Positions 1 through 64,000 of a stretch of DNA of 64,000 nt are shown here, piece by piece. Location of the stretch: NCBI RefSeq assembly GCF_024300625.1, contig NZ_CP101322.1:2927992-2991991 (forward strand), read 5' to 3'. The notes beneath the pieces were generated by a model, which did not search any database, was not told the DNA's origin, and saw only the letters and a program-made list of their open reading frames with translations. Origin of the DNA: Halovivax gelatinilyticus. Lineage in GTDB: Archaea > Halobacteriota > Halobacteria > Halobacteriales > Natrialbaceae. The position numbers and the translations under genes were made by a program. How positions within the stretch are numbered: the stretch's first letter is position 1; the number at the start of each line of letters is the position of its first letter.

Positions 1-579
1 GAGTTTGTCTTCGAGTTCGGCGACCCCGTTCGGGTAGTGAGTCAGCGTCTCGTAAATCTGTGCGATGACGACGCTGGAGGCGGTGTCGGTCGACATGATC
101 GGGTCGAGTTCGGAGAACGTCGAGTTGATCATGTTGAGTTCGGTGTCGCCTTCGACGTCGGTCTCGTGGTGTTGCTGGTGGTGTCCACCGAGCGCACCGA
201 TCTTCGGCACGTCGACGTAATCGTACCAGAAGCGTTCGCCCATGCCGTGATAGAGCGGCATCAGGATCATGTCGTCTCTGACGGCCTCTTCTATCTCGAC
301 GTACGCCTCGTTACGGAGGTCTACGGCGTCAGCTCCTGGGTTGTTGATGATTCGTTCCCAGGCGCGCTGTGCCTTGTCGGCGTGCGATCCGGTCTCGTCG
401 TCGCCACCGTTTCCGCCATCTCCGTCGTCGCCGTCGTCAGCACCGTCGTCGGCGTCATCGTCGTCGCCACCGAAGAGGGCCGAACAACCAGCCAACCCCA
501 CTGACGCACTGCCGCCGAGGAGGGCGAGCATCTTCCGTCGTGAACTGTCCACATCTTGCCGATTCGCGGTATCGGGCAT
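1..579 (-). CDS. ABC transporter solute-binding lipoprotein (peptide-type, family 5), 3' part outside window
   Basis: The gene enters from the left edge; only the first 193 codons are visible. The start has a twin-arginine motif (SRRKML, Arg14-Arg15), a hydrophobic stretch and a lipobox LAGC with Cys32, then an Asp/Gly-rich linker, so a Tat-exported, lipid-anchored surface protein is expected. The segment near the left edge (ELDPIMSTDTAS, then IYETLTHYPNG) is the canonical N-terminal part of peptide-binding SBP_bac_5 proteins. Before it stand about 85 residues (AWERIINNPG, MPLYHGMGERFWYDYVDVP) that resemble the usual C-terminal end of haloarchaeal members, which suggests a circular permutation. 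The substrate cannot be told from this fragment; permease genes would lie to the left. Confidence 0.85.
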   Translation of the reverse strand, partial: MPDTANRQDVDSSRRKMLALLGGSASVGLAGCSALFGGDDDDADDGADDGDDGDGGNGGDDETGSHADKAQRAWERIINNPGADAVDLRNEAYVEIEEAVRDDMILMPLYHGMGERFWYDYVDVPKIGALGGHHQQHHETDVEGDTELNMINSTFSELDPIMSTDTASSVVIAQIYETLTHYPNGVAELEDKL

Positions 580-601
580 GGAGAGTCTTTGACAAGGGAA
601 T

Positions 602-611
602 CGTAAATATC
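602..611 (-). promoter_or_regulatory. TATA-like box of the solute-binding lipoprotein gene
   Basis: On the minus strand an AGATATTTAC box is centred about 27 bases before the ATG at 579, the spacing expected for a leaderless haloarchaeal transcript. A second AT-rich box at 624-634 is an alternative. Confidence 0.4.
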
Positions 612-860
612 TACCGAAGCGAAACCTAAATATCACATTATCGTGACTGTGTTGTCCACCGCTACTGGTAATATCGTACTAGAGGTCCGTTTTATCCGAA
701 GAATCTCGTTCCAGATTCGTATTCCATACTGTCGATGTCCGTAAATCCAACCGGTTCCACTCGCTGGGTTGGCAAACACCACGTGCGGTGACCTCTCACT
801 TCAGGGGGCTCCTCGAATGAATCCCATCGAGACGCGGTCGTTGATCGCGTGGAACCACGA

Positions 861-870
861 GATATTAATC
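861..870 (+). promoter_or_regulatory. TATA-like box of the thiolase gene
   Basis: ATATTAAT is centred about 27 bases before the ATG at 893 in an otherwise GC-rich context. This predicts a leaderless or nearly leaderless mRNA and supports the chosen start. Confidence 0.55.
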
Positions 871-892
871 GATCCACCCGGTAGGGTGAACT

Positions 893-2056
893 ATGAGTGG
901 GGTACGCGTCGCAGGTGTCGGATTGACGCCGTTTGGAAGCACACCCGATCGGACCGGACGCGATCTGTTCGCACAGGCCGCCTCGTCCGCGTTCGAGGAT
1001 GCCGACGTCCCGCGGTCCGATGTCGAATCGGTCAGGTACGGCAATTTCATGGGTGAACTCGCCGAGCACCAGGGCCATCAGGGGCCACTAATGGCCGAAG
1101 CCGCCGGCGTCACCGCACCGGCGACGCGGTACGAGTCGGCCTGCGCCTCGTCTGCAACGGCGATTCGCGACGCCGTTATCAGCCTGCGAAACGGTGAGAG
1201 CGACGTCTGTCTGGTCGGGGGCGCCGAACGGATGACGAACCTCGGAACCGCCGGTGCGACCGAAGCGCTGGCGATCGCGGCCGACGACCTCTGGGAGGTC
1301 CGCGCTGGCGTCACCTTCCCGGGCGCGTACGGTCTGATGGCACAGGCGTACTTCGACACCTACGGCGGCGGGCGGGTGGATCTCGCTCACATCGCGGTGA
1401 AAAACCACGACAACGCGCTGGACAACGAGAAAGCACAGTACCAACGCGCTATAACCGTCGACGACGTTCTCTCTGCGCCACCGGTTTCGGAGCCGCTCGG
1501 GCTGTACGATTCCTGTCCGATCTCCGACGGGGCCTGTGCACTGATTCTCGTCAGCGAGGAGTACGCCCGAGCGAACGACCTTGACGCACCAGTCTCGATC
1601 ACCGGATCGGGTCAGGGCGGCGATCGCATGGCGCTCCACGACCGAGACCACCTCGCTCGCTCGCCGGCAGCGGACGAGGCGGCCCAGGTGGCCTACGACG
1701 ACGCCGGTATCACGGCAGAAGACGTCGCCGCCGCCGAGGTCCACGACTGCTTTACGATCGCCGAGGTGCTCGCGATCGAATCGCTCGGGATCGTCGACGT
1801 CGGCGACGGTATTTCGGCCGCACGCGATGGGTACACGACAGCCGACGGCCCCGTCCCGGTGAACCTCTCCGGCGGATTGAAAGCGAAGGGCCATCCGGTC
1901 GGAGCAACCGGCGCCTCACAGATCGCCGAGTTGACCAGGCTCCTCCGGGGCGACCACCCACACAGCGACGCGGTCGACGGCGAGACGGTCGTCGCACACA
2001 ATGCGGGTGGCACGGTCGCCTCCTGTGTCGTTCACGTCCTGGAGGTGGGACGATGA
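893..2056 (+). CDS. Thiolase family protein (acetyl-CoA C-acyltransferase type)
   Basis: 387 residues, full length for the archaeal/SCP2-type thiolases, which condense or cleave acyl-CoA thioesters. The nucleophilic Cys84 sits in ESACASSATA, His284 in EVHDCFTIAE and His334 in KGHPVGATG. The C-terminal HNAGG motif near residue 369 carries His where bacterial thiolases have a second Cys, typical of the archaeal group. The stop overlaps the start of the next gene, which encodes a zinc-ribbon/OB-fold protein. In archaea such partners are known to complex with thiolase and HMG-CoA synthase and channel acetoacetyl-CoA. No HMG-CoA synthase gene is adjacent here, so the role could be mevalonate synthesis or acyl-CoA degradation. 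Confidence 0.9.
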   Translation: MSGVRVAGVGLTPFGSTPDRTGRDLFAQAASSAFEDADVPRSDVESVRYGNFMGELAEHQGHQGPLMAEAAGVTAPATRYESACASSATAIRDAVISLRNGESDVCLVGGAERMTNLGTAGATEALAIAADDLWEVRAGVTFPGAYGLMAQAYFDTYGGGRVDLAHIAVKNHDNALDNEKAQYQRAITVDDVLSAPPVSEPLGLYDSCPISDGACALILVSEEYARANDLDAPVSITGSGQGGDRMALHDRDHLARSPAADEAAQVAYDDAGITAEDVAAAEVHDCFTIAEVLAIESLGIVDVGDGISAARDGYTTADGPVPVNLSGGLKAKGHPVGATGASQIAELTRLLRGDHPHSDAVDGETVVAHNAGGTVASCVVHVLEVGR

Positions 2057-2439
2057 CCGACGACGCGGGATCCGCCGGATTCGACGACTGGATGGACGCC
2101 CTCGAGGCGGGCGATCCCTACTATATCGAATGTGCCAACGGTCACGGCTCGCTCCCACCGCGACGGATCTGTCCCGAGTGTGGCGAACAATCGCTCTCGG
2201 AGGAACCGCTCCCCGACACCGGAACGGTGGAGACCTTTTCTACCGTCCACGTCCCGACGCCGGCGTTCCAGGACGACGCGCCCTACGTCACGGCTATCGT
2301 CGACTTCGGACCGGTGCGAGTCACCGGTCGCGTGTTGGATGTCGCCCCCGAGGAGGTAGAACACTCCCTGACGGTCTCGCTCACCAGCACGAAATCTGAG
2401 ACGACGGACGATCGACTAATCGCGTTCGAGCCCGTCTAA
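2053..2439 (+). CDS. Zn-ribbon/OB-fold acyl-CoA-binding protein (DUF35 family)
   Basis: 128 residues. An N-terminal helix is followed by a rubredoxin-like zinc ribbon (CANGHGS then ICPECG) and a C-terminal OB-fold beginning near TGTVETFSTVHVP. This is the layout of DUF35 proteins, which bind acyl-CoA and bridge thiolase to partner enzymes. The ATG overlaps the thiolase stop by four bases (ATGA), so the two are translationally coupled. It ends convergently with meaB, with only 45 bases between. The first metal pair reads C-x3-H rather than C-x2-C, a variation seen in this family; I infer zinc binding but cannot prove it. Confidence 0.88.
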   Translation: MTDDAGSAGFDDWMDALEAGDPYYIECANGHGSLPPRRICPECGEQSLSEEPLPDTGTVETFSTVHVPTPAFQDDAPYVTAIVDFGPVRVTGRVLDVAPEEVEHSLTVSLTSTKSETTDDRLIAFEPV

Positions 2440-2484
2440 GCGTCGCTCGCACGGTTCGCATCCTGGCTGAAAACCCGTTCTGCA

Positions 2485-3588
2485 TCACTCGATCGTCGGT
2501 GATTCGTCGAGTTGGCCGAGGCAGGTTTCGACCGGCTCGAGGAGCTCCCCTGCAATCGTGTACGGGTCCGTTCGTCCGCCGGCGACGGCGCTCGCGAGTT
2601 CGTCGATGCCGCCGACCCGGTCTAGCTCGTCTTCGAGCAATCCGTGGAGGTCCTCTCGAAGCAGGGTCCGGATCTCTTCTGCGTGTCTCCGTCGCGTCCG
2701 CTTGTCGCCCTCACCCGTATCGCGGAGGTGGTCGGCGTGGGCTGCAAACTCGTCGATCAGTTCGTCGACGCCGACGCCGTCGGTCGCGATCGTTTCGACG
2801 ATCGGCGGTCGCCATTCGCTGGGTTCGGCGTCGCCATCGTCGGACGTCTCGACACTTCCTGGTCCGTGGTGTCCGGGGTCGACACTGAAACTCGGTCCGT
2901 CGCCGAGTTCGATCATCTCTAACAGCTCCTGGACGGTCCGGTCAGCGCCGTCTCGGTCCGCCTTGTTCACGACGAACACGTCGGCGATCTCCAGGATGCC
3001 GGCTTTGAGCGTCTGAACGGCGTCGCCGGAGCCTGGCGGGACCAGGACGGCCACGGTGTCGGCCGTCCGGACGATGTCGATCTCGTTCTGTCCAGCACCG
3101 ACCGTCTCGATGATGATCTTGTCCTTGCCGAAGGCGTCCATCGCTTTTACGGCGTCCGCGGTGGCCGTCGAGAGGCCGCCGAGGGTGCCCCGGGCGCTCA
3201 TCGACCGGACGAAGACGTCCATATCGCCGACCGTCGACGCCATGCGGATGCGATCGCCCAGGACCGCGCCGCCCGAAAACGGTGACGAGGGGTCGATCGC
3301 GATAATTCCGACCGTCTCGCCGCGATCGCGGTACGTTTCTGCGAGTTTGTCGACGAGCGTCGATTTGCCGGCACCGGGCGAGCCGGTGACGCCGATTACG
3401 TCCGCCGTGCCGGTGTGATCGAACAGTGAACCGACCAGGCGTCGGTAGCCCGGCGCGCGATCTTCGATCTTGGAGATGGTCCGAGCCAGTGCGCGGTGAT
3501 CGCCCGCGAGGAGCCCGGATCGAAGTGCGTCGATCTCGTCGGTTGGAGCCGATTCTGTCGGCTCGGTTGCTGCGTCGTTTTCAGTCAT
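2485..3588 (-). CDS. meaB: Methylmalonyl-CoA mutase-associated GTPase MeaB
   Basis: 367 residues. This G3E-type P-loop GTPase gates adenosylcobalamin loading and protects methylmalonyl-CoA mutase. Walker A is GSPGAGKST at residues 69-77, followed by IAIDPSSPFSGGA and DRIRM, and the guanine-specificity motif NKAD. A short acidic, His/Gly-containing insert (VDPGHHGPGS region) precedes the last strands of the G domain. The helical C-terminal region, used for dimerisation in the family, is present. The ATG overlaps the stop of the upstream B12-binding subunit gene by four bases, which links it to the mutase. The catalytic large subunit is not in this window. Confidence 0.95.
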   Translation of the reverse strand: MTENDAATEPTESAPTDEIDALRSGLLAGDHRALARTISKIEDRAPGYRRLVGSLFDHTGTADVIGVTGSPGAGKSTLVDKLAETYRDRGETVGIIAIDPSSPFSGGAVLGDRIRMASTVGDMDVFVRSMSARGTLGGLSTATADAVKAMDAFGKDKIIIETVGAGQNEIDIVRTADTVAVLVPPGSGDAVQTLKAGILEIADVFVVNKADRDGADRTVQELLEMIELGDGPSFSVDPGHHGPGSVETSDDGDAEPSEWRPPIVETIATDGVGVDELIDEFAAHADHLRDTGEGDKRTRRRHAEEIRTLLREDLHGLLEDELDRVGGIDELASAVAGGRTDPYTIAGELLEPVETCLGQLDESPTIE

Positions 3589-4001
3589 CGCTCGGGGGCG
3601 TTTTCACGGACGAAGCCGACGGTCTCTTCGATGGACGTACCGGGTCCGAAGATGGCGGAGACGCCTGCGTCTTCGAGCTTCGAGCGGTCTTCGTCGGGAA
3701 TGACGCCACCGACCAGGACGAGTGTGTCGTCTGCGGCGCCGTACTCCTCGAGACCGGCCATGATCTTCGGGACGAGTGTGTTGTGCGCCCCCGAGAGGAT
3801 CGAGATCCCGAGTACGTCGACGTCCTCCTGGACCGCGGCCTGTACGATCTCCTCCGGTGCGTTGTGGAGTCCGGAGTAGATGACTTCGAACCCGGCGTCG
3901 CGGAACGCCCGGGCGATGACGTGGGCGCCGCGGTCGTGTCCGTCGAGTCCAACCTTCGCGACGAGACAGCGGATCGAACGACCCGCCGATTCCGTACTCA
4001 T
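3585..4001 (-). CDS. Methylmalonyl-CoA mutase B12-binding subunit
   Basis: 138 residues, a stand-alone cobalamin-binding domain equal to the C-terminal domain of bacterial mutases. The base-off/His-on motif D-x-H-x2-G is visible as Asp20, His22 and Gly25 in GLDGHDRGAHV. SGLHNAPEEIV, SILSGAH and LVGGVIP follow as expected for this Rossmann-like fold. With a separately encoded large subunit it would interconvert methylmalonyl-CoA and succinyl-CoA. It is the first gene of a two-gene unit with meaB (four-base overlap). The start at 4001 gives a normal N-terminus for the family. Confidence 0.95.
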   Translation of the reverse strand: MSTESAGRSIRCLVAKVGLDGHDRGAHVIARAFRDAGFEVIYSGLHNAPEEIVQAAVQEDVDVLGISILSGAHNTLVPKIMAGLEEYGAADDTLVLVGGVIPDEDRSKLEDAGVSAIFGPGTSIEETVGFVRENAPER

Positions 4002-4204
4002 GCCCTGACGTTTGCTCGCATCGCGTTTGACTCTAACGGAGTGCGTCCGGCGCTGGCGGCCCGTCGTTCCGACGGTATCGGCTCGATTCGCCGACGTCGA
4101 TCGGGTGCGCCGTGGAAGGGGCCGACGCGAACCAAAGGCTAAAGAGTGAAACAGACGAATATCAACACAATGACCGTCATTCGTATATTTCGGAGGGATC
4201 TCTC

Positions 4205-4879
4205 GTGGGTGTCGAGATAACGGAACCCGAGATCAGCGAGGCAGAGTACGCCGAGATGGAGCGATTCGTCTACGAGTATCTGGCCGCGAGCGTCGAGAAG
4301 GAAGACGACGGCGGCCGGATGCGCTGGTACCCCTGGCACTCCGCCGAGTATCGCCACAATCACATCTTAAACGTCGCCGACCTCGCGCGCGAAATCGCCC
4401 AGAAGGAAGGTGCCGACGTCGACGTCACTCGGACGGCCGCGATCTTTCACGACGTGGCGAAGCTCGAAACGGCCCAGGATCGTCACGCGGAGGCCGGTGC
4501 CAGAGTGGCCCGGGAGTTTCTCCGATCGCGCGGCGACCATCCGTCGTCGTTCATCGATCAGGTGAGCAGAGCCGTCGAGAACCACTCCTATCAGGGCCCG
4601 GTGACCGACCTCCCGCTCGAGACGCAGTGTCTCGTCGAGGCCGACCTTCTCGATAAGGTCGGTGCCAACGGGACCGCTCTCATGCTGTTGCGGATGGGCT
4701 ACGAGTCGCGCGTCCACATGGACGCAGACGAGATGGTAACTCGCGTTCTCGAACGGGGTGTCGACGCGGCCAACCGCGTCGAGAGCGAGACGGCGAACGA
4801 CATCGCTCACCGACGACTCAAGCGGGTCAAGTGGTTCCGCGAGTGGCTCCAGGACGAGATCGCCGGGATGGGCGAGTAA
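4205..4879 (+). CDS. HD-domain phosphohydrolase
   Basis: 224 residues from a GTG start. Upstream in-frame ATG codons exist (4112), but GTG 4205 has a good Shine-Dalgarno (GGAGG at 4192-4196) and begins the conserved region (EITEPEISEAEY). The HD superfamily signature is clear: His53 in RHNHILNV, then His82-Asp83 in IFHDVAKLE, a later His in ENHSYQGP and Asp in VEADLLDKVG. The protein is expected to bind divalent metals and hydrolyse a phosphomonoester or phosphodiester, possibly a nucleotide. The true substrate is not evident. It stands alone between two divergently oriented units. Confidence 0.85.
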   Translation: MGVEITEPEISEAEYAEMERFVYEYLAASVEKEDDGGRMRWYPWHSAEYRHNHILNVADLAREIAQKEGADVDVTRTAAIFHDVAKLETAQDRHAEAGARVAREFLRSRGDHPSSFIDQVSRAVENHSYQGPVTDLPLETQCLVEADLLDKVGANGTALMLLRMGYESRVHMDADEMVTRVLERGVDAANRVESETANDIAHRRLKRVKWFREWLQDEIAGMGE

Positions 4880-5020
4880 GTAGTACGTCGCACGAACCGA
4901 TTGTGATCGTTGCAGTCTTCCAGGCCAGTGAGTACTGTGGGATGGACTGGCACCGTCACTCGCACCGGAGCGTCGTTCCCGGCGTTTGAGAACCATTCCT
5001 GCAACCGGGGAATTGCCTTC

Positions 5021-5030
5021 ACTATATAGG
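5021..5030 (+). promoter_or_regulatory. TATA box and ribosome-binding site of the first DoxX gene
   Basis: ACTATATAGG at 5021-5030 lies about 45 bases before the ATG at 5073, so the transcript should carry a short leader. That leader holds a clear Shine-Dalgarno, GAGGTGA at 5060-5066. This leadered arrangement differs from the leaderless pattern of most genes here. Confidence 0.6.
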
Positions 5031-5072
5031 CTGGTTCGGCTCCCAGTGTTAATTGTAAAGAGGTGACCGAAT

Positions 5073-5639
5073 ATGTCCACCACGACCCAAAACAGACTCG
5101 AAGGCCAGTACGGTAAGATCGCCCTCACGGGACGGCCACACCCGCTCAGCGCGCTCACGGTTGTCGCGCTCCGGCTGGTGATGGGCGGAATGATACTCTT
5201 CGCCGGCCTCGGAAAGTACGCCTACTTCGGCGGCGAATCGTTCGACGCGAGCGGCTTCCTCGTCCACGGGGTCGACCCGGCGAGCCCGGTTAGCGGTCTC
5301 TACGCCGCGATGGCGGAGAGCGCAATGTTGCTCGACGTCATCAACGTGATCATCCCGCTGACTCAGGTACTCATCGGAATCGCGCTGATCACCGGCGCGT
5401 TCGTTCGCCTGGCCGCCTTCGGAGGCGCCCTGCAGATGATCGCCTTCTACCTCGGCGGCTGGGAGGGTGCGTGGCTCGCAACGTTCGACTCGACGCTGAT
5501 CTACGCCGTCGTCTTCGTCGCCCTCGGCGCCTTCGCGGCGGGTCGAATCGCCGGAGTCGACGCGTACATCGAGAACGTCCGAATCGGCGGTGAGAGGCTC
5601 GTCGAGCGGTACCCGCCGCTCCGGTACCTCCTCGGTTGA
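5073..5639 (+). CDS. DoxX family integral membrane protein
   Basis: 188 residues with four hydrophobic segments (about residues 27-50, 85-105, 108-125 and 140-158), the DoxX/DoxD-like fold. Characteristic pieces are VALRLVMGGMILFAGLGK in the first helix and GAFVRLAAFGGALQ in the third. DoxX proteins are small membrane proteins linked to quinone/redox or oxidative-stress systems, but the activity of this one is unknown. The end RYPPLRYLLG matches the end of a second DoxX protein encoded at 10670-11248, so the two are paralogues. It is preceded by its own promoter and ribosome-binding site. Confidence 0.85.
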   Translation: MSTTTQNRLEGQYGKIALTGRPHPLSALTVVALRLVMGGMILFAGLGKYAYFGGESFDASGFLVHGVDPASPVSGLYAAMAESAMLLDVINVIIPLTQVLIGIALITGAFVRLAAFGGALQMIAFYLGGWEGAWLATFDSTLIYAVVFVALGAFAAGRIAGVDAYIENVRIGGERLVERYPPLRYLLG

Positions 5640-5708
5640 ACCGCCCTCAATTTCTCGGTCTCGCGAGTCAACCCCGCTCCGTTTTCGTATCATCGTTCAT
5701 CGGATCCC

Positions 5709-6389
5709 TTACGTCACACTCGTCAGTCCGACGAGGAGAAACAACACGCCGAAGCCGGCGAGGACGAGGCCGCTCAGGCCGGCGACGAGCGGCGCGACGG
5801 CGTCGACCCGGTTTCCGACCTCGATCAGCGCGGCCGGGTAGACGACGATCCAGACGGTGATTCCGGCGAAAAAGCCGAACAGAAGCGCTGGTGATCCGGT
5901 TTCGACGACGAGCGTGCCGGCGAGCAGACTGTCGACGGCCGGGACGTGTGCGAACACGTCGAGCGACCCCCGCTGGATGAGTCCGACGCCGACCGTCAGC
6001 CAGAACCCGATCTGATACGGATTCGTAATCGAGAGGACGAACGTCTTCTGAAACCCTTTTTCCCGTCCGTCGCTTTCGGTTCCGGAGGCGAACTCGGCTT
6101 TCGCCCCCTCGAACGCGCCGAGCGCGAAGTAACACATCAGCCCGCCGCCGAGGAGGTAGAACAGCGGTTGGATTCCCGACCACTCGTCCAGCAGGGCCAC
6201 CACGCCGATCAGCGTGAGGACGAAAAAGAGGACGTCTGCGGTCATCGCACCGAGGCCGGCTTTAAACCCGGAAACCCAGCCGCGGATGACGCTCTCTTCG
6301 GCGATGATGGCGTTCATCGGTCCGGGCGGCGCGGCGAGCGCGAGCCCGAATATCGCACCGACCAACAGCGTTCCGAGGAACTCGAACAC
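5709..6389 (-). CDS. LysE/RhtB family amino-acid exporter
   Basis: 226 residues with about six membrane segments. The N-terminal helix ends in the family signature AAPPGPMNAI, followed by a second conserved segment, GWVSGFKAGLGAMTADV. The central part contains a short charged loop (GTESDGREKGF) and the usual SITNPYQIGFW motif. LysE-type transporters export amino acids or related cations by proton exchange. The gene is convergent with the first DoxX gene and lies downstream of topA on the same strand. Substrate specificity cannot be inferred. Confidence 0.88.
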   Translation of the reverse strand: MFEFLGTLLVGAIFGLALAAPPGPMNAIIAEESVIRGWVSGFKAGLGAMTADVLFFVLTLIGVVALLDEWSGIQPLFYLLGGGLMCYFALGAFEGAKAEFASGTESDGREKGFQKTFVLSITNPYQIGFWLTVGVGLIQRGSLDVFAHVPAVDSLLAGTLVVETGSPALLFGFFAGITVWIVVYPAALIEVGNRVDAVAPLVAGLSGLVLAGFGVLFLLVGLTSVT

Positions 6390-6484
6390 GACCGTTCATC
6401 GGCCGTTCGTTCCCAAAAGCGTCTCGAAACCGGTTATTCGATCGTCCGCTGGTCGCTGTGGCTGTCGAAAGCCGGCGGCGCGTC

Positions 6485-8980
6485 TCAGGCTTTCGCCTGC
6501 CAGCTTCGCACGCGGTCTGAACTGACGCCGTCGACGTCGGCCGCGATCGCCTCGGGGTCGGCGTCGGCGAGGTCGTCGACGCTCTCGATTCCCGCCGCCG
6601 CCAGCTTCTGGGCCGTCTTCGCCCCGATGCCGTCGAGCGCCTCCAGCTCCGAGCCGCTCTCGGCCTCGCGAGCCTGGTAGTCGCGGTAGTTGCAGATTGG
6701 ACACCCGAGGTCCCACGGTTCGTCGCCGTTGTGGACGACGAGTTCCGGTAGCTCGTGTTCGTCGCAGCGTTCGTCGGTGACCTCGATCTCGCCGCGCCGA
6801 GGGAGCGGAAGCGAGTACTCGCAATCGGGATAACGGGTACAGCCGACCAGTCGCGAACCGCTCTGGAGGGTCTTGATGGCCAGTTCGCCGCCGTCGGTAG
6901 CGCCACACTCCGGACAATCGCCGAGGATCGGCCCTTCGCCGGCTGCCTCAGCTGCACAGAGCGGACAGCCGTGGACGAACGTCTGGCGGCCGGCCAGCAT
7001 CTTGACCTCCTTTAACTCGTGTTCGTCGCACGTCTCTTCGAGGATGTGCGGTTTGCCGGTGGATGGAAGTTGGATGGTGTACTCACAATCGGGGTAGCCG
7101 TCACAGCCGACGAAGTATGATCCGTATCGGCTGCGCCGGACGAGGAGGTCCTCGCCGCACTCCGGGCACGGTCCGAGTCGCTTGTCGTCTTTGAGCGACT
7201 TTCGAATGTGATCGCCGATCTCCTCGCGCGAGTCGGCGAGCTCCTCGAAGATGGTCTCCAGCATCTCACGGGACTCGTCGGTGACGTCGTCGAGCGTCGC
7301 CTCGCCCGAGGCGATGGCGTCCATATCGGCTTCGAGCTGGGCGGTCATCTCCTCGCTGACCACCTCGTCGGCGAACTGCTCGGCGGCGTCGACGACCGCC
7401 ATCGCGAGTTGCGTCGGTCGCGGCGGGTCGTCCTCGACGTAGCCGCGATCGTAGAGCTTCTCGACGATGTTGTGCCGGGTCGATTTCGTTCCGACGCCCA
7501 TCGTCTCCATAGTCTCGATGAGCCTCGATTGGCCGTAGCGACGGGGCGGCTGGGTCTGTTTTGCCTCGAACTCGGTGTCGGTGATCGCGAGCGTCTCGCC
7601 TTCTTCGACGGCGGGGACGTAGTTCTCGCTCGTGTTGAAGTACGGGTAGACCGCGTGGTAACCGGGTTCGACGAGGCGCTTTCCGTTGGCCTTGAGCGAG
7701 TGTTCGTCCACCTCGCTCACGACTTTGAGGTGTTCCCAGCGTGCCGCGTCGGCGACCGTCGCGAAGAACCGCCGGACGACGAGTTCGTACACCTCCCACT
7801 CGTCGTCCGAGACGTCGCCCCCGCGGGCGGGTATCTCGCCGGTCGGGTGGATCGGCGGGTGGTCGGTCGTCTCCTCGTCACCCTCGGTTGGGACGATGTC
7901 CTCGTCGCGCTCGAGTAACGACTCCGCGCTCTCGCCGAGCGTCGGGTGGCCGAGGAAGTCATCGAGCAGGGCCTCCGGATCGAGGTCGTCCGGGTAGACG
8001 GTGTTGTCCGTTCGGGGGTACGTGATGTAGCCGGCGGTGTAGAGGTCCTCGGCGATCGACATCGCTCGCTTTGCGGAGTAGCCGATGGCGCTCGCCGCGC
8101 GGATGAACTGCGTCGTGTTAAAGGGCGTCGGCGGCGTGTCGGTTCGGGTGCGTCGGTTGACGTCGACGACGGTCGCCTCGGTTTCAGACGAGAGCGTCTC
8201 GTAGACCGACTCTGCGACCGATTCGTCCCAGACCCGTTCGGCCTCGTTGTCCTCGTCGTCGAGGTAGAAGTACTGGGCGTCGAACGCGTCGCCGTCGCCG
8301 CCGTCTTTCGCCAGTTCGGCGAACAGTTCCCAGTAGTCGTCCGGATCGAACGCCTCGATCTCGCGTTCGCGATCGACGATCAGCTTCAGGGTCGGACTCT
8401 GGACGCGACCGACGGAGATGAAGTCGTTGCCGAGCTGCCCGGCAGAGAGTGAGAGAAATCGCGTGAGCGAAGCGCCCCAGACGAGGTCGATGATCTGGCG
8501 GGCCTCGCCGGCCGCCGCGAGATCGAAGTCGAGCGACTCGGGCTCGTCGAACGCGCGAGTGACCTCGTTTTCCGTGATCGAGGAGAATCGAACCCGCTGG
8601 ATCGGCACGTCTTCGTCGACGTCGCGAACGATCTCGTAGGCTTCCTTTCCGATGAGTTCACCCTCGCGGTCGTAGTCGGTCGCGATCGTGACGCGCTCTG
8701 CGCGCCGAGCCAGGATGCGAAGCGTCGCGACGATATTTTCTTTTGTCGGGCGCTTCTCGATCGAGGCGTCGATCAACTCGACTGGTTCGACGTCTCGCCA
8801 GTCTGCGTACTCTGGCGGAAAGTCGACCCCGACGACGTGTCCCGAGAGGCCGACGCAGCGCTTTCCGCCCCACTCGTAGACGTTGACGCCGTTCTCCCGC
8901 GTCGATTGCATCGAACCGCCGCTCAATATATCGGCGATTCGTCTCGCCGCGTTGTCCTTCTCGGTGATGATCAGTTCCAC
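6485..8980 (-). CDS. topA: DNA topoisomerase I (type IA)
   Basis: 831 residues, the normal length for haloarchaeal TopA. The N-terminal Toprim domain starts MELIITEKDNAARRIA and carries the acidic motif DYDREGELIG. The catalytic tyrosine is Tyr321 in GYITYPRTDNT. Three C-terminal zinc-ribbon modules follow: CPECGEDLL with CDGYPDC, CPLCAAEA with CPECGATDG and CTRYPDC, and CPICNYRDY. The last 45 residues form a helix-hairpin-helix (LDGIGAKTAQKLAAAGI), a DNA-binding extension common in haloarchaea. The enzyme relaxes negatively supercoiled DNA through a 5'-phosphotyrosine link. It lies downstream of a serine-hydrolase gene, separated by a 228-base repeat-containing gap. Confidence 0.96.
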   Translation of the reverse strand: MELIITEKDNAARRIADILSGGSMQSTRENGVNVYEWGGKRCVGLSGHVVGVDFPPEYADWRDVEPVELIDASIEKRPTKENIVATLRILARRAERVTIATDYDREGELIGKEAYEIVRDVDEDVPIQRVRFSSITENEVTRAFDEPESLDFDLAAAGEARQIIDLVWGASLTRFLSLSAGQLGNDFISVGRVQSPTLKLIVDREREIEAFDPDDYWELFAELAKDGGDGDAFDAQYFYLDDEDNEAERVWDESVAESVYETLSSETEATVVDVNRRTRTDTPPTPFNTTQFIRAASAIGYSAKRAMSIAEDLYTAGYITYPRTDNTVYPDDLDPEALLDDFLGHPTLGESAESLLERDEDIVPTEGDEETTDHPPIHPTGEIPARGGDVSDDEWEVYELVVRRFFATVADAARWEHLKVVSEVDEHSLKANGKRLVEPGYHAVYPYFNTSENYVPAVEEGETLAITDTEFEAKQTQPPRRYGQSRLIETMETMGVGTKSTRHNIVEKLYDRGYVEDDPPRPTQLAMAVVDAAEQFADEVVSEEMTAQLEADMDAIASGEATLDDVTDESREMLETIFEELADSREEIGDHIRKSLKDDKRLGPCPECGEDLLVRRSRYGSYFVGCDGYPDCEYTIQLPSTGKPHILEETCDEHELKEVKMLAGRQTFVHGCPLCAAEAAGEGPILGDCPECGATDGGELAIKTLQSGSRLVGCTRYPDCEYSLPLPRRGEIEVTDERCDEHELPELVVHNGDEPWDLGCPICNYRDYQAREAESGSELEALDGIGAKTAQKLAAAGIESVDDLADADPEAIAADVDGVSSDRVRSWQAKA

Positions 8981-9110
8981 GACTGATCACTCCGCGTGTC
9001 GGTGCGATAGCGCGTCATTGAGGCCGGCTACGCCGGTTGTGGGGATAATCGTTTCGGCGTAAAACCGGACGACAGCGCGGGTGTGCGCGTCGTATGCGGG
9101 CGACGCGCGT

Positions 9111-9199
9111 GCGAGAGAACGGTGCGTGTTGGTAGTGGTGTGATGCGAGAGACCGGTGCGCGTTGATAGTGGTGGGATGTGAGAGACCGATGGTGGCAG
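9111..9199. repeat. 34-bp degenerate tandem repeat after the serine-hydrolase gene
   Basis: Two units, 9111-9144 and 9145-9178, both read GCGAGAGAMCGGTGCG then TTGRTAGTGGTGKGAT with four or five differences. A third, decayed copy begins at 9179 (GTGAGAGACCGATGG). The array ends about ten bases after the stop codon of the leftward gene (stop at 9209-9211). It contains no credible gene. Four other genes in the window have comparable repeats at their 3' ends. Confidence 0.85.
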
Positions 9200-9208
9200 T
9201 TCGAAGGA

Positions 9209-10579
9209 TCAGACGTTGTGCAGGCGCCACCGGTCGATGTAACAGCTCAGGTCGTCACCGTCTTCTTCGAACCGGACGGGAACGCGGTCGCCGGCGGCCG
9301 AGATGGTGTAGAATTTACCAGCCTCGACGTCGTCGGGCACGAGCGGACTCCACGCCCCGTCGCTGATCGGCCCGCCGACGCGCAGCCTGAGCATTCCGCC
9401 TTCGGGTTCGACCTCGGCCTGCTTGATCCCGCGGTAGGACTCGTACTCGCCGCTCAGTTCCTCGAAGCGGGCTCTTCTGGCGAAGAAGGGCAAGGTGTGC
9501 GGATCGGTTCCGGTGAGGGCAGCGAAGACGCCGGTACCGAGTTCGGCGAGCCCGTACGACGGCGACGTGTTCGAGAGCAAGGCGATGGCGACGTCGTCGT
9601 CCGGACTGAACCCGGCGTACGCGGCGGAGACGGCGATCGATCCGCCGTGGCCGATCATCGTCTCCCCGGCCACGTCGCGCGTGCGCCACCCGTAGCCGTA
9701 CGGCCCCGCGGGCGTCTCGGCGTACTCGCCGTAGGCTCGTTGGAGAAGATCTTCCGCACAGAGGCGGGTCCCGTCGAGTTCGCCGCCGCGGAGGTGCATC
9801 CGGAGGTACTGGACGAGGTCGGTGACGGGGGCGAGCAACCCGCCCGCGGCCGCGCTTCGCTCGCGGATCGGCAGCGGATAGGCTTCCATCTCGTCTTCGG
9901 GGGCGAAGTACGGCGTCATCCGGTCTGTGAACGACTCGAATTCGTCGCCGTCGAACGTCGACCGATCCATCGCGAGGGGAGAGAGGATCTCGTCTTCGAC
10001 GTATTCGACGTAGGACCGGCCGTCGACCGCTTCGATCACCTCGCCGACCAGGGTATACCCCGAGTTACAGTACATCCAGTGATCGTCCGGCTCGCCGGCA
10101 ATCTCGTCGGTCGCGCCCTCGACGTGGGCGTAGAAGTCCTCGCGGGTGCCGAGCGGGACGCCGGCCTCGCCGGTCCCCATCTGCCGGGCCAGGAGCGCTT
10201 CGCTCGTCGCGAGCGAGGGGAAGCCGGAGGTGTGACTCAGGAGGTGGTGAATCGTGATGTCCTCGGGGACGTCGATGTCGAGGTGTGCGGTCACCGAGTC
10301 TTCGAGCGAGAGTTCGCCGGAGCCGACCAGCTGTAGCGTTGCCAGTGAGGCGAACGACTTCGAGACGGATCCGATGCCGTAGATCGTCTCCGCGGTCGCC
10401 GGGTCGTTCGTCTCGAGGGTTCGCGATCCGTAGCCGTTCGCGTAGACGATGCCGTCTCGGTCGGCGATCGCGAGGCTCAGGCCGGGGACGTCGTCGGCGG
10501 CCATTCTGTCGCGCAGGAGGTCGTCTATCGTCTCGATAGTCGCCTCGTCGATACCGGGTGCGTCGGTCTCACGACTCAT
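9209..10579 (-). CDS. Serine hydrolase (class C beta-lactamase/esterase family)
   Basis: 456 residues from the ATG at 10579 (an in-frame ATG at 10609 is less likely). It has the penicillin-binding/beta-lactamase fold: the nucleophile motif SxxK as SVSKSF, the Y-x-N motif in MYCNSGYTLVG, and the third motif HGG in MIGHGGSIAV. No signal peptide is present, so it should be cytoplasmic, like many archaeal EstB-type members that act as esterases or peptidases rather than beta-lactamases. A C-terminal beta-rich lipocalin-like domain (from about residue 355, LSGEYESYRG) is common in the family. The natural substrate is unknown. Confidence 0.88.
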   Translation of the reverse strand: MSRETDAPGIDEATIETIDDLLRDRMAADDVPGLSLAIADRDGIVYANGYGSRTLETNDPATAETIYGIGSVSKSFASLATLQLVGSGELSLEDSVTAHLDIDVPEDITIHHLLSHTSGFPSLATSEALLARQMGTGEAGVPLGTREDFYAHVEGATDEIAGEPDDHWMYCNSGYTLVGEVIEAVDGRSYVEYVEDEILSPLAMDRSTFDGDEFESFTDRMTPYFAPEDEMEAYPLPIRERSAAAGGLLAPVTDLVQYLRMHLRGGELDGTRLCAEDLLQRAYGEYAETPAGPYGYGWRTRDVAGETMIGHGGSIAVSAAYAGFSPDDDVAIALLSNTSPSYGLAELGTGVFAALTGTDPHTLPFFARRARFEELSGEYESYRGIKQAEVEPEGGMLRLRVGGPISDGAWSPLVPDDVEAGKFYTISAAGDRVPVRFEEDGDDLSCYIDRWRLHNV

Positions 10580-10669
10580 GGGCGGGTCTGTACACCGGAC
10601 GTACATCACTGTTCGGAAAATGGAGGTACTTCGCCGCCAAAACCGGTGAGTCGATCGCTCTCGCCGGTG

Positions 10670-11248
10670 CTATCCGAGCAGGTACTTCAGCCAGTTGTTC
10701 TCCTGGACCAACTCGCTCTCTTCGAGTTTCGCGTCGAGTCCGACGATCCGGCCGGCGCCGACCGCGCCGATCCCGAACAGGATCAGCGCGTAGACGAACG
10801 AACTGTCGATGAGGTAGCCGTGTTCGACGGGAAGGCCGGCGAGCAACCCTCCCTGCCAGGCGGCCATCCAGAAGAGCAACATCTGGATCGCACCCCAGAA
10901 CGCGGCGAATCGGACGAGCACGCCGAACAGTAAGGCCAGCCCGATCGCGATCTGTCCCCAGATCACCAGTGGGTCGATCGCACCCGCGTTCGCCGCCATC
11001 TCGGCGAACATCCCCGAGAGGGGATTGTCTTGGGTGACGCCGAATTCGGTCTGGGGGTTAATGTATCCGGCCGCCGACCAGTCGTCGTCGAGGATTTTCT
11101 CGATACCGGCCGAGAGGAACACGTACGCCATCACGAGGCGTAACGACAGGATCGAGTATCCGATCCAGGTCTCCGAGTAGTCGAATCGCACGGATTGACC
11201 GAGTATCTCCGTTTCGAGGGTTCGTTCTGCGGGTCTTTTTGTTGCCAT
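10670..11248 (-). CDS. DoxX family integral membrane protein (second paralogue)
   Basis: 192 residues from the ATG at 11248, chosen over an upstream in-frame ATG at 11272 because MATKRPAER is the better N-terminus. Four hydrophobic segments are visible, with LSLRLVMAYVFLSAGIEK in the first and GVLVRFAAFWGAIQM in the third. The end (ENNWLKYLLG) parallels the first DoxX protein encoded at 5073-5639. A periplasmic-side insert (INPQTEFGVTQDNPLSG) follows the first helix. The function is unknown beyond a general link of this family to redox processes. Confidence 0.85.
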   Translation of the reverse strand: MATKRPAERTLETEILGQSVRFDYSETWIGYSILSLRLVMAYVFLSAGIEKILDDDWSAAGYINPQTEFGVTQDNPLSGMFAEMAANAGAIDPLVIWGQIAIGLALLFGVLVRFAAFWGAIQMLLFWMAAWQGGLLAGLPVEHGYLIDSSFVYALILFGIGAVGAGRIVGLDAKLEESELVQENNWLKYLLG

Positions 11249-11293
11249 GATATGACGTGGCGAACCTCTCACTACTCCCGAATATTCCTTTCC

Positions 11294-11306
11294 TCTATAT
11301 TATTGA
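11294..11306 (-). promoter_or_regulatory. TATA box of the second DoxX gene
   Basis: On the minus strand AATAATATAGAGG lies about 50 bases before the ATG at 11248. A purine-rich GTGAGAGG Shine-Dalgarno-like element is at about 11264-11272. The leadered layout matches that of the other DoxX gene. Confidence 0.5.
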
Positions 11307-11423
11307 CATAAATTGCAACGACGACCATCTATCGATCGAACGACGAATGTCTGTTACGAAACGCCGACCGGAATGTACGACCCTTTAACTGTCGACCTCG
11401 CGAGAGCCAACGCAGGGACAATC

Positions 11424-12908
11424 GTGGCCGAGAGCGACCGGAAAGGGATCGACATGACGACGGGGGCGATCTCCCCGAAGCTATTTCACCTAGCCTGGCC
11501 GCTCGTTCTCGGCAATCTTCTCCAGACGCTCTACAACCTGGCCGATATGTTCTGGGTCGGCCGCGTCGACGAGAACGCCGTGGCGGCCGTCTCGCTCATG
11601 TTTCCACTCTCGTGGCTCTTCATCTCGACGGCGATGGGGCTGACGGCGGCGACCATCGCGCTCGTCTCTCAGCACGTCGGCGCGGACAGTCAGCGAGAGG
11701 CCGATCGTGTCGTCGGGCAGACGGTCATCCTCGCCTCCATTATCTCGGTCGTTCTCGCCGCGATCGGCCTCTACTTCAGGCGGGACCTGATCTCGCTCAT
11801 GGGGGCGAGAGACCAGGTCTTCGTCGAGTCGCTCGAGTACATCGAAATCATCTTGCTGGCGCTGCCGCTCACCTTCCTGTTCTTCGCGTTTCGATCCTCG
11901 CTCCAGGGCGCAGGCGACACGAAAACGGCGATGTGGCTCGTCCTCATCTCGGCCGGCATCAACGTCGTCCTCGATCCGTTCTTCATCCTCGGCTGGGGAC
12001 CGTTTCCCGAACTGGGTACCCAGGGAGCGGCCGTGGCGACGTTCATCTCCCGGGCGATCGCGACCGTCGCCGGAATCTACATCCTGCTCGACGGTCGATT
12101 CGGCGTTCGCCTTCGTCTCGGCGATCTCAGGCCGAACCTCTCGATCCAGCGCCAGCTCGTCGACGTCGGCTATCCGGCGACGCTCGACGGCTGGGCCCGA
12201 AGTTTCTCGACGGTCGCGCTCGCGGCGCTGGTCGCGCGGTTCGGTCCAACGGCCGTCGCCGCCTACGGGATCGTCGTTCGGTTGATGTCGATCACCTGGG
12301 CCGTCGCCGGGGCCGTTGGAGACGCTGCGTCGACGGGCGTGGGCCAGAACCTCGGCTCGCGGACGCCCGAACGAGCTGCTCGCGTCACCTGGGTGGCCAC
12401 GGCCGGCACCATGGCCCTCATATTCGCACTGGTATTGCCCGTCTTTCTCTTCCCTCACCAGACGATGGCCGTCTTCATCGACGATCAGGCGGTCATCAAC
12501 GAGGGGGTCAGATTCATCCGAATCAACGGACTGTTCTGGGGACTCTTCGCCGGCTTGATGGTCGTTCAGGGCGGCTTCCGCGGGGCCGGCAATACGCGCG
12601 AAGCGATGGCGCTGTCGCTCCTCTCGCGGTGGGTGTTCGAGATCCCGGTGGTACTCCTTCTCGCGTTCGGCGCGCTTCTCACCGTCCCCATCGTCGGCGT
12701 CACCGTCACCGGTCTCGGCTGGGGCGTCTCGGGCATCTGGTGGGCCATCTCGTTCAGCATGGCTACCTCGTTCGTCGTCGGCGTCCTCTGGTTCCGACTG
12801 GGGACGTGGCGCGAGGCGGTGATCGACGACGGTGGCGACGAGAAACCGGGGCCGCGGACTGATCACGTGAGCCAAACAACCGACGACGGCGAATCGATCG
12901 ACGACTGA
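11424..12908 (+). CDS. MATE family multidrug/sodium antiporter
   Basis: 494 residues from GTG 11424, with about twelve membrane helices in two homologous halves. Signatures include LAWPLVLGNLLQ, NLADMFWVGRV and, in the second half, VGYPATLDGWARSF. MATE transporters export cationic compounds in exchange for Na+ or H+. The open frame extends upstream to ATG 11313, but the conserved start (ESDRKGIDMTTGAISPKLF) begins at the GTG. A TATA-like CCTTTAAC at about 11381-11388 also fits a start near here. The C-terminus is a short acidic tail. It is divergent from the second DoxX gene. Confidence 0.9.
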   Translation: MAESDRKGIDMTTGAISPKLFHLAWPLVLGNLLQTLYNLADMFWVGRVDENAVAAVSLMFPLSWLFISTAMGLTAATIALVSQHVGADSQREADRVVGQTVILASIISVVLAAIGLYFRRDLISLMGARDQVFVESLEYIEIILLALPLTFLFFAFRSSLQGAGDTKTAMWLVLISAGINVVLDPFFILGWGPFPELGTQGAAVATFISRAIATVAGIYILLDGRFGVRLRLGDLRPNLSIQRQLVDVGYPATLDGWARSFSTVALAALVARFGPTAVAAYGIVVRLMSITWAVAGAVGDAASTGVGQNLGSRTPERAARVTWVATAGTMALIFALVLPVFLFPHQTMAVFIDDQAVINEGVRFIRINGLFWGLFAGLMVVQGGFRGAGNTREAMALSLLSRWVFEIPVVLLLAFGALLTVPIVGVTVTGLGWGVSGIWWAISFSMATSFVVGVLWFRLGTWREAVIDDGGDEKPGPRTDHVSQTTDDGESIDD

Positions 12909-13026
12909 TCGAACGGATCCGGCCGGGTACGATTGATTTCGAGTACCCGATCGACGGCGGACGACGCCGCACGGTCTCTTCTCTCGGAGAGTCAGGTATA
13001 CGGTCCCGGCGAACCCACCTCCGACG

Positions 13027-13428
13027 ATGAAGCGCACGGAATTCGAAACCGTGACGGCCGACGGGACAATCGATTCGCTCGTCGCGTCCCGACTCGATGA
13101 CGAACTGGACGTCTCCGGCCTCGCGATCAATCACTATCTCGTCCCATCGGGAGAACGGCTCCCCGCGGGTCTCCACGCTCACGCCGACCAGGAGGAACTG
13201 TTCGTCGTTCTCAGTGGGGTGGCCACCTTCGAGACACTCGACGGCGAGGTGCTCGTCGAGGCGGACGAAATCGTCCGATTTTCCCCTGGCGAGTTCCAGG
13301 CGGGCAAGAACGACCACGAGGACCTGCTGGCGGTACTCGCGCTCGGCGCACCGGCCGAGAGCGCGGACGTCAGAATCCCGATCGACTGTCTCCTGCGATC
13401 ACGAGAATCTTCGGCTCGATTTCGGTGA
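13027..13428 (+). CDS. Cupin-domain protein, 5' part of a frameshifted cupin/zinc-ribbon gene
   Basis: 133 residues as read. Residues 1-115 form a single cupin barrel: the first metal-binding motif reads HAHADQEELFVVLSG, and the second is degenerate (FSPGEFQAG). After ADVRIPIDC the frame runs into an unnatural Arg/Ser-rich end. The adjacent frame continues with a clear zinc-ribbon sequence, which points to a frameshift between 13390 and 13393. The intact gene would span 13027-13603 and encode a cupin fused to two C-x2-C pairs. The molecular function of this haloarchaeal cupin type is unknown. Confidence 0.8.
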   Translation: MKRTEFETVTADGTIDSLVASRLDDELDVSGLAINHYLVPSGERLPAGLHAHADQEELFVVLSGVATFETLDGEVLVEADEIVRFSPGEFQAGKNDHEDLLAVLALGAPAESADVRIPIDCLLRSRESSARFR

Positions 13429-13603
13429 CGGCCCACTCACGTTCGTCTGTCCGCAGTGCGAACTGGGGCGGACGCCCGCCGATTGCCCCTCGTGCGCTGG
13501 AGACGACCTCCGCGTGACGCTCGGGGAGGCCAACGAACCGATCGTGGCGTGTGTGGCGTGTTCGTCCACGTTCGATCGGCCGCCGGTGGAGACCGAGTGG
13601 TGA
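13394..13603 (+). pseudogene. Detached zinc-ribbon part of the frameshifted cupin gene
   Basis: This segment is in the +1 frame relative to the cupin part. It reads CDHENLRLDFGDG, then FVCPQC, CPSCAGDDLRVTLGE and ACVACSSTFDRPP, i.e. two zinc ribbons with regular Cys pairs. The last Cys of the cupin frame (codon 13387-13389) is separated from the first Cys here by four bases; a normal C-x2-C would need six. A two-base loss, or a one-base gain, restores one open frame to the stop at 13601-13603. It may be a real mutation or a sequencing error. The 3' end is part of a tandem duplication. Confidence 0.75.
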
Positions 13604-13662
13604 GCGTTCGGTTGGCCGCCAGTGGAGGTGGAGTGATGCGCGTTCGATCGGTTTCGCTTCGG
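13569..13662. repeat. 36-bp tandem repeat across the stop codon of the cupin/zinc-ribbon gene
   Basis: Unit 1 (13569-13604) is the last coding part, CGTTCGATCGGCCGCC to the TGA. Unit 2 (13605-13640, CGTTCGGTTGGCCGCC onward) matches about 28 of 36 positions. A third copy begins at 13641 (CGTTCGATCGG). The length is a multiple of three, so the second unit would encode a near copy of the protein end (WPPVEVE against RPPVETEW), also followed by TGA. Confidence 0.8.
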
Positions 13663-13682
13663 TCGGACTACCGCTCGATCGG

Positions 13683-15173
13683 TTACTCGTCGAGTTCGGC
13701 TCGGAGCAACTGGTTGACAGAGCCTGGGTCGGCGCTGCCGCCGGTCGCCTGCATCACCTGTCCGACGAGGTAGTTGATCGCGCCGTCGTCGCCGTCTCGG
13801 TAGTCGGCAACCGCATCCGGGTTCTCCTCGACTGCCGCCGTCACGGCCCGTTCGACCTCGTCCGCCCCGGTCTTGCCGAGTCCCTCGGCGTCGACGATCG
13901 CGTCCGGACCGTCCCCTTCGTCGAGCATCGTCCGGAGGACGACTTCCTTCGCGTTCTTGGCCGTAATCTCGTCGGTCGCGACGAGTTCGACCAGCCGCGA
14001 GATCTCGTCGAGTCGTCCCTCGAGGTCCGTAATTTCCATGTCGCGGTAGTTGAGCTCGCCGAGTACCTCGTCTGCGACCCAGGTCGCGGCGAGATCCGGA
14101 TCGAACTCGCTGGCCAGATCTTCGTAGAAGTCGGCGACCTGCTTCGTCGAGGTGAGTTTCGACGCCGCCTCCTCGCCGAGGTCGTACTCGGCGCGAAACC
14201 GTTCGCGTCGCGCGCGTGGCAGTTCCGGAATGTCGATTTCGTCCTTCCAGTGGGCCACCCGCAGCGGCGGGAGGTCGGCCTCCTCGAAGTATCGGTAGTC
14301 CTTCTCGGCCTCCTTCGATCGCATCGAAACGGTGATACCGCGGCTCTCGTCCCAGTGGCGCGTCTCCTGTTCGACGACTCGCCCGCGCCTGATGGCGTTC
14401 TTCTGGCGTGTTTCCTCGTAGGCGAGGGCTTTCTGGGCACCCTTGTGACTGGAAATGTTCTTTACCTCCGTTCGATTGGCCGATTCGAGCGCATCGGTCC
14501 CGATCTGGCCGTCCTCGTCCGCCTCGTCGGTCGAGATGATCGAGAGGTTGGCGTCGACGCGGAGACTACCGTCGCGTTCGGCGTCGAAGACCCCGAGGTA
14601 CTCGAGCACCTCCTCGAGTTCCGCCAGGAATGCTCGAACCTCGTCGGGTCCCCGAAAGTCCGGCGCCGTAACGATCTCCATCAGCGGCGTTCCGGCCCGG
14701 TTGTAATCGATCAGCGTGTACTCCGCGGAGTCGATTCCACCACCGCCGCCGACGTGCTGGAGGCTCCCCGGATCCTCCTCTAGGTGGGCGCGCTCGATCT
14801 CGATCGTTCGACGCTCGCCTTCGACGCTGACTTCCAGTTCGCCCGACTGGCAGATCGGGTCGTCGTACTGGGTGATCTGGAAGTTCTTCGGCAGGTCGGG
14901 GTAGAAGTAGTTCTTGCGGTGAAACCGCGTCTCCGTCGGGATCGTCGCGTCGATCGCTTTGCCGATCTTCACGGCGGCTTCGACGGCCGCTTCGTTTACC
15001 ACCGGAAGGGCGCCCGGAAGGCCGAGACAGACCGGACAGACCGTGTCGTTCGGGTCGTCCGACTGTTCGGTCGGGCAGCCACAGAAGATTTTCGTCTCGG
15101 TCTCTAACTGGACGTGCACCTCGAGGCCGATCACGGTCACGAGGTCGCCCCGCTGGGCGCTCTGGGCGGTCAT
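13683..15173 (-). CDS. gatB: Asp-tRNA(Asn)/Glu-tRNA(Gln) amidotransferase subunit B
   Basis: 496 residues from the ATG at 15173; the open frame extends upstream, but MTAQSAQRGDLVTVIGLEVHVQL is the family start. Motifs include GLEVHVQLETETKIFCGC, CPVCLGLPGALPV (zinc-site cysteines), HRKNYFYPDLPKNFQITQYD and RAGTPLMEIVT. The C-terminal YqeY-like tRNA-binding domain is complete. Within the GatCAB complex it phosphorylates the mischarged Glu or Asp on tRNA and amidates it. gatA and gatC are not adjacent; dispersal of gat genes is normal in haloarchaea. Confidence 0.96.
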   Translation of the reverse strand: MTAQSAQRGDLVTVIGLEVHVQLETETKIFCGCPTEQSDDPNDTVCPVCLGLPGALPVVNEAAVEAAVKIGKAIDATIPTETRFHRKNYFYPDLPKNFQITQYDDPICQSGELEVSVEGERRTIEIERAHLEEDPGSLQHVGGGGGIDSAEYTLIDYNRAGTPLMEIVTAPDFRGPDEVRAFLAELEEVLEYLGVFDAERDGSLRVDANLSIISTDEADEDGQIGTDALESANRTEVKNISSHKGAQKALAYEETRQKNAIRRGRVVEQETRHWDESRGITVSMRSKEAEKDYRYFEEADLPPLRVAHWKDEIDIPELPRARRERFRAEYDLGEEAASKLTSTKQVADFYEDLASEFDPDLAATWVADEVLGELNYRDMEITDLEGRLDEISRLVELVATDEITAKNAKEVVLRTMLDEGDGPDAIVDAEGLGKTGADEVERAVTAAVEENPDAVADYRDGDDGAINYLVGQVMQATGGSADPGSVNQLLRAELDE

Positions 15174-15261
15174 TGAGCCCCGCTTCGGGTTCGTGGGGGT
15201 AAAGCGTATCGGGACGCGCCGAACGGCGATGGCGCCGCGCCGTCGCATCCGCACGATAGCG

Positions 15262-16110
15262 CTACTCGTAGGTAGTCGTCATACCGCCGTCGAACAGGAG
15301 GTCGCCCCCGTTCAGGTGGCGCCCGTGATCCGAGAACCCGAGCAGGAACAGGTTGGCGACGTCGATCGGCTCCATCAACTCGTCGACGCGAGCCTGGCCC
15401 TGCATCACGTCGCTGACGACGTCCTCTGCCGAGATACCGCGCTGTTCGGCCGTCGCCTCAATCTGGTCCGCGACGAGCGGCGTTTTGACGTAGCCGGTGC
15501 TCACCGAAAACGACCTGATCGAACCGTCCCCTTCCGCCGCGATTGATCGCGTGAGCCCTCGAATGCCGAACTTCGAGACGTTGTAGGCGACCTTGTCGCT
15601 CGTCACGTAGTGTCCGTGAACGGACGCCATGTTACCCACGCAACCCTCGGTCGACTCGCGAAAGTGTGGGAGACACAACTTCGTGAGGTAGAGCGGTGCT
15701 CGGAGCATGATTCGCTGCATTCGGTCGTAGACGTCCATCGGGAAGGACTCGATCGAATCGACGTGTTGTACGCCGGCGACGTTCGCCAGAAACGTGAGTC
15801 GGCCGAGTTCGGCGGCCTCCACGACGATGCGCTCAACGTCTCGATCCGAGGTGAGGTCTCCGACGATCGGTCTCACTGAGCCCGCAGTCTCTAACTCCTC
15901 GCAGCGGTCTACGGTTTCTGCGAGCCCCTCTCGGTTCACGTCGGTCGCCGCGACCGTGAGTCCGTTCGCCGCGGCGGCGATCGCGAGCGCACGCCCGATC
16001 CCGGACGCTCCGCCGGTGACGAGACAGACTGCGTCGTCGGGAAGCGAGTCGTCGAATCGGTGAATACCGTCCAGCGTGATCGGCGCCGGGGAAACCTGCT
16101 GACGTGTCAT
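15262..16110 (-). CDS. SDR family oxidoreductase (3-hydroxybutyrate dehydrogenase-like)
   Basis: 282 residues. It is a classical short-chain dehydrogenase with the nucleotide motif TGGASGIG at residues 32-39, an Asp after the second strand (ATDVNR, NAD preference), LANVAGVQHV, and a Ser/Tyr/Lys triad with YNVSK. The C-terminal region (MQGQARVDELMEPIDVANL) resembles D-3-hydroxybutyrate dehydrogenases, so ketone-body or polyhydroxybutyrate-related oxidation is a possible role. An extra 25-residue N-terminal extension precedes the Rossmann fold. It lies upstream of gatB on the same strand with an 88-base gap, probably as a separate unit. Confidence 0.85.
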   Translation of the reverse strand: MTRQQVSPAPITLDGIHRFDDSLPDDAVCLVTGGASGIGRALAIAAAANGLTVAATDVNREGLAETVDRCEELETAGSVRPIVGDLTSDRDVERIVVEAAELGRLTFLANVAGVQHVDSIESFPMDVYDRMQRIMLRAPLYLTKLCLPHFRESTEGCVGNMASVHGHYVTSDKVAYNVSKFGIRGLTRSIAAEGDGSIRSFSVSTGYVKTPLVADQIEATAEQRGISAEDVVSDVMQGQARVDELMEPIDVANLFLLGFSDHGRHLNGGDLLFDGGMTTTYE

Positions 16111-16258
16111 CGTCTGTGTCCGCGTAGGTCGACGAGCGGAATCCGTATCAAGCCGAACGTTCCATTGTCAACCGACTCCCGCGGATGGTTTCGCCAGTCG
16201 CACCGACGATGGGAACGAACGCCCTACGTATCAATTGAAATACTATTGTCTGACGCAC

Positions 16259-16266
16259 GTTTATGT
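16259..16266 (+). promoter_or_regulatory. TATA-like box upstream of the coiled-coil/smc/scpA unit
   Basis: GTTTATG is centred about 28 bases before the ATG at 16290, which supports a leaderless start there rather than at the in-frame ATG 16263 inside the box. Confidence 0.55.
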
Positions 16267-16289
16267 GGACGGGGAAACCCCTAGCGCGT

Positions 16290-16616
16290 ATGCCGAAAAA
16301 TCGCGTCGACGAACTCGAGTCGACGGTCTGCGAACTCGAGTCGACGATCGAAGGGCTCACGGAAGAACTGGTCGAATCGAAAGAGCGGATTCGCGTCCTC
16401 GAGGATCTGTTGCAGGCCGAACCGCCGACGCGCGTTCCGGAGCGCCGGGGTAGCGGTTCGTTCGAAGCCGCGCCCGACGAGGTCGCGGCCGCCGCCGCCC
16501 AGGCCGAATCGGCCGACGAGGACTCAGCCGACGAAGAGCCGGTCGATGACGAAGCGTCCGCCGCGACCGACTCGGAACCACAAGAGTCACGTACCGACGA
16601 CATCATCGTAGCCTAA
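16290..16616 (+). CDS. Small coiled-coil protein upstream of smc
   Basis: 108 residues from ATG 16290. Residues 1-45 form a heptad-like coiled coil (NRVDELESTVCELESTIEGL, then LTEELVESKERIRVLEDLL). The remainder is an Ala/Glu/Asp-rich disordered region, ending in the short motif TDDIIVA. I recognise it as a haloarchaeal family commonly placed before smc, without a known function. It lies 36 bases upstream of smc and shares its promoter. Position and coiled coil suggest an accessory of the SMC-ScpA complex, but this is inference only. Confidence 0.8.
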   Translation: MPKNRVDELESTVCELESTIEGLTEELVESKERIRVLEDLLQAEPPTRVPERRGSGSFEAAPDEVAAAAAQAESADEDSADEEPVDDEASAATDSEPQESRTDDIIVA

Positions 16617-16652
16617 ACAGTCAGCCGGAATCGCCCGGAGGTCCGCCAGTAA

Positions 16653-19600
16653 ATGCACATAAAAGCGCTCGTTCTGGACAATTTCAAGAGTTTCGGGCGA
16701 AAGACCCGGATCCCCTTCTACGAGGATTTTACGGTCGTTACCGGCCCGAACGGCTCCGGAAAGTCGAACATCATCGACGCCGTCCTCTTCGCGCTCGGGC
16801 TCGCTCGAACGCGCGGAATCCGCGCGGAGAAGCTGACGGATCTGATCTACAACCCCGGCTACGACGACGGCGAACAGCCGGCCCGAACCCGCGAAGCCGA
16901 GGTCGAAGTGGTACTCGATAACAGCGACCGAACGCTCGACATGGCGCAGGTGACGTCGGCCGCCGGCACCGACGACGTCGGCGACATCGACGAGATACGT
17001 ATCCGTCGGCGGGTCAAGCAGACCGAAGACAACTATTACTCCTACTACTATTTGAACGGACGCTCGGTCAACCTCACCGACATCAAGGACCTGTTGGCCC
17101 AGGCCGGTGTCGCACCCGAAGGGTACAACGTCGTGATGCAGGGAGACGTCACCGAGATCATCAACATGACGCCGTTCAATCGGCGCGAGATCATCGACGA
17201 GATCGCCGGCGTCGCCGAGTTCGACGCGAAAAAAGCCGACGCGTTCGAGGAACTAGAAGTCGTCGAAGAGCGGATCGACGAAGCCGAACTCAGAATCGAA
17301 GAAAAGCGCCAGCGTCTCGATCAGCTCGAAGACGAGCGCCGGACCGCGATGCGCTATCGACGCCTTCGACGCGAAAAGGCCGAGTACGAGGGCTACCTGA
17401 AAGCCAGCGAACTCGAAGACAAACGGGACGAACTCGACTCGGTCGACGACCGAATCGCCGATCTCGAAGCCGATCTCGAGTCCCTCCAGCGCGAACTGGA
17501 CGAAAAGGAAGGTATCGTCGTCCGCCTGACGGAGGATCTGGAGGATCTGAACGCCGAAATCGAACGGAAGGGCGAGGACGAACAGCTGAAGATCAAAGCC
17601 GAGATCGAGGAAGTAAAAGGTGAGATCTCCCGGCTCGAAGATCGCATCGACGCCTGCGAGGAGCGCGTCGAAGCGGCCGAAGCCGACCGACGGGATGCGT
17701 TCGTCCAGATCGACCGAAAGCAAGAGCGCGTCGACGAACTTACAGACGAGATGCGCGAGTGTAAGTTACAGAAAGCGTCGATCGCCTCAGAGATTCAACA
17801 GCGAGAGACCGAGATCGAGTCACTCGAAACGGAACTCGAAAACGTCGACACCGAGTACGACGAGGTGAAAGCCGAACTCGCCGAACGGAAAGAGTCACTC
17901 GAAGCGGAAAAGACCGCAAAGAACGATCTCCAGCGCGAACAGGACCGCCTGCTCGATCAGGCGCGTCGGCGCTCGAACGCGATTTCGGAGATGGAATCGT
18001 CGATCGAAGAAACGCGGGAACTGCTGCCAGAACTCGACGACGAACGCGCCGAACTCGGGCGCGAACTCGAGAAAGCAGAGCGAAACGCAGAGAACATCGA
18101 CGAGGTCGTCACGGACCTAAAGCGCGAGCGCTTTGCTCACCAGGACGACCTCGACGATCTCGAGGACGAACTCCAGGCGAAACAACAGGAGTACGCCGAA
18201 CTCGAGGCGAAAGCCGGAGAGAGCGGCGACTCCTCGTTTGGACGCGCGGTGACGACGATTCTCAACGCAGGGTTCGACGGCGTTCACGGTGCGGTCGCCC
18301 AGCTGGGTAGCGTGGCCGGCGAGTATGCCGTCGCCTGCGAGACTGCCGCGGGTGGCAGGCTCGCGAACGTGGTCACCGACGACGACGGCGTCGGTCAACG
18401 CTGTATCGACCACCTGAAATCGAGAAACGCGGGCCGGGCGACGTTTTTGCCGATGTCGGAGATGTACACGAGGTCCCTTCCGTCGGCACCCGCCGACCCA
18501 GGGGTCGTCGACTTCGCGTACAACCTCGTCGACTTCGACGAACAGTACGCCGGCATCTTCTCGTACGTCCTCGGAGATACGCTCGTCGTCGAGGACTTAG
18601 AGACCGCCCGTTCGTACATGGGTGACTACCGGATGGTGACGCTGGAAGGTGACCTCGTCGAGAAGAGCGGCGCGATGACCGGCGGGTCGCGGAAGGGATC
18701 GCGCTACTCGTTCTCGACGGACGGTCGCGGCACGCTAGAGCGCGTCGCGACCCAGATCACCGAGCTCCAGGAGCAACGAGACGAGCTACGCGAGGAGCTG
18801 CGAGCGGTCGAATCTCGGCTGGACGACGCCCGCGACCGCCAGACCGACGCCGCAGACGAGGTCAGATCGATCGAAACCGAGATCGAGAAGGTCGACGACC
18901 AGAAAGAGCGTCTCGAAGCCGAGATCGACGGCTACGAGGACGATCTGGAAGAACTCGAGGCCGAACGCGAGTCGGTCGACGAGGAGATGACCGAGATCGC
19001 GGGTCGGATCGAGACGAAACAGGAGTCGATCGACGAACTCGAGGCCGATATCTCGGCGCTGGAATCCGAACTGGCCGATTCGAAGATCCCACAGCTCACG
19101 GCCGAGATCGAAGAACTCGACGCGGAGATCGACGAACGATCCGATCGAATCGACGATTTAGACAGCCAGTTAAACGAGTACGAACTCGAGAAGACCTACG
19201 CCGAAGACGCGATCGAAGATCTCCACGACGAGATCGAGTCCGCCCAGAACCGAAAGGCCGAGTACGAAGAGCGGATCGAGCTCTGCGAGGAGGAGATCGA
19301 ATCGCAAGAACGCCGTCTCGAGGAAAAACGCGACGCGGTCGCCCAGCTCGAAGACGAACTCTCTGAACTCAAAGACGAGCGAGGCGAGCTAAAAGACGAG
19401 GTCGAGGCGGCCAGACGCGAGCGAGACGAGGCACAGGACGACGTCAACGACACGACGGCCGAACTGCACACTGCCAGAGATCGAGCGGACGCCCTCTCCT
19501 GGGAGATCGAATCACTCGAAGCGGAAGTCGGCGAGTACGATCCCGACGAGGTTCCAGACCACGACACCGTCGTCGAGATGATCGACCTCCTCGAAGCCGA

Positions 19601-20228
19601 CATGGAGGCGCTCGAGCCCGTGAACATGCTCGCGATCGACGAGTACGACGAGGTTAGATCCGATCTCGACGAACTCGAGGCGAATCGGGAGACGCTCGTC
19701 GAGGAAGCCGACGGTATCCGCGAACGGATCGAACGCTACGAGAGTCAGAAGAAAGAGACGTTTATGGAGGCCTACGAGTCGATCAACGCCCACTTTACGG
19801 ATATCTTCGAGCAACTCTCCGAGGGAACCGGGTCGCTCCACCTGGAGGACAAAGCCGATCCGTTCGAGGGTGGACTCACGATGAAAGCACAGCCGGGTGA
19901 TAAGCCGATCCAGCGTCTCGACGCGATGTCGGGCGGCGAGAAGTCGTTGACCGCGCTGGCGTTCATCTTCGCTATCCAGCGGCACAATCCGGCGCCGTTC
20001 TACGCGCTAGACGAGGTCGACGCGTTCCTGGATGCGGTCAACGCAGAGCGAGTCGGGCGGATGGTCGACGAACTCGCCGGTGCCGCTCAGTTCGTCGTCG
20101 TCTCACACCGACAGGCGATGCTCGATCGGTCCGAACGGGCCATCGGCGTGACGATGCAACAGGACAACGTCAGTGCCGTCACCGGGATCGACCTGAGCGG
20201 GGAGACGGAGGTCGCCGCCGATGACTAG
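16653..20228 (+). CDS. smc: Chromosome segregation ATPase SMC
   Basis: 1191 residues, full length. The N-terminal head carries Walker A GPNGSGKSNI at about residues 32-41. Two long antiparallel coiled coils (about 170-500 and 690-1010) flank a hinge (about 520-680, with GAVAQLGSVAGEYAVACE and MTGGSRKGSRYSF). The C-terminal head has the signature MSGGEK near 1091 and Walker B/D-loop FYALDEVDAFLDA near 1115. It forms the ring-shaped dimer that organises and segregates the chromosome. The gene overlaps scpA by eight bases. The abundance of Glu, Arg and Asp in the coils is extreme even for the family, as expected for salt adaptation. Confidence 0.97.
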   Translation: MHIKALVLDNFKSFGRKTRIPFYEDFTVVTGPNGSGKSNIIDAVLFALGLARTRGIRAEKLTDLIYNPGYDDGEQPARTREAEVEVVLDNSDRTLDMAQVTSAAGTDDVGDIDEIRIRRRVKQTEDNYYSYYYLNGRSVNLTDIKDLLAQAGVAPEGYNVVMQGDVTEIINMTPFNRREIIDEIAGVAEFDAKKADAFEELEVVEERIDEAELRIEEKRQRLDQLEDERRTAMRYRRLRREKAEYEGYLKASELEDKRDELDSVDDRIADLEADLESLQRELDEKEGIVVRLTEDLEDLNAEIERKGEDEQLKIKAEIEEVKGEISRLEDRIDACEERVEAAEADRRDAFVQIDRKQERVDELTDEMRECKLQKASIASEIQQRETEIESLETELENVDTEYDEVKAELAERKESLEAEKTAKNDLQREQDRLLDQARRRSNAISEMESSIEETRELLPELDDERAELGRELEKAERNAENIDEVVTDLKRERFAHQDDLDDLEDELQAKQQEYAELEAKAGESGDSSFGRAVTTILNAGFDGVHGAVAQLGSVAGEYAVACETAAGGRLANVVTDDDGVGQRCIDHLKSRNAGRATFLPMSEMYTRSLPSAPADPGVVDFAYNLVDFDEQYAGIFSYVLGDTLVVEDLETARSYMGDYRMVTLEGDLVEKSGAMTGGSRKGSRYSFSTDGRGTLERVATQITELQEQRDELREELRAVESRLDDARDRQTDAADEVRSIETEIEKVDDQKERLEAEIDGYEDDLEELEAERESVDEEMTEIAGRIETKQESIDELEADISALESELADSKIPQLTAEIEELDAEIDERSDRIDDLDSQLNEYELEKTYAEDAIEDLHDEIESAQNRKAEYEERIELCEEEIESQERRLEEKRDAVAQLEDELSELKDERGELKDEVEAARRERDEAQDDVNDTTAELHTARDRADALSWEIESLEAEVGEYDPDEVPDHDTVVEMIDLLEADMEALEPVNMLAIDEYDEVRSDLDELEANRETLVEEADGIRERIERYESQKKETFMEAYESINAHFTDIFEQLSEGTGSLHLEDKADPFEGGLTMKAQPGDKPIQRLDAMSGGEKSLTALAFIFAIQRHNPAPFYALDEVDAFLDAVNAERVGRMVDELAGAAQFVVVSHRQAMLDRSERAIGVTMQQDNVSAVTGIDLSGETEVAADD

Positions 20229-21237
20229 GGACTCACCGAGTGGGGGTGAGTCGGAGACGGATGGGACCGATGCCGGGAAGAACGTCAATGGCGAATCGGC
20301 CCGGTCGGACGACGTCCCGCTCGCCATCGTCGGTCACGAAGAGAGGGACCCGCCCGGAGCCAACGATTCGGCCGATTCGCTCTCAGTTACTGATGTGGAT
20401 CCGTTTCCCGACGAGGTCGAAGACGAAGCGACCGAATCCGACGATTCGGACGTCCAGCCGGTCGAACTGCTGGTTCAACTCGCAAAGCGAGGCGAGATCG
20501 ATCCGTGGGATATCGACATCGTTCGCGTGACGGATGCCTTTCTGGACGCCCTGGACGAGGCGGACCTGCGGACCTCCGGCCGGGCGCTGTTCTACGCGAG
20601 CGTGCTGTTGCGGATGAAAAGTGACGTCCTGTTCAGTCCCGACGAACCGGACGAAGATGAGCTGCCGCCGTGGGAAGCGCCGTTCGTCGATGACGGCGAC
20701 CACCCGGATGACGGCCCGGGATTCGATCCTGTCGACCGGCTCGAAGCCGAGATGGACCGGCGGCTAGAACGCCAGAACGCGCGTGGCAAGCCGGAGACGC
20801 TCGACGAACTGGTCCGCGAGCTTCGCGATGCCGAACGGGGATCGTGGTGGAAGCGCTCGCGCGAGTACGACACCTCGAACTCGCCGAGTGGATTCAACCG
20901 GGGCGTACAGGAGCTCAGCTACCACTCCGGGGACGCCTATCGGGGTGTCGACGAACCGACGGCCGACGACGTCACGCACACGCAGCACGACGAAGACATA
21001 GAGGAGGTCATCGACGACGTGGAGGCCGAACTCGAACCGCACTACGAGGCCGGCCGTGACGAAGTGCTCTTTGCCGAGATCGAGGAGGCCGGCGGCTCGC
21101 GCGTGATGACCTACCTCGCGTTACTCTTTCTGGCTCACCGCGGTCGGATACAACTCGAACAGGACGAATTGTTTGGCGACCTCTGGATCCAGCCGGTGAC
21201 CGTCGAGGCGGAGGCGACTGAAGCCATCGCAGATTGA
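20221..21237 (+). CDS. scpA: Segregation and condensation protein A (kleisin)
   Basis: 338 residues. The first 75 are an acidic disordered extension. The kleisin N-terminal domain follows (VQPVELLVQLAKRGEIDPWD, then VTDAFLDAL), with FYASVLLRMKSDVLF. A charged linker leads to the C-terminal winged helix (VMTYLALLFLAHRGRIQLEQ), which contacts the SMC head. The eight-base overlap with smc implies translational coupling and complex assembly. No scpB is next to it, which is usual in haloarchaea. The long acidic start is unlike bacterial ScpA. Confidence 0.93.
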   Translation: MTRDSPSGGESETDGTDAGKNVNGESARSDDVPLAIVGHEERDPPGANDSADSLSVTDVDPFPDEVEDEATESDDSDVQPVELLVQLAKRGEIDPWDIDIVRVTDAFLDALDEADLRTSGRALFYASVLLRMKSDVLFSPDEPDEDELPPWEAPFVDDGDHPDDGPGFDPVDRLEAEMDRRLERQNARGKPETLDELVRELRDAERGSWWKRSREYDTSNSPSGFNRGVQELSYHSGDAYRGVDEPTADDVTHTQHDEDIEEVIDDVEAELEPHYEAGRDEVLFAEIEEAGGSRVMTYLALLFLAHRGRIQLEQDELFGDLWIQPVTVEAEATEAIAD

Positions 21238-21249
21238 GGCCGATCGCGG

Positions 21250-21945
21250 TCAGGAACTGAGTCGCCACTCGTCGCTTCCCGCACGCTCGATTACGCCGCG
21301 TCGGTCCATCTCCGTGAGCACTTCCGGGAGGCGGTCGGGCTGGGCGATCTCCATCTCGATGCGTTGAATATCGTGGATGCTCGCCAGCTGGTGTCTGAGT
21401 TCGTCTGCGGTGAACGTCTCCTGGTCGGCTCGTTCCATGACGCCGGAGAGCAGATCGATCATGTCCTCGATAAAATTCCAGGGGTAGACGATCCACGTCC
21501 ACGATTCGAGGCGTTCGCCGACGTACTGAGGTTCGAACTCGCTCGTCCCGAGCAGCTGGAGCGTCGCCGTCCGAACCGTTTTGGCACCGCGATCGCTGAC
21601 GTACTCGTGTGCGTGCTCGATCGAGCCGCCGGTATCGGCGATGTCGTCGATGATCAGGACGTTTTTGCCCTCGACGCTGCCCTCTGGCATGGGGTAGCGG
21701 ATAGTTGGTTCGCCCGATTTCTCTGCGGTACCGACGTAGTGTTCCATCTTCAGGCTCGTCAGGTCGTCGAGGCCGAGAAAGTCACAGCAACAGCGGCCGG
21801 CGAACCAGCCCCCGCGCGCGAGCGCGACGATTACGTCCGGTTCGAACGAGTCGCGTCTAACCTGTTGGCTCACCTCTCGACAGAGGCTGTAGATGTACTC
21901 CCAGTTGGTGATCGTACAGCTGAAATCATCCGGTAACTCGGACAT
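21250..21945 (-). CDS. Phosphoribosyltransferase with C-terminal winged-helix region
   Basis: 231 residues from ATG 21945; an in-frame ATG seven codons upstream is less likely. A type I PRTase fold is clear: PDVIVALARGGWFAGR (PPi loop) and the PRPP loop VLIIDDIADTGGS. The last 55 residues (FTADELRHQLASIH to GVIERAGSDEWRLSS) look like a winged helix, so DNA or RNA binding is possible, as in dual enzyme-regulator PRTases. The haloarchaeal family is usually annotated as purine-type PRTase; the actual base is not certain. It is convergent with scpA (12-base gap). Confidence 0.88.
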   Translation of the reverse strand: MSELPDDFSCTITNWEYIYSLCREVSQQVRRDSFEPDVIVALARGGWFAGRCCCDFLGLDDLTSLKMEHYVGTAEKSGEPTIRYPMPEGSVEGKNVLIIDDIADTGGSIEHAHEYVSDRGAKTVRTATLQLLGTSEFEPQYVGERLESWTWIVYPWNFIEDMIDLLSGVMERADQETFTADELRHQLASIHDIQRIEMEIAQPDRLPEVLTEMDRRGVIERAGSDEWRLSS

Positions 21946-22055
21946 CGGTCTCTGGCGTGTGTTCACGCAGTACCACCGGTTAAATGGTCCGTTGTCGATG
22001 ACGGCCGCCCGGTCGTGACCAGCACGCCTTTTGCGGCCCTCGGTGAAGGGTATCC

Positions 22056-22739
22056 ATGCTCACCGATCTCGCCTGGCTCGCCCTCGAGGTGAAGTATCTG
22101 CCACCCGCTCGCTCGTTCTACGAAGAGACGCTCGACCTGTCGATCGCCGACGAACGAGCCACCGAAATCAGCTACGAGGTCGGACCGTCCACGTTGATCC
22201 TGCGACGGCCCTCCGAAATTCCTCGGGGCGGCATCCACACCCACTTCGCGTGTTCGATCCCGGCTGAATCGTACGAGGCGTGGTGGCATCGACTCGACGC
22301 GGCCCACGATCTGGAGGAATTTCAGTTCGGCGACGCCCGATCGCTCTACCTGTACGATCCGGACGGAAACTGCGTCGAGCTGGGTCAGCGCGACGTCTCG
22401 GGTCCCGGGATCTGCGGGATATTCGAGGTCGCTCTGGAGGTAGGTTCGCTCGATCGCGCCGAGACGTTTTACGAGGCGCTCGGATTCGAAACCGTCGACC
22501 GCGGGACCGATCGCCGTCGGATCCGGATGGCTGGACCGATGGCCCTCGAACTCTGGGAACCACAACTAGGTATCGCAGACGCGCGAGGCGGCGTCCACGT
22601 CGATCTCGGATTCAGTTGCGAGGATCCTGATCGCGTCGTCGATACCGTCGACTCGCTCGCTTGTCGAACCGATCGAACCGACGACGGGCGGGTCGTCGTC
22701 GATCCGGACGGTCACCACCTGACGCTCATCGATCGGTAG
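22056..22739 (+). CDS. VOC superfamily protein (two glyoxalase/dioxygenase modules)
   Basis: 227 residues arranged as two beta-alpha-beta-beta-beta modules, residues 1-115 (LTDLAWLALEVKYLPPARSFYEE, YLYDPDGNCVEL) and 118-227 (GIFEVALEVGSLDRAETFYE, VVDPDGHHLTLID). Each ends with the DPDG element typical of VOC proteins, whose second-half His/Glu residues often bind a metal. It could be a dioxygenase, a glyoxalase I-like enzyme or a resistance protein; I cannot decide. A TATA-like CCTTTTGC lies about 28 bases before the ATG. Confidence 0.85.
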   Translation: MLTDLAWLALEVKYLPPARSFYEETLDLSIADERATEISYEVGPSTLILRRPSEIPRGGIHTHFACSIPAESYEAWWHRLDAAHDLEEFQFGDARSLYLYDPDGNCVELGQRDVSGPGICGIFEVALEVGSLDRAETFYEALGFETVDRGTDRRRIRMAGPMALELWEPQLGIADARGGVHVDLGFSCEDPDRVVDTVDSLACRTDRTDDGRVVVDPDGHHLTLIDR

Positions 22740-22752
22740 GTCGTCTCGGCGA

Positions 22753-23046
22753 CTACAATCGACTGTTGTCGACCTCTACGTCCGGTGGCGTCACGAGTAG
22801 AAATCCGCGAAAGTGAACCAGGTTGCCGCCGAGTTCCGAAACCTGCCGAGCGAATCCGGCAGCCAGTTCGTTGACGTCGCCGTCGACACACAATACCAGA
22901 ACGTTTCCGTCGGCGACGGTCTCGACGCGTTCAGCCGGTGGCGTCGAACCGTCGAGAAAGTCGAGTACGATGTCGCCGTCGACCGGCGTGTCGGATTCCT
23001 CGATGTGCTCTTCCATCGCCCGAAGATCGAGGTCGAAGTCACTCAT
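22753..23046 (-). CDS. Small conserved haloarchaeal protein (DUF5779-like)
   Basis: 97 residues, acidic, without membrane segments or signal peptide. The sequence begins with a short helix (FDLDLRAMEEHIEE). Two beta-strand-rich pieces follow (GNVLVLCVDGDVNEL and GGNLVHFRGFLLVTPPDV). I believe this is the uncharacterised haloarchaeal family DUF5779, but no function is known. It lies convergent with the VOC gene (13-base gap) and 68 bases downstream of the winged-helix regulator on the same strand, so it may be cotranscribed with it. Confidence 0.75.
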   Translation of the reverse strand: MSDFDLDLRAMEEHIEESDTPVDGDIVLDFLDGSTPPAERVETVADGNVLVLCVDGDVNELAAGFARQVSELGGNLVHFRGFLLVTPPDVEVDNSRL

Positions 23047-23114
23047 CTCTCCGACGATTGGCCCCAGATCCTAAAAGCGTTCCCCACCTCCGTGTGTCGA
23101 GCGTCGATTCTCGA

Positions 23115-23729
23115 TTAGCCTGTGTAGGAGACGAGCGAATCCGCCTCGCCCGCCAGGCTGACGGCGTCTGATCCGAACGAATCGGCGTGTCTGGTGAGCA
23201 AGACCAGCTGGGACTCCGGACGGACCAGCGCGTACCCGTCTTCGCGTGTTAACAGTTGCGCCTCTTCGAGCGACGCGGCGTACTTACTCACCGTCGGAGC
23301 CGAGACGTCGAGGTTCTCGGCGAGTTCTCTCGCACTCACCGCCGGCTCTCGCAGTAGCTGGATTATCATTCCTCGCGGCGTTTCGCGCCGAAGGTAGCCA
23401 AGCGCCGTCTTTTCGAAGTCGTCGAACCGACCGGCGGCGACGAACCGGCGATAATCGCCGTCTCGATACTGTTCGACCCGACCCGCTTCCTCGAGCGTCC
23501 GGAGGTGGTGCTGGGCCTCGCCGGTTCCGAGTTTGAGGTCGTCTCGAATCTTCGAAAAGTGGGCACCGGGTGTCGTCGTCAGATATCCGGAGATGGCGTC
23601 TCGAACTTCGCTTTCGCCGGTTTCTGCGGCTGCCGAACCGGCGCCGACGAACGGCGCGGTGGCTCCGACGGTCGCGAATCGGCGGAGCGTCGCCCGTTTG
23701 TCGGCATCGACGCGGTCGTCTCGACCCAT
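23115..23729 (-). CDS. Two-domain winged helix-turn-helix regulator with N-terminal signal-like segment
   Basis: 204 residues. Two winged-helix units are visible: residues about 42-95 (AISGYLTTTPGAHFSKIRDDL, HHLRTLEEAGRVEQ) and 115-170 (RGMIIQLLREPAVSARELAEN, VSKYAASLEEAQLLTRE). This is a tandem MarR/ArsR-like layout common in haloarchaea. Before them, residues 13-36 read like a Tat signal or short anchor (LRRFATVGATAPFVGAGSAAA). A DNA-binding protein with such a segment may be membrane-associated. Targets are unknown. The small gene downstream could belong to the same transcript. Confidence 0.82.
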   Translation of the reverse strand: MGRDDRVDADKRATLRRFATVGATAPFVGAGSAAAETGESEVRDAISGYLTTTPGAHFSKIRDDLKLGTGEAQHHLRTLEEAGRVEQYRDGDYRRFVAAGRFDDFEKTALGYLRRETPRGMIIQLLREPAVSARELAENLDVSAPTVSKYAASLEEAQLLTREDGYALVRPESQLVLLTRHADSFGSDAVSLAGEADSLVSYTG

Positions 23730-23814
23730 CTGACTCTACTCGATATTCACGCTCTACGGTAAAACACGTTTCGTTCGAATTCGATCCGTCGAATGTAACC
23801 GTCCGGATTCGAGA

Positions 23815-24930
23815 CTAGTTGGTTTTCTGATTCCTGTCGGCGCTAAACTCCTGATCCATCTCTTCGATTACCTCGTCCGGATCGGCGATGTTGGCCGGAT
23901 CCTTGCCCTCTTTGATGCGCTGGGCTTCCTGCTCCATGGCCTCGATGTCCATGTCGGCTTCCTCGTCGATCTCGCCGATGATCTCGGCGATATCGTCGAG
24001 GCCGATCAGTTCGCGCGTCTCCTCGTCGAATTCCAGGCTCTCTAGCGTACCGTCGCCTTCGGCGATGTCGCTACCGGTGAGGTGTTTGCCGTAGCGACCG
24101 ATCATCGAGGACAGTTCCTGTGGCAGGACGAACGTCGTCGATTCGCTCGTTCCGATCTCTGTCAGGGCGTCCATTCCCTTGTCGATGACGGCGCGCTCGC
24201 CCATCGATTCGGCCGATCGTGCCCGGAGGACCGTCGAGATGGAGTCACCCTGGGCTTCTAAGATCTGACTCTGTTTTTCACCCTGGGCGCGGATGATCTG
24301 GCTCTGTTTGTCACCTTCGGCTTTCTCGACGGCGCTCCGCCGTTCACCCTGCGCTTCGAGGATCATCGCGCGGCGTTTTCGCTCGGCGGAGGTCTGCTGT
24401 TCCATCGCGCGCTGGACGTCCTGGGAGGGGTTGACCTCGCGGACCTCGACGCTCTCGACGCGGATGCCCCACTCGTCGGTCGGCTCGTCGAGTTCCTGGC
24501 GGATGTGGGCGTTGATCTCCTGGCGCTTGTTGAGCGTATCGTCGAGTTCCATGTCGCCGAGGACGGCCCGGAGCGTCGTCTGGGCGAGATTCGAGACGGC
24601 CTTCTTGTAGTCGTCGACTTCGAGAAACGCCTTCTTCGCGTCCATCACCTTGATGTAGACGACGGCGTCTGCGGTTACCGGGGAGTTGTCTCGCGTGATG
24701 GCTTCCTGGCGCGGCACGTCTAACGTCTGGGTCCGCATATCGAATTTGTACGTCTTCGAGACGAACGGCGGGATGATGTTGATTCCCGGATCCAGGAGTT
24801 TGCGGTACTCCCCGAAGACGGTCAGCGCACGTCGTTCGTACGCGTTGACGATCTCCACTGCGCTCAAAAGCGCCGCGATGACGACGATGAAGAGGAGCGC
24901 ACTGATGATGAGTATCGATGTCGTTGCCAT
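23815..24930 (-). CDS. SPFH/band 7 (stomatin-like) membrane protein
   Basis: 371 residues. A single N-terminal membrane segment (residues 5-25) is followed by the SPFH domain (RRALTVFGEYRKLLDPGINI, VDVPRQEAITRDN-type core, VYIKVMDAKKAFLEV). A long Ala/Glu/Arg/Gln-rich helical region follows (AEGDKQSQIIRAQGEKQSQI). The C-terminus is acidic and helical. Such proteins oligomerise on membranes and scaffold or regulate proteases and lipid domains. The NfeD-family gene lies 123 bases upstream on the same strand. An SPFH/NfeD pair is a well-known conserved partnership, although here the NfeD gene comes first. Confidence 0.93.
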   Translation of the reverse strand: MATTSILIISALLFIVVIAALLSAVEIVNAYERRALTVFGEYRKLLDPGINIIPPFVSKTYKFDMRTQTLDVPRQEAITRDNSPVTADAVVYIKVMDAKKAFLEVDDYKKAVSNLAQTTLRAVLGDMELDDTLNKRQEINAHIRQELDEPTDEWGIRVESVEVREVNPSQDVQRAMEQQTSAERKRRAMILEAQGERRSAVEKAEGDKQSQIIRAQGEKQSQILEAQGDSISTVLRARSAESMGERAVIDKGMDALTEIGTSESTTFVLPQELSSMIGRYGKHLTGSDIAEGDGTLESLEFDEETRELIGLDDIAEIIGEIDEEADMDIEAMEQEAQRIKEGKDPANIADPDEVIEEMDQEFSADRNQKTN

Positions 24931-25053
24931 AGGGGATACTTACGCAGATTACCTAAAAAGTGTTGTCGTTCCAGAACGAGAAATAACGTCACCGGGTGGC
25001 GCAATCAGTCCTCTCTCCCGTCGTGGACCTCCAGGACGGTAACTGACACCGTA

Positions 25054-25644
25054 CTACCGCTCGGTTTCGAGGTCGGTATCCGTTCGGTCCTCGTCGGACT
25101 CCGTGGTTGGTTCCTCCGGTTGCCGCTCGCGTTCTTCGGCGTCGCGAGCGAGTGCGCGATCGATTTCGTCGGCCTCGATCGCGTCCATCTCTTCGACGGT
25201 GAGGACGTTTCCGCCGCCGGGGTCGAGTACGATGACCTCCGATCCGGCTTCGATTTCCCCGCCCGTCGTGCGCGCGCTGTAGATGGGTGCGAAGCCTCCG
25301 CTGTCGAGTTTCACCTCGCCACCCCGGGGCGTGACGGTCTCGGTTACGTAGCCGGTCGCGCCGGCGAGCGAACTCGAGTTGCTCGTCTGGTCTCGTCCCT
25401 TCCCGCCGTAGAAGTCGAACTCGCGGTATATCCAGGTCGCTGCGAGACCGATCAACAGCGTCAATCCGGCGAGGACGAGCACGCCGAGTCCACCCGGTAC
25501 GAGAAGGCCGATCAGGCCGGCACCGGCCATGGCGACGCCGATGACGATGAAGTACGCGCCCGGTGACATCGCCTCGATCGCCATCAGGAGCAATCCGGCG
25601 GCGAGCAGAGCGAGCGCGGCGTTCGAAACCAGTAACTCGAGCAT
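25054..25644 (-). CDS. NfeD family membrane protein
   Basis: 196 residues. Three hydrophobic segments occur in the first 75 residues (including LVSNAALALLAAGLLLMAI and LGVLVLAGLTLLIGLAATWI). A soluble C-terminal OB-fold follows (LAGATGYVTETVTPRGGEVK, GSEVIVLDPGGGNVLTVEEM), then an acidic tail. This is the short NfeD form, without the serine-protease domain. It partners with the SPFH protein encoded just downstream in membrane quality control or lipid-domain organisation. The conserved gene pair supports the assignment. Confidence 0.9.
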   Translation of the reverse strand: MLELLVSNAALALLAAGLLLMAIEAMSPGAYFIVIGVAMAGAGLIGLLVPGGLGVLVLAGLTLLIGLAATWIYREFDFYGGKGRDQTSNSSSLAGATGYVTETVTPRGGEVKLDSGGFAPIYSARTTGGEIEAGSEVIVLDPGGGNVLTVEEMDAIEADEIDRALARDAEERERQPEEPTTESDEDRTDTDLETER

Positions 25645-25709
25645 ATCCGTTGGTAGGGGCCGGGTCCGATTAAATGTTTACTGTCAGTACGGTCCTGATG
25701 AAACGCGGC

Positions 25710-25982
25710 TCAGAATCCGATTCCCATCGTTCGGGCGACGACAATCACGGTCGTCAACGCGCCCAGAACCACGAACAGGGCGTGTTCGCGATCGACCGTC
25801 CCCGCGACGACCGGCGTCGATCCCGGTTCGGGAAACTGCTGTGAGGGCCGTTCGTCCGCCGTCTCTGGGCCAGACTCGGTCGTCGACTCGGTCTCCGGCG
25901 TTATCTGTGAGAAGTCGGGACTTTCGTGAGTGTGTATCGGCGTCTCATCTATCTCTCCATCCCGATCCGCCTCGCCAGTCAT
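25710..25982 (-). CDS. Small single-pass membrane protein
   Basis: 90 residues. About 60 residues are hydrophilic, rich in Thr, Glu, Pro and Ser, and probably unstructured. A single hydrophobic helix near the C-terminus follows (HALFVVLGALTTVIVVARTM) and ends in GIGF. The topology is a tail-anchored protein with a cytoplasmic N-terminus, though orientation cannot be proved. I recognise it only as a haloarchaeal hypothetical. It lies upstream of the nfeD-like gene (65-base gap) on the same strand and may share its transcript. Confidence 0.7.
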   Translation of the reverse strand: MTGEADRDGEIDETPIHTHESPDFSQITPETESTTESGPETADERPSQQFPEPGSTPVVAGTVDREHALFVVLGALTTVIVVARTMGIGF

Positions 25983-26056
25983 ACCGCGTTCTACTCGACG
26001 AACGGTGAAAAAGTCGCGGTCTCTCAGTGTGAATCCGGGCTGCCCCGCCCCGGCAC

Positions 26057-27829
26057 TTACGCTTCGTCTCGGTCGGTATCCGGTTCGTGGTGGGCCAGTT
26101 CACCGTCGTAGATGACACCGCGACCGCCGTCGATCGTCACGATCCGGCCCGGTTCGAGGTCGGTGATGTCGGCCCCGCTGAGCATCGGGATCTCGAGTTC
26201 CCTGGCGATGAGCGCCGAGTAGCCGGTCATTCCCGGTCTGGCGTCGACGATCCCCGCCAGGGTCTCGAAGTCGCCCGCGAACTCGTCGTCGAATTCGTGC
26301 CCGAGCGAAAGAATCGCGCCGGCCGGAACCTCGCTCAAATCGCCGTCGGGTGCGTGGGCGATAGGACCGCTCGCGCGTCCTTCGACGACGACACGGCCGG
26401 TATCCAGCGCGTCCGCCGCGACGTGGACCTTCAACATGTTCGTCGTGTTCGCCCCCTCGAGTTCAGTCATCATCCCGCAGAGAACGACGACCGTATCGCC
26501 GCTCTCGGCGACCTCGGCGTCGATCGCCGACTGGACGGCTCGCTCGATGACGGCGTCGGCGCTCTGATCCGAGATCGGTGCGTACACCGGCGTGACACCC
26601 CAGCTGAGGGCCAATCGTCGTCGCACGTCGTCGTGCGGCGTCGAGCCGACGACCGGAATCGTCGGGCGGTACTTCGCGGCCTTGAGCGCCGTGTACCCCG
26701 ATTCCGTCGCCGCGACGATGGCGTCTGCGCCCACGTCTCGAGCGAGGTATCTGGCCGATCTGGCGAGCGCGTCGGTTTTCGATGCTCCGGTTATGGGCAC
26801 GCGACTCTCGACGACTTCCTCGTACTCTTCGGACCGTTCGACCTCGCGAACGATTCGACGCATCGTTTCGACCACCCTGACGGGATCGTCGCCCACGGCC
26901 GTCTCCGCCGAGAGCATTACGGCGTCGGTACCGTCGAGGACGGCGTTCGCGACGTCGGAGGCCTCCGCCCGCGTCGGTCGCGGGGAGTGAACCATCGAAT
27001 CGAGCATTTCCGTCGCCGTGATGACGGGGACGCCGCTCTCGCGACAGCGCCGGATGATCCGCTTTTGTATCATTGGGACGTCCTCCATCGGACACTCGAC
27101 GCCAAGGTCTCCCCTGGCGACCATGATTCCCTGCGAGGAGTCGACGAGTTCGTCGAGGTTCGAGACGGCGTCGGCCCGCTCGATCTTCGAGACGATCGGG
27201 ATTTCCACGCCGAGGGCTTCTAGTTCCTCGTTGACCTGGTAGACGTCCGCGGCGGATCCGACGAAACTCGCGGCGACGAAGTCGACCTCGTACTCGGCGG
27301 CGAGTTCGAGTTCGCGCCGATCGCTCTCGGTGACGGTCTCCAGATCGAGGTCGACGCCGGGAACGTTCACGCCCTTTCGCCCCTCGAGTTCGCCGCCGCT
27401 ATCGACGCGCGCGGTGACGGTCTCTCCCGTCACGTCGGTTACGGAGAGCGAGATAAGCCCGTCGTCGAGTAACACGCGGTCGCCTCGCGTGACGCCACCG
27501 ATCCACGTAGACAGGCCAATCTCGTCCGCAGACGCGGTGTCACCTTCGACCAGCGTGACCGAACCGCCGGTTTCGAGCGTGATCGTTCGGTCGTCCGAAA
27601 GCGGCGCGGTCCGAACCTCCGGGCCCTGCAGGTCCAGCATGACGGCGATCGGGTGGCGACGCGCTTCGTCGACCGCCCGAACGCGCTCGATGAGTTCGGC
27701 TCGATCGTCCGTCTCGCCGTGACTCGCGTTCAACCGGGCGACGGACATGCCCGCCTCTGCCAGTTTTCGGATCGTCTCGCGGTCGCTCGAGGCGGGTCCG
27801 AGCGTGCAGACGATCTTGGCGTTTCGCAT
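26057..27829 (-). CDS. pyk: Pyruvate kinase with C-terminal swivelling domain
   Basis: 590 residues from ATG 27829; the frame continues upstream, but MRNAKIVCTLGPAS is the family start. The catalytic barrel has LNASHGETDD, LDLQGPEVRT, VSKIERADAV, MVARGDLGVECP and the TATEMLDSM motif. It transfers phosphate from PEP to ADP, giving pyruvate and ATP. An extra C-terminal domain of about 120 residues resembles the PEP-utiliser swivelling domain. Where phosphoryl-transferring members have His in TSHAAI, this reads TGYSAL, so the domain is catalytically dead and presumably structural. It lies 98 bases downstream of metG. Confidence 0.95.
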   Translation of the reverse strand: MRNAKIVCTLGPASSDRETIRKLAEAGMSVARLNASHGETDDRAELIERVRAVDEARRHPIAVMLDLQGPEVRTAPLSDDRTITLETGGSVTLVEGDTASADEIGLSTWIGGVTRGDRVLLDDGLISLSVTDVTGETVTARVDSGGELEGRKGVNVPGVDLDLETVTESDRRELELAAEYEVDFVAASFVGSAADVYQVNEELEALGVEIPIVSKIERADAVSNLDELVDSSQGIMVARGDLGVECPMEDVPMIQKRIIRRCRESGVPVITATEMLDSMVHSPRPTRAEASDVANAVLDGTDAVMLSAETAVGDDPVRVVETMRRIVREVERSEEYEEVVESRVPITGASKTDALARSARYLARDVGADAIVAATESGYTALKAAKYRPTIPVVGSTPHDDVRRRLALSWGVTPVYAPISDQSADAVIERAVQSAIDAEVAESGDTVVVLCGMMTELEGANTTNMLKVHVAADALDTGRVVVEGRASGPIAHAPDGDLSEVPAGAILSLGHEFDDEFAGDFETLAGIVDARPGMTGYSALIARELEIPMLSGADITDLEPGRIVTIDGGRGVIYDGELAHHEPDTDRDEA

Positions 27830-27927
27830 ACGCCGGCCTACGAGCGAGGCAGGGAAAAATGTACGCTGACGTCGATCGAGTGCCCCGGATCGATCAGCGG
27901 CCGCCCGTCGTGTGCGCTCGCGCGCAC

Positions 27928-30024
27928 CTACCGGATCTTCTCGCCGAGTTGGGCGTCGCCGTGGGTCGTCAACAGGTCCGCGTCGTCGCCCGCCGCGAGG
28001 ACCATCCCGTTCGATTCGACGCCGAACAGTTCGGCCGGTTCCATGTTTGCGAGCAGGACGCAACGCTGGCCGGGTAGCTCATCCAGATCGTGGAGGCGCT
28101 TGATGCCGGCGACGACCTGTCTGGTTTCGAACCCGATGTCGACTTCCAGTCGGGCGAGGTCGTCCGCACCGTCGATTCCCTCTGCGACTTCGATGCGTCC
28201 GACCCGGATGTCGACCGCCTGGAAGTCTTCGAAACTGATGCGATTGTCTGCCAGCGGTTCGAGATCGTCGGTCTCAGCCATGGTTTCGGATTCGTCGGCC
28301 GCGGTGTCGTCGCTTTCGGTTTCGTCCGGACTCGGCTCGTCGCTCGCCGCCGCGTCGATTCGAGAGCGGAGCGCATCGTTCAATTCGTCGACCCGATCGT
28401 CGTCGAGTTTCTCGAATAGCTCGCCCGGCTCCTCGAAGTGACGCGGCGGGCTGTCGAGGGCGGCTTCGATGCGGACGTCCGCAACGTCGCCGTCCTCGCC
28501 GATCTGTTCCCACAGCGTCTGTGATTTTTCGGGCGTGATCGGGTAGAGTAGCACGCCGACGGCCTTCGCGAGCTGGACGCAGTCGCGGATGACCTGGGCC
28601 GCCGCATCGGGATCCTCGTCGGTGAGTTTCCACGGTTCGTTGCGCTGGATGTACTCGTTACCGAACTGCGCGAGCCGCGTCGCGGCCTGGCCGACGCCGC
28701 GAAGCGAGTAGTCGTTGATCGCCTCGCGAACCTCGACGATCGCCTCCTCGATTCGCGTTTCGACCTCCCTGGAGACGTCCGTCTCCGGCGTTCCCTCGAA
28801 GTTGCGGTGAGCGAAGAGCAGGCTTCGATACCAGAAGTTGCCGACGGTACCGACCAGTTCGCCGTTAACCTTCTCCTGGAACGCGTCCCACGAGAAGTCG
28901 ACGTCTTGCTGGAGGCCGCCAGTCGTCGTCAGGTAGTACCGAAGTAGATCGGGATGAAAGCCCTCCTCCAGGTACTCGTTTGCCCAGACCGCGCGGTTAC
29001 GACTCGTCGAGAGACCCTTTCCGTTGATCGTGATGAAGCCGGTCGCGGCGACCGCGCGCGGGGCGTTGTACCCTGCGGCTTCGAGCATCGCCGGCCAGAA
29101 GATCGTGTGGTGCTGGATGATGTCTCGGCCGATCACGTGAATGATTTCGCCGTCTTCTTTCCACACTCGCTCCCAGTCGTACTCGTCGCTGCCGACGCGC
29201 TCTGCGTACTGCTTCGTACTTGCGATGTACTCGATCGGTGCGTCCACCCAGACGTAGAGGACGATATCTTCGTCCGTTTCGCCCGGATAGTCGATTCCCC
29301 ACTCCATGTCGCGGGTCAGACACCAGTCTTGCAGACCCTCTTCGATCCACTGCCGTGGCTGATTGCGCGCGTTCGACGTCCCTTCGAGCCCGTCGAGGAA
29401 GTCTGTGAGGTACTCGGCGAACTCGGAGACGCGGAAGAACTTGTGCGTCCGCTCGCGGTACTCCGCCGGGTTGTCCGTGCGGACGCTTCGCGGCTCTTCG
29501 ATCTCGCCCGGTTCGAGGTGGCGCTGACACCCTTCGTCACACTCGTCACCGCGGGCCTTCTCGCCGCAGTACGGACAGGTGCCGACGACGTAGCGATCGG
29601 GAAGGTAGTCGTCGGCGATCGGATCGTACGCGACGAGAATTTCATCCTCGTAAACGTACCCCTCCTCGTCCAGCGTGCGGACGATCTCGCGGGTGAGTTC
29701 GGTGTTAGTCTCGTCGTGCGTGTGGCCGTAGTTGTCGAACTCGACGTTAAAGCGCGGGAACGTCTCACGGTACTGTTCGTGCCAGCGCAGGGCAAATTCC
29801 TCGGGATCGACGCCATCGCTCTCAGCGTTGACGGCGACGGGCGTCCCGTGCATGTCCGAACCGCTGACGTAGGCGGTCTGCTGACCGAGCGTTTCGAGCG
29901 CGCGAGTGAACGCGTCCGCGCCGATATAGCCGCGGAGGTGACCGATGTGTAAGTCCCCGTTCGCGTAGGGAAGGCCGCACGTCACCACCGCCGGTTCGTC
30001 CGTCGGATATGGGTCGTGGCTCAT
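27928..30024 (-). CDS. metG: Methionyl-tRNA synthetase
   Basis: 698 residues. It is a class I synthetase with the HIGH motif in NGDLHIGHLRG, a zinc knuckle (CPYCGEKARGDECDEGC) and the KMSKS-equivalent KGLSTSRNR. The anticodon-binding helices follow. After a Glu/Asp/Ser-rich linker (about residues 555-595), the last 105 residues form an OB-fold tRNA-binding domain (EDFQAVDIRVGRIEVAEGI) of the EMAP II/Arc1p type. The fused form is standard in haloarchaea. A TATA-like element precedes the ATG. There is no obvious regulatory leader. Confidence 0.97.
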   Translation of the reverse strand: MSHDPYPTDEPAVVTCGLPYANGDLHIGHLRGYIGADAFTRALETLGQQTAYVSGSDMHGTPVAVNAESDGVDPEEFALRWHEQYRETFPRFNVEFDNYGHTHDETNTELTREIVRTLDEEGYVYEDEILVAYDPIADDYLPDRYVVGTCPYCGEKARGDECDEGCQRHLEPGEIEEPRSVRTDNPAEYRERTHKFFRVSEFAEYLTDFLDGLEGTSNARNQPRQWIEEGLQDWCLTRDMEWGIDYPGETDEDIVLYVWVDAPIEYIASTKQYAERVGSDEYDWERVWKEDGEIIHVIGRDIIQHHTIFWPAMLEAAGYNAPRAVAATGFITINGKGLSTSRNRAVWANEYLEEGFHPDLLRYYLTTTGGLQQDVDFSWDAFQEKVNGELVGTVGNFWYRSLLFAHRNFEGTPETDVSREVETRIEEAIVEVREAINDYSLRGVGQAATRLAQFGNEYIQRNEPWKLTDEDPDAAAQVIRDCVQLAKAVGVLLYPITPEKSQTLWEQIGEDGDVADVRIEAALDSPPRHFEEPGELFEKLDDDRVDELNDALRSRIDAAASDEPSPDETESDDTAADESETMAETDDLEPLADNRISFEDFQAVDIRVGRIEVAEGIDGADDLARLEVDIGFETRQVVAGIKRLHDLDELPGQRCVLLANMEPAELFGVESNGMVLAAGDDADLLTTHGDAQLGEKIR

Positions 30025-30283
30025 GTGTTCTTGTCTGTTGGTTACCGTGACGGGCGTAAAACCCGCCGGTTTTGGTTCGAACGCGATGCGACTCGCAGGT
30101 CGAGGGTTGGAAAACCGGGTTTCATCGACGCGTTAGCGTGCCGTATGACCGACTCACCGCGACGATCCGCCAGGTACACACGGCGGACGCATGGACGCTT
30201 CGAACCGACGTGGGACGCGCATGTCTCGTACGACCATGTTCGGACGGCGGATAAAGCGTTTTCTACTCACGTCTCGCCGTCGA
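30025..30283. other. Intergenic region without a supported gene
   Basis: This 259-base stretch lies between metG and a small membrane-protein gene. Open frames here are Arg-rich or antisense shadows. No RNA gene, strong terminator or repeat is apparent. Its right part contains the metG promoter region only if transcription starts within about 40 bases of 30024. Confidence 0.5.
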
Positions 30284-30619
30284 TTACCGGTCGTCGGCGC
30301 CGACCGGCCGCGCCCAGACTGCCGGAAGTACCGACAACCGGTCGGCGAGGAGGAGTCCCGTTCCCGTCACGATCAGCGCCAGTATCCCGACCGTCGACGC
30401 CGCCCCCGGTGGGAAGACGATCAGTCCGATCGCCGCGACGGTCCAGACGAGCCAGGCGGTCGCTTCCCAGGGTCGTCCACCGTACAACCGCCACGTCGCG
30501 AGCGAGCAACAGAGACCGCCGAGCATCGCCGCCGTGAACGGACGAGGGACCTGCGTCGAGAGTCCGACGATACCGAAGATCGAGGCGATCGCGATCAGGT
30601 CGAGTCGGTCGAGCCCCAC
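30284..30619 (-). CDS. Small integral membrane protein
   Basis: 111 residues with three to four hydrophobic segments: LIAIASIFGIVGLS, FTAAMLGGLCCSLATW, WLVWTVAAIGLIVFP and STVGILALIVTGTGLLLA. There is no signal peptide or recognisable motif. It is the second gene after mfnA on the same strand (49-base gap), so it may be cotranscribed. The competing plus-strand frame is Arg-rich and unlikely to be coding. Function unknown. Confidence 0.65.
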   Translation of the reverse strand: MGLDRLDLIAIASIFGIVGLSTQVPRPFTAAMLGGLCCSLATWRLYGGRPWEATAWLVWTVAAIGLIVFPPGAASTVGILALIVTGTGLLLADRLSVLPAVWARPVGADDR

Positions 30620-30668
30620 GTTAGCTCGGTCCCGATTCGTCCCGTGGTTTCGTTCGTTCCATCGTCGA

Positions 30669-31763
30669 TCAATCTCCGCCGATCGCAGTGGGTTCGGCGA
30701 CGGACTCGTATCGCCTCAGATCGTCGACGAACGATTCGAGCATCGATCGGCTCACGTGGGGCATACAGACGACGCGGAGTTCGCCCGCACCCGTCCGCGA
30801 TATTCGCCATCCGTCGGCTCTGAGCGCGTCGAACGTCTCCCGGGTGACGTCAGCGGTCACCAGCGGAAGCGACGGCTCGACGACCTCGTATCTCAGATCA
30901 CTGAACCGATTGGCCAGCCACTCCGCGTTGGCCATCGATCGCTCGTACTGGGCGGCGTAGCCGCCGGGCCACAGTTCTTCCATCGCGGCGACGGCGCTCG
31001 CGACGCCGGCCCCCGAGCGGGTTCCCGTGAGCGTCGCCTGCGCCGTCGTCTCGAGGTACGGCGTGTTGACGGCAAGTTCGTCGAGTAGCGACGCGTCTCT
31101 GACGAGCAATCCGCCGGCCGGAATCGCGGCCTGGCCCATCTTGTGCGGATCGATCGTCATCGTATCGACCGGCGTTTCGGCGAAGTTCCACGCGTGATCG
31201 GTAAACGGGAGCACGAACCCGCCCCACGCCGCGTCGACGTGAAAGAGCGCGTCGTACTCGTGGGCGATCGATCCGAGTTCCCGGAGTGGATCGACGCGGC
31301 CGTACTCGGTGCTACCTGCCACGCCGACGACGAGCGCCGTCTCCGCGTCGACCCGCTCTCGGACGGCGTCGAGTCGGACCCGGTGGTCGCCGTCAGTCGG
31401 CACGATGGTGAGTGTGACGTCCAGAATGTCTGCGGCCTTCTTGAAGCTGAAGTGGCCCGACTCCGGCATGACGACGGTCGGCGTTTCGATCCCGCGAGAT
31501 CGCGCCCGCTCGCGAGCGATTCGCACCGCCTGAATGTTGGCTTCGGTCCCGCCGCTCGCGACGTAGCCGCCAGGATCGTCCAGTCCGGCGATCTCACCCA
31601 GCATCGAGATAGCCCGGTCCTCGAGCTCGGAAACGGCGGGATACGTGCCAGGGTCGCCGGGATTCGTCGCGAGAAATCGCTCGGCCGCGTCTCTCGCGAC
31701 CGGATGGGGCTCCGTGCACATCGAAGACAACACCCGGTCGAACCCCTGGGGCTCGGCCTGCAT
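30669..31763 (-). CDS. mfnA: PLP-dependent L-tyrosine/L-aspartate decarboxylase (MfnA family)
   Basis: 364 residues, a group II decarboxylase fold. Key features are [13 protein letters not shown], the PLP-stacking His region [20 protein letters not shown] and the Schiff-base lysine in TIDPHKMGQ. In methanogens MfnA makes tyramine for methanofuran. Haloarchaea lack that cofactor, so aspartate decarboxylation to beta-alanine for coenzyme A is the likely role there; this is family knowledge rather than proof from this sequence. The gene stands downstream of and opposite no obvious pathway partner. Confidence 0.92.
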
Positions 31764-31856
31764 ATGCCAGACGTCGAGTGTGAGGACTTTATCTGTTGTG
31801 TTCTCCGCGCACCACTGAAAATGAGACGGACGCTGTCTGGTGAGAACCGTCGCTCG

Positions 31857-34193
31857 CTATCGGACCGAATCGAGCAACAGCTTTTGCTCGACGCGCTTGA
31901 CCTCGTGCTGGACGTCGCGAACCGCGTCTATGTTCGCCGAAATCGAGCTGATCCCCTCGTTGACGAGGTACTGCACCATGTCGGGTTTCGACCCTGCCTG
32001 GCCGCAAATCGAGGTGTCGACGCCGTGTTCTCTGCAGGTTTCGATCACGTCGCCGATCAATCGGAGGATGGCCGGGTGAAGTTCGTCGAATTTGTCGGCG
32101 ACGTGCTCGTTGTTCCGGTCGACGGCGAGGGTGTACTGCGTGAGGTCGTTCGTACCGAACGAGGCGAAGTCGATACCGGCTTCGGCCATCGCCTCGACAC
32201 TGAGCGCAGAAGCGGGCGTCTCGATCATTACGCCCCAGGTCTGTTTTGCCGGATCGATCCCGGACTCTTTCATGAGCTTCTTCGTCCGGTAAACGTCTTC
32301 CGCGTCGTTGACGAGTGGGAACATGATCTCGACGTTGTCGTAGCCCAGGTCGAAGAGGCGTCGGAACGCTTCTAGCTCGTGGGCGAACACGTCGGGACGG
32401 TCGAGGCTGCGTCGGATTCCCCGGTAGCCCAGCATCGGATTGTGCTCTGCGGGCTCGTCCTCGCCGCCTTCGAGCTGGCGGAACTCGTCGGTCGGCGCGT
32501 CGAGCGTCCGTACGCGGACCGGTCGCGGATAAAATTCGTCCGCGACGGTTCGGATGCCTTCGACGAGTTCTTCGACGTAGGCGTCGACGCCTTCGTCCTC
32601 GATGAACTTCGCGGGCGTCCGATTCAGCGAGAGGATCATGTGTTCGGTGCGCAGCAGTCCGACACCGTCGGCTCCGGTCGCGGCGGCACGGGTGGCCGCT
32701 TCGGGGATGGAGACGTTCACCTTGACCTCGGTCGCCGTCATCGGTTTTACGGGCGACTGGGGCCGGACGTCTTCGACGGGTTCGACCGCTTCGTCGGGTT
32801 CGACTTCGGATCCGGCCAGGATGTGGCCCTTATCACCATCCAGCGTGATTAGCTGTCCGTCCTCCAGAACGGTGGTGGCGTTCGTCGTCCCGACGATGGC
32901 GGGAACGCCGAGCTCGCGCGAAACGATGGCGGCGTGACTCGTCATCCCGCCCTCGTCGGTCACGATCCCCGTCGCTCGTTTCATCGCCGGAACCATGTCT
33001 GGCGTGGTCATCTCGGTGACGATCACGTCACCCTCTCTGACTTTATCGAGGTCGTCGAGGCGGGTGACGAGTCGGGCCGGCCCGGAGACCAGTCCGGGAC
33101 TCGATCCGAGACCGTCGACCAGGAGCTCACCGTCTGCCGTCTCGAGCCCACCGGACTCGCCGTCGACCGCTTCGACTTTACCGCTTCCGTCCGTGATGCT
33201 CGTCGCGGTGTCGGCTTCCATCTCGGCGGCGTCGGTGATGCCGTCACCGTTTTCGATCGTCGTGATCGGTCGCGACTGCAACATGTAGTCCTCGCCGTCG
33301 GCCATCGCCCATTCGACGTCCTGCGGATTCCCGTAGTGGGCCTCGACGTGTTCGCCGAGTTCGATCAGTCGCTGGAGCTCGGCGTCCGAGAGGACGCGCT
33401 TTTCTCGTCGCTCGTCCTCGACGGCTACTTCGACGGTTTCGCCCGTTTCGGGGTCCTTGACGTGTTCTACCTTCTTGTCGGCGACCGTCGCGTCGATCGA
33501 ACCGCTCTCGCGGTCGATGACGTAGTTATCGGGCGAGACGGCCCCCGAAACGACGGCTTCGCCGAGTCCCCAGGCCGCCTCGACGATCATTGTCGCGTCG
33601 CCCGTCGACGGGTGACTGGTGAACATGACGCCGGATTTCTCCGCGTCGACCATCTGCTGGACGACGACGGCGATGTTGACGGCGGCGTGGTCGAATCCCT
33701 GTTCCTGTCGGTAGTAGATCGCCCGCTGGGTGAACAGCGACGCCCAGCACCGGCGAACTCGATCGAGGAGGTCCTCGCCAGTGACGTTGAGAAACGTCTC
33801 TTGTTGACCTGCGAACGAAGCGTCAGGCAGGTCCTCTGCGGTCGCCGAGGACCTGACCGCGACGAACGCCTCCTCGTTCTCTTCGATCTCCCCGTACGCG
33901 ACCAGGATCTCCTCGCGAAGGTCATCCGGGAACGGCGTCTCGGTGATGAGTTCTTGTGCGCGTTCCGCGGCGGTCGCGAGGGCGCTCGAGTCCTCGACGT
34001 CGACGTCGACGGCCTCGAACAGCTCCTCGTCGATTCCTGCGTTTTCGATGAACGATCGATAGGTCGACGCGGTAACGACGAAGCCGGGCGGGACCGGCAA
34101 GCCCGCCCCGGTTAGTTCACCCAGGGACGCACCCTTGCCACCGACGGTCTCGATGTCGTCGGCCCCGATCTCGTCCAGCCAGAGTACAGCCAT
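31857..34193 (-). CDS. ppsA: Phosphoenolpyruvate synthase
   Basis: 778 residues from ATG 34193; the long upstream frame extension is not conserved-looking. The N-terminal ATP-grasp/pyruvate-binding domain starts VLWLDEIGADDIETVGGKG and includes VRSSATAEDLPDASFAGQQ. The swivelling domain carries the phosphorylated histidine His420 in GGMTSHAAIVSRELGVP. The C-terminal PEP-binding barrel has LLRTEHMIL and ends with QAGSKPDMVQYLV. It makes PEP from pyruvate, ATP and water for gluconeogenesis, opposing pyruvate kinase (also in this window). An acidic insert of about 45 residues separates the first two domains. Confidence 0.96.
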   Translation of the reverse strand: MAVLWLDEIGADDIETVGGKGASLGELTGAGLPVPPGFVVTASTYRSFIENAGIDEELFEAVDVDVEDSSALATAAERAQELITETPFPDDLREEILVAYGEIEENEEAFVAVRSSATAEDLPDASFAGQQETFLNVTGEDLLDRVRRCWASLFTQRAIYYRQEQGFDHAAVNIAVVVQQMVDAEKSGVMFTSHPSTGDATMIVEAAWGLGEAVVSGAVSPDNYVIDRESGSIDATVADKKVEHVKDPETGETVEVAVEDERREKRVLSDAELQRLIELGEHVEAHYGNPQDVEWAMADGEDYMLQSRPITTIENGDGITDAAEMEADTATSITDGSGKVEAVDGESGGLETADGELLVDGLGSSPGLVSGPARLVTRLDDLDKVREGDVIVTEMTTPDMVPAMKRATGIVTDEGGMTSHAAIVSRELGVPAIVGTTNATTVLEDGQLITLDGDKGHILAGSEVEPDEAVEPVEDVRPQSPVKPMTATEVKVNVSIPEAATRAAATGADGVGLLRTEHMILSLNRTPAKFIEDEGVDAYVEELVEGIRTVADEFYPRPVRVRTLDAPTDEFRQLEGGEDEPAEHNPMLGYRGIRRSLDRPDVFAHELEAFRRLFDLGYDNVEIMFPLVNDAEDVYRTKKLMKESGIDPAKQTWGVMIETPASALSVEAMAEAGIDFASFGTNDLTQYTLAVDRNNEHVADKFDELHPAILRLIGDVIETCREHGVDTSICGQAGSKPDMVQYLVNEGISSISANIDAVRDVQHEVKRVEQKLLLDSVR

Positions 34194-34216
34194 CTGTACC
34201 TGTGGTGTTGACGGTG

Positions 34217-34228
34217 TGAATAAAGAAG
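34217..34228 (-). promoter_or_regulatory. TATA-like box of ppsA
   Basis: On the minus strand CTTTATTCAC is centred about 29 bases before the ATG at 34193. It supports the short N-terminus and a leaderless transcript. Confidence 0.55.
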
Positions 34229-34421
34229 CTTCCGAAGGGTGCGATCGATCGTGAGGGTTTCGAGCGAGTGAGACTCTCGACTGGCAATATTTGCGTCTCG
34301 TATGGTGCGCTTTCGACGATCGTTCGGTGCGGCTGGATACATTCGTCGAAGCGACGCTCTCGCCGGCGACATCGGTTTCGTCGATCGTCAGCGCTATTCT
34401 TCCCGCCCGGGTAGTCGGAGC

Positions 34422-34775
34422 ATGGACGATTCGGCTGACCTTCAGGGGACGATTATTGGCCTCGGAACGCTCCTGGTCGTCGCGATCCTGGCGATCGGGA
34501 CGTTTCTCACGCCGACGATCGCCGGCTTCGAGCCGATCACCCTGGCGGGCTGGGTCTTCGCAGCAACGCTCGGGGCGGTCGCTACACTCCACGCCCTGGT
34601 CGGTCAGTACGACCTGACGTGGGGCTTTGGCGGCGTCGCGGTCGGGTGGCTGTTCGTCCTCGTCGGTACGGGAGCGCAGGTTCTCATCGGACTCTTCGTG
34701 CTCGTCGTGTCGGGACTCTACGTCGTTCTCGTCGTCCGTCGGCGTAACCGAGCGCTGGCGGAACTCGCTGGGTGA
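34422..34775 (+). CDS. Small integral membrane protein
   Basis: 117 residues with four predicted membrane helices (IIGLGTLLVVAILAIGTFL, LAGWVFAATLGAVATLHAL, FGGVAVGWLFVLVGTGAQV, LIGLFVLVVSGLYVVLVV) and a basic C-terminal end (RRRNRALAEL). The start at 34422 removes an Arg-rich upstream extension in the same frame. No function is known. It is divergent from ppsA and convergent with hmgA. The sequence around its stop shows a weak 13-base direct repeat (CTCGCTG). Confidence 0.7.
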   Translation: MDDSADLQGTIIGLGTLLVVAILAIGTFLTPTIAGFEPITLAGWVFAATLGAVATLHALVGQYDLTWGFGGVAVGWLFVLVGTGAQVLIGLFVLVVSGLYVVLVVRRRNRALAELAG

Positions 34776-34887
34776 CCTCGCTGTCGATTCCTGGGAGGTG
34801 CGCTGGCCGTCGAACGACCGACGCGTTCGATTTCGGATCGGTTCACCTCGTCACTGAGACGGCCCGGCTGAAACCAACGTACGACCC

Positions 34888-34944
34888 GCGTATCGACCTA
34901 CAATCCGCTCATCGACCAACAACCAGCTTATCGACCCAGTTCTT
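34888..34944. repeat. 19-bp tandem repeat over the stop codon of hmgA
   Basis: Three units: 34888-34906 (GCGTATCGACCTACAATCC), 34907-34925 (GCTCATCGACCAACAACCA) and 34926-34944 (GCTTATCGACCCAGTTCTT). The rightmost unit contains the hmgA stop codon (34928-34930, minus strand) and its last codons. The other two extend downstream of the gene. Confidence 0.75.
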
Positions 34945-36157
34945 CGTGCGCGCTCGCGAGATGACGAGACGAGAGCGCGGCGAGCAGCGAGAGTTCGCCC
35001 GCCAGCGCGCCGACGGCGATGATCTCGGCGAGCGCGTCTGCGTTCTCACCGGCTGGATCGCCGCCGCCGCGGACGCCGAGCAGGTCGAGCGATTCGGCCT
35101 GCGTCGGGAGTTTCGTCCCGCCGCCGACGGTTCCCACCTGGAGCGAGGCGAACGAAATACTCGCGTAGAGGTCGGCCGAACCGTCGCCGTCGGTCTCGCG
35201 GGTGTCCATCGTCGTGATCGCGTTCGATCCCTCGACGACGTGCGCTTCGTCTTGACCCGTCGCGAGGAAGGCCGCCGCGACGACGTTCGCCGCGTGGGCG
35301 TTGAATCCGAGGCTGCCCGCCTTCGCGCTGCCGATCAAGTTCTTTCGGGTGTTGGCCTCGACGATACCCTCGGCGGTCGTTCCGAGGCGCGATTCGACGA
35401 ACTCGCCCGGAAGTACGACGTCGGCGGTGACCGACCGACCGCGACCCTCGATCGCGTTGATCGCCGCCGGTTTCTTATCAGAACAGAGGTTGCCGGAGAC
35501 GGCGACGAGCGAGGCGGGCGTCTCCGCCTCGACGACCTCGCACGCCTCGCGCGTCGCGATCGTCGCCATGTTCATCCCCATCGCGTCTTTCGTGTCGTAG
35601 GCGAAGCGGAGAAAGACCGAGTCGCCGACGACGTAGGGTTCGACGCCGAGCAGTTCGCCGTGATTGGTCGTCGACTCGGCCGCCTCGCGGAGTCTCTCTT
35701 CGTTCTCTCCGACCCACTCGACGGTTTCTGCGGCCTCGACGACGCCGTCGACGCGAAACACCGGCGCGCGCGTCATGGCGTTCTTGGTCACCCTCGCCGT
35801 CGCCCCGCCGGCCCGGCGGATGACGGACAGACCGCGGTTGACCGATGCGAGGAGGGCCCCTTCGGTCGTCGCGAGCGGCAGGTAGTACTCGCCGTCGGCC
35901 GCGCCCCCGTCGATCGGCACCGGTCCGGCGACGCCCAGGGGAATCTGCGCCGCGCCGACCAGATTCTCGATGGCAGTTTCTGTCTCTTCGGCGGCGAAGG
36001 CGTAGTCGCCGACGGTCTCGAGGTCGGTATCCGTCTCGCGCTCGACGAACCGTCTCCGGGCCGTCGCCGCCGTCTCGTGATCGGTCTCCGCTTCGAGTTC
36101 GTGCAACCGAATCTCGCCCGCGCGGAGGCGATCCGCGAGGGTCTCGGGGTCGCTCAT
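34928..36157 (-). CDS. hmgA: Hydroxymethylglutaryl-CoA reductase (NADPH)
   Basis: 409 residues, a class I HMG-CoA reductase. Conserved segments are LPLATTEGALLASVNRG (catalytic Glu), DAMGMNMATIAT, SGNLCSDKKPAAINAI (catalytic Lys) and NAHAANVVAAAFLATGQ. It reduces HMG-CoA to mevalonate for archaeal isoprenoid lipids and is the target of statins in haloarchaea. The protein starts MSDPETLADRLRAGE and is full length. It is convergent with the small membrane-protein gene. A short degenerate repeat lies over its stop codon. Confidence 0.97.
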   Translation of the reverse strand: MSDPETLADRLRAGEIRLHELEAETDHETAATARRRFVERETDTDLETVGDYAFAAEETETAIENLVGAAQIPLGVAGPVPIDGGAADGEYYLPLATTEGALLASVNRGLSVIRRAGGATARVTKNAMTRAPVFRVDGVVEAAETVEWVGENEERLREAAESTTNHGELLGVEPYVVGDSVFLRFAYDTKDAMGMNMATIATREACEVVEAETPASLVAVSGNLCSDKKPAAINAIEGRGRSVTADVVLPGEFVESRLGTTAEGIVEANTRKNLIGSAKAGSLGFNAHAANVVAAAFLATGQDEAHVVEGSNAITTMDTRETDGDGSADLYASISFASLQVGTVGGGTKLPTQAESLDLLGVRGGGDPAGENADALAEIIAVGALAGELSLLAALSSRHLASAHEELGR

Positions 36158-36257
36158 GGCTCACCCGAGACGCGGCCCCGTCCTAACAGTTGCTGATTCG
36201 TCTCGCTCGCCCGTTCGTGACGCAACGGTTTTGGGTATCCCACTCGCGCGTAGTGAT

Positions 36258-37823
36258 ATGACAGACGCAGCGGATCTCGTCCTGGTGAACGGGGAGGTTC
36301 ACGCGCTCTCGGAACCGGACGAAACGGCCGAAGCCGTCGCGATCAGAGACGGTCGCATCGTGCGGGTCGATCGGACGACCGAGATCGAACACCTCCAGGG
36401 CGTCGAAACCGACGTCATCGATTGTGAGGGTCGGGTCGTCCTGCCGGGATTCGTCGACGCGCACACGCACATGGAGAGCCAGGGGTCGTACCTGGTCCAC
36501 GCGGACCTCTCGGACGCGAGCGAGCTCTCGGACGCGATCGACGTGCTCTCCGCGCAGGCGGATTCTAACCGCGAGTGGATTCTCGGATTCGGGTACGACG
36601 AGAGCGAGTGGCCAGCGCCCCGGTATCCGACCCGGGAGGATCTCGACGCCGTCAGCGAGGAGCGACCGGTCGTCGCCATGCGCGTCGACATGCACACGGC
36701 GTCGCTCAACTCGGTCGCGCTCGAACGCCTCGTCGACGAGATGCCTGACCACGACGTCGAGACCGACGGCGGGACGCCGACCGGCGTCGTCGTCGAGGAC
36801 GCGACCGAGGCCGTCTGGGATGCGATTGAACCGGATTACGCGCAGGCGCGTGATCTCGTCACCGCCGCCGTCGACCACGCCACCTCGCTCGGGGTGACCT
36901 GCGTCCACGACAAGGTTCGAAACTCACACGCACCGCGAATATATCGCGACCTCGAACTCGCCGGCGAACTCGACTGTCGTATCAGGCTCGACTACTGGAG
37001 CGATCACCTGGAGAGCGTGATCGACGCTGGGCTGGCGACGAACGCCGGCAGCGAGTTCGTCCAAACCGGCGCGATCAAGTCCTTCACGGACGGCAGCATC
37101 GGCGCGCGGACGGCGAAGCTGTTCGAACTCTACGAGGATCTACCAGCGAACGATCGATCCGAGGAGGGGACACCGACCGACGGCCGCGGCCAGTGGGTCG
37201 TCGACCCCGACGAGCTGAACGCGATCGCCACCGAGGCCGCCGCCCACGACTACCAGCTCACCGTCCACGCCATCGGCGACGAGGCGATCGAGGAGACCGT
37301 CGACGTCCTGGCCGAAACCGAGAACACCGAGACGGCTCGCCACCGGATCGAGCACGTCGAACTCGCGACGGACGACCAGCTCGAACGGATGGCCGAAGCG
37401 GGACTCGTCGCCTCCATGCAGCCGAACTTTCACCAGTGGGCCAAGCCGGACGGTCTCTACGACCAGCGCCTCGGCGAGGAGCGACGAAAACGCTCGAACC
37501 GACTGCGCGACGTTCTCGACGCGGGCGTCCCGCTCGCGCTCGGCTCGGATTGCATGCCGCTCGATCCGTTACTGGGCGTTCACCACGCCGTCAACGCCCC
37601 GATGGCGTGCCAGCGTCTCTCGGTGACGGAGGCGCTGCGCGGCTACACCGCCGGTGCGGCCTACGCCGGCTTCGACGAGGATCGGATGGGCACGATCGAG
37701 ATCGGCAAGCTGGCGGATCTGGTGGTTCTCGACGAATCGCCGTGGGACAATCGTGATCGGATCGACGAAATCGACGTTGCCTGGACGGTCGTGGGCGGGG
37801 AGGTAGTTTACGACGACTCCTGA
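36258..37823 (+). CDS. Amidohydrolase (YtcJ-type metal-dependent hydrolase)
   Basis: 521 residues from ATG 36258; the frame extends upstream, but MTDAADLVLVNGEVHAL is the typical start. An amidohydrolase barrel is flanked by a beta-sandwich: the metal ligands DAHTHME, then VHAIGDEAIEE, RIEHVELA and the final Asp in LGSDCMPLDPL. The C-terminal GTIEIGKLADLVVLDE is characteristic of the family. It probably hydrolyses an N-acyl, formyl or cyclic amide bond; no substrate can be assigned. A TTTTG-containing box lies about 27 bases upstream. Confidence 0.88.
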   Translation: MTDAADLVLVNGEVHALSEPDETAEAVAIRDGRIVRVDRTTEIEHLQGVETDVIDCEGRVVLPGFVDAHTHMESQGSYLVHADLSDASELSDAIDVLSAQADSNREWILGFGYDESEWPAPRYPTREDLDAVSEERPVVAMRVDMHTASLNSVALERLVDEMPDHDVETDGGTPTGVVVEDATEAVWDAIEPDYAQARDLVTAAVDHATSLGVTCVHDKVRNSHAPRIYRDLELAGELDCRIRLDYWSDHLESVIDAGLATNAGSEFVQTGAIKSFTDGSIGARTAKLFELYEDLPANDRSEEGTPTDGRGQWVVDPDELNAIATEAAAHDYQLTVHAIGDEAIEETVDVLAETENTETARHRIEHVELATDDQLERMAEAGLVASMQPNFHQWAKPDGLYDQRLGEERRKRSNRLRDVLDAGVPLALGSDCMPLDPLLGVHHAVNAPMACQRLSVTEALRGYTAGAAYAGFDEDRMGTIEIGKLADLVVLDESPWDNRDRIDEIDVAWTVVGGEVVYDDS

Positions 37824-37900
37824 CCAGTCTTCTACGAGTCCCTCGTTGGACGTGTAGTCGTTCCGTACGATCGTCGAACGCGTCTACCGCCTTCGGCACC

Positions 37901-37908
37901 GTTTTACC
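37901..37908 (+). promoter_or_regulatory. TATA-like box of the epimerase gene
   Basis: GTTTTACC lies about 27 bases before the ATG at 37931, the spacing of leaderless haloarchaeal promoters. Confidence 0.5.
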
Positions 37909-37930
37909 CCACCGAATCGAGTCTCGCCAC

Positions 37931-38938
37931 ATGGACCACGCGCTCGTCATCGGCGGCACGCGCTTCATCGGTCGCCACCTGGTGGAGGATCTGCTCGAAC
38001 ACGATTACGACGTGACGCTCTTCAACCGCGGAAATCACGACAATCCGTTCGCGGACGTAGAGGGCGTCGATCGCGTACAAGGCGATCGCACGAACGACGA
38101 CGACCTGGAGCGGGCGGCCGCCGTCGAGCCGGACGTCGTCTTCGATTGCGTCGCGTACTTTCCGCGCGACGTGCGCCGGGCGACGGAGCTGTTCGACGAC
38201 GTCGACGCCTACGTCTACATCTCGAGCGGCTCCGCCTACGAGCGCGAGGACCTGCCAAAGCTCGAGGAGACGACCCCAATTCACGAGTGCACGGACGAAC
38301 AGGCGGTCGACGAAGATCACGACAGCTACGGGCCGCGAAAGGCCGAGGGCGATCGAATCGTCTTCGAGGCTGCCGAGGACGGCGTCAACGCGATGAGCGT
38401 CCGCCCGCCGATCGTCTACGGCCCGCACGATTACACCGAGCGGCTGGACTACTGGATCGATCGCGTCCGCCGATTCGATCGCGTCGTGGTCCCGGGCGAC
38501 GGGACGAACGTCTGGCACCGCGTCTACGTCGAGGACGTCGCGAGCGGGATGCGGATCGTCGCGGAGGAGGGCGAACCCGGTGAGGCGTACAACGTCGGCG
38601 ACGAGCGGATGGTCACCCTGCGCGGAATGATCGAACTGATCGACGAGGCGCTCGCGAGCGTCGACCCCGAGTACGATCCGGGCGTCGAGATCGTCACCGC
38701 CGGACCGCGCGAACTCGCCGCCGCCGACCTCGAGATGGACGATTTCATCCTCTACCGGGACCCGCCACACATGCTCTCGACCGGGAAGGTCGCGCGTCTC
38801 GGCTGGGAGTCGACGCCGCTTTCGACCGCGATGGAACGAGCCGTCGCCGATCACATCGAGTCCGATCGGACCGGCCGCGAACACGGGCCGGATCGAGCGG
38901 ACGAAGAACGCGTCCTCGGCGTCCTCGACACGCTGTAG
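37931..38938 (+). CDS. NAD-dependent epimerase/dehydratase (extended SDR)
   Basis: 335 residues. An atypical extended SDR nucleotide motif, VIGGTRFIGRHL, opens the protein, as in the GGTRFIG group found in haloarchaea. Further along are YVYISSGSAYERED, the catalytic-like YGPRKAEGD (Tyr and Lys in Y-x3-K), VRPPIVYGPHDYTERL and an HRVYVEDVASG motif. It likely modifies a nucleotide sugar or a related hydroxy compound. Proteins of this group are sometimes compared with chloroplast RNA-binding CSP41-like proteins. The exact reaction is unknown. It is followed by a tandem repeat. Confidence 0.85.
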   Translation: MDHALVIGGTRFIGRHLVEDLLEHDYDVTLFNRGNHDNPFADVEGVDRVQGDRTNDDDLERAAAVEPDVVFDCVAYFPRDVRRATELFDDVDAYVYISSGSAYEREDLPKLEETTPIHECTDEQAVDEDHDSYGPRKAEGDRIVFEAAEDGVNAMSVRPPIVYGPHDYTERLDYWIDRVRRFDRVVVPGDGTNVWHRVYVEDVASGMRIVAEEGEPGEAYNVGDERMVTLRGMIELIDEALASVDPEYDPGVEIVTAGPRELAAADLEMDDFILYRDPPHMLSTGKVARLGWESTPLSTAMERAVADHIESDRTGREHGPDRADEERVLGVLDTL

Positions 38939-38942
38939 GGAC

Positions 38943-39015
38943 TGTCGACCGGTTCGAACGCGAAGCTGTCAACTGGTTCGAACGCGAAGCGTGTCCACCG
39001 GTTCGAACGCGCGTA
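38943..39015. repeat. 24-25-bp tandem repeat after the epimerase gene
   Basis: Three units: 38943-38966 (TGTCGACCGGTTCGAACGCG then AAGC), 38967-38991 (TGTCAACTGGTTCGAACGCG then AAGCG) and 38992-39015 (TGTCCACCGGTTCGAACGCG then CGTA). They begin four bases after the stop codon. They are contiguous, without spacers, so this is not a CRISPR array. The GGTTCGAAC core is not part of a tRNA. Confidence 0.85.
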
Positions 39016-39060
39016 TTGACGGCACACAGTATCGGCCCGATCGACGGACGTCGACCGCAC

Positions 39061-39083
39061 ATTGTGCGATATGTGCGCACAAT
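39061..39083. promoter_or_regulatory. Inverted repeat upstream of nadA, candidate operator
   Basis: ATTGTGCG (39061-39068) and CGCACAAT (39076-39083) are perfect inverted arms separated by seven bases. The site lies about 25-45 bases upstream of the AT-rich TATA-like element at 39106-39115. It is the only strong palindrome I noticed at a promoter in this window. The position upstream of the TATA box suits an activator or a repressor; no known regulator is assigned. Confidence 0.55.
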
Positions 39084-39105
39084 CTCTGCCAAACACCGGG
39101 ATTGA

Positions 39106-39115
39106 AGATAAAATC
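39106..39115 (+). promoter_or_regulatory. TATA-like box of the nadA-nadB unit
   Basis: AGATAAAATC, within the most AT-rich stretch nearby, is centred about 50 bases before the ATG at 39161. This suggests a short untranslated leader. A purine run (AGAGGGGG, 39123-39130) lies between box and gene. Confidence 0.5.
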
Positions 39116-39160
39116 TTTTCATAGAGGGGGTATGAGTGACTGGTATCAACTGGTGTCGCC

Positions 39161-40294
39161 ATGGTAACGATGGAATCCGCGGAGATCGAAACGGATCTGA
39201 GCCTGTTCAAGTACGACAATCTCGAGCAACTTCCGACGGCGTACCGGACCCTTTCGGAGGCCGAGCGCACCCCGAGAATCGAGTCGGCGCTCGAGACGCT
39301 CGGCGACGACGTGATCGTGCTCGGTCACAACTACCAGCGTCGAGAGATCGTCGAGCACGCAGATTTCATCGGCGACTCGTACGAGCTCTCGAAGCGCGCG
39401 GCAGAAGCCGACGCCGAGTACGTAGTCTTCGGCGGCGTGACGTTCATGGCCGAGTCCGCTGACATCATCACCGACGACGACCAGACCGTGATCCTCCCGA
39501 GCATGGAGGCGTCGTGTCCGATGGCCGGGATGGCAGAAGCCCTGCAGGTCGACGCCGCGTGGGCCGAGATCACGAACGCTGCACCGGAGGCGAATATCAT
39601 TCCGATCACGTACATGAACTCTTACGCCGACCTGAAAGCGTTCTGTGCGAGCCAGGGCGGGCTCGTCTGTACGTCCTCGAACGCCGCGAACGCGTTCGAA
39701 TGGGCGTTCGAGCGCGGCGACAAGATCCTCTTCTTACCGGATAAACATCTCGGCGAGAACACCGCCTACGACCTCGGCATGGAGGATCGAATCGCGACCT
39801 GGGACCCGTGGGACCCCGAAGGGAAAGACCCCGAAGCGGTCGCCGAGGCGGACATCATCCTCTGGGACGGCTACTGTCAGGTCCACGAGCGCTTTACGGC
39901 CGACCACGTCCGGGCGATCCGCGAGGACGACCCGGACGCGCAGGTCGTCGTCCACCCCGAGTGTCGTCGCGAAGTGGTCGAGGCGGCCGACGTCGTCGGC
40001 TCGACGAGCACCATCTGCGAGACGATCGCGAGCGCGGACCCGGGAGAAACGTGGGCGATCGGTACCGAGATCCACCTCACCGAACACCTCCAGCGCTGGC
40101 ACCCGGAGGTCGACGTACTCGCCCTCTGTGGCGACGCCTGCATGGACTGTAACGCCATGCGTCAGATCGACCCGAACTACCTCACCTGGGTCTTAGAGGA
40201 ACTCGTCGCCGGTCGCGAGCGCAACGTGATCGAAGTCGCCCCCGAGGAGAAGGAACTCGCGGCGGTCGCCCTCGAACGGATGCTGGAGGTCTGA
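39161..40294 (+). CDS. nadA: Quinolinate synthase A
   Basis: 377 residues. The enzyme condenses iminoaspartate (from NadB) with dihydroxyacetone phosphate to quinolinate and uses a [4Fe-4S] cluster. Cluster cysteines are visible in EASCPMAGM, GLVCTSSNAANAF and the C-terminal ACMDCNAMRQ. Other conserved segments are LGHNYQRREIVEHADFIGDS and FLPDKHLGENTAYDLG. An alternative ATG at 39170 would remove three residues. It is the first gene of a nadA-nadB unit, with only three bases between them. A palindromic candidate operator lies upstream. Confidence 0.96.
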   Translation: MVTMESAEIETDLSLFKYDNLEQLPTAYRTLSEAERTPRIESALETLGDDVIVLGHNYQRREIVEHADFIGDSYELSKRAAEADAEYVVFGGVTFMAESADIITDDDQTVILPSMEASCPMAGMAEALQVDAAWAEITNAAPEANIIPITYMNSYADLKAFCASQGGLVCTSSNAANAFEWAFERGDKILFLPDKHLGENTAYDLGMEDRIATWDPWDPEGKDPEAVAEADIILWDGYCQVHERFTADHVRAIREDDPDAQVVVHPECRREVVEAADVVGSTSTICETIASADPGETWAIGTEIHLTEHLQRWHPEVDVLALCGDACMDCNAMRQIDPNYLTWVLEELVAGRERNVIEVAPEEKELAAVALERMLEV

Positions 40295-40297
40295 CCG

Positions 40298-41887
40298 ATG
40301 CCAGACGACGAAACCGGCCGTTCGGACACCGAGGAGGTCGACGGACGAACCGTCGAATCGACCGACGTACTGGTCGTCGGTTCGGGAATCGCGGGTTGTG
40401 CGGCCGCGCTCGGTGCGGCTCGAGACGGCGCCAGCGTCCTCGTCCTGACGAAAGCCAGCCGGCCCGACGATGCGAGTACGGACTGGGCGCAGGGCGGCAT
40501 CTCGACGACGCGTGGCGACCCCGCCTCGCTCAAACGGGATATCATCGCAGCGAGCGACGGAACGGCCGATCCGAACGCCGTCGACGTCCTCGTAGAGAAC
40601 GCGGACGACGCGGTCACGGACGTCTTACTGGAGACGATAGACGTCGAGTTCGATCGCGCGGACGGCGAGTTCGACTACGCGAAAGAGGCCGCACACTCGA
40701 CCGAGCGGATTCTTCACGTCGACGCGTCGACCGGGACGCACATCCTCAGACCGTTTCTCAGGTTTATCGACGACCACGATCGCATCGAGGTGCGAGACGA
40801 CACGGCGGTTCTCGACTTGCTCGCCGACGATCGCGGCGTCCACGGTGTCCTCACCGAGAAGTCGTCGTCCGGTCATCCGATCTACGCGAACGCGACGATC
40901 CTCGCGACGGGCGGTATCGGCTCGCTCTACAGTCACACGACCAATCCACCCGGATCGACCGGCGATGGCATCGCGATGGCCGCGCTCGCCGACGCCGAGG
41001 TCGCGGATATGGAGTACGTTCAGTTCCACCCGACCGCCTTTGCGGGGGACGAGTCGCGAGACGCTCGTGACCCGTCGAACGAGGCCACGTTCCTTCTCTC
41101 CGAGGCGCTTCGCGGAGACGGTGCCCGGTTGCTGAACGGGGACGGCGAGCGATTTATGCCGTCGCTTCACGAGGACGCAGAACTCGCACCGCGCGACGTC
41201 GTCGCCCGGGCCGTCGCGGCCGAGCGGGCGCGGACCGGCGAGGTCGTCCTCGACGTGAGCACGCTCTCAGAACCCTTCGTCGAGGCGTTTCCGAACCTGG
41301 CGTCGAAGTGTGCAGATCGGGGCGTCGACGGCGATCGAATTCCGGTCGCCCCGTGCGAGCACTTCCTCTGTGGCGGAATCGACGTCGACGACCGCGGTCG
41401 CGCGAGTCTCGATGGACTGTACGCCGTCGGCGAGTGCGCTCGGACCGGCGTCCACGGCGCGAACCGCCTGGCGAGTACCAGCCTCCTCGAAGGGCTCGTC
41501 TGGGGGCTCAGAGCCGGCGAAGACGCGGCCGCGCTGGAAGCGGGGCGTCGGGCTCGTCCCGATCCGCCGGAACTCAGAAACTCGGATCCAGAACTGCCCC
41601 CGCGTTTTGCGGCCGAGAAGTTCACTCGGCTCCGGCTGACGATGGACGAGAACCTCGGTCTCGTCCGCGACCCCGACGACGTCCGGCGAGCCGGTGGCGT
41701 TCTCCGCCGGCTGAAAGGGGAGGTAGACGCCTACGTGCGGACGCGGACCTCACGGGACCTCTACGAGTTACGGAACGCCGCCGTGACGGCGGTACTCGTC
41801 GCGCGGGCGGCGAGCGAACGGCCGAAGTCGGTCGGCTGTCACTACGTCGCCGAGGAGTCGAACGCCACCGTCTCGGCCGACCACTGA
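40298..41887 (+). CDS. nadB: L-aspartate oxidase
   Basis: 529 residues. It is an FAD flavoprotein that oxidises aspartate to iminoaspartate, the substrate of NadA. The FAD motif VVGSGIAGCAAALGAARDG lies near the N-terminus, ASTDWAQGGIS follows, and the later active-site region reads EHFLCGGIDVDDRG. GECARTGVHGANRLASTSL binds FAD near the C-terminal side of the core. The helical C-terminal domain is present. It starts three bases after nadA. The next nad gene, nadC, is not contiguous: an opposite-strand lipoprotein gene lies between. Confidence 0.96.
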   Translation: MPDDETGRSDTEEVDGRTVESTDVLVVGSGIAGCAAALGAARDGASVLVLTKASRPDDASTDWAQGGISTTRGDPASLKRDIIAASDGTADPNAVDVLVENADDAVTDVLLETIDVEFDRADGEFDYAKEAAHSTERILHVDASTGTHILRPFLRFIDDHDRIEVRDDTAVLDLLADDRGVHGVLTEKSSSGHPIYANATILATGGIGSLYSHTTNPPGSTGDGIAMAALADAEVADMEYVQFHPTAFAGDESRDARDPSNEATFLLSEALRGDGARLLNGDGERFMPSLHEDAELAPRDVVARAVAAERARTGEVVLDVSTLSEPFVEAFPNLASKCADRGVDGDRIPVAPCEHFLCGGIDVDDRGRASLDGLYAVGECARTGVHGANRLASTSLLEGLVWGLRAGEDAAALEAGRRARPDPPELRNSDPELPPRFAAEKFTRLRLTMDENLGLVRDPDDVRRAGGVLRRLKGEVDAYVRTRTSRDLYELRNAAVTAVLVARAASERPKSVGCHYVAEESNATVSADH

Positions 41888-41932
41888 TCCGTTCGAACGC
41901 GACCGGCGAAACGCCTGGGTTCTGGGTCAATT

Positions 41933-43213
41933 CTAATTCGTCGACGCGATAGCGTCCAGCTCATCCACTTCGGGCGCCATCGCGACGATCAACTCGTCTC
42001 CGTCCATCGCGAGCGTCAGATACCGGTCGGTACGCTCCCAGACGTCTCCCGCGGACGTACGGTCTCCCCGCGCCTCGGCCCACTCGCTGAAGTACTCGAA
42101 ACTGGTCTCGGCGGCGCTCGAATCTGAGAATCGTAGTTGCCACCGCCAGCCGTGGCGCCCGTCGGATCGACGAAACGCGGTGAACGCGTCGCCCCGCCAG
42201 GCGTCGGATACCGGGGCGCGATACCGAACGAGCGAGGAGAACACCTCGTCCGTCTCGTCGTCACCGTTCGTGTAGATCGATTCCTCGGGGAGTACTCCTT
42301 CGTTCCAGAGGGTGACAAAGAGCGATTGCATGCCGAGTTGCTCGGTATCGAGCGTCGACCACCGGTCGCTCGGATGGGATGGCGACTCGATCGGCTCCGG
42401 TTCGCGATCCGGATACCACTCGGGATGGAGGATCTGTCCGGTCGAGACGGGTGGCGTGGCGTGGGCGTCCCATATCGCGTCCCAGCCGTTTCGGTCGGCG
42501 AGCGCGGCCGCGAACTCGTGTCCGTTGATGTACGCGCCGAAGGCGAGCAGCAATGCGGGATCGACCCGGCTGAGTCCAGCGGCTCGTGGTCCCCCGATGT
42601 GACACTCCGAGAAGTGGCCGTCGCAGCCGCCGACGTACTCGTCTTCGACGTACTGGGCGGTGCCCTCGACGAGCGCCTGTTTCGCGTTGTATCGGTCGAA
42701 CCCGGCGGACCAGGTCCGATTCAGACTGCCGACGTCCGACGATTGAAACTGGATCGCGTGACAGAGTTCGTGTGCGATCAACTGATCGTCGATATCGTCC
42801 CCGTCCTCGCCGACGAACGTGATCGTCCTCGACCCCGGAAAGTACGCGCCGGCGAACTCGAACGGGAGTTCGGGTTCGAGATCATCGACGAGCCCGAGCG
42901 CGCGGTGAGCGAGTTGCTGGGTCGTCGTCTCTCCGGTGAGGCCCATGCCGACCGCTATCTCTTGCATCTCCGCCGTGTCGATGAGCTCGATCGCCGTCTC
43001 GTCGGTGACCGCCGCGTCCATCATCTCGGCGACGCGTTCGTACACCGCTTCGGTCCGGGTTCGAAATTGCTCGTCGACGTCTTCGAAGGTGAGTTTCGAG
43101 GGCGTCCCGGACGCGAGATTCCCTCGAGGGAGCAGACATCCCGCCAGGGCCGTACCCGCGGCGACGGCGGTCGTACCGAGAAACGTGCGCCTCGAACGTT
43201 CGGGCCGCTGCAT
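41933..43213 (-). CDS. Tat-exported surface lipoprotein with HExxH metalloprotease-like motif
   Basis: 426 residues. The N-terminus has a twin-arginine motif (SRRTFLG) and a lipobox ALAGC with Cys26, so it is a lipid-anchored outer-surface protein. A zinc-peptidase signature HELCH is at residues 148-152. Glu183 in LVEGTAQYVEDEY follows about 31 residues later and could be the third ligand (gluzincin layout). The rest is mixed alpha/beta without further recognisable domains. It resembles the haloarchaeal Hvo_1808-type surface proteins, whose function is not established. It sits in reverse orientation between nadB and nadC. Confidence 0.85.
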   Translation of the reverse strand: MQRPERSRRTFLGTTAVAAGTALAGCLLPRGNLASGTPSKLTFEDVDEQFRTRTEAVYERVAEMMDAAVTDETAIELIDTAEMQEIAVGMGLTGETTTQQLAHRALGLVDDLEPELPFEFAGAYFPGSRTITFVGEDGDDIDDQLIAHELCHAIQFQSSDVGSLNRTWSAGFDRYNAKQALVEGTAQYVEDEYVGGCDGHFSECHIGGPRAAGLSRVDPALLLAFGAYINGHEFAAALADRNGWDAIWDAHATPPVSTGQILHPEWYPDREPEPIESPSHPSDRWSTLDTEQLGMQSLFVTLWNEGVLPEESIYTNGDDETDEVFSSLVRYRAPVSDAWRGDAFTAFRRSDGRHGWRWQLRFSDSSAAETSFEYFSEWAEARGDRTSAGDVWERTDRYLTLAMDGDELIVAMAPEVDELDAIASTN

Positions 43214-43378
43214 TTACCACCAGTTAGAGGTCCAGCCGGGAAACTGTTGCTGTCGTATCGGTTCGACACACGGTGGTGTTCTCGCCGGAATTGGGTAACA
43301 CGATTCGGTCTTCGAGACGGGACTTGCTGTCGAATCGGTGGCGATAAGCGGTTCGGAGGGAAGGGTTCGATATCGAGC

Positions 43379-44218
43379 ATGATTACGGGATCACAGATCG
43401 AACGGTGGCTCAGAGAGGACCTCGGCCACCACGACGTGACGAATCAGGTGCCGGGCGAAACCTCCGGTCGACTCGTCGCGACTGAACCGGGCGTCGCCGC
43501 GGGGTTCGACGCCGGGACGGCCGTCTTCGAGTACCTGGGCGTCGACGTGGTAGAGCGCGCCGAGGAGGGAACGGTGGTCGAATCGGGCGACACGATCCTT
43601 TCGGTCGACGGATCGGCGACGCAAATCCTCCGCGGTGAGCGTCTCGCAGTCAACCTGGTCGGCCACGCGTCGGGTATCGCGACGAAAACCCGAGGCGTCG
43701 TCGACGACGTTCGGCGAGCGGTCGGCGACGATGGGACGGCGCCTCCGCCACGCGTCGCCGCGACGCGAAAGACGACGCCCGGGCTGCGCGGACTCGAAAA
43801 GCGCGCCGTGGTCGCTGGCGGCGGTGACACGCACCGACTCGACCTCTCACACATGGTGATGGTGAAGGACAACCACGTCGCGGAGATGGGTCTCGAAGGG
43901 GCGATAACGCACTTTACCGACCGCAGTTCGTTCGCGACGAAGATCGAAGTCGAGGTCGAAGCCGTCGACGACGCCGTACGCGCCGCCGACGTCGGAGCGG
44001 ACGTCGTGTTGCTCGACAACATGGACCCGGGATCGGTTCGTCGGGCCGTCGACGAACTCGAGACGGCCGGTCACGCGGGCGTCCTGACCGAGGCCAGCGG
44101 CGGGATCACCGAGGAGACCGTCGCCGACTACGCGACGACGGGCGTCGACGTCATCTCGATGGGCTCGCTCACCCACTCGGCACCGTCGCTCGATCTCTCC
44201 TTTCGGACCGGCGAGTGA
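43379..44218 (+). CDS. nadC: Nicotinate-nucleotide pyrophosphorylase (carboxylating)
   Basis: 279 residues from ATG 43379, with a GGAGGGAAGG ribosome-binding-like run about 20 bases upstream. The enzyme is a type II phosphoribosyltransferase converting quinolinate and PRPP to nicotinate mononucleotide. Characteristic pieces are REDLGHHDVTNQV, LNLVGH-like AVNLVGHASGIAT, ATRKTTPGLRGLEKRAV and MVKDNHVAEMG, with EVEVEAVDDAVRA and DNMDPGSVRRAV in the barrel. It completes the de novo NAD route with nadA and nadB, but must have its own promoter because of the intervening reverse gene. Confidence 0.96.
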   Translation: MITGSQIERWLREDLGHHDVTNQVPGETSGRLVATEPGVAAGFDAGTAVFEYLGVDVVERAEEGTVVESGDTILSVDGSATQILRGERLAVNLVGHASGIATKTRGVVDDVRRAVGDDGTAPPPRVAATRKTTPGLRGLEKRAVVAGGGDTHRLDLSHMVMVKDNHVAEMGLEGAITHFTDRSSFATKIEVEVEAVDDAVRAADVGADVVLLDNMDPGSVRRAVDELETAGHAGVLTEASGGITEETVADYATTGVDVISMGSLTHSAPSLDLSFRTGE

Positions 44219-44328
44219 GCGCTCGTCACGTATCGGACGTTCTCCTCCGGACGAGGGCCACAACGATCCGATCGAGTGGTTGCACGTGCGGGTTTCCCTC
44301 CTTTACCGGCAGACCGCGTCGAACGGGT

Positions 44329-45801
44329 ATGTCGACGCTGCCGTTAGCCCCGGAGTCGGGATGGGACGCACTGTACCGAGACGGCGAGTGGATCGAACCC
44401 GGCGATCGCGAGTCGATCGAGGTGGATAATCCGTACACGCGCGAGACGATCGCGACGGTTCCGGCTGGGACGCAAGAGGATGTCGACCGCGCGTACGAAG
44501 TTGCGGCCTCCTGCCAGGAAGCCTGGGCGAATCAACCACCCCAACGTCGGGCCAGCGTCTGCAACCGGGCGCTTCGGGCGCTGACCGATCACTGGGACGA
44601 GGTCGTCGAACTCCTGGCGGTCGAATCCGGGAGCACCTCGGTAAAGAGCGTCGCCGAGTTGCAGACGGCCAAGGGGATGATGCAGCAGGCGGCGAGCTAT
44701 CCGTTCCGCATGGCCGGCGAGCACGCGGACTCGATCGTTCCCGGAAAGGAGAACGTCGTCGAGCGAGTCCCAGTGGGCGTCGTCGGCGTCATCTCGCCGT
44801 GGAACTTTCCGCTGCACCTCTCGATGCGAGCCGTCGCTCCGGCCATCGCGGCCGGTAACGCCGTCGTGTTGAAGCCGGCGTCGAATACGCCGATCACCGG
44901 CGGGCTCCTGCTCGCCCGGCTCTTCGAGGAGGCGGGCCTCCCGGACGGCGTCTTGAACGTCGTTACGGGACGCGGTTCGGAGATCGGTGACGCGATGGCG
45001 GGCCACGAAATTCCGCGCGTCCTCGCCTTTACCGGCTCGACGGAGATCGGCCAGCGAGTGGCGAAACGCGCGGCCGAGAACACGGCGCTGCCGGCGCTCG
45101 AACTCGGCGGAAATAACGTCCACGTCGTGACCGAGAACGCGGATCTGGATCGAGCGATAGACGGCGCCGTCTTCGGATCGTTCCTCCACCAGGGCCAGGC
45201 GTGCATTTCGATCAACCGCCACCTCGTCCACGAGTCTCTGTACGACGAGTACGTCGACGCGCTAACAGACCGCGCCGCGTCGCTCCCGGCCGGCGATCCG
45301 CTCGACGACGACACCGTCATCGGGCCGATCATCGACGAGAATCAGCGCGACACGATGCTGGAGTTCGTCGCGGAAAGCGTCGACGAGGGCGCGACGATCG
45401 TGACCGGCGGCGAGCACGAGGGATTGGTGGTCGAGCCGACCGTCCTCGCCGACGCGTCGAACCAGATGGCCGCGGCGTGTAACGAACACTTCGGCCCGAT
45501 CGCCCCGGTCATCCCCTACGCGGACGACGAGGAGGCGATCGAACTCGCGAACGACACCGTCCACGGTCTCTCCGGATCGGTTCACTCCGCGGATCTCTCA
45601 CAGGCGCGTCGGATCGCCGACGGCATCGAGACGGGGATGATACACGTAAACGATCAGCCGATCAACGACGAACCGCACGTCCCCTTCGGCGGCGTGAAAG
45701 ACTCCGGACTCGGGCGGTACAACGCCGACTCGATCCTGGAGGAAGTGACGACGACGAAGTGGATCTCGATCCAGCACGAGCCGCGACAGTACCAGTTCTG
45801 A
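44329..45801 (+). CDS. Aldehyde dehydrogenase family protein (NAD(P)+-dependent)
   Basis: 490 residues from ATG 44329. The ALDH fold is complete: GVVGVISPWNFPLHLSMRAV, LKPASNTPITGG, AFTGSTEIGQRVA, the general-base Glu in PALELGGNN and the catalytic Cys in HQGQACISINR. The C-terminal end carries PFGGVKDSGLGRYN. It most resembles benzaldehyde/vanillin-type or generic aldehyde dehydrogenases; the natural aldehyde is unknown. A CTTTACC box lies about 27 bases before the ATG, while the frame itself continues upstream over it. The preceding gene is nadC. Confidence 0.9.
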   Translation: MSTLPLAPESGWDALYRDGEWIEPGDRESIEVDNPYTRETIATVPAGTQEDVDRAYEVAASCQEAWANQPPQRRASVCNRALRALTDHWDEVVELLAVESGSTSVKSVAELQTAKGMMQQAASYPFRMAGEHADSIVPGKENVVERVPVGVVGVISPWNFPLHLSMRAVAPAIAAGNAVVLKPASNTPITGGLLLARLFEEAGLPDGVLNVVTGRGSEIGDAMAGHEIPRVLAFTGSTEIGQRVAKRAAENTALPALELGGNNVHVVTENADLDRAIDGAVFGSFLHQGQACISINRHLVHESLYDEYVDALTDRAASLPAGDPLDDDTVIGPIIDENQRDTMLEFVAESVDEGATIVTGGEHEGLVVEPTVLADASNQMAAACNEHFGPIAPVIPYADDEEAIELANDTVHGLSGSVHSADLSQARRIADGIETGMIHVNDQPINDEPHVPFGGVKDSGLGRYNADSILEEVTTTKWISIQHEPRQYQF

Positions 45802-45899
45802 TCCGAGCGTCATCTGCGCGGTCGGTTCGGCTGCGTCGAGTGAGACGCGCTTGGCCGGAATCGAAAGAATAGACTGCGCGGGACGAATTGGTCAGCGAG

Positions 45900-46850
45900 A
45901 TGAGCGACCACGAGATCCTGATACCGCACCGCTACTCGAAAGAGGCGCGAGAGACGCTCGCCGTCCGACTGGAGGAACTCGAGGGGGCGACCGTCACGGT
46001 CGCCGAGACACCCGAAGCGTCGATTTCGGGGATCGAAACCGCCACGGCGGCGCTCACGCCGAGTCTCCCCGACGAGTGGCTCGACCGAGCCCAGAACCTA
46101 CAGTGGGCGCAGGCGAGCACCGCGGGTTACGACCACTACGACCTCGACGCGCTGGAAAACGCGGGCATCATCCTGACGAACGCGACGGGTGTTCACGGAC
46201 AGCCGATGGCTGAGTGGGCGCTCGGGGCCATGCTCGGCATCGAGCGAGGGCTCTTCGAGGCACGAGACCGTCAACGCGAGTCGCTGTGGCTCCGAGAGAG
46301 CGGCGGCGAACTCGCGAGCAAGACGGTCGGGATCGTCGGCCTCGGGGCAATCGGCGGGCGAACCGCAGAACTCGCGTCGGCGATCGGCTGTCGGGTGATC
46401 GGAACGAAGCGCGATCCGTCGACCGCGCCCGACGCCGTCGACGAGGTGTATCCGGCCGACGAACTCGATTCGGTCCTCTCGCGAGTGGATTACCTCGTCC
46501 TCGCCTGTCCGCTGACCGACGAGACGCGAGGACTGATCGACCGCGAAGCGCTCCGGACCATGCCTCGCGACGCCGTCGTCGTCAACGTCGCCAGGGGCGA
46601 CGTCGTCGTAGAGGAGGCGCTCGTCGAGTCGCTCCAGCAGGGTCGGATCAGCGGGGCGGCGCTCGACGTCTTCTCGACGGAGCCCTTGCCCGCCGACTCG
46701 CCGCTGTGGAATCTTCCCAACGTCCTCGTCACCCCACACGTGTCGGGCTCGACGCCGCACTACTACGATCGGATCGCCGAAATCTTCATCGAGAACTTCG
46801 AACGCTTCGCGAGCGGAAAACTGGACGATATGCGCAATCGCGTCGTGTGA
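45900..46850 (+). CDS. D-2-hydroxyacid dehydrogenase
   Basis: 316 residues from ATG 45900 (an in-frame TTG at 45888 is an alternative). The Rossmann domain carries the dinucleotide motif GIVGLGAIGGRTAEL. Catalytic elements are VVNVARGDVVVEEAL (with Arg) and the His in TPHVSGSTPHYYDR, with a Glu in between. The family reduces 2-keto acids such as glyoxylate, hydroxypyruvate or phenylpyruvate, or oxidises D-hydroxy acids. The substrate is not evident. It follows the aldehyde dehydrogenase with a 98-base gap on the same strand and may be transcribed with it. Confidence 0.9.
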   Translation: MSDHEILIPHRYSKEARETLAVRLEELEGATVTVAETPEASISGIETATAALTPSLPDEWLDRAQNLQWAQASTAGYDHYDLDALENAGIILTNATGVHGQPMAEWALGAMLGIERGLFEARDRQRESLWLRESGGELASKTVGIVGLGAIGGRTAELASAIGCRVIGTKRDPSTAPDAVDEVYPADELDSVLSRVDYLVLACPLTDETRGLIDREALRTMPRDAVVVNVARGDVVVEEALVESLQQGRISGAALDVFSTEPLPADSPLWNLPNVLVTPHVSGSTPHYYDRIAEIFIENFERFASGKLDDMRNRVV

Positions 46851-46893
46851 ACCAGGGAAACGGTTACGGCTGCCGTCGATGTGGGTGCGCCAT

Positions 46894-47394
46894 ATGGATG
46901 ACGGGCGCTACGTCGACGGTCGGTCGCGGGATCGACCGCCCCGGCTCGAACGGCGGTCGCGCGGGCTGAGCAGTACGATAGCGGGCGCGGTCATCGGTAC
47001 ATTCGCCGCCGCGGCGACGGCCGTCGGCTCGTCGCCCTACGTCCTCGCGGTGGCCGCGCTGATGGGCGCCAGCGCGGGGGCCTTCGGTTCGCTCGTCGTC
47101 GATCGGATCGACGTTCTCGGCCGGTACGTCCGCCGGGACGGTCCTGCAGTCCGTCGGGAACGACGTGACGTCGAATCCGGTGGCGGCGGGGTTGATCGGT
47201 CCGCAGTGAGCGCCCAATCCCCATCGCTGTCCTGGTTTCACCGAAGCGCGTGTTTCCTCTCGACCGCGCTGGCGACCGCTATTTTACTGATCTGGGCCCT
47301 CGAACTCGATGCGGTCCGGCCAGGGTACGCCGCGGCGACCGCCGCCGGCTCACTCTCGTACGCCGTGCTCGCCTCGAGGCTCCCCCGTTGGTGA
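46894..47394 (+). CDS. Small multi-pass membrane protein
   Basis: 166 residues from ATG 46894, five codons after an in-frame ATG at 46879. A basic N-terminus (RLERRSRG) precedes two hydrophobic helices (STIAGAVIGTFAAAATAV, PYVLAVAALMGASAGAFGSLV). A charged loop then leads to two more (ACFLSTALATAILLIWALEL, YAAATAAGSLSYAVLASRL). No family recognised. It lies between a dehydrogenase and a convergent acetyltransferase. A GGTTACGG box about 28 bases upstream is a weak promoter candidate. Coding status is likely but not certain. Confidence 0.6.
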   Translation: MDDGRYVDGRSRDRPPRLERRSRGLSSTIAGAVIGTFAAAATAVGSSPYVLAVAALMGASAGAFGSLVVDRIDVLGRYVRRDGPAVRRERRDVESGGGGVDRSAVSAQSPSLSWFHRSACFLSTALATAILLIWALELDAVRPGYAAATAAGSLSYAVLASRLPRW

Positions 47395-47417
47395 TCTGCT
47401 GGTGTCGGCTCCCGTCG

Positions 47418-47936
47418 TCATCGTTCGATCGGAGTGGAGAGCCGGCGCTCCATCGTCACGTAATCGTAGGGTCGGTCGGGTTTTTCGTGGGTCTCGACTG
47501 TCTCGTAACCACGGTCTGCGTACCAATCGAAGAGGAAGGGGTGATTCGAGTACGTCGTCAGTTGCATCCGGTCGTGGCCTCGATCCAGCGCGATCGCTTC
47601 CATCCGATCGAAGAGGGCTCGGGCGAGCCCCCGGCCCTGCCAGTCGTCGACGACGGCCAGCCGCTCCATGTATGGATCGTCCCGCTCTTCGAGCATGCGG
47701 ACGGATCCGACGATCTGGCGTCGATCGGACGCGCCGGTGGCCGACGCATCGGCGGGTTCGGCCACCAGCGTGACCGCGTCGGCGGCCAGCCACTCGGCGA
47801 CGGTGTCGGCTTCAATCTCGGTCATCCGGGTCGGAAAGCCCCGTTCCGCGCCGGTTCGGTAGGCGTTCCGGTAACACGCTGCGAGCGCCGAAGCGTCGGC
47901 CCGGTCGGCGTCTCGAATGTCCACGTCGGAGGTCAC
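47418..47936 (-). CDS. GNAT family N-acetyltransferase
   Basis: 172 residues. The acetyl-CoA-binding motif is QGRGLARALFDRMEAIA, preceded by the long strand MERLAVVDDW, as in GCN5-related acetyltransferases. The N-terminal half begins VDIRDADRADASALAAC. The C-terminal part has LTTYSNHPFLFDWYADRGYE, typical of the last strands and the substrate-side helix. Such enzymes transfer acetyl to a protein N-terminus or a small amine; this one cannot be assigned. It lies convergent with the small membrane-protein gene. Confidence 0.88.
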   Translation of the reverse strand: MTSDVDIRDADRADASALAACYRNAYRTGAERGFPTRMTEIEADTVAEWLAADAVTLVAEPADASATGASDRRQIVGSVRMLEERDDPYMERLAVVDDWQGRGLARALFDRMEAIALDRGHDRMQLTTYSNHPFLFDWYADRGYETVETHEKPDRPYDYVTMERRLSTPIER

Positions 47937-48047
47937 GTCGGGTGGTCGTCGCGAGCAAACGATAAGGGATTCGAATCCGGTGGCTCACGTCGGGGGCGAT
48001 CGAGACCGGCGAGTCGACTCGGTTCGAGGCGGGGGCCGACTCGACCA

Positions 48048-49334
48048 TTACACGGCGTCGATCGCCCGGTCGAGATCGGCGATGACGTCGTCTACGTCCT
48101 CGATACCGACGGAGAGGCGCACTAGTTCGGGCGACACGCCGCTGGCGAGCTGTTCGTCCTCGCTCAGTTGCTGGTGGGTCGTGCTGCTCGGATGGATGAT
48201 CAGCGTCTTGGCGTCGCCGACGTTGGCGAGCAGGCTCGTCAACTCCACCTCGTTGCACACCGTCTCCGCTGCGTCGAAGCCACCCTCCAGGCCGAACGTT
48301 ACGATACCACCGTAGCCGCCGTTCAGGTACGTCTCGGCGTTCTCGTGAGTTTCGTGCGATTCGAGGCCGGGATAGGTGACCCACGCGACGTCGGGGTGGT
48401 CTTCGAGGTACTCGGCGACGGCGAGGGCGTTCTCGCAGTGGCGGTCCATCCGGAGCGAGAGCGATTCGAGTTTCTGGAGCGTCGTCCAGGCGTCGAACGG
48501 CGACTGCTGGTTGCCCAGATCCCGCAGACCGCGGGTGCGGGCGGCGATCGCGAACGCCTGCTCGCCGAACGTTTCGTAGAAGTTCACGCCGTGGTAGGCG
48601 GGGTTCGGCTCCGCAATCTCCGGGTAGTCACCCTCGTCCCACGGGAAGGTTCCACCGTCGACGAGGACGCCGCCGACCGTCGACCCGGCGCCGTGCATCC
48701 ACTTCGTCGTCGAGTGCCAGACCAGATCGGCGCCGTGGTCGATCGGGTTGCAGAGGTAGGGCGTGGCGAACGTGTTGTCGACGAACAGGGGGACGTCGTG
48801 GTCGTGAGCGATGTCGGCGATCCGCTCGATGTCGGGCGTCACGAGCGCGGGATTGCCGATCGTCTCCAGGTGGACGAACGCGGTGTTCTCGTCGATCGCC
48901 GCCTCGTAGGCGTCGTACTCGAGCGTGTCGACGAATTTCGTCTCGATGCCCCGCTTGGCGACGGTGTGGGTGAGGTAGGTGTAGGTCCCGCCGTAGAGCG
49001 ACGAGGCGCTCACGATGTTGTCGCCCACGTCGGCGAGGATGAACGTCGCGAGATCGAACGCGGCCATCCCCGAAGCCGTCGCGAGCGCACCGACGCCTCC
49101 TTCGAGGGTCGCGACGCGCTCTTCTAACATCGCGTTCGTCGGGTTCATGATCCGCGAGTAAATGTTTCCGAACTCCTCCAGGCCGAAGAGCGACGCGGCG
49201 TGATCCGTGTCGTCGAACGTGTACGACGTCGTCTGGTAGATGGGCGGTGCCCGGGCCCCGGTCGTCGGATCCGGTTTCTGGCCGGCGTGAATACTTCGCG
49301 TGGCGAACCCGTCCGTCGGTTGCTCGTCTTCCAT
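48048..49334 (-). CDS. metY: O-acetylhomoserine aminocarboxypropyltransferase/cysteine synthase family protein
   Basis: 428 residues, a PLP enzyme of the Cys/Met metabolism family. The N-terminus is GFATRSIHAGQKPDPTTGARA, followed by YSRIMNPTNAMLEERVA and LATASGMAAFDLA. The Schiff-base lysine is in WHSTTKWMHGAGST, and the C-terminal end has LSVGIEDVDDVIADLDRA. The long form (about 430 residues) with this insert pattern is that of O-acetylhomoserine sulfhydrylase, which makes homocysteine or methionine precursors from O-acetylhomoserine and sulfide. A metX gene is not adjacent in this window. Confidence 0.92.
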   Translation of the reverse strand: MEDEQPTDGFATRSIHAGQKPDPTTGARAPPIYQTTSYTFDDTDHAASLFGLEEFGNIYSRIMNPTNAMLEERVATLEGGVGALATASGMAAFDLATFILADVGDNIVSASSLYGGTYTYLTHTVAKRGIETKFVDTLEYDAYEAAIDENTAFVHLETIGNPALVTPDIERIADIAHDHDVPLFVDNTFATPYLCNPIDHGADLVWHSTTKWMHGAGSTVGGVLVDGGTFPWDEGDYPEIAEPNPAYHGVNFYETFGEQAFAIAARTRGLRDLGNQQSPFDAWTTLQKLESLSLRMDRHCENALAVAEYLEDHPDVAWVTYPGLESHETHENAETYLNGGYGGIVTFGLEGGFDAAETVCNEVELTSLLANVGDAKTLIIHPSSTTHQQLSEDEQLASGVSPELVRLSVGIEDVDDVIADLDRAIDAV

Positions 49335-49404
49335 ACCCGTGGTTTCCGAGCCAGGGCCTAAACCCCGTCAGTAGCTGCAAAATCGGACGCTATCTCGGTC
49401 GACG

Positions 49405-49483
49405 CCCGCTGCTACGACGATTCACTCGACTCCCGCTGCTGTCGCGATCACTCAACTCCAACTGCTTGGACGATCACTCGAAT
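49405..49483. repeat. 26-27-bp tandem repeat reaching over the stop codon of gpmI
   Basis: Three units: 49405-49431 (CCCGCTGCTACGACGATTCA then CTCGACT), 49432-49457 (CCCGCTGCTGTCGCGATCAC then TCAACT) and 49458-49483 (CCAACTGCTTGGACGATCAC then TCGAAT). The rightmost one includes the stop codon of gpmI (49474-49476, minus strand); the others run downstream. No gene is visible in the gap 49335-49473. Confidence 0.75.
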
Positions 49484-51060
49484 TCGAGCAGATCGTCACC
49501 GGTCATCTCTGCCGGCCGGCTCACGCCGATGCGGGCGAGTAGCGTCGGTGCGACGTCAGCAAGCTCCCCGCCCGTTCGTACCCTCGTCTCGGTCGTTCGG
49601 TCCGACCCGACGTAGATGAACGGAACGTCGTTGGTGGTGTGGGCGGTGTGTGGATCGTTTGGCGTTCCCATGTCGTCTGCGTTGCCGTGATCGGCCGTCA
49701 CCAGGACGTGTACGTCGCGCGCGGTGAGATAATCCGCCAGCCGACCGAGTTGTTCGTCGACCGCCTCGACGGCCGCGACGGCGGCCTCGAAGTCGCCGGT
49801 GTGACCCACCATGTCCGGGTTGGCGTAGTTGAGTACGAGCACGTCCGCGTCAGTTTCGGCGAGGTGATCGATCGCCGAATCGGTGACTTCGGGTGCGCTC
49901 ATCTCCGGTTTCCGGTCGTACGTCGGGACGTCGGGGCTGTCGACGATCTCGCGAATCTCGCCGTCGAACTCGACCTCGCGACCGCCGTTTAAGAAGTAGG
50001 TGACGTGGGCGTACTTCTCGGATTCGGCGATGCGCAGTTGCGATCGGCCGGCGTTCGATAGCACTTCGCCGAGCGTGTTCGCCGGCCGTATCGGCGGAAA
50101 CGCGACCGGCAGGTCGAACGTCTCGTCGTACTGGGTCATCGTCGTCACTGCCACGTCCGGCGGATCGATCGTCATTTCGGCGCTCCAGTCGCCCGGTCGG
50201 ACGTCGGCGAGCAGCCGGGTGAGTTGGCGGGCGCGATCGGCTCTGAAGTTGAACCAGACCACGGCGTCGCCGTCACTGACTGCGGGCATCCCACTCACAC
50301 ATGTCGGAACGACGAACTCGTCCGTCTCATCGCGAGCGTACGACGCTTCGACGGCCTCGATCGCTGAAGAGGCGACGTACTCGCTCTCTCGCTCGACGAT
50401 GGCCCCGTAGGCTCGCTTCGTCCGCTCCCAGTTCTCGTCTCTGTCCATCGCGTAGTAGCGTCCGGAGACCGTCACGACGTGGCCGGTTCCCGCTTCGGCG
50501 ATCACTGATTCGAGTGCGGCGAGGTACTCGACGCCGCCGCGAGGGGAGGTGTCGCGCCCGTCCGTGAACGCGTGTGTGACGGCTTCGACGTCCCGCTCGG
50601 CGGCCAGTTCGATCAGCGCGTGGAGGTGAGCCTGATCGGAGTGGACCCCACCGTCGCTGACGAGGCCGAGAAAGTGGACGAGCCCGTCGTTCTGGCGGGC
50701 GAATTCGAACGCGTCCGTGATCGCCTCGTTTTCACGAATCGCCCCGTCTTCGATCGCGTCGGAGATGCGCGTGTACTCCTGGTTCACGACGCGTCCGGCG
50801 CCGATCGTGAGGTGACCGACTTCGCTATTTCCCATCTGGTCGTTCGGCAGCCCGACGCTTCGACCCGACGCGGTGAGGACGCCGAACGCTCCCGTTTCTG
50901 CGAGCCGATCGAAGGCGGGGGTCTCCGCGGCGACGACGGCGTTCCGTCCGGTCGTCTCTCCAGCGGTCTCTACCTCGTCCGTCGCATCGCTACTGCCCGG
51001 TGCGTGCGGATCTCCTGCGCCGAGCCCCCAGCCGTCGAGTACGATCAGCGCCGCGTCCAT
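49474..51060 (-). CDS. gpmI: 2,3-bisphosphoglycerate-independent phosphoglycerate mutase
   Basis: 528 residues, alkaline-phosphatase superfamily with two metals. The N-terminal IVLDGWGLG carries metal ligands, and the phosphorylated Ser79 lies in LPNDQMGNSEVGHLTIGAG. Further conserved pieces are HALIELAAERDVEAVTHAF, GRYYAMDRDENWERTKRAY, VWFNFRADRARQL and VTADHGNADDM. It interconverts 3- and 2-phosphoglycerate in lower glycolysis and gluconeogenesis. A small Gly/Asp/Glu insert near residues 15-38 (SSDATDEVETAGE) is unusual but compatible with the fold. A degenerate repeat covers its stop codon. Confidence 0.96.
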   Translation of the reverse strand: MDAALIVLDGWGLGAGDPHAPGSSDATDEVETAGETTGRNAVVAAETPAFDRLAETGAFGVLTASGRSVGLPNDQMGNSEVGHLTIGAGRVVNQEYTRISDAIEDGAIRENEAITDAFEFARQNDGLVHFLGLVSDGGVHSDQAHLHALIELAAERDVEAVTHAFTDGRDTSPRGGVEYLAALESVIAEAGTGHVVTVSGRYYAMDRDENWERTKRAYGAIVERESEYVASSAIEAVEASYARDETDEFVVPTCVSGMPAVSDGDAVVWFNFRADRARQLTRLLADVRPGDWSAEMTIDPPDVAVTTMTQYDETFDLPVAFPPIRPANTLGEVLSNAGRSQLRIAESEKYAHVTYFLNGGREVEFDGEIREIVDSPDVPTYDRKPEMSAPEVTDSAIDHLAETDADVLVLNYANPDMVGHTGDFEAAVAAVEAVDEQLGRLADYLTARDVHVLVTADHGNADDMGTPNDPHTAHTTNDVPFIYVGSDRTTETRVRTGGELADVAPTLLARIGVSRPAEMTGDDLLEFE

Positions 51061-51118
51061 GCGCGAGTGATCACGACGTGAAACTAACTAGCTGTCGCTC
51101 CCGGCCCGGTTACCGCGA

Positions 51119-51128
51119 AGCTTTTTGC
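51119..51128 (+). promoter_or_regulatory. TATA-like box of nurA
   Basis: AGCTTTTTGC is centred about 28 bases before ATG 51152. It supports the internal start rather than the in-frame ATGs at 51125 and 51140. Confidence 0.5.
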
Positions 51129-51151
51129 AGTCGGGTTGGATGCTTCGGTCG

Positions 51152-52441
51152 ATGACGCTCGATCCGGTTCACTACGACGGCATCGCACGCCTCGCCCGTC
51201 GGATCGATCACGGCGCGTCCGAGCGAGATCACCGGGACTTCGCCGAGACGGTCTGGGAGTCGTTTCTCGATCCGCTCACCGACGGCGACCGGGTCGTTTT
51301 GGAGCCGATCGAATCCGTCAGTCGACACCTGATCGACGTCGAAGACGTCGCCCTCGCCGAGCGACCGTTCGACCGCGAGCACGGCCTGGACGCCGGCACG
51401 ATCAATCCGACGACGTTTCGAAACGGACTCGTCCTCGATATCGCGCAGGCGGCGATGGCGTCGACGCCGACGGATCTCGATCTCCACCGGTCGCGGACCG
51501 TCGTCGCCTCCGTCCACTCGAACGATCCGACGGCGTCGGTCGACGACCGCTGGGGCCGATTCGACGAGGGATTCAGCCGAAGTCGAGCGATACAGGTCCC
51601 GCCACTCCCGCGGTTCGCCGAGGGCGTCGTCCACGCGCTCGCGCTCTACCTGGCCGAGAGCGAACACGCTCTCGAACACGCAGAAGCCGTCTCGGAGCTG
51701 TTGATCCTCGATGGCCCGTTGTATCCGCGCGGCATCCTGCGCTGGAACGATCAACACCCGGACCTCGCGAGTTTTCTCGTGGCGGATCAACAGCCTCAGT
51801 CGGTCCTCGAAAACTACGTCCGGCTCGTCGAGTCGTTCGTCGAGCGTGACGTCCCGTTCGTCGGATTCGTCAAGAATCCCGCCACGCGAGTCATCTCTCG
51901 GACGGTCATTGGGAAGGGCGAATCGGCGCCGTGGACCGACGATACGTCATTTTTCACCCGGGTGCTCGAACGCGGCGAGTACGTCGACGACGTCGAGGGG
52001 ACGCGCTGGGAGCGAGACACGGACGGCTTGACCTACACCGGCTGGTTCCGATCGCGGGGCGGCGTCGACGCACCGCTGTCCGTCGACGGCGACGCGCTGG
52101 GGGTCGAACGAAAACTAGATCCCGTCGCGTACGAGGTGACGTTCTTCGTGATCTACGACCCGCGGGTCGACCTCTGCTATCGCGTGGAAGCGCCGTACGC
52201 GTTCACCCGCGACGACGACCGTCGAGCGCGACTCACCCGCCAGCTTCTCTCCGACGTGGCTATCTCGGCCGGACCGCCCGCCGTCGTCGAAAAGGCCGAC
52301 GAACTGGCGCGCATCAGCGCCTCGGAGAAACACTCCCTTCGAGAGACGTTCGAAGCCAGATTCGAGACGACGAGAGAGCGCGATTACGACGACCATCGGT
52401 GGGGTGGAACGGCCGAACAGACGACTGGGTTCGAGCGGTGA
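51152..52441 (+). CDS. nurA: DNA double-strand-break repair nuclease NurA
   Basis: 429 residues. The NurA domain covers most of the chain: VLDIAQAAMASTPTDLDLH and VVASVHSND near residues 95-130, LLILDGPLYPRGIL near 190 and PFVGFVKNPATRVI near 235. The acidic metal-binding positions typical of the RNase H-like core are compatible. The C-terminal part contains YEVTFFVIYDPRVDLCYRVE. NurA is the 5'-3' nuclease working with the HerA translocase in end resection. herA is encoded 1.3 kb downstream on the same strand. mre11/rad50 are not in this window. Confidence 0.9.
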   Translation: MTLDPVHYDGIARLARRIDHGASERDHRDFAETVWESFLDPLTDGDRVVLEPIESVSRHLIDVEDVALAERPFDREHGLDAGTINPTTFRNGLVLDIAQAAMASTPTDLDLHRSRTVVASVHSNDPTASVDDRWGRFDEGFSRSRAIQVPPLPRFAEGVVHALALYLAESEHALEHAEAVSELLILDGPLYPRGILRWNDQHPDLASFLVADQQPQSVLENYVRLVESFVERDVPFVGFVKNPATRVISRTVIGKGESAPWTDDTSFFTRVLERGEYVDDVEGTRWERDTDGLTYTGWFRSRGGVDAPLSVDGDALGVERKLDPVAYEVTFFVIYDPRVDLCYRVEAPYAFTRDDDRRARLTRQLLSDVAISAGPPAVVEKADELARISASEKHSLRETFEARFETTRERDYDDHRWGGTAEQTTGFER

Positions 52442-52541
52442 GCCGACGGTCACATCGTTCCGACGGTCCTCGGTCGGTGTCTCGTTTCATCGATCGTGTA
52501 GCCACCAACAACTTTTCTCCCGTGACGTCCTAGTACTGAGT

Positions 52542-52889
52542 ATGCTCCAGGTCCGCGGCCTGACGGGAGGGACCGAGCTCTCGGGAACGATCTACGAGCG
52601 CGGTGAGGAGGCACCGACGTTCAGCGGCGCGCCGGATCAGGACTCCGCGTACGTTTGGATCTGCGACGAGTTCTACGAGGTAGAAAGCGGCGGCTCCGAA
52701 CTCGAACTCGCCGACCGCGTGCTGAACGTCGCCTTCGAATCGCCGCTACCGCGCGGATTCGACACGAAAGAGCAGGCGCTCGCGGCGGCGAAAGAACACG
52801 TCAGAACGCAGTTCGTCCGCATCGGCGTCGACGGAGACGCCGTCGAGATCACGGTCGAGAGCGGCGACGAACCGCAGGTGTCGGCGTAA
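52542..52889 (+). CDS. Small conserved haloarchaeal protein between nurA and herA
   Basis: 115 residues from ATG 52542 (start MLQVRGLTGGTELSGTIYE). A mainly beta N-terminal half (APTFSGAPDQDSAYVWICDE) is followed by a helix (TKEQALAAAKEHVRTQFVRI) and a final strand. It has no signal peptide, membrane segment or catalytic motif I recognise; I believe it belongs to haloarchaeal family DUF7113. Its position between the two subunits of the NurA-HerA machine makes a DNA-repair role possible, but that is inference. It is 100 bases after nurA. Confidence 0.82.
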   Translation: MLQVRGLTGGTELSGTIYERGEEAPTFSGAPDQDSAYVWICDEFYEVESGGSELELADRVLNVAFESPLPRGFDTKEQALAAAKEHVRTQFVRIGVDGDAVEITVESGDEPQVSA

Positions 52890-52960
52890 TCGAGCGCTGC
52901 CCGGTCGACTCGACGTACAAGAGCGCTCCGGTCGCTCACAGCAGACGCCCCGGGGAAGAG

Positions 52961-52970
52961 CCTTTTTGCC
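52961..52970 (+). promoter_or_regulatory. TATA-like box before the tandem-HTH gene
   Basis: CCTTTTTGCC is centred about 26 bases before ATG 52991, pointing to a leaderless start. Confidence 0.5.
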
Positions 52971-52990
52971 CTGGTCGGCGTACTCGGCCT

Positions 52991-53629
52991 ATGTGTACGC
53001 GACGTACTTCGGGTTCGGTGAGCGGGATCGATACGAGCGTCTCGATCGACCGTCTCGGAGTCCTCTCGGAACCGCGTCGCGTCGCGACGCTCGCCGCCCT
53101 TGCGTCGTATAACGAGCCGGTCTCCGTAGAGGCACTCGCCAGGCGGGTGGCAGGAGATGAACGAGGAAAGTCCGATGGAGAGGTGTCCGACGACGAGCAG
53201 CGCCAGGTTCACGTCTCGCTCGTCCACAACCACCTCCCGAAACTGGCGGCCCACGCGCTCGTCGAGTGGGACGAAGCGGCCGGAACCGTCGCACTTGCAC
53301 GCAGCGTGTCGGCAACCCGGTTACGACGCTTCGTCGGCGGCCCGCCGACCGTCGCGGCGGCTCGGATGCGCAGGGTGCTTTCGCTTCCTCGTCGGCGACT
53401 CGTTCTCGCCATCGTAGACGAGCACGGAACGCCGATGACCGTCGACGAACTCACCCGCCTCGTCGCGTCCGTCGAAACCGCATCGAGTCCGGGCGAGTTG
53501 TCCGCACACGCCGTCGACCGCGTCGGGATCTCGCTCGAGCACTCTCACCTTCCGGCGCTATCGGCTGCCGGCGTTCTCGTGTACGACGAGGCGGCGAAAA
53601 CGGTCGACCGCCCCGACGATCTCGATTGA
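52991..53629 (+). CDS. Protein with two DUF7344-like winged-helix domains
   Basis: 212 residues from ATG 52991; the longer upstream frame is Arg-rich and not coding. Two homologous units can be seen, at residues about 18-100 (IDRLGVLSEPRRVATLAAL, VSLVHNHLPKLAAHALVEWD) and 118-205 (RVLSLPRRRLVLAIVDEHG, ISLEHSHLPALSAAGVLVYD). Each has an N-terminal helix, a recognition-helix-like H-x-H-L-P-x-L motif and a wing. This is the haloarchaeal DUF7344 pattern, thought to be a DNA-binding regulator. It lies directly upstream of herA, and its targets are unknown. Confidence 0.82.
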   Translation: MCTRRTSGSVSGIDTSVSIDRLGVLSEPRRVATLAALASYNEPVSVEALARRVAGDERGKSDGEVSDDEQRQVHVSLVHNHLPKLAAHALVEWDEAAGTVALARSVSATRLRRFVGGPPTVAAARMRRVLSLPRRRLVLAIVDEHGTPMTVDELTRLVASVETASSPGELSAHAVDRVGISLEHSHLPALSAAGVLVYDEAAKTVDRPDDLD

Positions 53630-53730
53630 TTCGTCGATCGGTGGCTGTCGACGTCGGTGGACGATTTCCGACGGAAGCCACCGAACTCCTCCCGATTCGT
53701 CAGACGGACGTCTGCCGAGAGGGGAAACGT

Positions 53731-53738
53731 GTTTTAGG
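53731..53738 (+). promoter_or_regulatory. TATA-like box of herA
   Basis: GTTTTAGG is centred about 26 bases before ATG 53760, giving herA a likely leaderless promoter of its own. Confidence 0.5.
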
Positions 53739-53759
53739 ACGGCGCTAAACTGTGTCGGT

Positions 53760-55631
53760 ATGACGGACCTTGGGGACTTCGAGAACTTCTCGGACGCCGA
53801 CGCGGTCGACGACGAGTCGGATCCGTCGGCGTCCGCGTCACCGTCCGCAGACGAGTCCCGATCGGATGCGGTGGATGCCGGCGAACCGTCGTCGGCTACC
53901 GAGCGCGCCGAGTCGTCGACCGATCGCTTCGACCGACCGACGATCGAACCGCTCGGCACAGACGAGGGAATCGGCGCGCTCTGTGTCTCGAACGGGCTGC
54001 GCGTCGCCGAGGATGGCGACGACACCGCGCTGTCGGCCTACGTCACGCGGGGGAATCGATCGTCCGTTCGCATCGGAAGTTACCTGATCGCTCCCTATCC
54101 GGACGGCGAACTGCTCTTCTGTCGGATCACCGGTCTCGAGTACGCACAGCAGTACTACGCGGACGACGCGACGGAGATTCACGCCCGACGGGCGATGCGA
54201 GCTGACGGAATCGACGAGGCGGATTACAAGTTCATCGCGTCGCTCGAACCGGTCGCCGTTCTCTACGAGGACGGTGCTGAACTCAAACGGCGGATGACCG
54301 ACCGGGTTCCAAAACCGCAGACGACGCTCGCCAGGGCGAGCGATCCGACGCAGATTAAGACCGGGTTGAAGATGCCGGAAGACGGTATCTTCCTCGGCCA
54401 TCTTTCGGTCGGTGGCGAGAAGGTTCACACCGCGGCCTCCCCGCCGACGATCGATTATCGGATAAACGACGATTACGAGGCGGGCGATCCGCTCGTCTTC
54501 AGGCACACGCTGGTCGCCGGCGGGACCGGCTCGGGGAAGACCCACGCCGCGAAGAACGTCTTGCGACAGTTTCTCGCCGACGACCGACGCTACCCCATGG
54601 GCGACGGGCGGACCGTCACGCCTGCGGTCGTCCAGTTCGATCCGCAGGACGAGTACGCCCAGATGCACGACGACGGCGACTACGACGACGAGTTCGCCGC
54701 GCGGCTCGATCGCGAGGGAATCGCCCACGGCGGCCACGACGATACCGTCGCGTTCGTCCCGACGATCGGCACGGCTTCCTACGCCGCAGATCACCACGGG
54801 GCCGAACAGGTCCCGTTTACGATCCCGTTCTCGATGGTGCACGACAACCCGTGGCTCGTCGCCGGAAGCGGGCTCAACGACAATCAGTACGGGGCGCTCG
54901 TGAGCGTGTTACTACCGCGATTCAAACGCCAGTACGGTCGGGACTCCTCGTACGACGAGTTCGTCGACTTCCTCTCAGATCGAGCGCTCCGCGAGGAGCT
55001 AGACGAGAGCGGTCTCGTCCACGAGGCGACGTTCGACGCCGTCGGCCGGCGGGTGCGCGGGTTCGGACACGTGTTCGACCAGGACGCGCGACCGATCACC
55101 GACCTCGTTCACGAGTTCGTCAAACCCGGTCGGCTCTCGGTCGTGCCGACCTATCACGTCAACGACTCGCGCGCGACGGAGGCCGTCGTGCTGGCCCTCT
55201 CGAGTCTGCTCATCGACGAGAAACTCTCGAACGATCCAACCTACGACCGAATCGACGAAACGCCGCTGCTACTCGGGATGGACGAGGCGCACAACTTCCT
55301 GACCGATGCGGACTCGGTGCAGGCGGGGAAAGTTATCTCGAAGTTCACGGAGGCGGCGAAACAGGGTCGGAAAGAGCGTCTCGGGCTGTTTCTCGTCACG
55401 CAGGACCCGCAGGACATCGACGACGCCGTCTTCAAGCAGATCAACACCACGATCGTCCTCAACCTGGGCGACGAGGACGCGATCAAGAGCGTCAACATCC
55501 CGCGCTCACTCGAATCGAAGGTTCCATACATGGAACAGGGGCAAATGGTCGTTTACTCGCCGGACAACTCGGAACCCGTCGAACTGATCGGCCTCTCGAA
55601 CTGTCTGACCCGACACGGGCGGGGTGAGTAA
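53760..55631 (+). CDS. herA: HerA-type ATP-dependent DNA translocase
   Basis: 623 residues. An acidic, disordered N-terminal extension covers about the first 60. A HAS-barrel-like region follows (SSVRIGSYLIAPYPDGELLF). The ATPase core then has Walker A AGGTGSGKTHAA near residues 253-264, Walker B LLLGMDEAHNFLTD near 507, and the late VTQDPQDIDDAVFKQINTT. HerA forms a hexameric ring and drives NurA during DNA-end resection. nurA lies upstream on the same strand. A 54-residue gene overlaps its stop codon. Confidence 0.9.
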   Translation: MTDLGDFENFSDADAVDDESDPSASASPSADESRSDAVDAGEPSSATERAESSTDRFDRPTIEPLGTDEGIGALCVSNGLRVAEDGDDTALSAYVTRGNRSSVRIGSYLIAPYPDGELLFCRITGLEYAQQYYADDATEIHARRAMRADGIDEADYKFIASLEPVAVLYEDGAELKRRMTDRVPKPQTTLARASDPTQIKTGLKMPEDGIFLGHLSVGGEKVHTAASPPTIDYRINDDYEAGDPLVFRHTLVAGGTGSGKTHAAKNVLRQFLADDRRYPMGDGRTVTPAVVQFDPQDEYAQMHDDGDYDDEFAARLDREGIAHGGHDDTVAFVPTIGTASYAADHHGAEQVPFTIPFSMVHDNPWLVAGSGLNDNQYGALVSVLLPRFKRQYGRDSSYDEFVDFLSDRALREELDESGLVHEATFDAVGRRVRGFGHVFDQDARPITDLVHEFVKPGRLSVVPTYHVNDSRATEAVVLALSSLLIDEKLSNDPTYDRIDETPLLLGMDEAHNFLTDADSVQAGKVISKFTEAAKQGRKERLGLFLVTQDPQDIDDAVFKQINTTIVLNLGDEDAIKSVNIPRSLESKVPYMEQGQMVVYSPDNSEPVELIGLSNCLTRHGRGE

Positions 55632-55788
55632 CGTGGACGACTGTGGCTGCGTCAGGTGCGACGTCGAACTCTCCGAGGAACTGCTCGCCGAACTCGATAC
55701 CTACTGTCGGGACGAATACCTTCACCGGGAAGCGGCGGTGACCGAACTGCTAGACGACTGGTTGGCCCAGCGGACGGCCGAATCGTGA
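55624..55788 (+). CDS. 54-residue Cys-containing ribbon-helix-helix-like protein coupled to herA
   Basis: It starts with GTG 55624, eight bases before the end of herA (GTGAGTAA), with the G-rich run GGGCGGGG just before as a ribosome site. The product opens MSNVDDCGCVRC, three Cys in six residues. A strand and two helices follow (VELSEELLAELDTYCRDEYL, HREAAVTELLDDWLAQR), resembling a ribbon-helix-helix DNA-binding fold. No function is known. Strong overlap with herA suggests that it is translated from the same message. Confidence 0.65.
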   Translation: MSNVDDCGCVRCDVELSEELLAELDTYCRDEYLHREAAVTELLDDWLAQRTAES

Positions 55789-55916
55789 TCGGCGACAGAC
55801 GATCGAATCGCTTCCGACTGTGGATCGACGTTCGAACCGAGCGGCCGATTCTGGCCGATTCCATTCGGGTGCCGTCGGATCCGAACTGACAAAGTCGTCG
55901 ACCGTGAACGGGAGGT

Positions 55917-56474
55917 ATGAAGAACGTACCGGAGGTCGCCGTCTGCAGACTCGGTCACCGCCCCGGACGCGACGACCGGATGACGACGCACGTCGGGCTA
56001 ACGGCGCGCGCTCTCGGTGCCGATCGAGTGATCTTTCCGGAGAACGCGACCGACGCCGAGCGGACGGTTCGGGACATCACCGATCGATTCGGCGGTCCGT
56101 TCGACGTCGAGCGGACGGATTCGCCCCGGGGCGTCATCAGGTCATGGGAGGGGCTGATCGTACACCTGACGATGTACGGCGAACCGATCCAGACTGTCGA
56201 AACCGAGGTTCGCAGCGGACTGTACGATCAGCGGGAACCGATTCTGATCGTCGTCGGCTCCGAGAAGGTCCCGTTCGAGGTGTACGAAGAAGCAGACTGG
56301 AACGTCGGCGTCACGAATCAGCCACACTCGGAAGTCGCCGGATTGGCGGTCTTTCTCGACCGACTGTTCGAGGGGGACGAACTCGACCGACCATGGAAAG
56401 ACGCGACGCGTCGGGTGGTGCCAAAGAAGACTGGAAAGGAGGTCGTCACCGTTGACGAGTCCTCATCTGACTAG
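55917..56474 (+). CDS. trm56: tRNA (cytidine(56)-2'-O)-methyltransferase
   Basis: 185 residues, the archaeal SPOUT enzyme that 2'-O-methylates C56 in the tRNA T-loop. Diagnostic sequences are CRLGHRPGRDDRMTTHVGLTA at the N-terminus, VIRSWEGLIVHLTMYGE, and the AdoMet-binding trefoil-knot region ILIVVGSEKVPFEVYEEADW followed by VTNQPHSEVAGLAVFLDR. Length is normal for the family. It starts 128 bases after the small gene, probably as a separate transcript. Confidence 0.93.
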   Translation: MKNVPEVAVCRLGHRPGRDDRMTTHVGLTARALGADRVIFPENATDAERTVRDITDRFGGPFDVERTDSPRGVIRSWEGLIVHLTMYGEPIQTVETEVRSGLYDQREPILIVVGSEKVPFEVYEEADWNVGVTNQPHSEVAGLAVFLDRLFEGDELDRPWKDATRRVVPKKTGKEVVTVDESSSD

Positions 56475-56662
56475 TCCGGAACCTGATCGACGACCCTTCG
56501 AACCGGATTGAGTCTGGTGAGCGAACCGCTCGTCCGGTACTGGTGGGTTTTGATGCGTTGAAATAGGTCTCGCTCACGACCACCGGCGAACGTTCTCGCC
56601 GATGTGTCTACGGATCGGGTACGAAATACGTGCGATGTGGCGATTCTGTGGCGCTCCTATCC
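56475..56662. other. Gap between trm56 and the Asp-repeat lipoprotein gene
   Basis: This 188-base stretch lies between two convergent genes. I see no supported frame, repeat or RNA. The end of the lipoprotein gene on the right is marked by the stop TAG (minus strand) at 56663-56665. Confidence 0.5.
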
Positions 56663-57043
56663 CTAGACTCCGTCGTCGTCATCATCGTCATCGCCTACGT
56701 CATCGTCGTCCATGTCGTCGTCATCGTCGTCCATGTCGTCGTCATCGTCGTCCATGCCGTCGTCATCGTCGTCCATGTCGTCGTCATCGTCGTCCATGCC
56801 GTCGTCATCGTCGTCCATGTCGTCGTCATCGTCGTCCATGTCGTCGTCATCATCGTCCATGCCGTCGTCCATGTCGTCGTCGCCTACGTCGTCGTCTGGT
56901 TCGGCCGGATCGTCTGCCGGGTCGTCATCGATCGGGTCGTCGTCCGGCCCTTCGTCGCCACAGCCGGCGATCAGGACGGCGCTGATCGTCGCGCCAGCAG
57001 CGGTCAGGTACTGTCGACGGTCGAGTGGATGGTTTTCATCCAT
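56663..57043 (-). CDS. Asp/Met-repeat lipoprotein with Tat signal
   Basis: 126 residues from ATG 57043. The N-terminus has a twin-arginine motif (DRRQYLTAAGA, Arg9-Arg10) and a lipobox LIAGC with Cys28. Nearly all of the mature chain is Asp: after a spacer, eight heptads MDDDDDD or MDDDDDG follow, ending VGDDDDDDDGV. It would be an extremely acidic surface tail attached to lipid. No folded domain is present after the repeat, which in other haloarchaeal lipoproteins would be only a linker, so the gene may be a truncated remnant. Function unknown. Confidence 0.65.
   Translation of the reverse strand: MDENHPLDRRQYLTAAGATISAVLIAGCGDEGPDDDPIDDDPADDPAEPDDDVGDDDMDDGMDDDDDDMDDDDDDMDDDDDGMDDDDDDMDDDDDGMDDDDDDMDDDDDDMDDDDVGDDDDDDDGV
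56689..56874. repeat. 21-bp tandem repeat encoding Asp-Met heptads
   Basis: About eight copies of the unit CAT-(GTC/ATC)-rich GTCGTC trinucleotide block (minus strand ATG followed by six GAC/GAT/GGC codons). The unit is a multiple of three bases, so copy-number change keeps the frame. It lies inside the Asp-rich lipoprotein gene. Confidence 0.8.
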
Positions 57044-57174
57044 GGACGGCGGTAATCCGAGGTCATAAATGGATTCCGACCCGTCCGATGCAGGCAATTT
57101 ATGTCGGTTTCGGGCCGATTCACCCGCTGATTGACGACCAATACGTGCCGATCGAACCAACTCCGTCCTCAAAA

Positions 57175-57184
57175 GACTTAATTG
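57175..57184 (+). promoter_or_regulatory. TATA-like box of tfe
   Basis: GACTTAATTG is centred about 28 bases before ATG 57208, consistent with a leaderless transcript. The flanking sequence is AT-rich for this genome. Confidence 0.55.
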
Positions 57185-57207
57185 TGTCATCGGACTACCA
57201 ACGGTCA

Positions 57208-57732
57208 ATGGCTTTTGAGGACCTGCTCGAGGACCCCGTAATTCAGAAGTACTTACACGAGTTGGTCGGTCCGAAGGGGATGCCCGTCGCGGCGGCACCT
57301 CCAGACGGTGAAGTGACCGACGAAGAACTCGCAGAGACACTCGACCTCGAGTTGAACGACGTCCGTCGCTCGCTCTTTATCCTCTACGAAAACGATCTCG
57401 CGAGCTACCGACGGCTTCGTGACGAGGATTCGGGCTGGTTGACCTACCTCTGGACCTTCGAGTACGAAAACATTCCCGAGAATCTAGAATCGGAACTGGA
57501 GCGTCTCTACGACGCGCTCGATTCCCGACGTGAGTACGAACGGACACACGAGTTTTACCTGTGTGAAATCTGTTCGATCCGATTCGAGTTCGGCGAGGCG
57601 ATGGATTTCGGCTTCGAGTGTCCCGAGTGTGGGACGCCGATGGACGCGATGGACAACGACCGGCTCGTCTCGGCGATGGACGACCGCCTCGACGAACTGC
57701 AGGACGAACTCAACATCGACATCGAGGCCTAA
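57208..57732 (+). CDS. tfe: Transcription factor E, alpha subunit
   Basis: 174 residues from ATG 57208. The N-terminal extended winged helix reads DPVIQKYLHELVGPKGMPV, then VTDEELAETLDLELNDVRRS and LFILYENDLASYRRLRDEDSG. The zinc ribbon near the C-terminus has CEICSIRFEF and CPECGTPMD. TFE binds RNA polymerase and stabilises the open complex with TBP and TFB. The stop TAA shares its last base with the ATG of the downstream DUF2110 gene, so the two are coupled. Confidence 0.95.
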   Translation: MAFEDLLEDPVIQKYLHELVGPKGMPVAAAPPDGEVTDEELAETLDLELNDVRRSLFILYENDLASYRRLRDEDSGWLTYLWTFEYENIPENLESELERLYDALDSRREYERTHEFYLCEICSIRFEFGEAMDFGFECPECGTPMDAMDNDRLVSAMDDRLDELQDELNIDIEA

Positions 57733-58403
57733 TGGTCGTCCTCGCTACCAAAGTGTACGTCGACGGCGACGCGCGCGAACGGGCGTTGAAATCGCTCGAT
57801 TCGCTCGTCGATAACGAACTCGCCGACCTCGACGTCACCTTCGATGTGGGCATCCGACACGACGACTTTCCGAGCGTGACGATCGAGGGCGAGGACGCCG
57901 TCGTCGCGAGAAACGTTCTTCGGGCCGAGTGGGGAGAGATTCTACCCGAACTCGAACCCGGTACCGTGGCTGTCGGCACGCTCGAATCCTGGGACGACGA
58001 CGGCTTCGTCCTCGACGCCGGGAGAGACGTCCGAATCCCGGCGGCCGAACTCGGTCTCGGTCCCGGAACGCCGACCCAGATACGCGAACGGTTCGGCCTC
58101 GTCCAGCACCTTCCGATGCAGTTCGTATACGGTGACGACGAGCCGAACCGACTGGCTGACGACGAGCGAGACCGGCTCTACGAGTGGACTCGGGGTAACG
58201 GCCGGCTCAACGTAAACAGCGCGACTCGCGGGGAGGTGAGAGCGACGTTGAACCGCGCCGGACACGCACAGGACTACGTGACCGTAGAGCGCCTTGGACT
58301 GTTAGAACAGAGCGTTATCTGCACCGAAGACACCGACCCGCCCGGCCTCCTCTCGAGTATCGGTTCGTACCTGCGGGCGGAGCTTCGCTGCGTCGTCCCC
58401 TAG
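57732..58403 (+). CDS. DUF2110 family protein, coupled to tfe
   Basis: 223 residues from ATG 57732, overlapping the tfe stop by one base. The N-terminal alpha/beta part reads VVLATKVYVDGDARERALKS, a central OB-like segment GTVAVGTLESWDDDGFVLDAG, and the C-terminal end ESRLGLLEQSV-like ERLGLLEQSVICTED. No catalytic motif is evident. I recognise the archaeal family DUF2110, which has no assigned function. Constant linkage to tfe would suggest a role in transcription or RNA handling, but this is a hypothesis. Confidence 0.88.
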   Translation: MVVLATKVYVDGDARERALKSLDSLVDNELADLDVTFDVGIRHDDFPSVTIEGEDAVVARNVLRAEWGEILPELEPGTVAVGTLESWDDDGFVLDAGRDVRIPAAELGLGPGTPTQIRERFGLVQHLPMQFVYGDDEPNRLADDERDRLYEWTRGNGRLNVNSATRGEVRATLNRAGHAQDYVTVERLGLLEQSVICTEDTDPPGLLSSIGSYLRAELRCVVP

Positions 58404-58404
58404 C

Positions 58405-59187
58405 ATGGTTTCCGGTGGGTCCCGTCGTCTCTGGTTCGCCGTCCTGGCGGTCGCCCTGCTGGTCGGCTTTGCGGGGTGTGCGATGATCTTCGGCGGAATT
58501 TCGGACGAGGAACTCGATCGCGAGCAGGAGTACGACGACCTGCGCGAACGCAACGCAACCGTCTCGATCGACGTCGAAGACGGCGGGTTCGTCACCAGCG
58601 GCGAATTCCGCGCCGTCTACGAACTCGAAGAGACGGACGAACTCGAACTGTATCGCAGTTCGTTCTACCGTGATCAAGCGATCGACATCCACAGCGTTCG
58701 GTTCTGGTACGAAAACGGGACGGTGGTGACGGGATCCGATCTCGACGTCGATCAGGGTCGATCGAGCACTGATATCGTCCTCCCTGCCGAGAACGGGACG
58801 CTCGCATTTTCCGGTGACGCCGGTCGCACGACGTTCTCGCTCCCGGCGTTCGTCGAGGGATCGTACGACGTCACCCTCCCAGACGGACACCGATCGTCGA
58901 TGTTCCTGTTCGGCAGCGTGAGTCCGAGCGGCTACGATAGAGACGTCGTCGACGACAGAGAGCGACTCACCTGGGGCGAGGTCGATAGCACGGTCTCGAT
59001 CAGGTACTACCACAGCCGGGACGTTCCGATATTCTTCGGTCTGGTCTCCATCACGCTGACCGTCGGGGCAATCGCGTTGACGTACACCTACCGACAGGTG
59101 AAACGAGTCGAACGAAAGCGCGAGGAGATCGGTATCGATGTCGACGTTGAAGACGACGATCGCCGACCGCCGCCCGGTCTACAATGA
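58405..59187 (+). CDS. Membrane-anchored lipoprotein (DUF5803-like)
   Basis: 260 residues. A Sec signal with lipobox (LLVGFAGC, Cys25) begins the protein. Its soluble region is beta-rich, with repeated VSIDVEDGGFVTSGEFR and SFYRDQAIDIHSVRFWYENG, and extends to about residue 205. A single C-terminal membrane helix (FFGLVSITLTVGAIALTYTY) ends in a charged cytoplasmic tail. So it is anchored at both ends. I believe it is the haloarchaeal DUF5803 family; function unknown. It starts one base after the DUF2110 stop region and is probably in the same operon. Confidence 0.85.
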   Translation: MVSGGSRRLWFAVLAVALLVGFAGCAMIFGGISDEELDREQEYDDLRERNATVSIDVEDGGFVTSGEFRAVYELEETDELELYRSSFYRDQAIDIHSVRFWYENGTVVTGSDLDVDQGRSSTDIVLPAENGTLAFSGDAGRTTFSLPAFVEGSYDVTLPDGHRSSMFLFGSVSPSGYDRDVVDDRERLTWGEVDSTVSIRYYHSRDVPIFFGLVSITLTVGAIALTYTYRQVKRVERKREEIGIDVDVEDDDRRPPPGLQ

Positions 59188-59363
59188 ACGGTGACAGTTC
59201 GGGTCGAGGGGACACTACGGGCATCGTCGTAGCCGTACTCGACTCGTATTGAGACCGGTCGATCACACTGGAACTAGCAATGCGCAGTCGCCCGAACGAG
59301 TGGCCCTACCGATCGAACAGGGGGCACAGTTTTAACGATGCGCTGTAATACATCGATTATCAC
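59188..59363. other. Gap before cheW, with a possible 22-residue frame
   Basis: A short frame (59184-59252) begins with an ATG that overlaps the preceding stop (ATGA) and encodes MNGDSSGRGDTTGIVVAVLD plus two residues. It may be chance. The rest holds only the cheW promoter. Confidence 0.4.
59329..59338 (+). promoter_or_regulatory. TATA-like box of cheW
   Basis: AGTTTTAACG is centred about 30 bases before ATG 59364, typical of a leaderless transcript. Confidence 0.5.
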
Positions 59364-60674
59364 ATGTCTTCGGATCTTCCTGATGGGTTTTTAGGATCGG
59401 GTGGCGATCGGGAGGACGACGCGTCCGAGCGAGCGGCCGACGACGAAACGTATCATCGCGTTACCGTCATCGAGATCGGTGATCACCGACTCGCGATTCC
59501 AGTCGGATCCATTCTGGCGATTCTCGACCCGCCGACGACGTACACTCGAATTCCACGGACGCCCCCGGCGATCACCGGCGTAACGGACATACGCGGCCAG
59601 ATTACCGTACTCGTCGACCCGCACGTTCACTTTCCAGACAGCGGCGGCTCGTCGTCGAATCAATCGTTGCTCGTTCTGGATCGGCCCGACCAACCGGCCG
59701 CGATCGACGTAGACGCCGTTCACGGCGTCGAGGTCGTTCCGGAAGATGCCCTCGTCGACGCCGATGGGTACGACGCCGAAGAGATCGCTGGAACGGCGCT
59801 CGCCCACCCGCTCATCGTCGGCGCCGTCCAGATCGAACGGACCAAACGCGATTCGATCGTCGATGCCTATGCCGCCGAACCCACCGACGCTGTGGAAGGC
59901 CATACTGAGCGATCTGGGCTGACTGAGCTACTCACCGAACAGAGTGAGGAGATCGATCAGGACGGGGTCCGTGTATCTGAATTCTCACTCGAGGATGAAG
60001 CCGAACCGGACGATGCGTTCGGCGCTGGGGAAGATTCGGTCGAGATCGAGGTGATTCCGTTACTCGACATCGATCGACTCCTCCTCGCATCTGGGCCACT
60101 CGGAGAAATTGACACCGACCGAGAGTCCGCAGACGAGCCGGGCGATGGGGCCGAATCGGACGTGGAGTCTGCTCCGGACGCCCTTAGCACCGAATCCGCC
60201 GATCCGGCGATCGAAAGCAAATCCGGTAGCTCCGAACCTGTCGAATCCGAATCGGACGATGATACCGAGTCGGCTGATGCCGATCGTACCGAGAACGGAG
60301 GGCCACCGGAGACCGGTGAGGCGATCGTCGACGAATCGACAATCGACGGCGAATCGACCGCCGATGGGCCGTCGAAATCGCCCGACCTGGACGTAAGCAA
60401 TGTGTCGGCCGGATACGGGGCGGATGGAGACAGTCACTCGGAAGTCGACGAGATGTCTGGTGACGAACCGGTTGATGTTTACTCAGACTACACGGGTGCT
60501 ATTACGGGTGCCAGCGGCAGTGACGTCGATCCGTTGAACGAGATCGAGCCTAGCGACGGCGAGTCCGGACATGAAGTCGAGCCTGACGATGACGACTCAG
60601 TTGGTGAGGCCGAGCCGGATAACGAACTCGGTAGCGACACGGGAACGGATACTGACGAGCCGGATTCCGTATAG
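59364..60674 (+). CDS. cheW: CheW-domain protein with insert and long acidic tail
   Basis: 436 residues, two to three times the usual CheW length. The scaffold domain spans residues about 28-160 (HRVTVIEIGDHRLAIPVGSI, ITGVTDIRGQITVLVDP) and closes with the last strand EVIPLLDIDRLLLA at about 228-243. A 60-residue charged insert lies before this strand. From residue 245 on there is an acidic, Ser-rich, unstructured tail (about 190 residues). CheW couples receptors to the kinase CheA. It heads the che cluster. The tail is unusual; assignment to CheW rests on the domain. Confidence 0.87.
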   Translation: MSSDLPDGFLGSGGDREDDASERAADDETYHRVTVIEIGDHRLAIPVGSILAILDPPTTYTRIPRTPPAITGVTDIRGQITVLVDPHVHFPDSGGSSSNQSLLVLDRPDQPAAIDVDAVHGVEVVPEDALVDADGYDAEEIAGTALAHPLIVGAVQIERTKRDSIVDAYAAEPTDAVEGHTERSGLTELLTEQSEEIDQDGVRVSEFSLEDEAEPDDAFGAGEDSVEIEVIPLLDIDRLLLASGPLGEIDTDRESADEPGDGAESDVESAPDALSTESADPAIESKSGSSEPVESESDDDTESADADRTENGGPPETGEAIVDESTIDGESTADGPSKSPDLDVSNVSAGYGADGDSHSEVDEMSGDEPVDVYSDYTGAITGASGSDVDPLNEIEPSDGESGHEVEPDDDDSVGEAEPDNELGSDTGTDTDEPDSV

Positions 60675-60881
60675 GAAACAATCGCTGTCTGTCGAATCAT
60701 TGCACGATACTGCGTCCGAAACCGCTATTCTTCGCCGGATCCGGTTATGTTGACACTGAAACGGGTCGCCTGCACGAAAGTGGGGCTGTGAGGGTTCGCG
60801 TTTCGTCTGTTATCACGATTGATAATCGAGAGACAGCATTTATGGTCGTCGTATTTCTATCGAGTGTTGGTGTACAACTAA
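60675..60881. other. Gap between cheW and cheY with a promoter
   Basis: This 207-base stretch is more AT-rich than the genes. A TATA-like CATTTATGG at 60836-60845 lies about 42 bases before the cheY start and suggests an internal promoter of the che cluster. No gene is supported. Confidence 0.5.
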
Positions 60882-61244
60882 ATGTCGCAAGGGGTGCTTA
60901 TCGTCGACGACTCCCATTTTATGCGAAATCTCCTTCGCCAGATTCTGGAATCGGATTACCGAATCGTTGGTGAGGCGTCGAACGGAGCCGAGGCGGTCAA
61001 ACTGTACAAGGAAGAATCCCCCGACATCGTCATGATGGACATCGTGATGCCGAAATGTAACGGCATCAAGGCGACGGCCGCGATCAAGAAACTTGATCCG
61101 ACCTCGCGGGTCATCATGTGCACGAGCGTCGGTCAGCGTGAAAAGATGAAACTCGCGGTCAAGGCCGGTGCCGACGGCTACGTAACGAAGCCGTTCGAAG
61201 AACCGAGCGTCCGTAAAGCACTGGCCGACGTCGTTGCTGCATGA
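60882..61244 (+). CDS. cheY: Chemotaxis response regulator CheY
   Basis: 120 residues, a single receiver domain. The acidic pocket is Asp9-Asp10 (LIVDDSHFMR), the phospho-acceptor Asp53 (VMMDIVMPKCNG), then Thr/Ser in MCTSVGQ and Lys in VTKPFEEP. Phospho-CheY transmits the signal from CheA to the archaellum motor via adaptor proteins. The stop overlaps the ATG of cheB by four bases. Confidence 0.96.
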   Translation: MSQGVLIVDDSHFMRNLLRQILESDYRIVGEASNGAEAVKLYKEESPDIVMMDIVMPKCNGIKATAAIKKLDPTSRVIMCTSVGQREKMKLAVKAGADGYVTKPFEEPSVRKALADVVAA

Positions 61245-62494
61245 CGCGAGTACTGGTCGTCGACGATTCTCGGTTCGTCCGAACCGTCGTCGGGGACGCC
61301 CTGTCCGGTGAGGGATACGACGTCGAAACGGCACCCGATGGTGAAACCGCACTCGAGTCGCTCTCCTCGTTCGACCCCGACGTCGTCACGATGGACATCG
61401 ACCTTCCGGGTTTGGATGGTCTAGAGACGATCGAGCGGATAATGTCGACGAATCCGACTCCTATCGTCGTTGTGAGTGTCTACGCCGGTACCGATGCCGA
61501 GGAGTCGGTCGACGCACTCTCTCGGGGAGCGATGGACGTCATCGAGAAACCGGACGGTTCGAACGGTCGGTCGCTCACCGATCTCACGAACGAACTCGTC
61601 GAAACCGTCGCGGAATTGGCCGACGCGACGCTGTCATCGCTCGCCCTCGCTCGAACGTCGGCTAGCGCAAATCGAACGCGGTCAAGAGAGTGGACGACGG
61701 ATCGGGAGAGGTCCGATCGTCGATCCGCCGAAGCGGGTTCGCCAGACCCGAATTCATCGGACACGGCCACTACGTCCATCGACGATCCCGCATTCGAACC
61801 ACGTAACAACGAACGAACTGCTCGATCGGTACCCGACCCACTGGTTCCGACTCGGGTTACGATCGATGGGACGGTTACCGAGAACCCGCTGATCGTCATC
61901 GGCGCCTCAACCGGCGGTCCGAAACTCATCGAATACGTTCTCGCCTCGTTACCCCGGGCACTCGATGCACGGGTAATCGTCGTCCAGCACATGCCACCGG
62001 AGTTTACGTCCCGGTTCGCAGAGCGTCTGGACGAAGCGTCCGAATACGCCGTTGCGGAGGCAGCATCAGGAACGTGGCTCTCCGCCGGGGACGCCGTCGT
62101 CGCACAGGGTGGATCACACCTCGTCGTAGCGGAGTGGAACGACGGAGACCTACGCCTCGAGTGTCGGGATGGGGACCGAGTGCACGGTGTGCGTCCCTCG
62201 ATCGACGTAACGATGGAGTCCGTTGCGTCCACCTGTGGGGGCGAACTGATCGGCGTCGTTCTCACCGGGATGGGTCGAGACGGCGTCCGCGGTATCGAAG
62301 CGATCAGCGATGCCGGGGGAACGACGTTCGCACAGGACGAACGTACCTGTCCGGTATTTGGCATCCCTCGGCGGACGATCGAAGCCGGCGTGGTCGACGA
62401 GGTAGTTCCGATCGACCGACTCCCGAAGCGGCTCGCGGAGACGCTAACCATCCCTGTGAGCGAACGGTCCGGAGGTGTCGAGACAAATGGATGA
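61241..62494 (+). CDS. cheB: Chemotaxis protein-glutamate methylesterase CheB
   Basis: 417 residues. An N-terminal receiver domain has Asp8-Asp9 and phospho-acceptor Asp52 (VTMDIDLPGLDG). A Ser/Arg/Thr/Asp-rich linker of about 75 residues follows. The methylesterase domain carries the catalytic Ser in IGASTGGPKL, the His in VVQHMPPEFTSRF and the Asp in GMGRDGVRGI. It removes methyl groups from transducers during adaptation and may deamidate glutamine. It is coupled to cheY and cheA by overlaps. The linker is longer than in bacterial CheB. Confidence 0.95.
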   Translation: MTRVLVVDDSRFVRTVVGDALSGEGYDVETAPDGETALESLSSFDPDVVTMDIDLPGLDGLETIERIMSTNPTPIVVVSVYAGTDAEESVDALSRGAMDVIEKPDGSNGRSLTDLTNELVETVAELADATLSSLALARTSASANRTRSREWTTDRERSDRRSAEAGSPDPNSSDTATTSIDDPAFEPRNNERTARSVPDPLVPTRVTIDGTVTENPLIVIGASTGGPKLIEYVLASLPRALDARVIVVQHMPPEFTSRFAERLDEASEYAVAEAASGTWLSAGDAVVAQGGSHLVVAEWNDGDLRLECRDGDRVHGVRPSIDVTMESVASTCGGELIGVVLTGMGRDGVRGIEAISDAGGTTFAQDERTCPVFGIPRRTIEAGVVDEVVPIDRLPKRLAETLTIPVSERSGGVETNG

Positions 62495-64000
62495 GTACCG
62501 ACGCGAATTCGTCGAAGAAGGCGATGAAGCGATCACCGAACTGAACACGCAGTTGCTCGAACTCGAACAATCACCCGATGATAGCGCCGTTATCGACGAT
62601 ATTTTCAGAACGGCACATACGCTGAAAGGGAACGCGGGTGCGATGGGTCTCGATCGGATCAGCGATCTCGCACACGTACTCGAGGACGTTTTAGACGAAA
62701 TCAAAGCGGGATCCGTACCGGTCTCCCCGTCGCTGATGGATACGATTTTCGATGCGGTGGACGCGCTCGAATCGATGATCGACGAGGTAGCGACCGACGG
62801 CCGAATCGAGACGGATCCGAGCCCGGTGATATCATCGCTCAGAACCCACCTCCCGGATGGTACGGCGGAGTTTTCACCCCCTTCCGACGAGGAAATCGAC
62901 GAGATACTAACGCGCGCAAACGATCCAACTGATACCGATCACGACGTATTTCTCGTCCGTCTGTCGATCACCCCGTCGGGCGAGTTGAACAACGGCCTCG
63001 TCGTCGTCGAGGCGTTGATCGACGCGTTCGACCTTCTCGGGACCGTTCCGTCGAAACAGGCGATCGAGAAGGACGAACACGGCGATCGGATCGATGCGGT
63101 ATTTTCGTCCGCCGTCGGTGAGTCGTCGATCGAGGCCGCCTTGCAACCGGTCGAGGCAGTCGCGGCGTTCCACATCGTTTCGGTCGGTGACCGATTCGAC
63201 GTGACGGAACCGGTCGAACCTTCCGAGTCGGTCGAGGACGATCTAACCACCGTCGATCTGTCGTCTGAAGAGGCGAACGAGATGTCCGTCGACGAGCTGT
63301 TAGACGAGTTTACGGAACTCGACGACATCGACGCACTCGCCGACGAAATCGAAGACGCGAGCGAGTTCGACGATATCGCCGATGCCGGATCGTTCGACGA
63401 ACTCTTCGACGAACCAACCGAAGCGGACGCTGAACCAGCCGAATCGGACGGTGAAGCGTCCGAACCCGACACGTCTGCTTCGGACGACGATGTCGACGAT
63501 GCGAGTGCCGTGTTCGCCGAGCTACAAAACGAGGTGGAGATGGTCGGGTTCGACGAACTCCAGGAGGAACTGGACGAACTCGAATTCGACGAATTCGACG
63601 AAGACGAGATCGGAATGGACGAATTGCTCGGCGACGACGTAGACGTAGACGATCCGGCGTTCCTCGATATCGAAGCGGACTCTCCGATCGACGAAGCGGA
63701 TCTCTCGCCCGAGAAAGCGGAGCCGACAGTCGCGGACGCGGACTCGCCTCCCACCGAGGCGACCGACGACGAGGTTTCACTCGATGTCGAGGGCGACAGC
63801 CTTGGTTCTGACGTGGAACCTGACCCGTCGGCGGCTGTCGAACCGGATTCGGAGCCGATTTCGGCGAGTGATGAGTCGGACGAGTCGGACCCGGATGGAT
63901 GGGAACCCGAATTCGACTCGGTAGAAGCTGACTCGGTGGACGCCGAAGCACCCTCGGACCCGAGCGACGAGTCGGCTCTTCCGGCCGACGAAGCAGCGGC
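62487..64000 (+). CDS. cheA: Chemotaxis histidine kinase CheA, 3' part outside window
   Basis: The gene starts at ATG 62487, eight bases before the end of cheB, with GGAGGTG at 62471-62477 as ribosome site. The first 504 codons are visible. The Hpt/P1 domain has the phosphorylatable His44 in TAHTLKGNAGAMG. Residues about 150-235 form a P2-like domain (FLVRLSITPSGELNNGLVVV, VAAFHIVSV). From about residue 235 to the window edge the chain is an extreme Asp/Glu/Ser-rich linker. The dimerisation, kinase and CheW-like domains lie beyond the right edge. Confidence 0.93.
   Translation, partial: MDEYRREFVEEGDEAITELNTQLLELEQSPDDSAVIDDIFRTAHTLKGNAGAMGLDRISDLAHVLEDVLDEIKAGSVPVSPSLMDTIFDAVDALESMIDEVATDGRIETDPSPVISSLRTHLPDGTAEFSPPSDEEIDEILTRANDPTDTDHDVFLVRLSITPSGELNNGLVVVEALIDAFDLLGTVPSKQAIEKDEHGDRIDAVFSSAVGESSIEAALQPVEAVAAFHIVSVGDRFDVTEPVEPSESVEDDLTTVDLSSEEANEMSVDELLDEFTELDDIDALADEIEDASEFDDIADAGSFDELFDEPTEADAEPAESDGEASEPDTSASDDDVDDASAVFAELQNEVEMVGFDELQEELDELEFDEFDEDEIGMDELLGDDVDVDDPAFLDIEADSPIDEADLSPEKAEPTVADADSPPTEATDDEVSLDVEGDSLGSDVEPDPSAAVEPDSEPISASDESDESDPDGWEPEFDSVEADSVDAEAPSDPSDESALPADEAA

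Follow-up and report, generated by a model that had tools for sequence, protein, structure and literature searches.

Gene layout at the locus

The window, i.e. the whole stretch of 64,000 nucleotides that was analysed (G000:C1:2927992-2991991), begins with the 5′ part of a gene for a substrate-binding protein (SBP), which occupies positions 1-579 on the minus strand and is truncated by the window start. The neighbouring genomic DNA completes the gene, G000:C1:2926693-2928570 on the minus strand, which encodes 625 amino acids plus a stop. The window holds residues 1-193 of the 625, starting from an ATG at 579 that is kept among close relatives (M-P/S-D...), and the remainder lies outside it, with the stop at G000:C1:2926693. 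Residues 1-32 (484-579, minus strand) were recognized by inspection as a twin-arginine lipoprotein signal peptide, SRRKMLALLGGSASVGLAGC, with Cys32 in the lipobox; both the twin-arginine motif and the lipobox cysteine expected of haloarchaeal Tat lipoproteins are present (SRRKML...LAGC), and lipid anchoring is predicted. Full-length relatives carry a similar motif, and Pfam TAT_signal matched in the canonical ones. An acidic disordered linker follows at residues 33-65 (385-483, minus strand), with pLDDT below 50 over residues 1-62 of the model described below.

The mature part consists of two blocks. The B block, residues 66-141 (157-384, minus strand), is delimited by the block order of the relatives and by the model; it is the former C-terminal segment of the family and is now N-terminal. 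The block boundaries leave residues 142-144, VEG (148-156, minus strand), as the new junction between the old C-terminus and the old N-terminus. The A block, residues 145-617, is the former N-terminal and middle part, as defined by the alignment of relatives and by Pfam; its first residues, 145-193, lie in the window (1-147, minus strand), and it is followed by a short tail, QEELEEEA. Pfam SBP_bac_5 (PF00496) matches residues 190-591 with 204.8 bits against a curated cut-off of 32.4, and this match omits the moved block.

The SBP gene is adjoined at 893-4001 of the window by a divergent cluster whose translations read as a thiolase, a small zinc-ribbon/OB-fold-like protein, a MeaB-like GTPase and a B12-binding mutase subunit.

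Circular permutation of the chain

The sequence-only reading, made from the front part of the gene, held that an early segment resembles the C-terminal end of SBPs, and the relatives bear this out. Residues 66-141 (AWERIINNPG...FWYDYVDVPKIGALGGHHQQ) correspond to the last ~77 residues in canonical relatives; taken alone, the B block gives E-values of 1e-14 to 1e-27. In the DNA of these relatives, the B block lies directly behind the main block, which together with the E-values excludes a chance resemblance. For example, in the canonical G083, residues 148-620 are matched at 200853-202253 and residues 66-143 at 202263-202496. The same reading placed the canonical N-terminal pieces (ELDPIMSTDTAS, IYETLTHYPNG) after the moved segment, and residues 145-617 indeed form the N-terminal and middle part of the family. 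Its prediction that the normal C-terminal end is missing downstream also holds, since the protein stops at ...GYYLDWQEELEEEA, exactly where canonical relatives enter the segment. No second copy of the C-terminal segment occurs in the three frames within 350 bases downstream of the stop.

Both orders are found among relatives. Of the 125 genomes searched from the same taxonomic family, 28 have the permuted order as a single unbroken match, and approximately 20 more genomes with this order lie outside the family. In 16 other genomes of the 125 the match is split, running from residues 140-148 to ~620 first and then, a few bases on, from residues 60-70 to 142; the canonical relatives in these 16 genomes are 51-58% identical and carry the two blocks in the canonical arrangement. 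Whole-frame BLASTP gives the same two classes, split and unbroken. The junction of canonical genes reads ...NGYYLDWHEADSDAAQQAQDAWERI...FYYDRVDVEPFGAMGEYLQVFNEATLDQ and the stop, permuted genes begin with the signal and linker followed by KAQAAWERI...FWYDYVDVPKIGALG, and they typically finish ...NGYYLDWQ with 5-10 mostly acidic residues before the stop. Separate scans with A and B profiles detect one block of each kind per gene examined, in either order, and no third block, B-A-B arrangement or tandem intermediate appears in the genes so scanned. Among the other SBP_bac_5 genes of the same genome, on which the profile is weak, none has a convincing B block before the A block. One of them (G000:C1:989248-990741, minus strand) contains an in-frame TAA and gives a split match, and is likely a pseudogene or a frameshifted copy.

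A copy of the C-terminal segment placed at the N-terminus, with the normal C-terminus behind it, would look the same in a window that shows just the front part of the gene. It is extremely improbable here, as the whole gene ends before the segment, the downstream DNA holds no copy and the profile scans give one B block per gene; plain duplication or insertion is excluded on these grounds. An artefact of the gene model or assembly might be suspected because the window represents one genome, and is even less credible, given the unbroken order in the 28 family genomes and the cases beyond, in which the signal peptide, the cut and the operon are conserved. The gene has a single copy of the C-terminal segment, at the front, and none downstream; its product is thus confirmed as a true natural circular permutant, neither a duplication nor an insert. 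A canonical chain ends with the hinge strand and the tail of lobe 1; in this protein that segment is found at residues 66-141 and is absent at the end, and the gene is therefore classed as a permuted variant of SBP_bac_5/cluster C and not as an ordinary member.

Predicted structure and anchor position

We compared AlphaFold models built from the permuted family alignment (mean pLDDT 87.3, pTM 0.85, ten-residue means of 81-98 in the B block) and from the alignment of a canonical relative, L065 (pLDDT 85.6, pTM 0.81). In the permuted model, the B block is predicted to comprise two helices and a long strand crossing to lobe 1; helices 66-78 and 83-103 and strand 106-118 correspond to helices 514-528 and 532-552 and strand 555-567 of L065. 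The permuted model shows the two-lobed cluster C fold, as judged via Z values of 25-27 to OppA, DppA, MppA and AapF. In order-dependent alignment, residues 43-592 of the canonical model superpose on residues 1-507, i.e. all of DppA, with Z 34.9, and the model also covers residues 28-504 of AapF. Residues 146-625 of the permuted model superpose on residues 1-441 of DppA with Z 25.8, and only residues 28-437 of AapF are covered, because the counterpart of the remainder of each target sits at the other end of the chain.

The lobes were assigned from the domain limits of the homologues AliD (PMC11192437) and EppA (PMC7312458) and from alignment to OppA, not from coordinates. In AliD, lobe 1 is composed of residues 29-63, 191-296 and 583-617 together with 64-190, and lobe 2 is Domain III, residues 297-582 (PMC11192437). 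By analogy, lobe 2 would contain the cut, inside Domain III, and lobe 1 the new junction; thus, the lipid anchor would shift from lobe 1 to lobe 2, and the two hinge strands would stay. The model suggests that the old termini, adjacent in lobe 1, are now joined and that the new ones are located in a lobe 2 surface loop, with the two-lobed fold, the hinge and the binding cleft preserved. The ancestral last ~77 residues now stand directly behind the signal peptide and linker, ~3 residues before the ancestral N-terminus. The sequence-only reading had the old C-terminus joined to the lipid anchor, which stands; it also had the tethering of the two lobes altered, a point to be refined, since with the cut inside lobe 2 and the new junction inside lobe 1 the hinge need not change and it is the anchor that moves. 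Overall, we consider it very probable that the gene encodes a permuted SBP of the Dpp/Opp type that keeps the two-lobed fold and carries its anchor on lobe 2.

Regarding the linker, its median length is 13 residues in sister canonical genes and 31.5 in permuted genes; length was rejected as a marker of chain order, as the outgroup canonical genes also have long linkers. A long flexible linker (~20-60 residues) would make the position of the anchor nearly neutral, and Tat export of an already folded protein may relax the constraint on chain order. Flips of order are likely tolerated through this combination of flexible linker and folded export.

Operon, selection and ligand

The SBP gene is the first of five in a Dpp/Opp-type operon with the order SBP-PermB-PermC-ATPase-ATPase: downstream of it lie PermB and PermC (BPD_transp_1, OppC_N) and two ATPases with ABC_tran and oligo_HPY. 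Among the relatives fetched with enough flank, nearly all share this five-gene order, whether permuted or canonical. Two further observations concern partner genes at L008, outside the window. In the first ATPase of the operon (L008:4125-5483, minus strand), the stretch from the Walker A motif to the Q-loop is longer by ~100 residues, and its ABC_tran match is split as a result; the second permease (L008:5486-7279, minus strand) is 598 amino acids long, with ~260 residues before the OppC_N segment, i.e. about twice the usual length of OppC/DppC.

Comparison of L057 with L059 gives dN 0.038 and dS 0.342 for block A and dN 0.031 and dS 0.296 for block B, and dN/dS is ~0.1 to 0.25 in most permuted pairs for both blocks. 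These ratios indicate that purifying selection acts on block A as well as block B of the permuted genes and that the permuted form is maintained. One member of the genus of the window, G031 (L071), has a permuted SBP of 48% identity and partner genes that are 64-77% identical to those of the window, which suggests accelerated change of its binding protein.

From its family and operon, the product should be the extracellular lipid-anchored capture protein of a Dpp/Opp-type ABC importer; it would bind and deliver a small solute by a Venus-flytrap mechanism. In DppA, OppA and AliD, an aspartate binds the amino group of the peptide (PMC12136057, PMC11192437). In the present protein and in almost every member of the clade, permuted and canonical alike, this residue is replaced by serine; it is retained in the outgroup canonical genes and in the permuted G352. 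Because the amino-group aspartate is serine in the clade, the ligand may differ from an ordinary peptide. The replacement is not tied to chain order, as serine occurs in both orders of the main clade and aspartate in the permuted G352.

A permuted SBP of the clade also occurs as an orphan in G248, fused behind a PknB-like kinase domain (L119:7394-10291, plus strand; phmmer E-value 5e-13 to PknB; the Pfam Pkinase match stays below the cut-off). No transporter genes were found in the surrounding 18 kb, and the hydrophobic stretch that separates the kinase from the SBP points to a transmembrane receptor. Judging by its degenerate-looking motifs (HGS for HRD, DEWG for DFG), the kinase may be a pseudokinase, with the permuted binding protein as its sensor.

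History of the chain order

A tree of both blocks in fixed order (mixture model, 73 rows) requires five changes of order, and well-supported branches make four of these unavoidable. A tree calculated from the four partner genes, without the SBP and with SH-aLRT only as branch support, likewise requires five, four of them forced. At least four changes of order have thus taken place among the relatives. A single gain, with three canonical lineages outside all permuted genes, was rejected: the AU test under LG+G4 rejects monophyly of the 49 permuted main-clade genes with p = 0.0135, the tested group having been chosen after a tree was seen.

The permuted G352 is placed deep among canonical genes, and its nearest relatives, 63-66% identical, are canonical; it carries the B block of that lineage, and its cut lies in the same loop as in the main clade. 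G352 is thus a clear independent gain of the permutation at the same cut. Conversely, canonical genes of G112, G135 and G323/G408/G451 are nested among permuted ones. G112 is canonical in a genus with five other permuted species, and its B block is 75% identical to that of the permuted L058 and at most 57% identical to those of other canonical genes. The most economical account would be two gains and three reversions, in G112, G135 and G323/G408/G451.

These nested canonical genes might instead have kept the ancestral order, with repeated independent gains in the main clade (up to six, in addition to G352) and no reversion. In most of them, the linker between the blocks is 9 residues long and bears a D-S/T motif resembling that of the outside canonical genes L064, L128, L123 and L169, and G352 demonstrates that independent permutation at this cut does occur. 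This history requires seven changes against five, and the equal-rates model fits better than the gains-only model (lnL -19.90 versus -21.84), by a modest margin. The linker motif was set aside as proof of the ancestral order, as it may be a helix cap regained under selection. We regard repeated gains as the less likely course, and somewhat favour a labile and reversible chain order, in which a single lobe 2 loop was the site of permutation on at least two occasions and the canonical order returned at least two times (G112, G135 and probably the G323 group), with the transporter operons unchanged. Each flip would start from a tandem duplication of the gene, after which the two outer pieces are lost.

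The permutation could also be adaptive, in that, for a particular ligand, attachment through lobe 2 would favour docking, opening of the cleft or export. The permuted order is kept across many species in a 32-row permuted clade, and the authors of the Treponema MglB-2 structure proposed tethering as a possible cause of the permutation in that protein (PMC4990184). Adaptation nevertheless seems unlikely, as the order flips with no change in the operon, the loss of the ligand-anchoring aspartate is independent of order, and the linkers, which range from 19 to 63 residues, leave the anchor geometry slack.

Significance and comparison with known systems

Natural circular permutants are usually taken to reflect one-off ancient events that separate very diverged proteins. 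In the present case, both orders occur at high identity, within one genus (g24) and in one conserved operon, and a second independent case has the same cut. Chain order thus becomes a testable variable, with natural pairs available for folding, Tat export, docking and uptake. Standard order-dependent searches split or truncate such proteins, as seen in the Pfam match that omits the moved block, so that further cases may be hidden.

In the open-access literature, we found no report of natural circular permutation in cluster C SBPs, nor of any binding protein in which a permutation was repeated or reversed; the Treponema case was the only natural permutant found there among binding proteins, and earlier notice elsewhere is possible. 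With the cases of permutation by duplication (saposin/swaposin and DNA methyltransferases; PMC3320104), the present genes likely share the route of tandem duplication and subsequent outer trimming. They differ in that the profile scans revealed no duplicated intermediate and in the possible reversals.

The closest relatives are the cluster C SBPs (Pfam SBP_bac_5; DppA, OppA, AliD, EppA), with which the permuted protein has in common the family, the fold, the five-gene operon and the lipoprotein or exported nature. In contrast to these, two segments are swapped, the anchor is predicted to sit on lobe 2 and the aspartate for the peptide amino group is replaced by serine.

Treponema pallidum Tp0684 (TpMglB-2), described together with its relatives as 'Type Ic / Cluster Bc', is a naturally permuted type I ABC binding lipoprotein (PMC4990184), and is likewise a membrane-anchored, two-lobed binding protein of an ABC transporter. 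However, it belongs to an unrelated subfamily (type I, cluster B), has acquired a fourth crossing of the hinge, and its permuted part is just 13% identical to the counterpart (PMC4990184). The block moved here is still ~40-60% identical between the orders, the chain is cut at another place, and the order has flipped repeatedly. Type Ic is defined by a type I/cluster B fold with the first three strands of the N-lobe at the C-terminus; the present protein has a cluster C fold with the C-terminal segment in front. Thus, it works like TpMglB-2 but is no member of Type Ic.

Follow-up and report, generated by a model that had tools for sequence, protein, structure and literature searches.

A putative chromosomal HerA-NurA locus in Halovivax and its DUF7113 neighbour in haloarchaea

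We analysed a stretch of 64,000 nucleotides from Halovivax gelatinilyticus (the window), which probably contains a chromosomal haloarchaeal HerA-NurA end-processing locus in a form rearranged in Halovivax, its small genes having roles of their own. Judged from sequence, haloarchaea appear to carry both nurA and herA, contrary to the published absence. Passages in three papers, the latest from 2026, state that H. volcanii or halophilic archaea have no HerA-NurA (PMC2700283, PMC7776575, PMC12977600), and haloarchaeal end resection has been discussed on the premise that the pair is absent. NurA and HerA of the window's type, with the family domains and the conserved motifs, were found in 112 of 116 genomes of the class, and Haloferax volcanii has a match to the NurA model. 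A second, distant NurA type was present in 13 of the 116. If the class-wide pair is active, the discussions of end resection need revising, and H. volcanii, where genetics is well developed, offers a mesophilic model of HerA-NurA. DUF7113 would be a candidate partner open to direct testing. The five + strand reading frames from nurA to the 54-aa gene were confirmed in the window, and the locus is laid out as follows.

49474..51060, - strand: context, 2,3-bisphosphoglycerate-independent phosphoglycerate mutase (iPGM; TIGR01307, E 4.4e-202)
51152..52441, + strand: nurA, NurA-family nuclease, 429 aa (PF09376, E 4.8e-13)
52542..52889, + strand: DUF7113 gene, 115 aa (PF23425, E 2.3e-51)
52991..53629, + strand: tandem DUF7344 winged-helix gene, 212 aa (two PF24035 stretches, E 1.9e-36)
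53722..53733, + strand: herA promoter-like element GGGAAACGTGTT (from the count of GGGAAANGNNTT before herA starts)
53760..55631, + strand: herA, HerA-type hexameric translocase ATPase, 623 aa (PF01935, E 2.6e-7; PF05872, E 3.6e-7)
55624..55788, + strand: putative ribbon-helix-helix (CopG-type) gene, 54 aa, GTG start (the orthologue in genome G043 passes PF01402; the model resembles CopG)
55917..56474, + strand: context, tRNA (cytidine(56)-2'-O)-methyltransferase Trm56 (PF01994, E 5e-46)

The window NurA scored 49.6 bits against PF09376 (cut-off 21) and covered model positions 4-254 of 254; the same model matched all 23 aligned haloarchaeal NurA members. D80, E169, D187, and E346 were invariant in these 23 and also in a set of seven that included the cassette type described below. 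These acidic residues are candidates for the metal-binding residues of the active site. The haloarchaeal NurA profile matched no solved NurA in the PDB. The window HerA scored 31.4 bits against PF01935 (cut-off 23.2) and 29.7 bits against PF05872 (cut-off 22), and both domains were matched by 16 of 16 aligned HerA members, in which the Walker A motif GGTGSGKTH (254-262) and an acidic DEAH-like site (508-511) were invariant. The HAS-barrel of the window HerA (residues 90-134) reached 12.6 bits, under the cut-off of 25.2, and was found at E <= 0.01 in one of the 16. The NCBIfam HerA equivalog cut-offs were far from reached (NF040819, 28.8 vs 970 bits; NF040937, 29.6 vs 800 bits), so the protein was not filed under either model. 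The HMM matches and the class-wide conservation rule out chance as the source of the observation. In thermophiles, a hexameric ring of the HerA ATPase feeds double-stranded DNA to a dimeric NurA nuclease for cutting. Going by its domains and conserved motifs, the haloarchaeal HerA would form such a ring threading double-stranded DNA, and a NurA dimer would cut the threaded strands, preparing the ends for recombination.

The first-pass annotation had described the genes as lying all on one strand. This is true of the window and does not hold generally: of the 100 loci with DUF7113 within 6 kb of herA, 95 have the two genes on opposite strands, and a shared direction occurs mainly in Halovivax. 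The same-strand, coupled arrangement is local, and operon organisation lends it no support. The ancestral order would have been nurA> DUF7113< herA>, often followed by a universal stress protein (Usp) gene. Among the 112 genomes, iPGM was a frequent divergent neighbour of nurA (within 6 kb in 50), and herA had Usp nearby in 75 loci, a KaiC-like gene in 50, iPGM in 41, and Trm56 adjoining it in four, all of Halovivax. Secreted and other genes were inserted among the string, which is porous.

Within 60 bases before the start, GGGAAANGNNTT was present at 54 of 107 herA genes, 0 of 104 nurA genes, and 0 of 113 DUF7113 genes; the herA element may be a basal promoter only. The nurA, DUF7113, DUF7344, HerA, and 54-aa genes each seem to have a promoter-like element of their own, and the group is therefore probably not an operon. 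Thus nurA, DUF7113, and herA are linked yet probably not co-transcribed. We rejected an operon or translationally coupled genes as the general rule, given the mostly antisense orientation and the separate promoter-like elements. A regulatory motif shared by nurA, DUF7113, and herA was not found among the patterns tried.

The neighbourhood conservation on which the first-pass annotation had made its idea of accessory parts depend was borne out for DUF7113 (100 of the 112 Halobacteria with this herA had it within 6 kb), but not for the DUF7344 gene, whose place beside herA is almost confined to one family, or for the 54-aa gene, which lay beside herA in one genus only. The three small genes do not form a single conserved unit. 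Of those proposed as accessory or regulatory parts of HerA-NurA, DUF7113 alone survives, as a candidate. The window protein scored 172.6 bits against PF23425 (cut-off 27). DUF7113, a small protein that is strongly conserved and specific to the class, was present in 383 of 391 class genomes, and in the phylum it was confined to Halobacteriales (51 of 294 genomes, every one in that order).

To compare the neighbours of herA, changes of linkage were counted on the HerA tree, a neighbour being a gene within 6 kb. The DUF7113-herA link changed six times, nurA-herA nine times, and the other neighbours 9-15 times; only the family-specific DUF7344 link changed less (five), the remaining range being 7-15. 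In several lineages DUF7113 stayed between nurA and herA after an in-place inversion. That DUF7113 follows whichever of nurA and herA moves was also considered as evidence of a link and rejected as circular, because when a single breakpoint splits three genes in a row, DUF7113 necessarily stays with one of the other two.

These data bear on two explanations that we hold less probable than a role of its own for DUF7113. Ordinary conservation of gene order, with no small gene related to HerA-NurA, is plausible though short of an even chance: the unrelated neighbours named above persist as well, with their 9-15 changes, in a string that tolerates insertions, but the DUF7113-herA link showed fewer breaks than theirs or than nurA-herA, by a small margin. 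Somewhat doubtful is that HerA-NurA has in DUF7113 a third component or regulator peculiar to haloarchaea, such as a clamp or an inhibitor acting on the ring or the nuclease, whose gene on the opposite strand allows separate regulation. Its proximity to herA, the few linkage changes, and its retention through inversions fit this, as do two genomes of one genus (G579 and G602) that lack both DUF7113 and this HerA, but adjacent genes can go in one deletion, and such co-loss says little. Moreover, four of the 116 genomes (G002, G021, G044, G073) kept DUF7113 without this HerA-NurA, while three (G001, G007, G093), plus G424, had HerA-NurA without DUF7113; in G424 the iPGM-nurA-herA-Usp string was intact except for the missing DUF7113. 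HerA-NurA does not require DUF7113, nor does DUF7113 require HerA-NurA, which weakens an accessory role, and its restriction to Halobacteriales argues against a general partner. As an accessory part it is possible. We consider that DUF7113 most likely has its own role, perhaps in DNA maintenance or stress, separable from HerA-NurA, with a minority chance of direct modulation of the pair. Against the own role counts that its position is as persistent as nurA-herA and survives inversions, which fits a functional link better.

A role in aerobic life or oxidative stress rather than at DNA ends appears improbable. The three of 116 genomes without DUF7113 were exactly the three without the haem-copper oxidase COX1, and the protein has an invariant cysteine (C41). 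But these three may represent one or two events, and among 391 genomes the COX1-less G370 has DUF7113 and five COX1 genomes lack it. The rule, perfect in 116 genomes, failed in 391 and was rejected; its Fisher value of 2e-5 ignores kinship. The AlphaFold model of DUF7113 (pLDDT 83) matched no solved fold (the lowest Foldseek E was 0.95, and VIA-align reached at best Z 3.9 over 994 chains), and its profile gave no lead against PDB sequences (best E 0.096). The names and accessions of DUF7113 and DUF7344 gave no literature match, in a search with most subscription journals outside its reach.

The tandem winged-helix protein announced between nurA and herA was confirmed, with two PF24035 stretches scoring 124.7 bits (cut-off 27.8). 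The 212-aa protein is likely a DNA-binding regulator. Of 28 sampled genomes from the window's family, 24 have its gene beside herA, as does one genome outside the family. A palindrome, CCAAA-n-TTTGG, lay upstream of 18 of 26 DUF7344 genes in the family, the window's copy lacking it, and before 7 of 101 DUF7113 genes, these seven probably being the same shared intergenic copies. The DUF7344 gene most likely encodes a transcription factor that is local to this family and may regulate its own expression.

The overlap of the 54-aa reading frame with herA, which had been noted, amounts to 8 bp at the herA stop when read from the GTG at 55624, but a second in-frame GTG at 55633 would remove it, and in three other Halovivax genomes the homologous stretch starts downstream of the herA match at a distance of 104, 104, and 198 bp. 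It lay beside herA only in the four sampled members of the genus. The protein does contain four cysteines, none of them an obvious metal ligand: those at positions 12 and 28 are common to the four members, and none of the four occurs in other homologues. A Pfam scan of the window protein gave no match, and the G043 orthologue scored 20.7 bits against PF01402, just over the cut-off of 20.5. The model resembled CopG (Foldseek probability 1.00, TM 0.65/0.81, E 0.18), as a monomer without a resolved strand. Most likely the protein is a repressor of the CopG type that a single genus acquired.

Compared with known systems, the 54-aa protein is like CopG/RHH_1 repressors in its CopG-like model and in an orthologue over the RHH_1 cut-off; it differs in that the window copy has no Pfam match, and neither a toxin partner nor an operator was identified. 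With other DUF7344 tandem winged-helix proteins the window's one shares two PF24035 domains, and it differs in being fixed beside herA in its family. HerA of bacterial antiphage systems is locally similar across the ATPase core, whereas the window HerA fails the equivalog cut-offs and is a near-universal chromosomal gene; the window genes that were scanned included no defence partner. Two haloarchaeal genomes have a separate Mre11-Rad50-NurA-HerA cassette (loci L269 and L170), its genes co-directional (overlapping in L269, close in L170) and DUF7113 absent from both loci. Its NurA and HerA are homologous to the window pair (identities in the range of 25-28% and 36-37%, respectively) and keep the classical company of genes, which supports the assignment of the window pair. 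The window pair itself is separate from mre11-rad50, to which the neighbours scanned (iPGM, Trm56, TFE) gave no link. A bolder version of our reading, in which a near-universal HerA-NurA machine is decoupled from Mre11-Rad50, the class-specific DUF7113, encoded antisense between the pair, as third protein tunes resection in salt-filled polyploid cells, and some lineages replaced the system by the cassette, seems to us unlikely. The HerA-NurA of Sulfolobus, Pyrococcus, and Thermococcus shares with the haloarchaeal pair the family domains, the Walker motifs, a single neighbourhood, and probably the conserved acidic residues. The haloarchaeal pair differs in its very divergent sequence (PDB NurA unmatched, HerA best E 1e-12), in its place outside an mre11-rad50 operon, and in being split by an antisense DUF7113 gene.

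The locus is a conserved haloarchaeal HerA-NurA locus that was overlooked by recent papers. The window comes from a single-contig genome of 3.70 Mb, in which HerA and the NurA family model each gave one match. The frames and families proposed in the first-pass annotation were borne out for NurA (PF09376), the protein with two DUF7344 domains and HerA (PF01935 and PF05872). DUF7113 was also confirmed, and the 54-aa protein had no Pfam match. Across the class, window-type NurA was found in 112 of 116 genomes and window-type HerA in the same 112. Among the other genomes, G021 and G044 carried only the distant NurA type (29 and 32% identity) and only a HerA of the 36% type, while G002 and G073 had no NurA and only weak partial HerA matches. 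All 23 aligned NurA members matched PF09376 and all 16 aligned HerA members matched both HerA domains, these members being chosen for diversity from the fetched loci and not at random. D80, E169 and D187 were among the invariant residues of the 23 NurA members and were still invariant in a set of 7 sequences that included two distant-type proteins. The GGTGSGKTH motif and a DEAH-like site were kept in HerA. Weighing against these identities, the NurA profile matched no solved NurA in the PDB, the best PDB match of HerA (E 1e-12) covered parts only, and HerA fell below the NCBIfam equivalog cut-offs.

PMC7776575 states that NurA and HerA are not present in H. volcanii, and PMC7599335 infers that before haloarchaea a nurA family was lost and herA replaced. 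However, PF09376 was matched above its cut-off in H. volcanii and DUF7113 was matched too, these two models being the evidence in that species itself. All eight named Haloferax loci (L202, L203, L208, L211, L218, L220, L225, and L240) had the order nurA, DUF7113 (opposite strand), herA and Usp. NurA and HerA are listed for Natrinema altunense in PMC9995536, so on this point the repair literature lags behind annotation.

The herA neighbourhoods were then compared, one per genome with window-type HerA (111 fetched plus the window), and further loci were fetched for most cases with genes apart. The names Usp (universal stress protein) and KaiC-like are based on one examined member each.

Genes within 6 kb of herA (of 112 loci)
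DUF7113: 100
NurA: 77
Usp: 75
KaiC-like ATPase: 50
iPGM: 41
DUF7344: 26
54-aa protein, Trm56, TFE: 4 each

Linkage changes on the HerA tree (Fitch counts, midpoint root, this one gene tree)
DUF7113-herA: 6
nurA-DUF7113: 7
nurA-herA within 9 kb: 9
herA-Usp: 9
iPGM-nurA: 11
herA-KaiC: 15

An extended same-strand system with three small accessory genes had been proposed. It proved mostly local, as the counts for DUF7344 and the 54-aa protein show, and DUF7113 held up as a class-wide neighbour. The linkage changes indicated that DUF7113 is placed at least as tightly as nurA-herA and only modestly above unrelated neighbours. DUF7113 is the one class-wide neighbour that merits testing. In 73 of 112 loci, herA was followed shortly by a Usp gene in the same orientation (e.g., L064, 9852-10349, plus strand), and in 50 of 112 a KaiC-like ATPase gene was convergent to the Usp gene (L064, 11664-13271, minus strand).

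PF23425 (DUF7113) was matched in 383 of 391 class genomes, and in 51 of 294 genomes of the phylum sample, every one of the same order. Mean column identity was 66% in 50 chosen members, and the closest relative is encoded by Halovivax asiaticus JCM 14624. The predicted structure (pLDDT 83, pTM 0.75) and profile comparisons revealed no convincing relative. DUF7113 was present without window-type HerA-NurA in G002, G021, G044, and G073, and absent beside it in G001, G007, and G093. Five more genomes had no DUF7113: G424 had window-type HerA and an intact iPGM-nurA-herA-Usp string, G527 (89% complete) had window-type HerA at 52% identity, and window-type HerA was not found in G579, G602, and G603 (the last 85% complete). 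These exceptions indicate that DUF7113 has been dispensable to HerA-NurA over evolution, and vice versa. Separately, G001, G007, and G093, possibly strict anaerobes, were the only three of 116 genomes without DUF7113 and also the three without COX1; as a rule, this co-absence failed in the 391 genomes.

DUF7113 lay on the strand opposite to herA in 95 of 100 loci. The window's one-strand order was common to all four members of its genus in the sample and to G029, and in other data it also occurred in Natribaculum breve (L173), Halegenticoccus tardaugens (L176), a Natrialbaceae MAG (L182), and G518. This scatter suggests repeated in-place inversion of the gene. L212 (Halovivax sp. KZCA124) had the antisense order and only 65% DUF7113 identity, and it lacked both the 54-aa gene and Trm56 3' of herA; this record may belong to a different genus despite its name.

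GGGAAANGNNTT was found within 60 bases 5' of the start codon in 54 of 107 herA genes, with a mean of 0.0 in base-shuffled sequences; the pattern was picked after inspection and start codons were set by rule, so the count is no independent test. The same 60 bases contained it in 0 of 104 nurA, 113 DUF7113, 56 iPGM, and 39 Usp genes. TATA-like T-runs preceded nurA and DUF7113 genes instead, a difference in sequence that argues for separate promoters.

Of the 28 genomes sampled from the window's family, 24 have a DUF7344 protein next to herA, as does one further genome, G031. The conserved palindrome CCAAA-n-TTTGG preceded 18 of 26 such genes in the family and was absent 5' of the window gene; we infer that DUF7344 may be autoregulated. 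The 20 relatives of the 54-aa protein fetched from 61 matches were stand-alone RHH proteins or carried a UPF0175 part, and by coordinates none adjoined herA. Its model resembled CopG with modest E-values. Further along the window, a 21-bp tandem repeat (9.8 copies, 56674-56878) lies inside a minus-strand ORF (56663-57340) that encodes an Asp-rich tail after an apparent lipoprotein signal.

Distant NurA was found in 13 of 116 genomes; its neighbours were read in one of these, G044, and in G602, which is outside the 116. Both genomes lack window-type HerA and carry a cassette, its Mre11 and Rad50 named from domain hits and our own reading:

L269 (G602), 2266-9827: Mre11-type metallophosphatase, Rad50-type large coiled-coil ATPase, then distant NurA and HerA
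L170 (G044), 1626-9115: Mre11-type metallophosphatase, Rad50-type large coiled-coil ATPase, then distant NurA and HerA

The frequency of distant NurA suggests further cassettes. PMC7776575 describes mre11-rad50-nurA-herA together in thermophiles, and the two cassettes show this same gene company.
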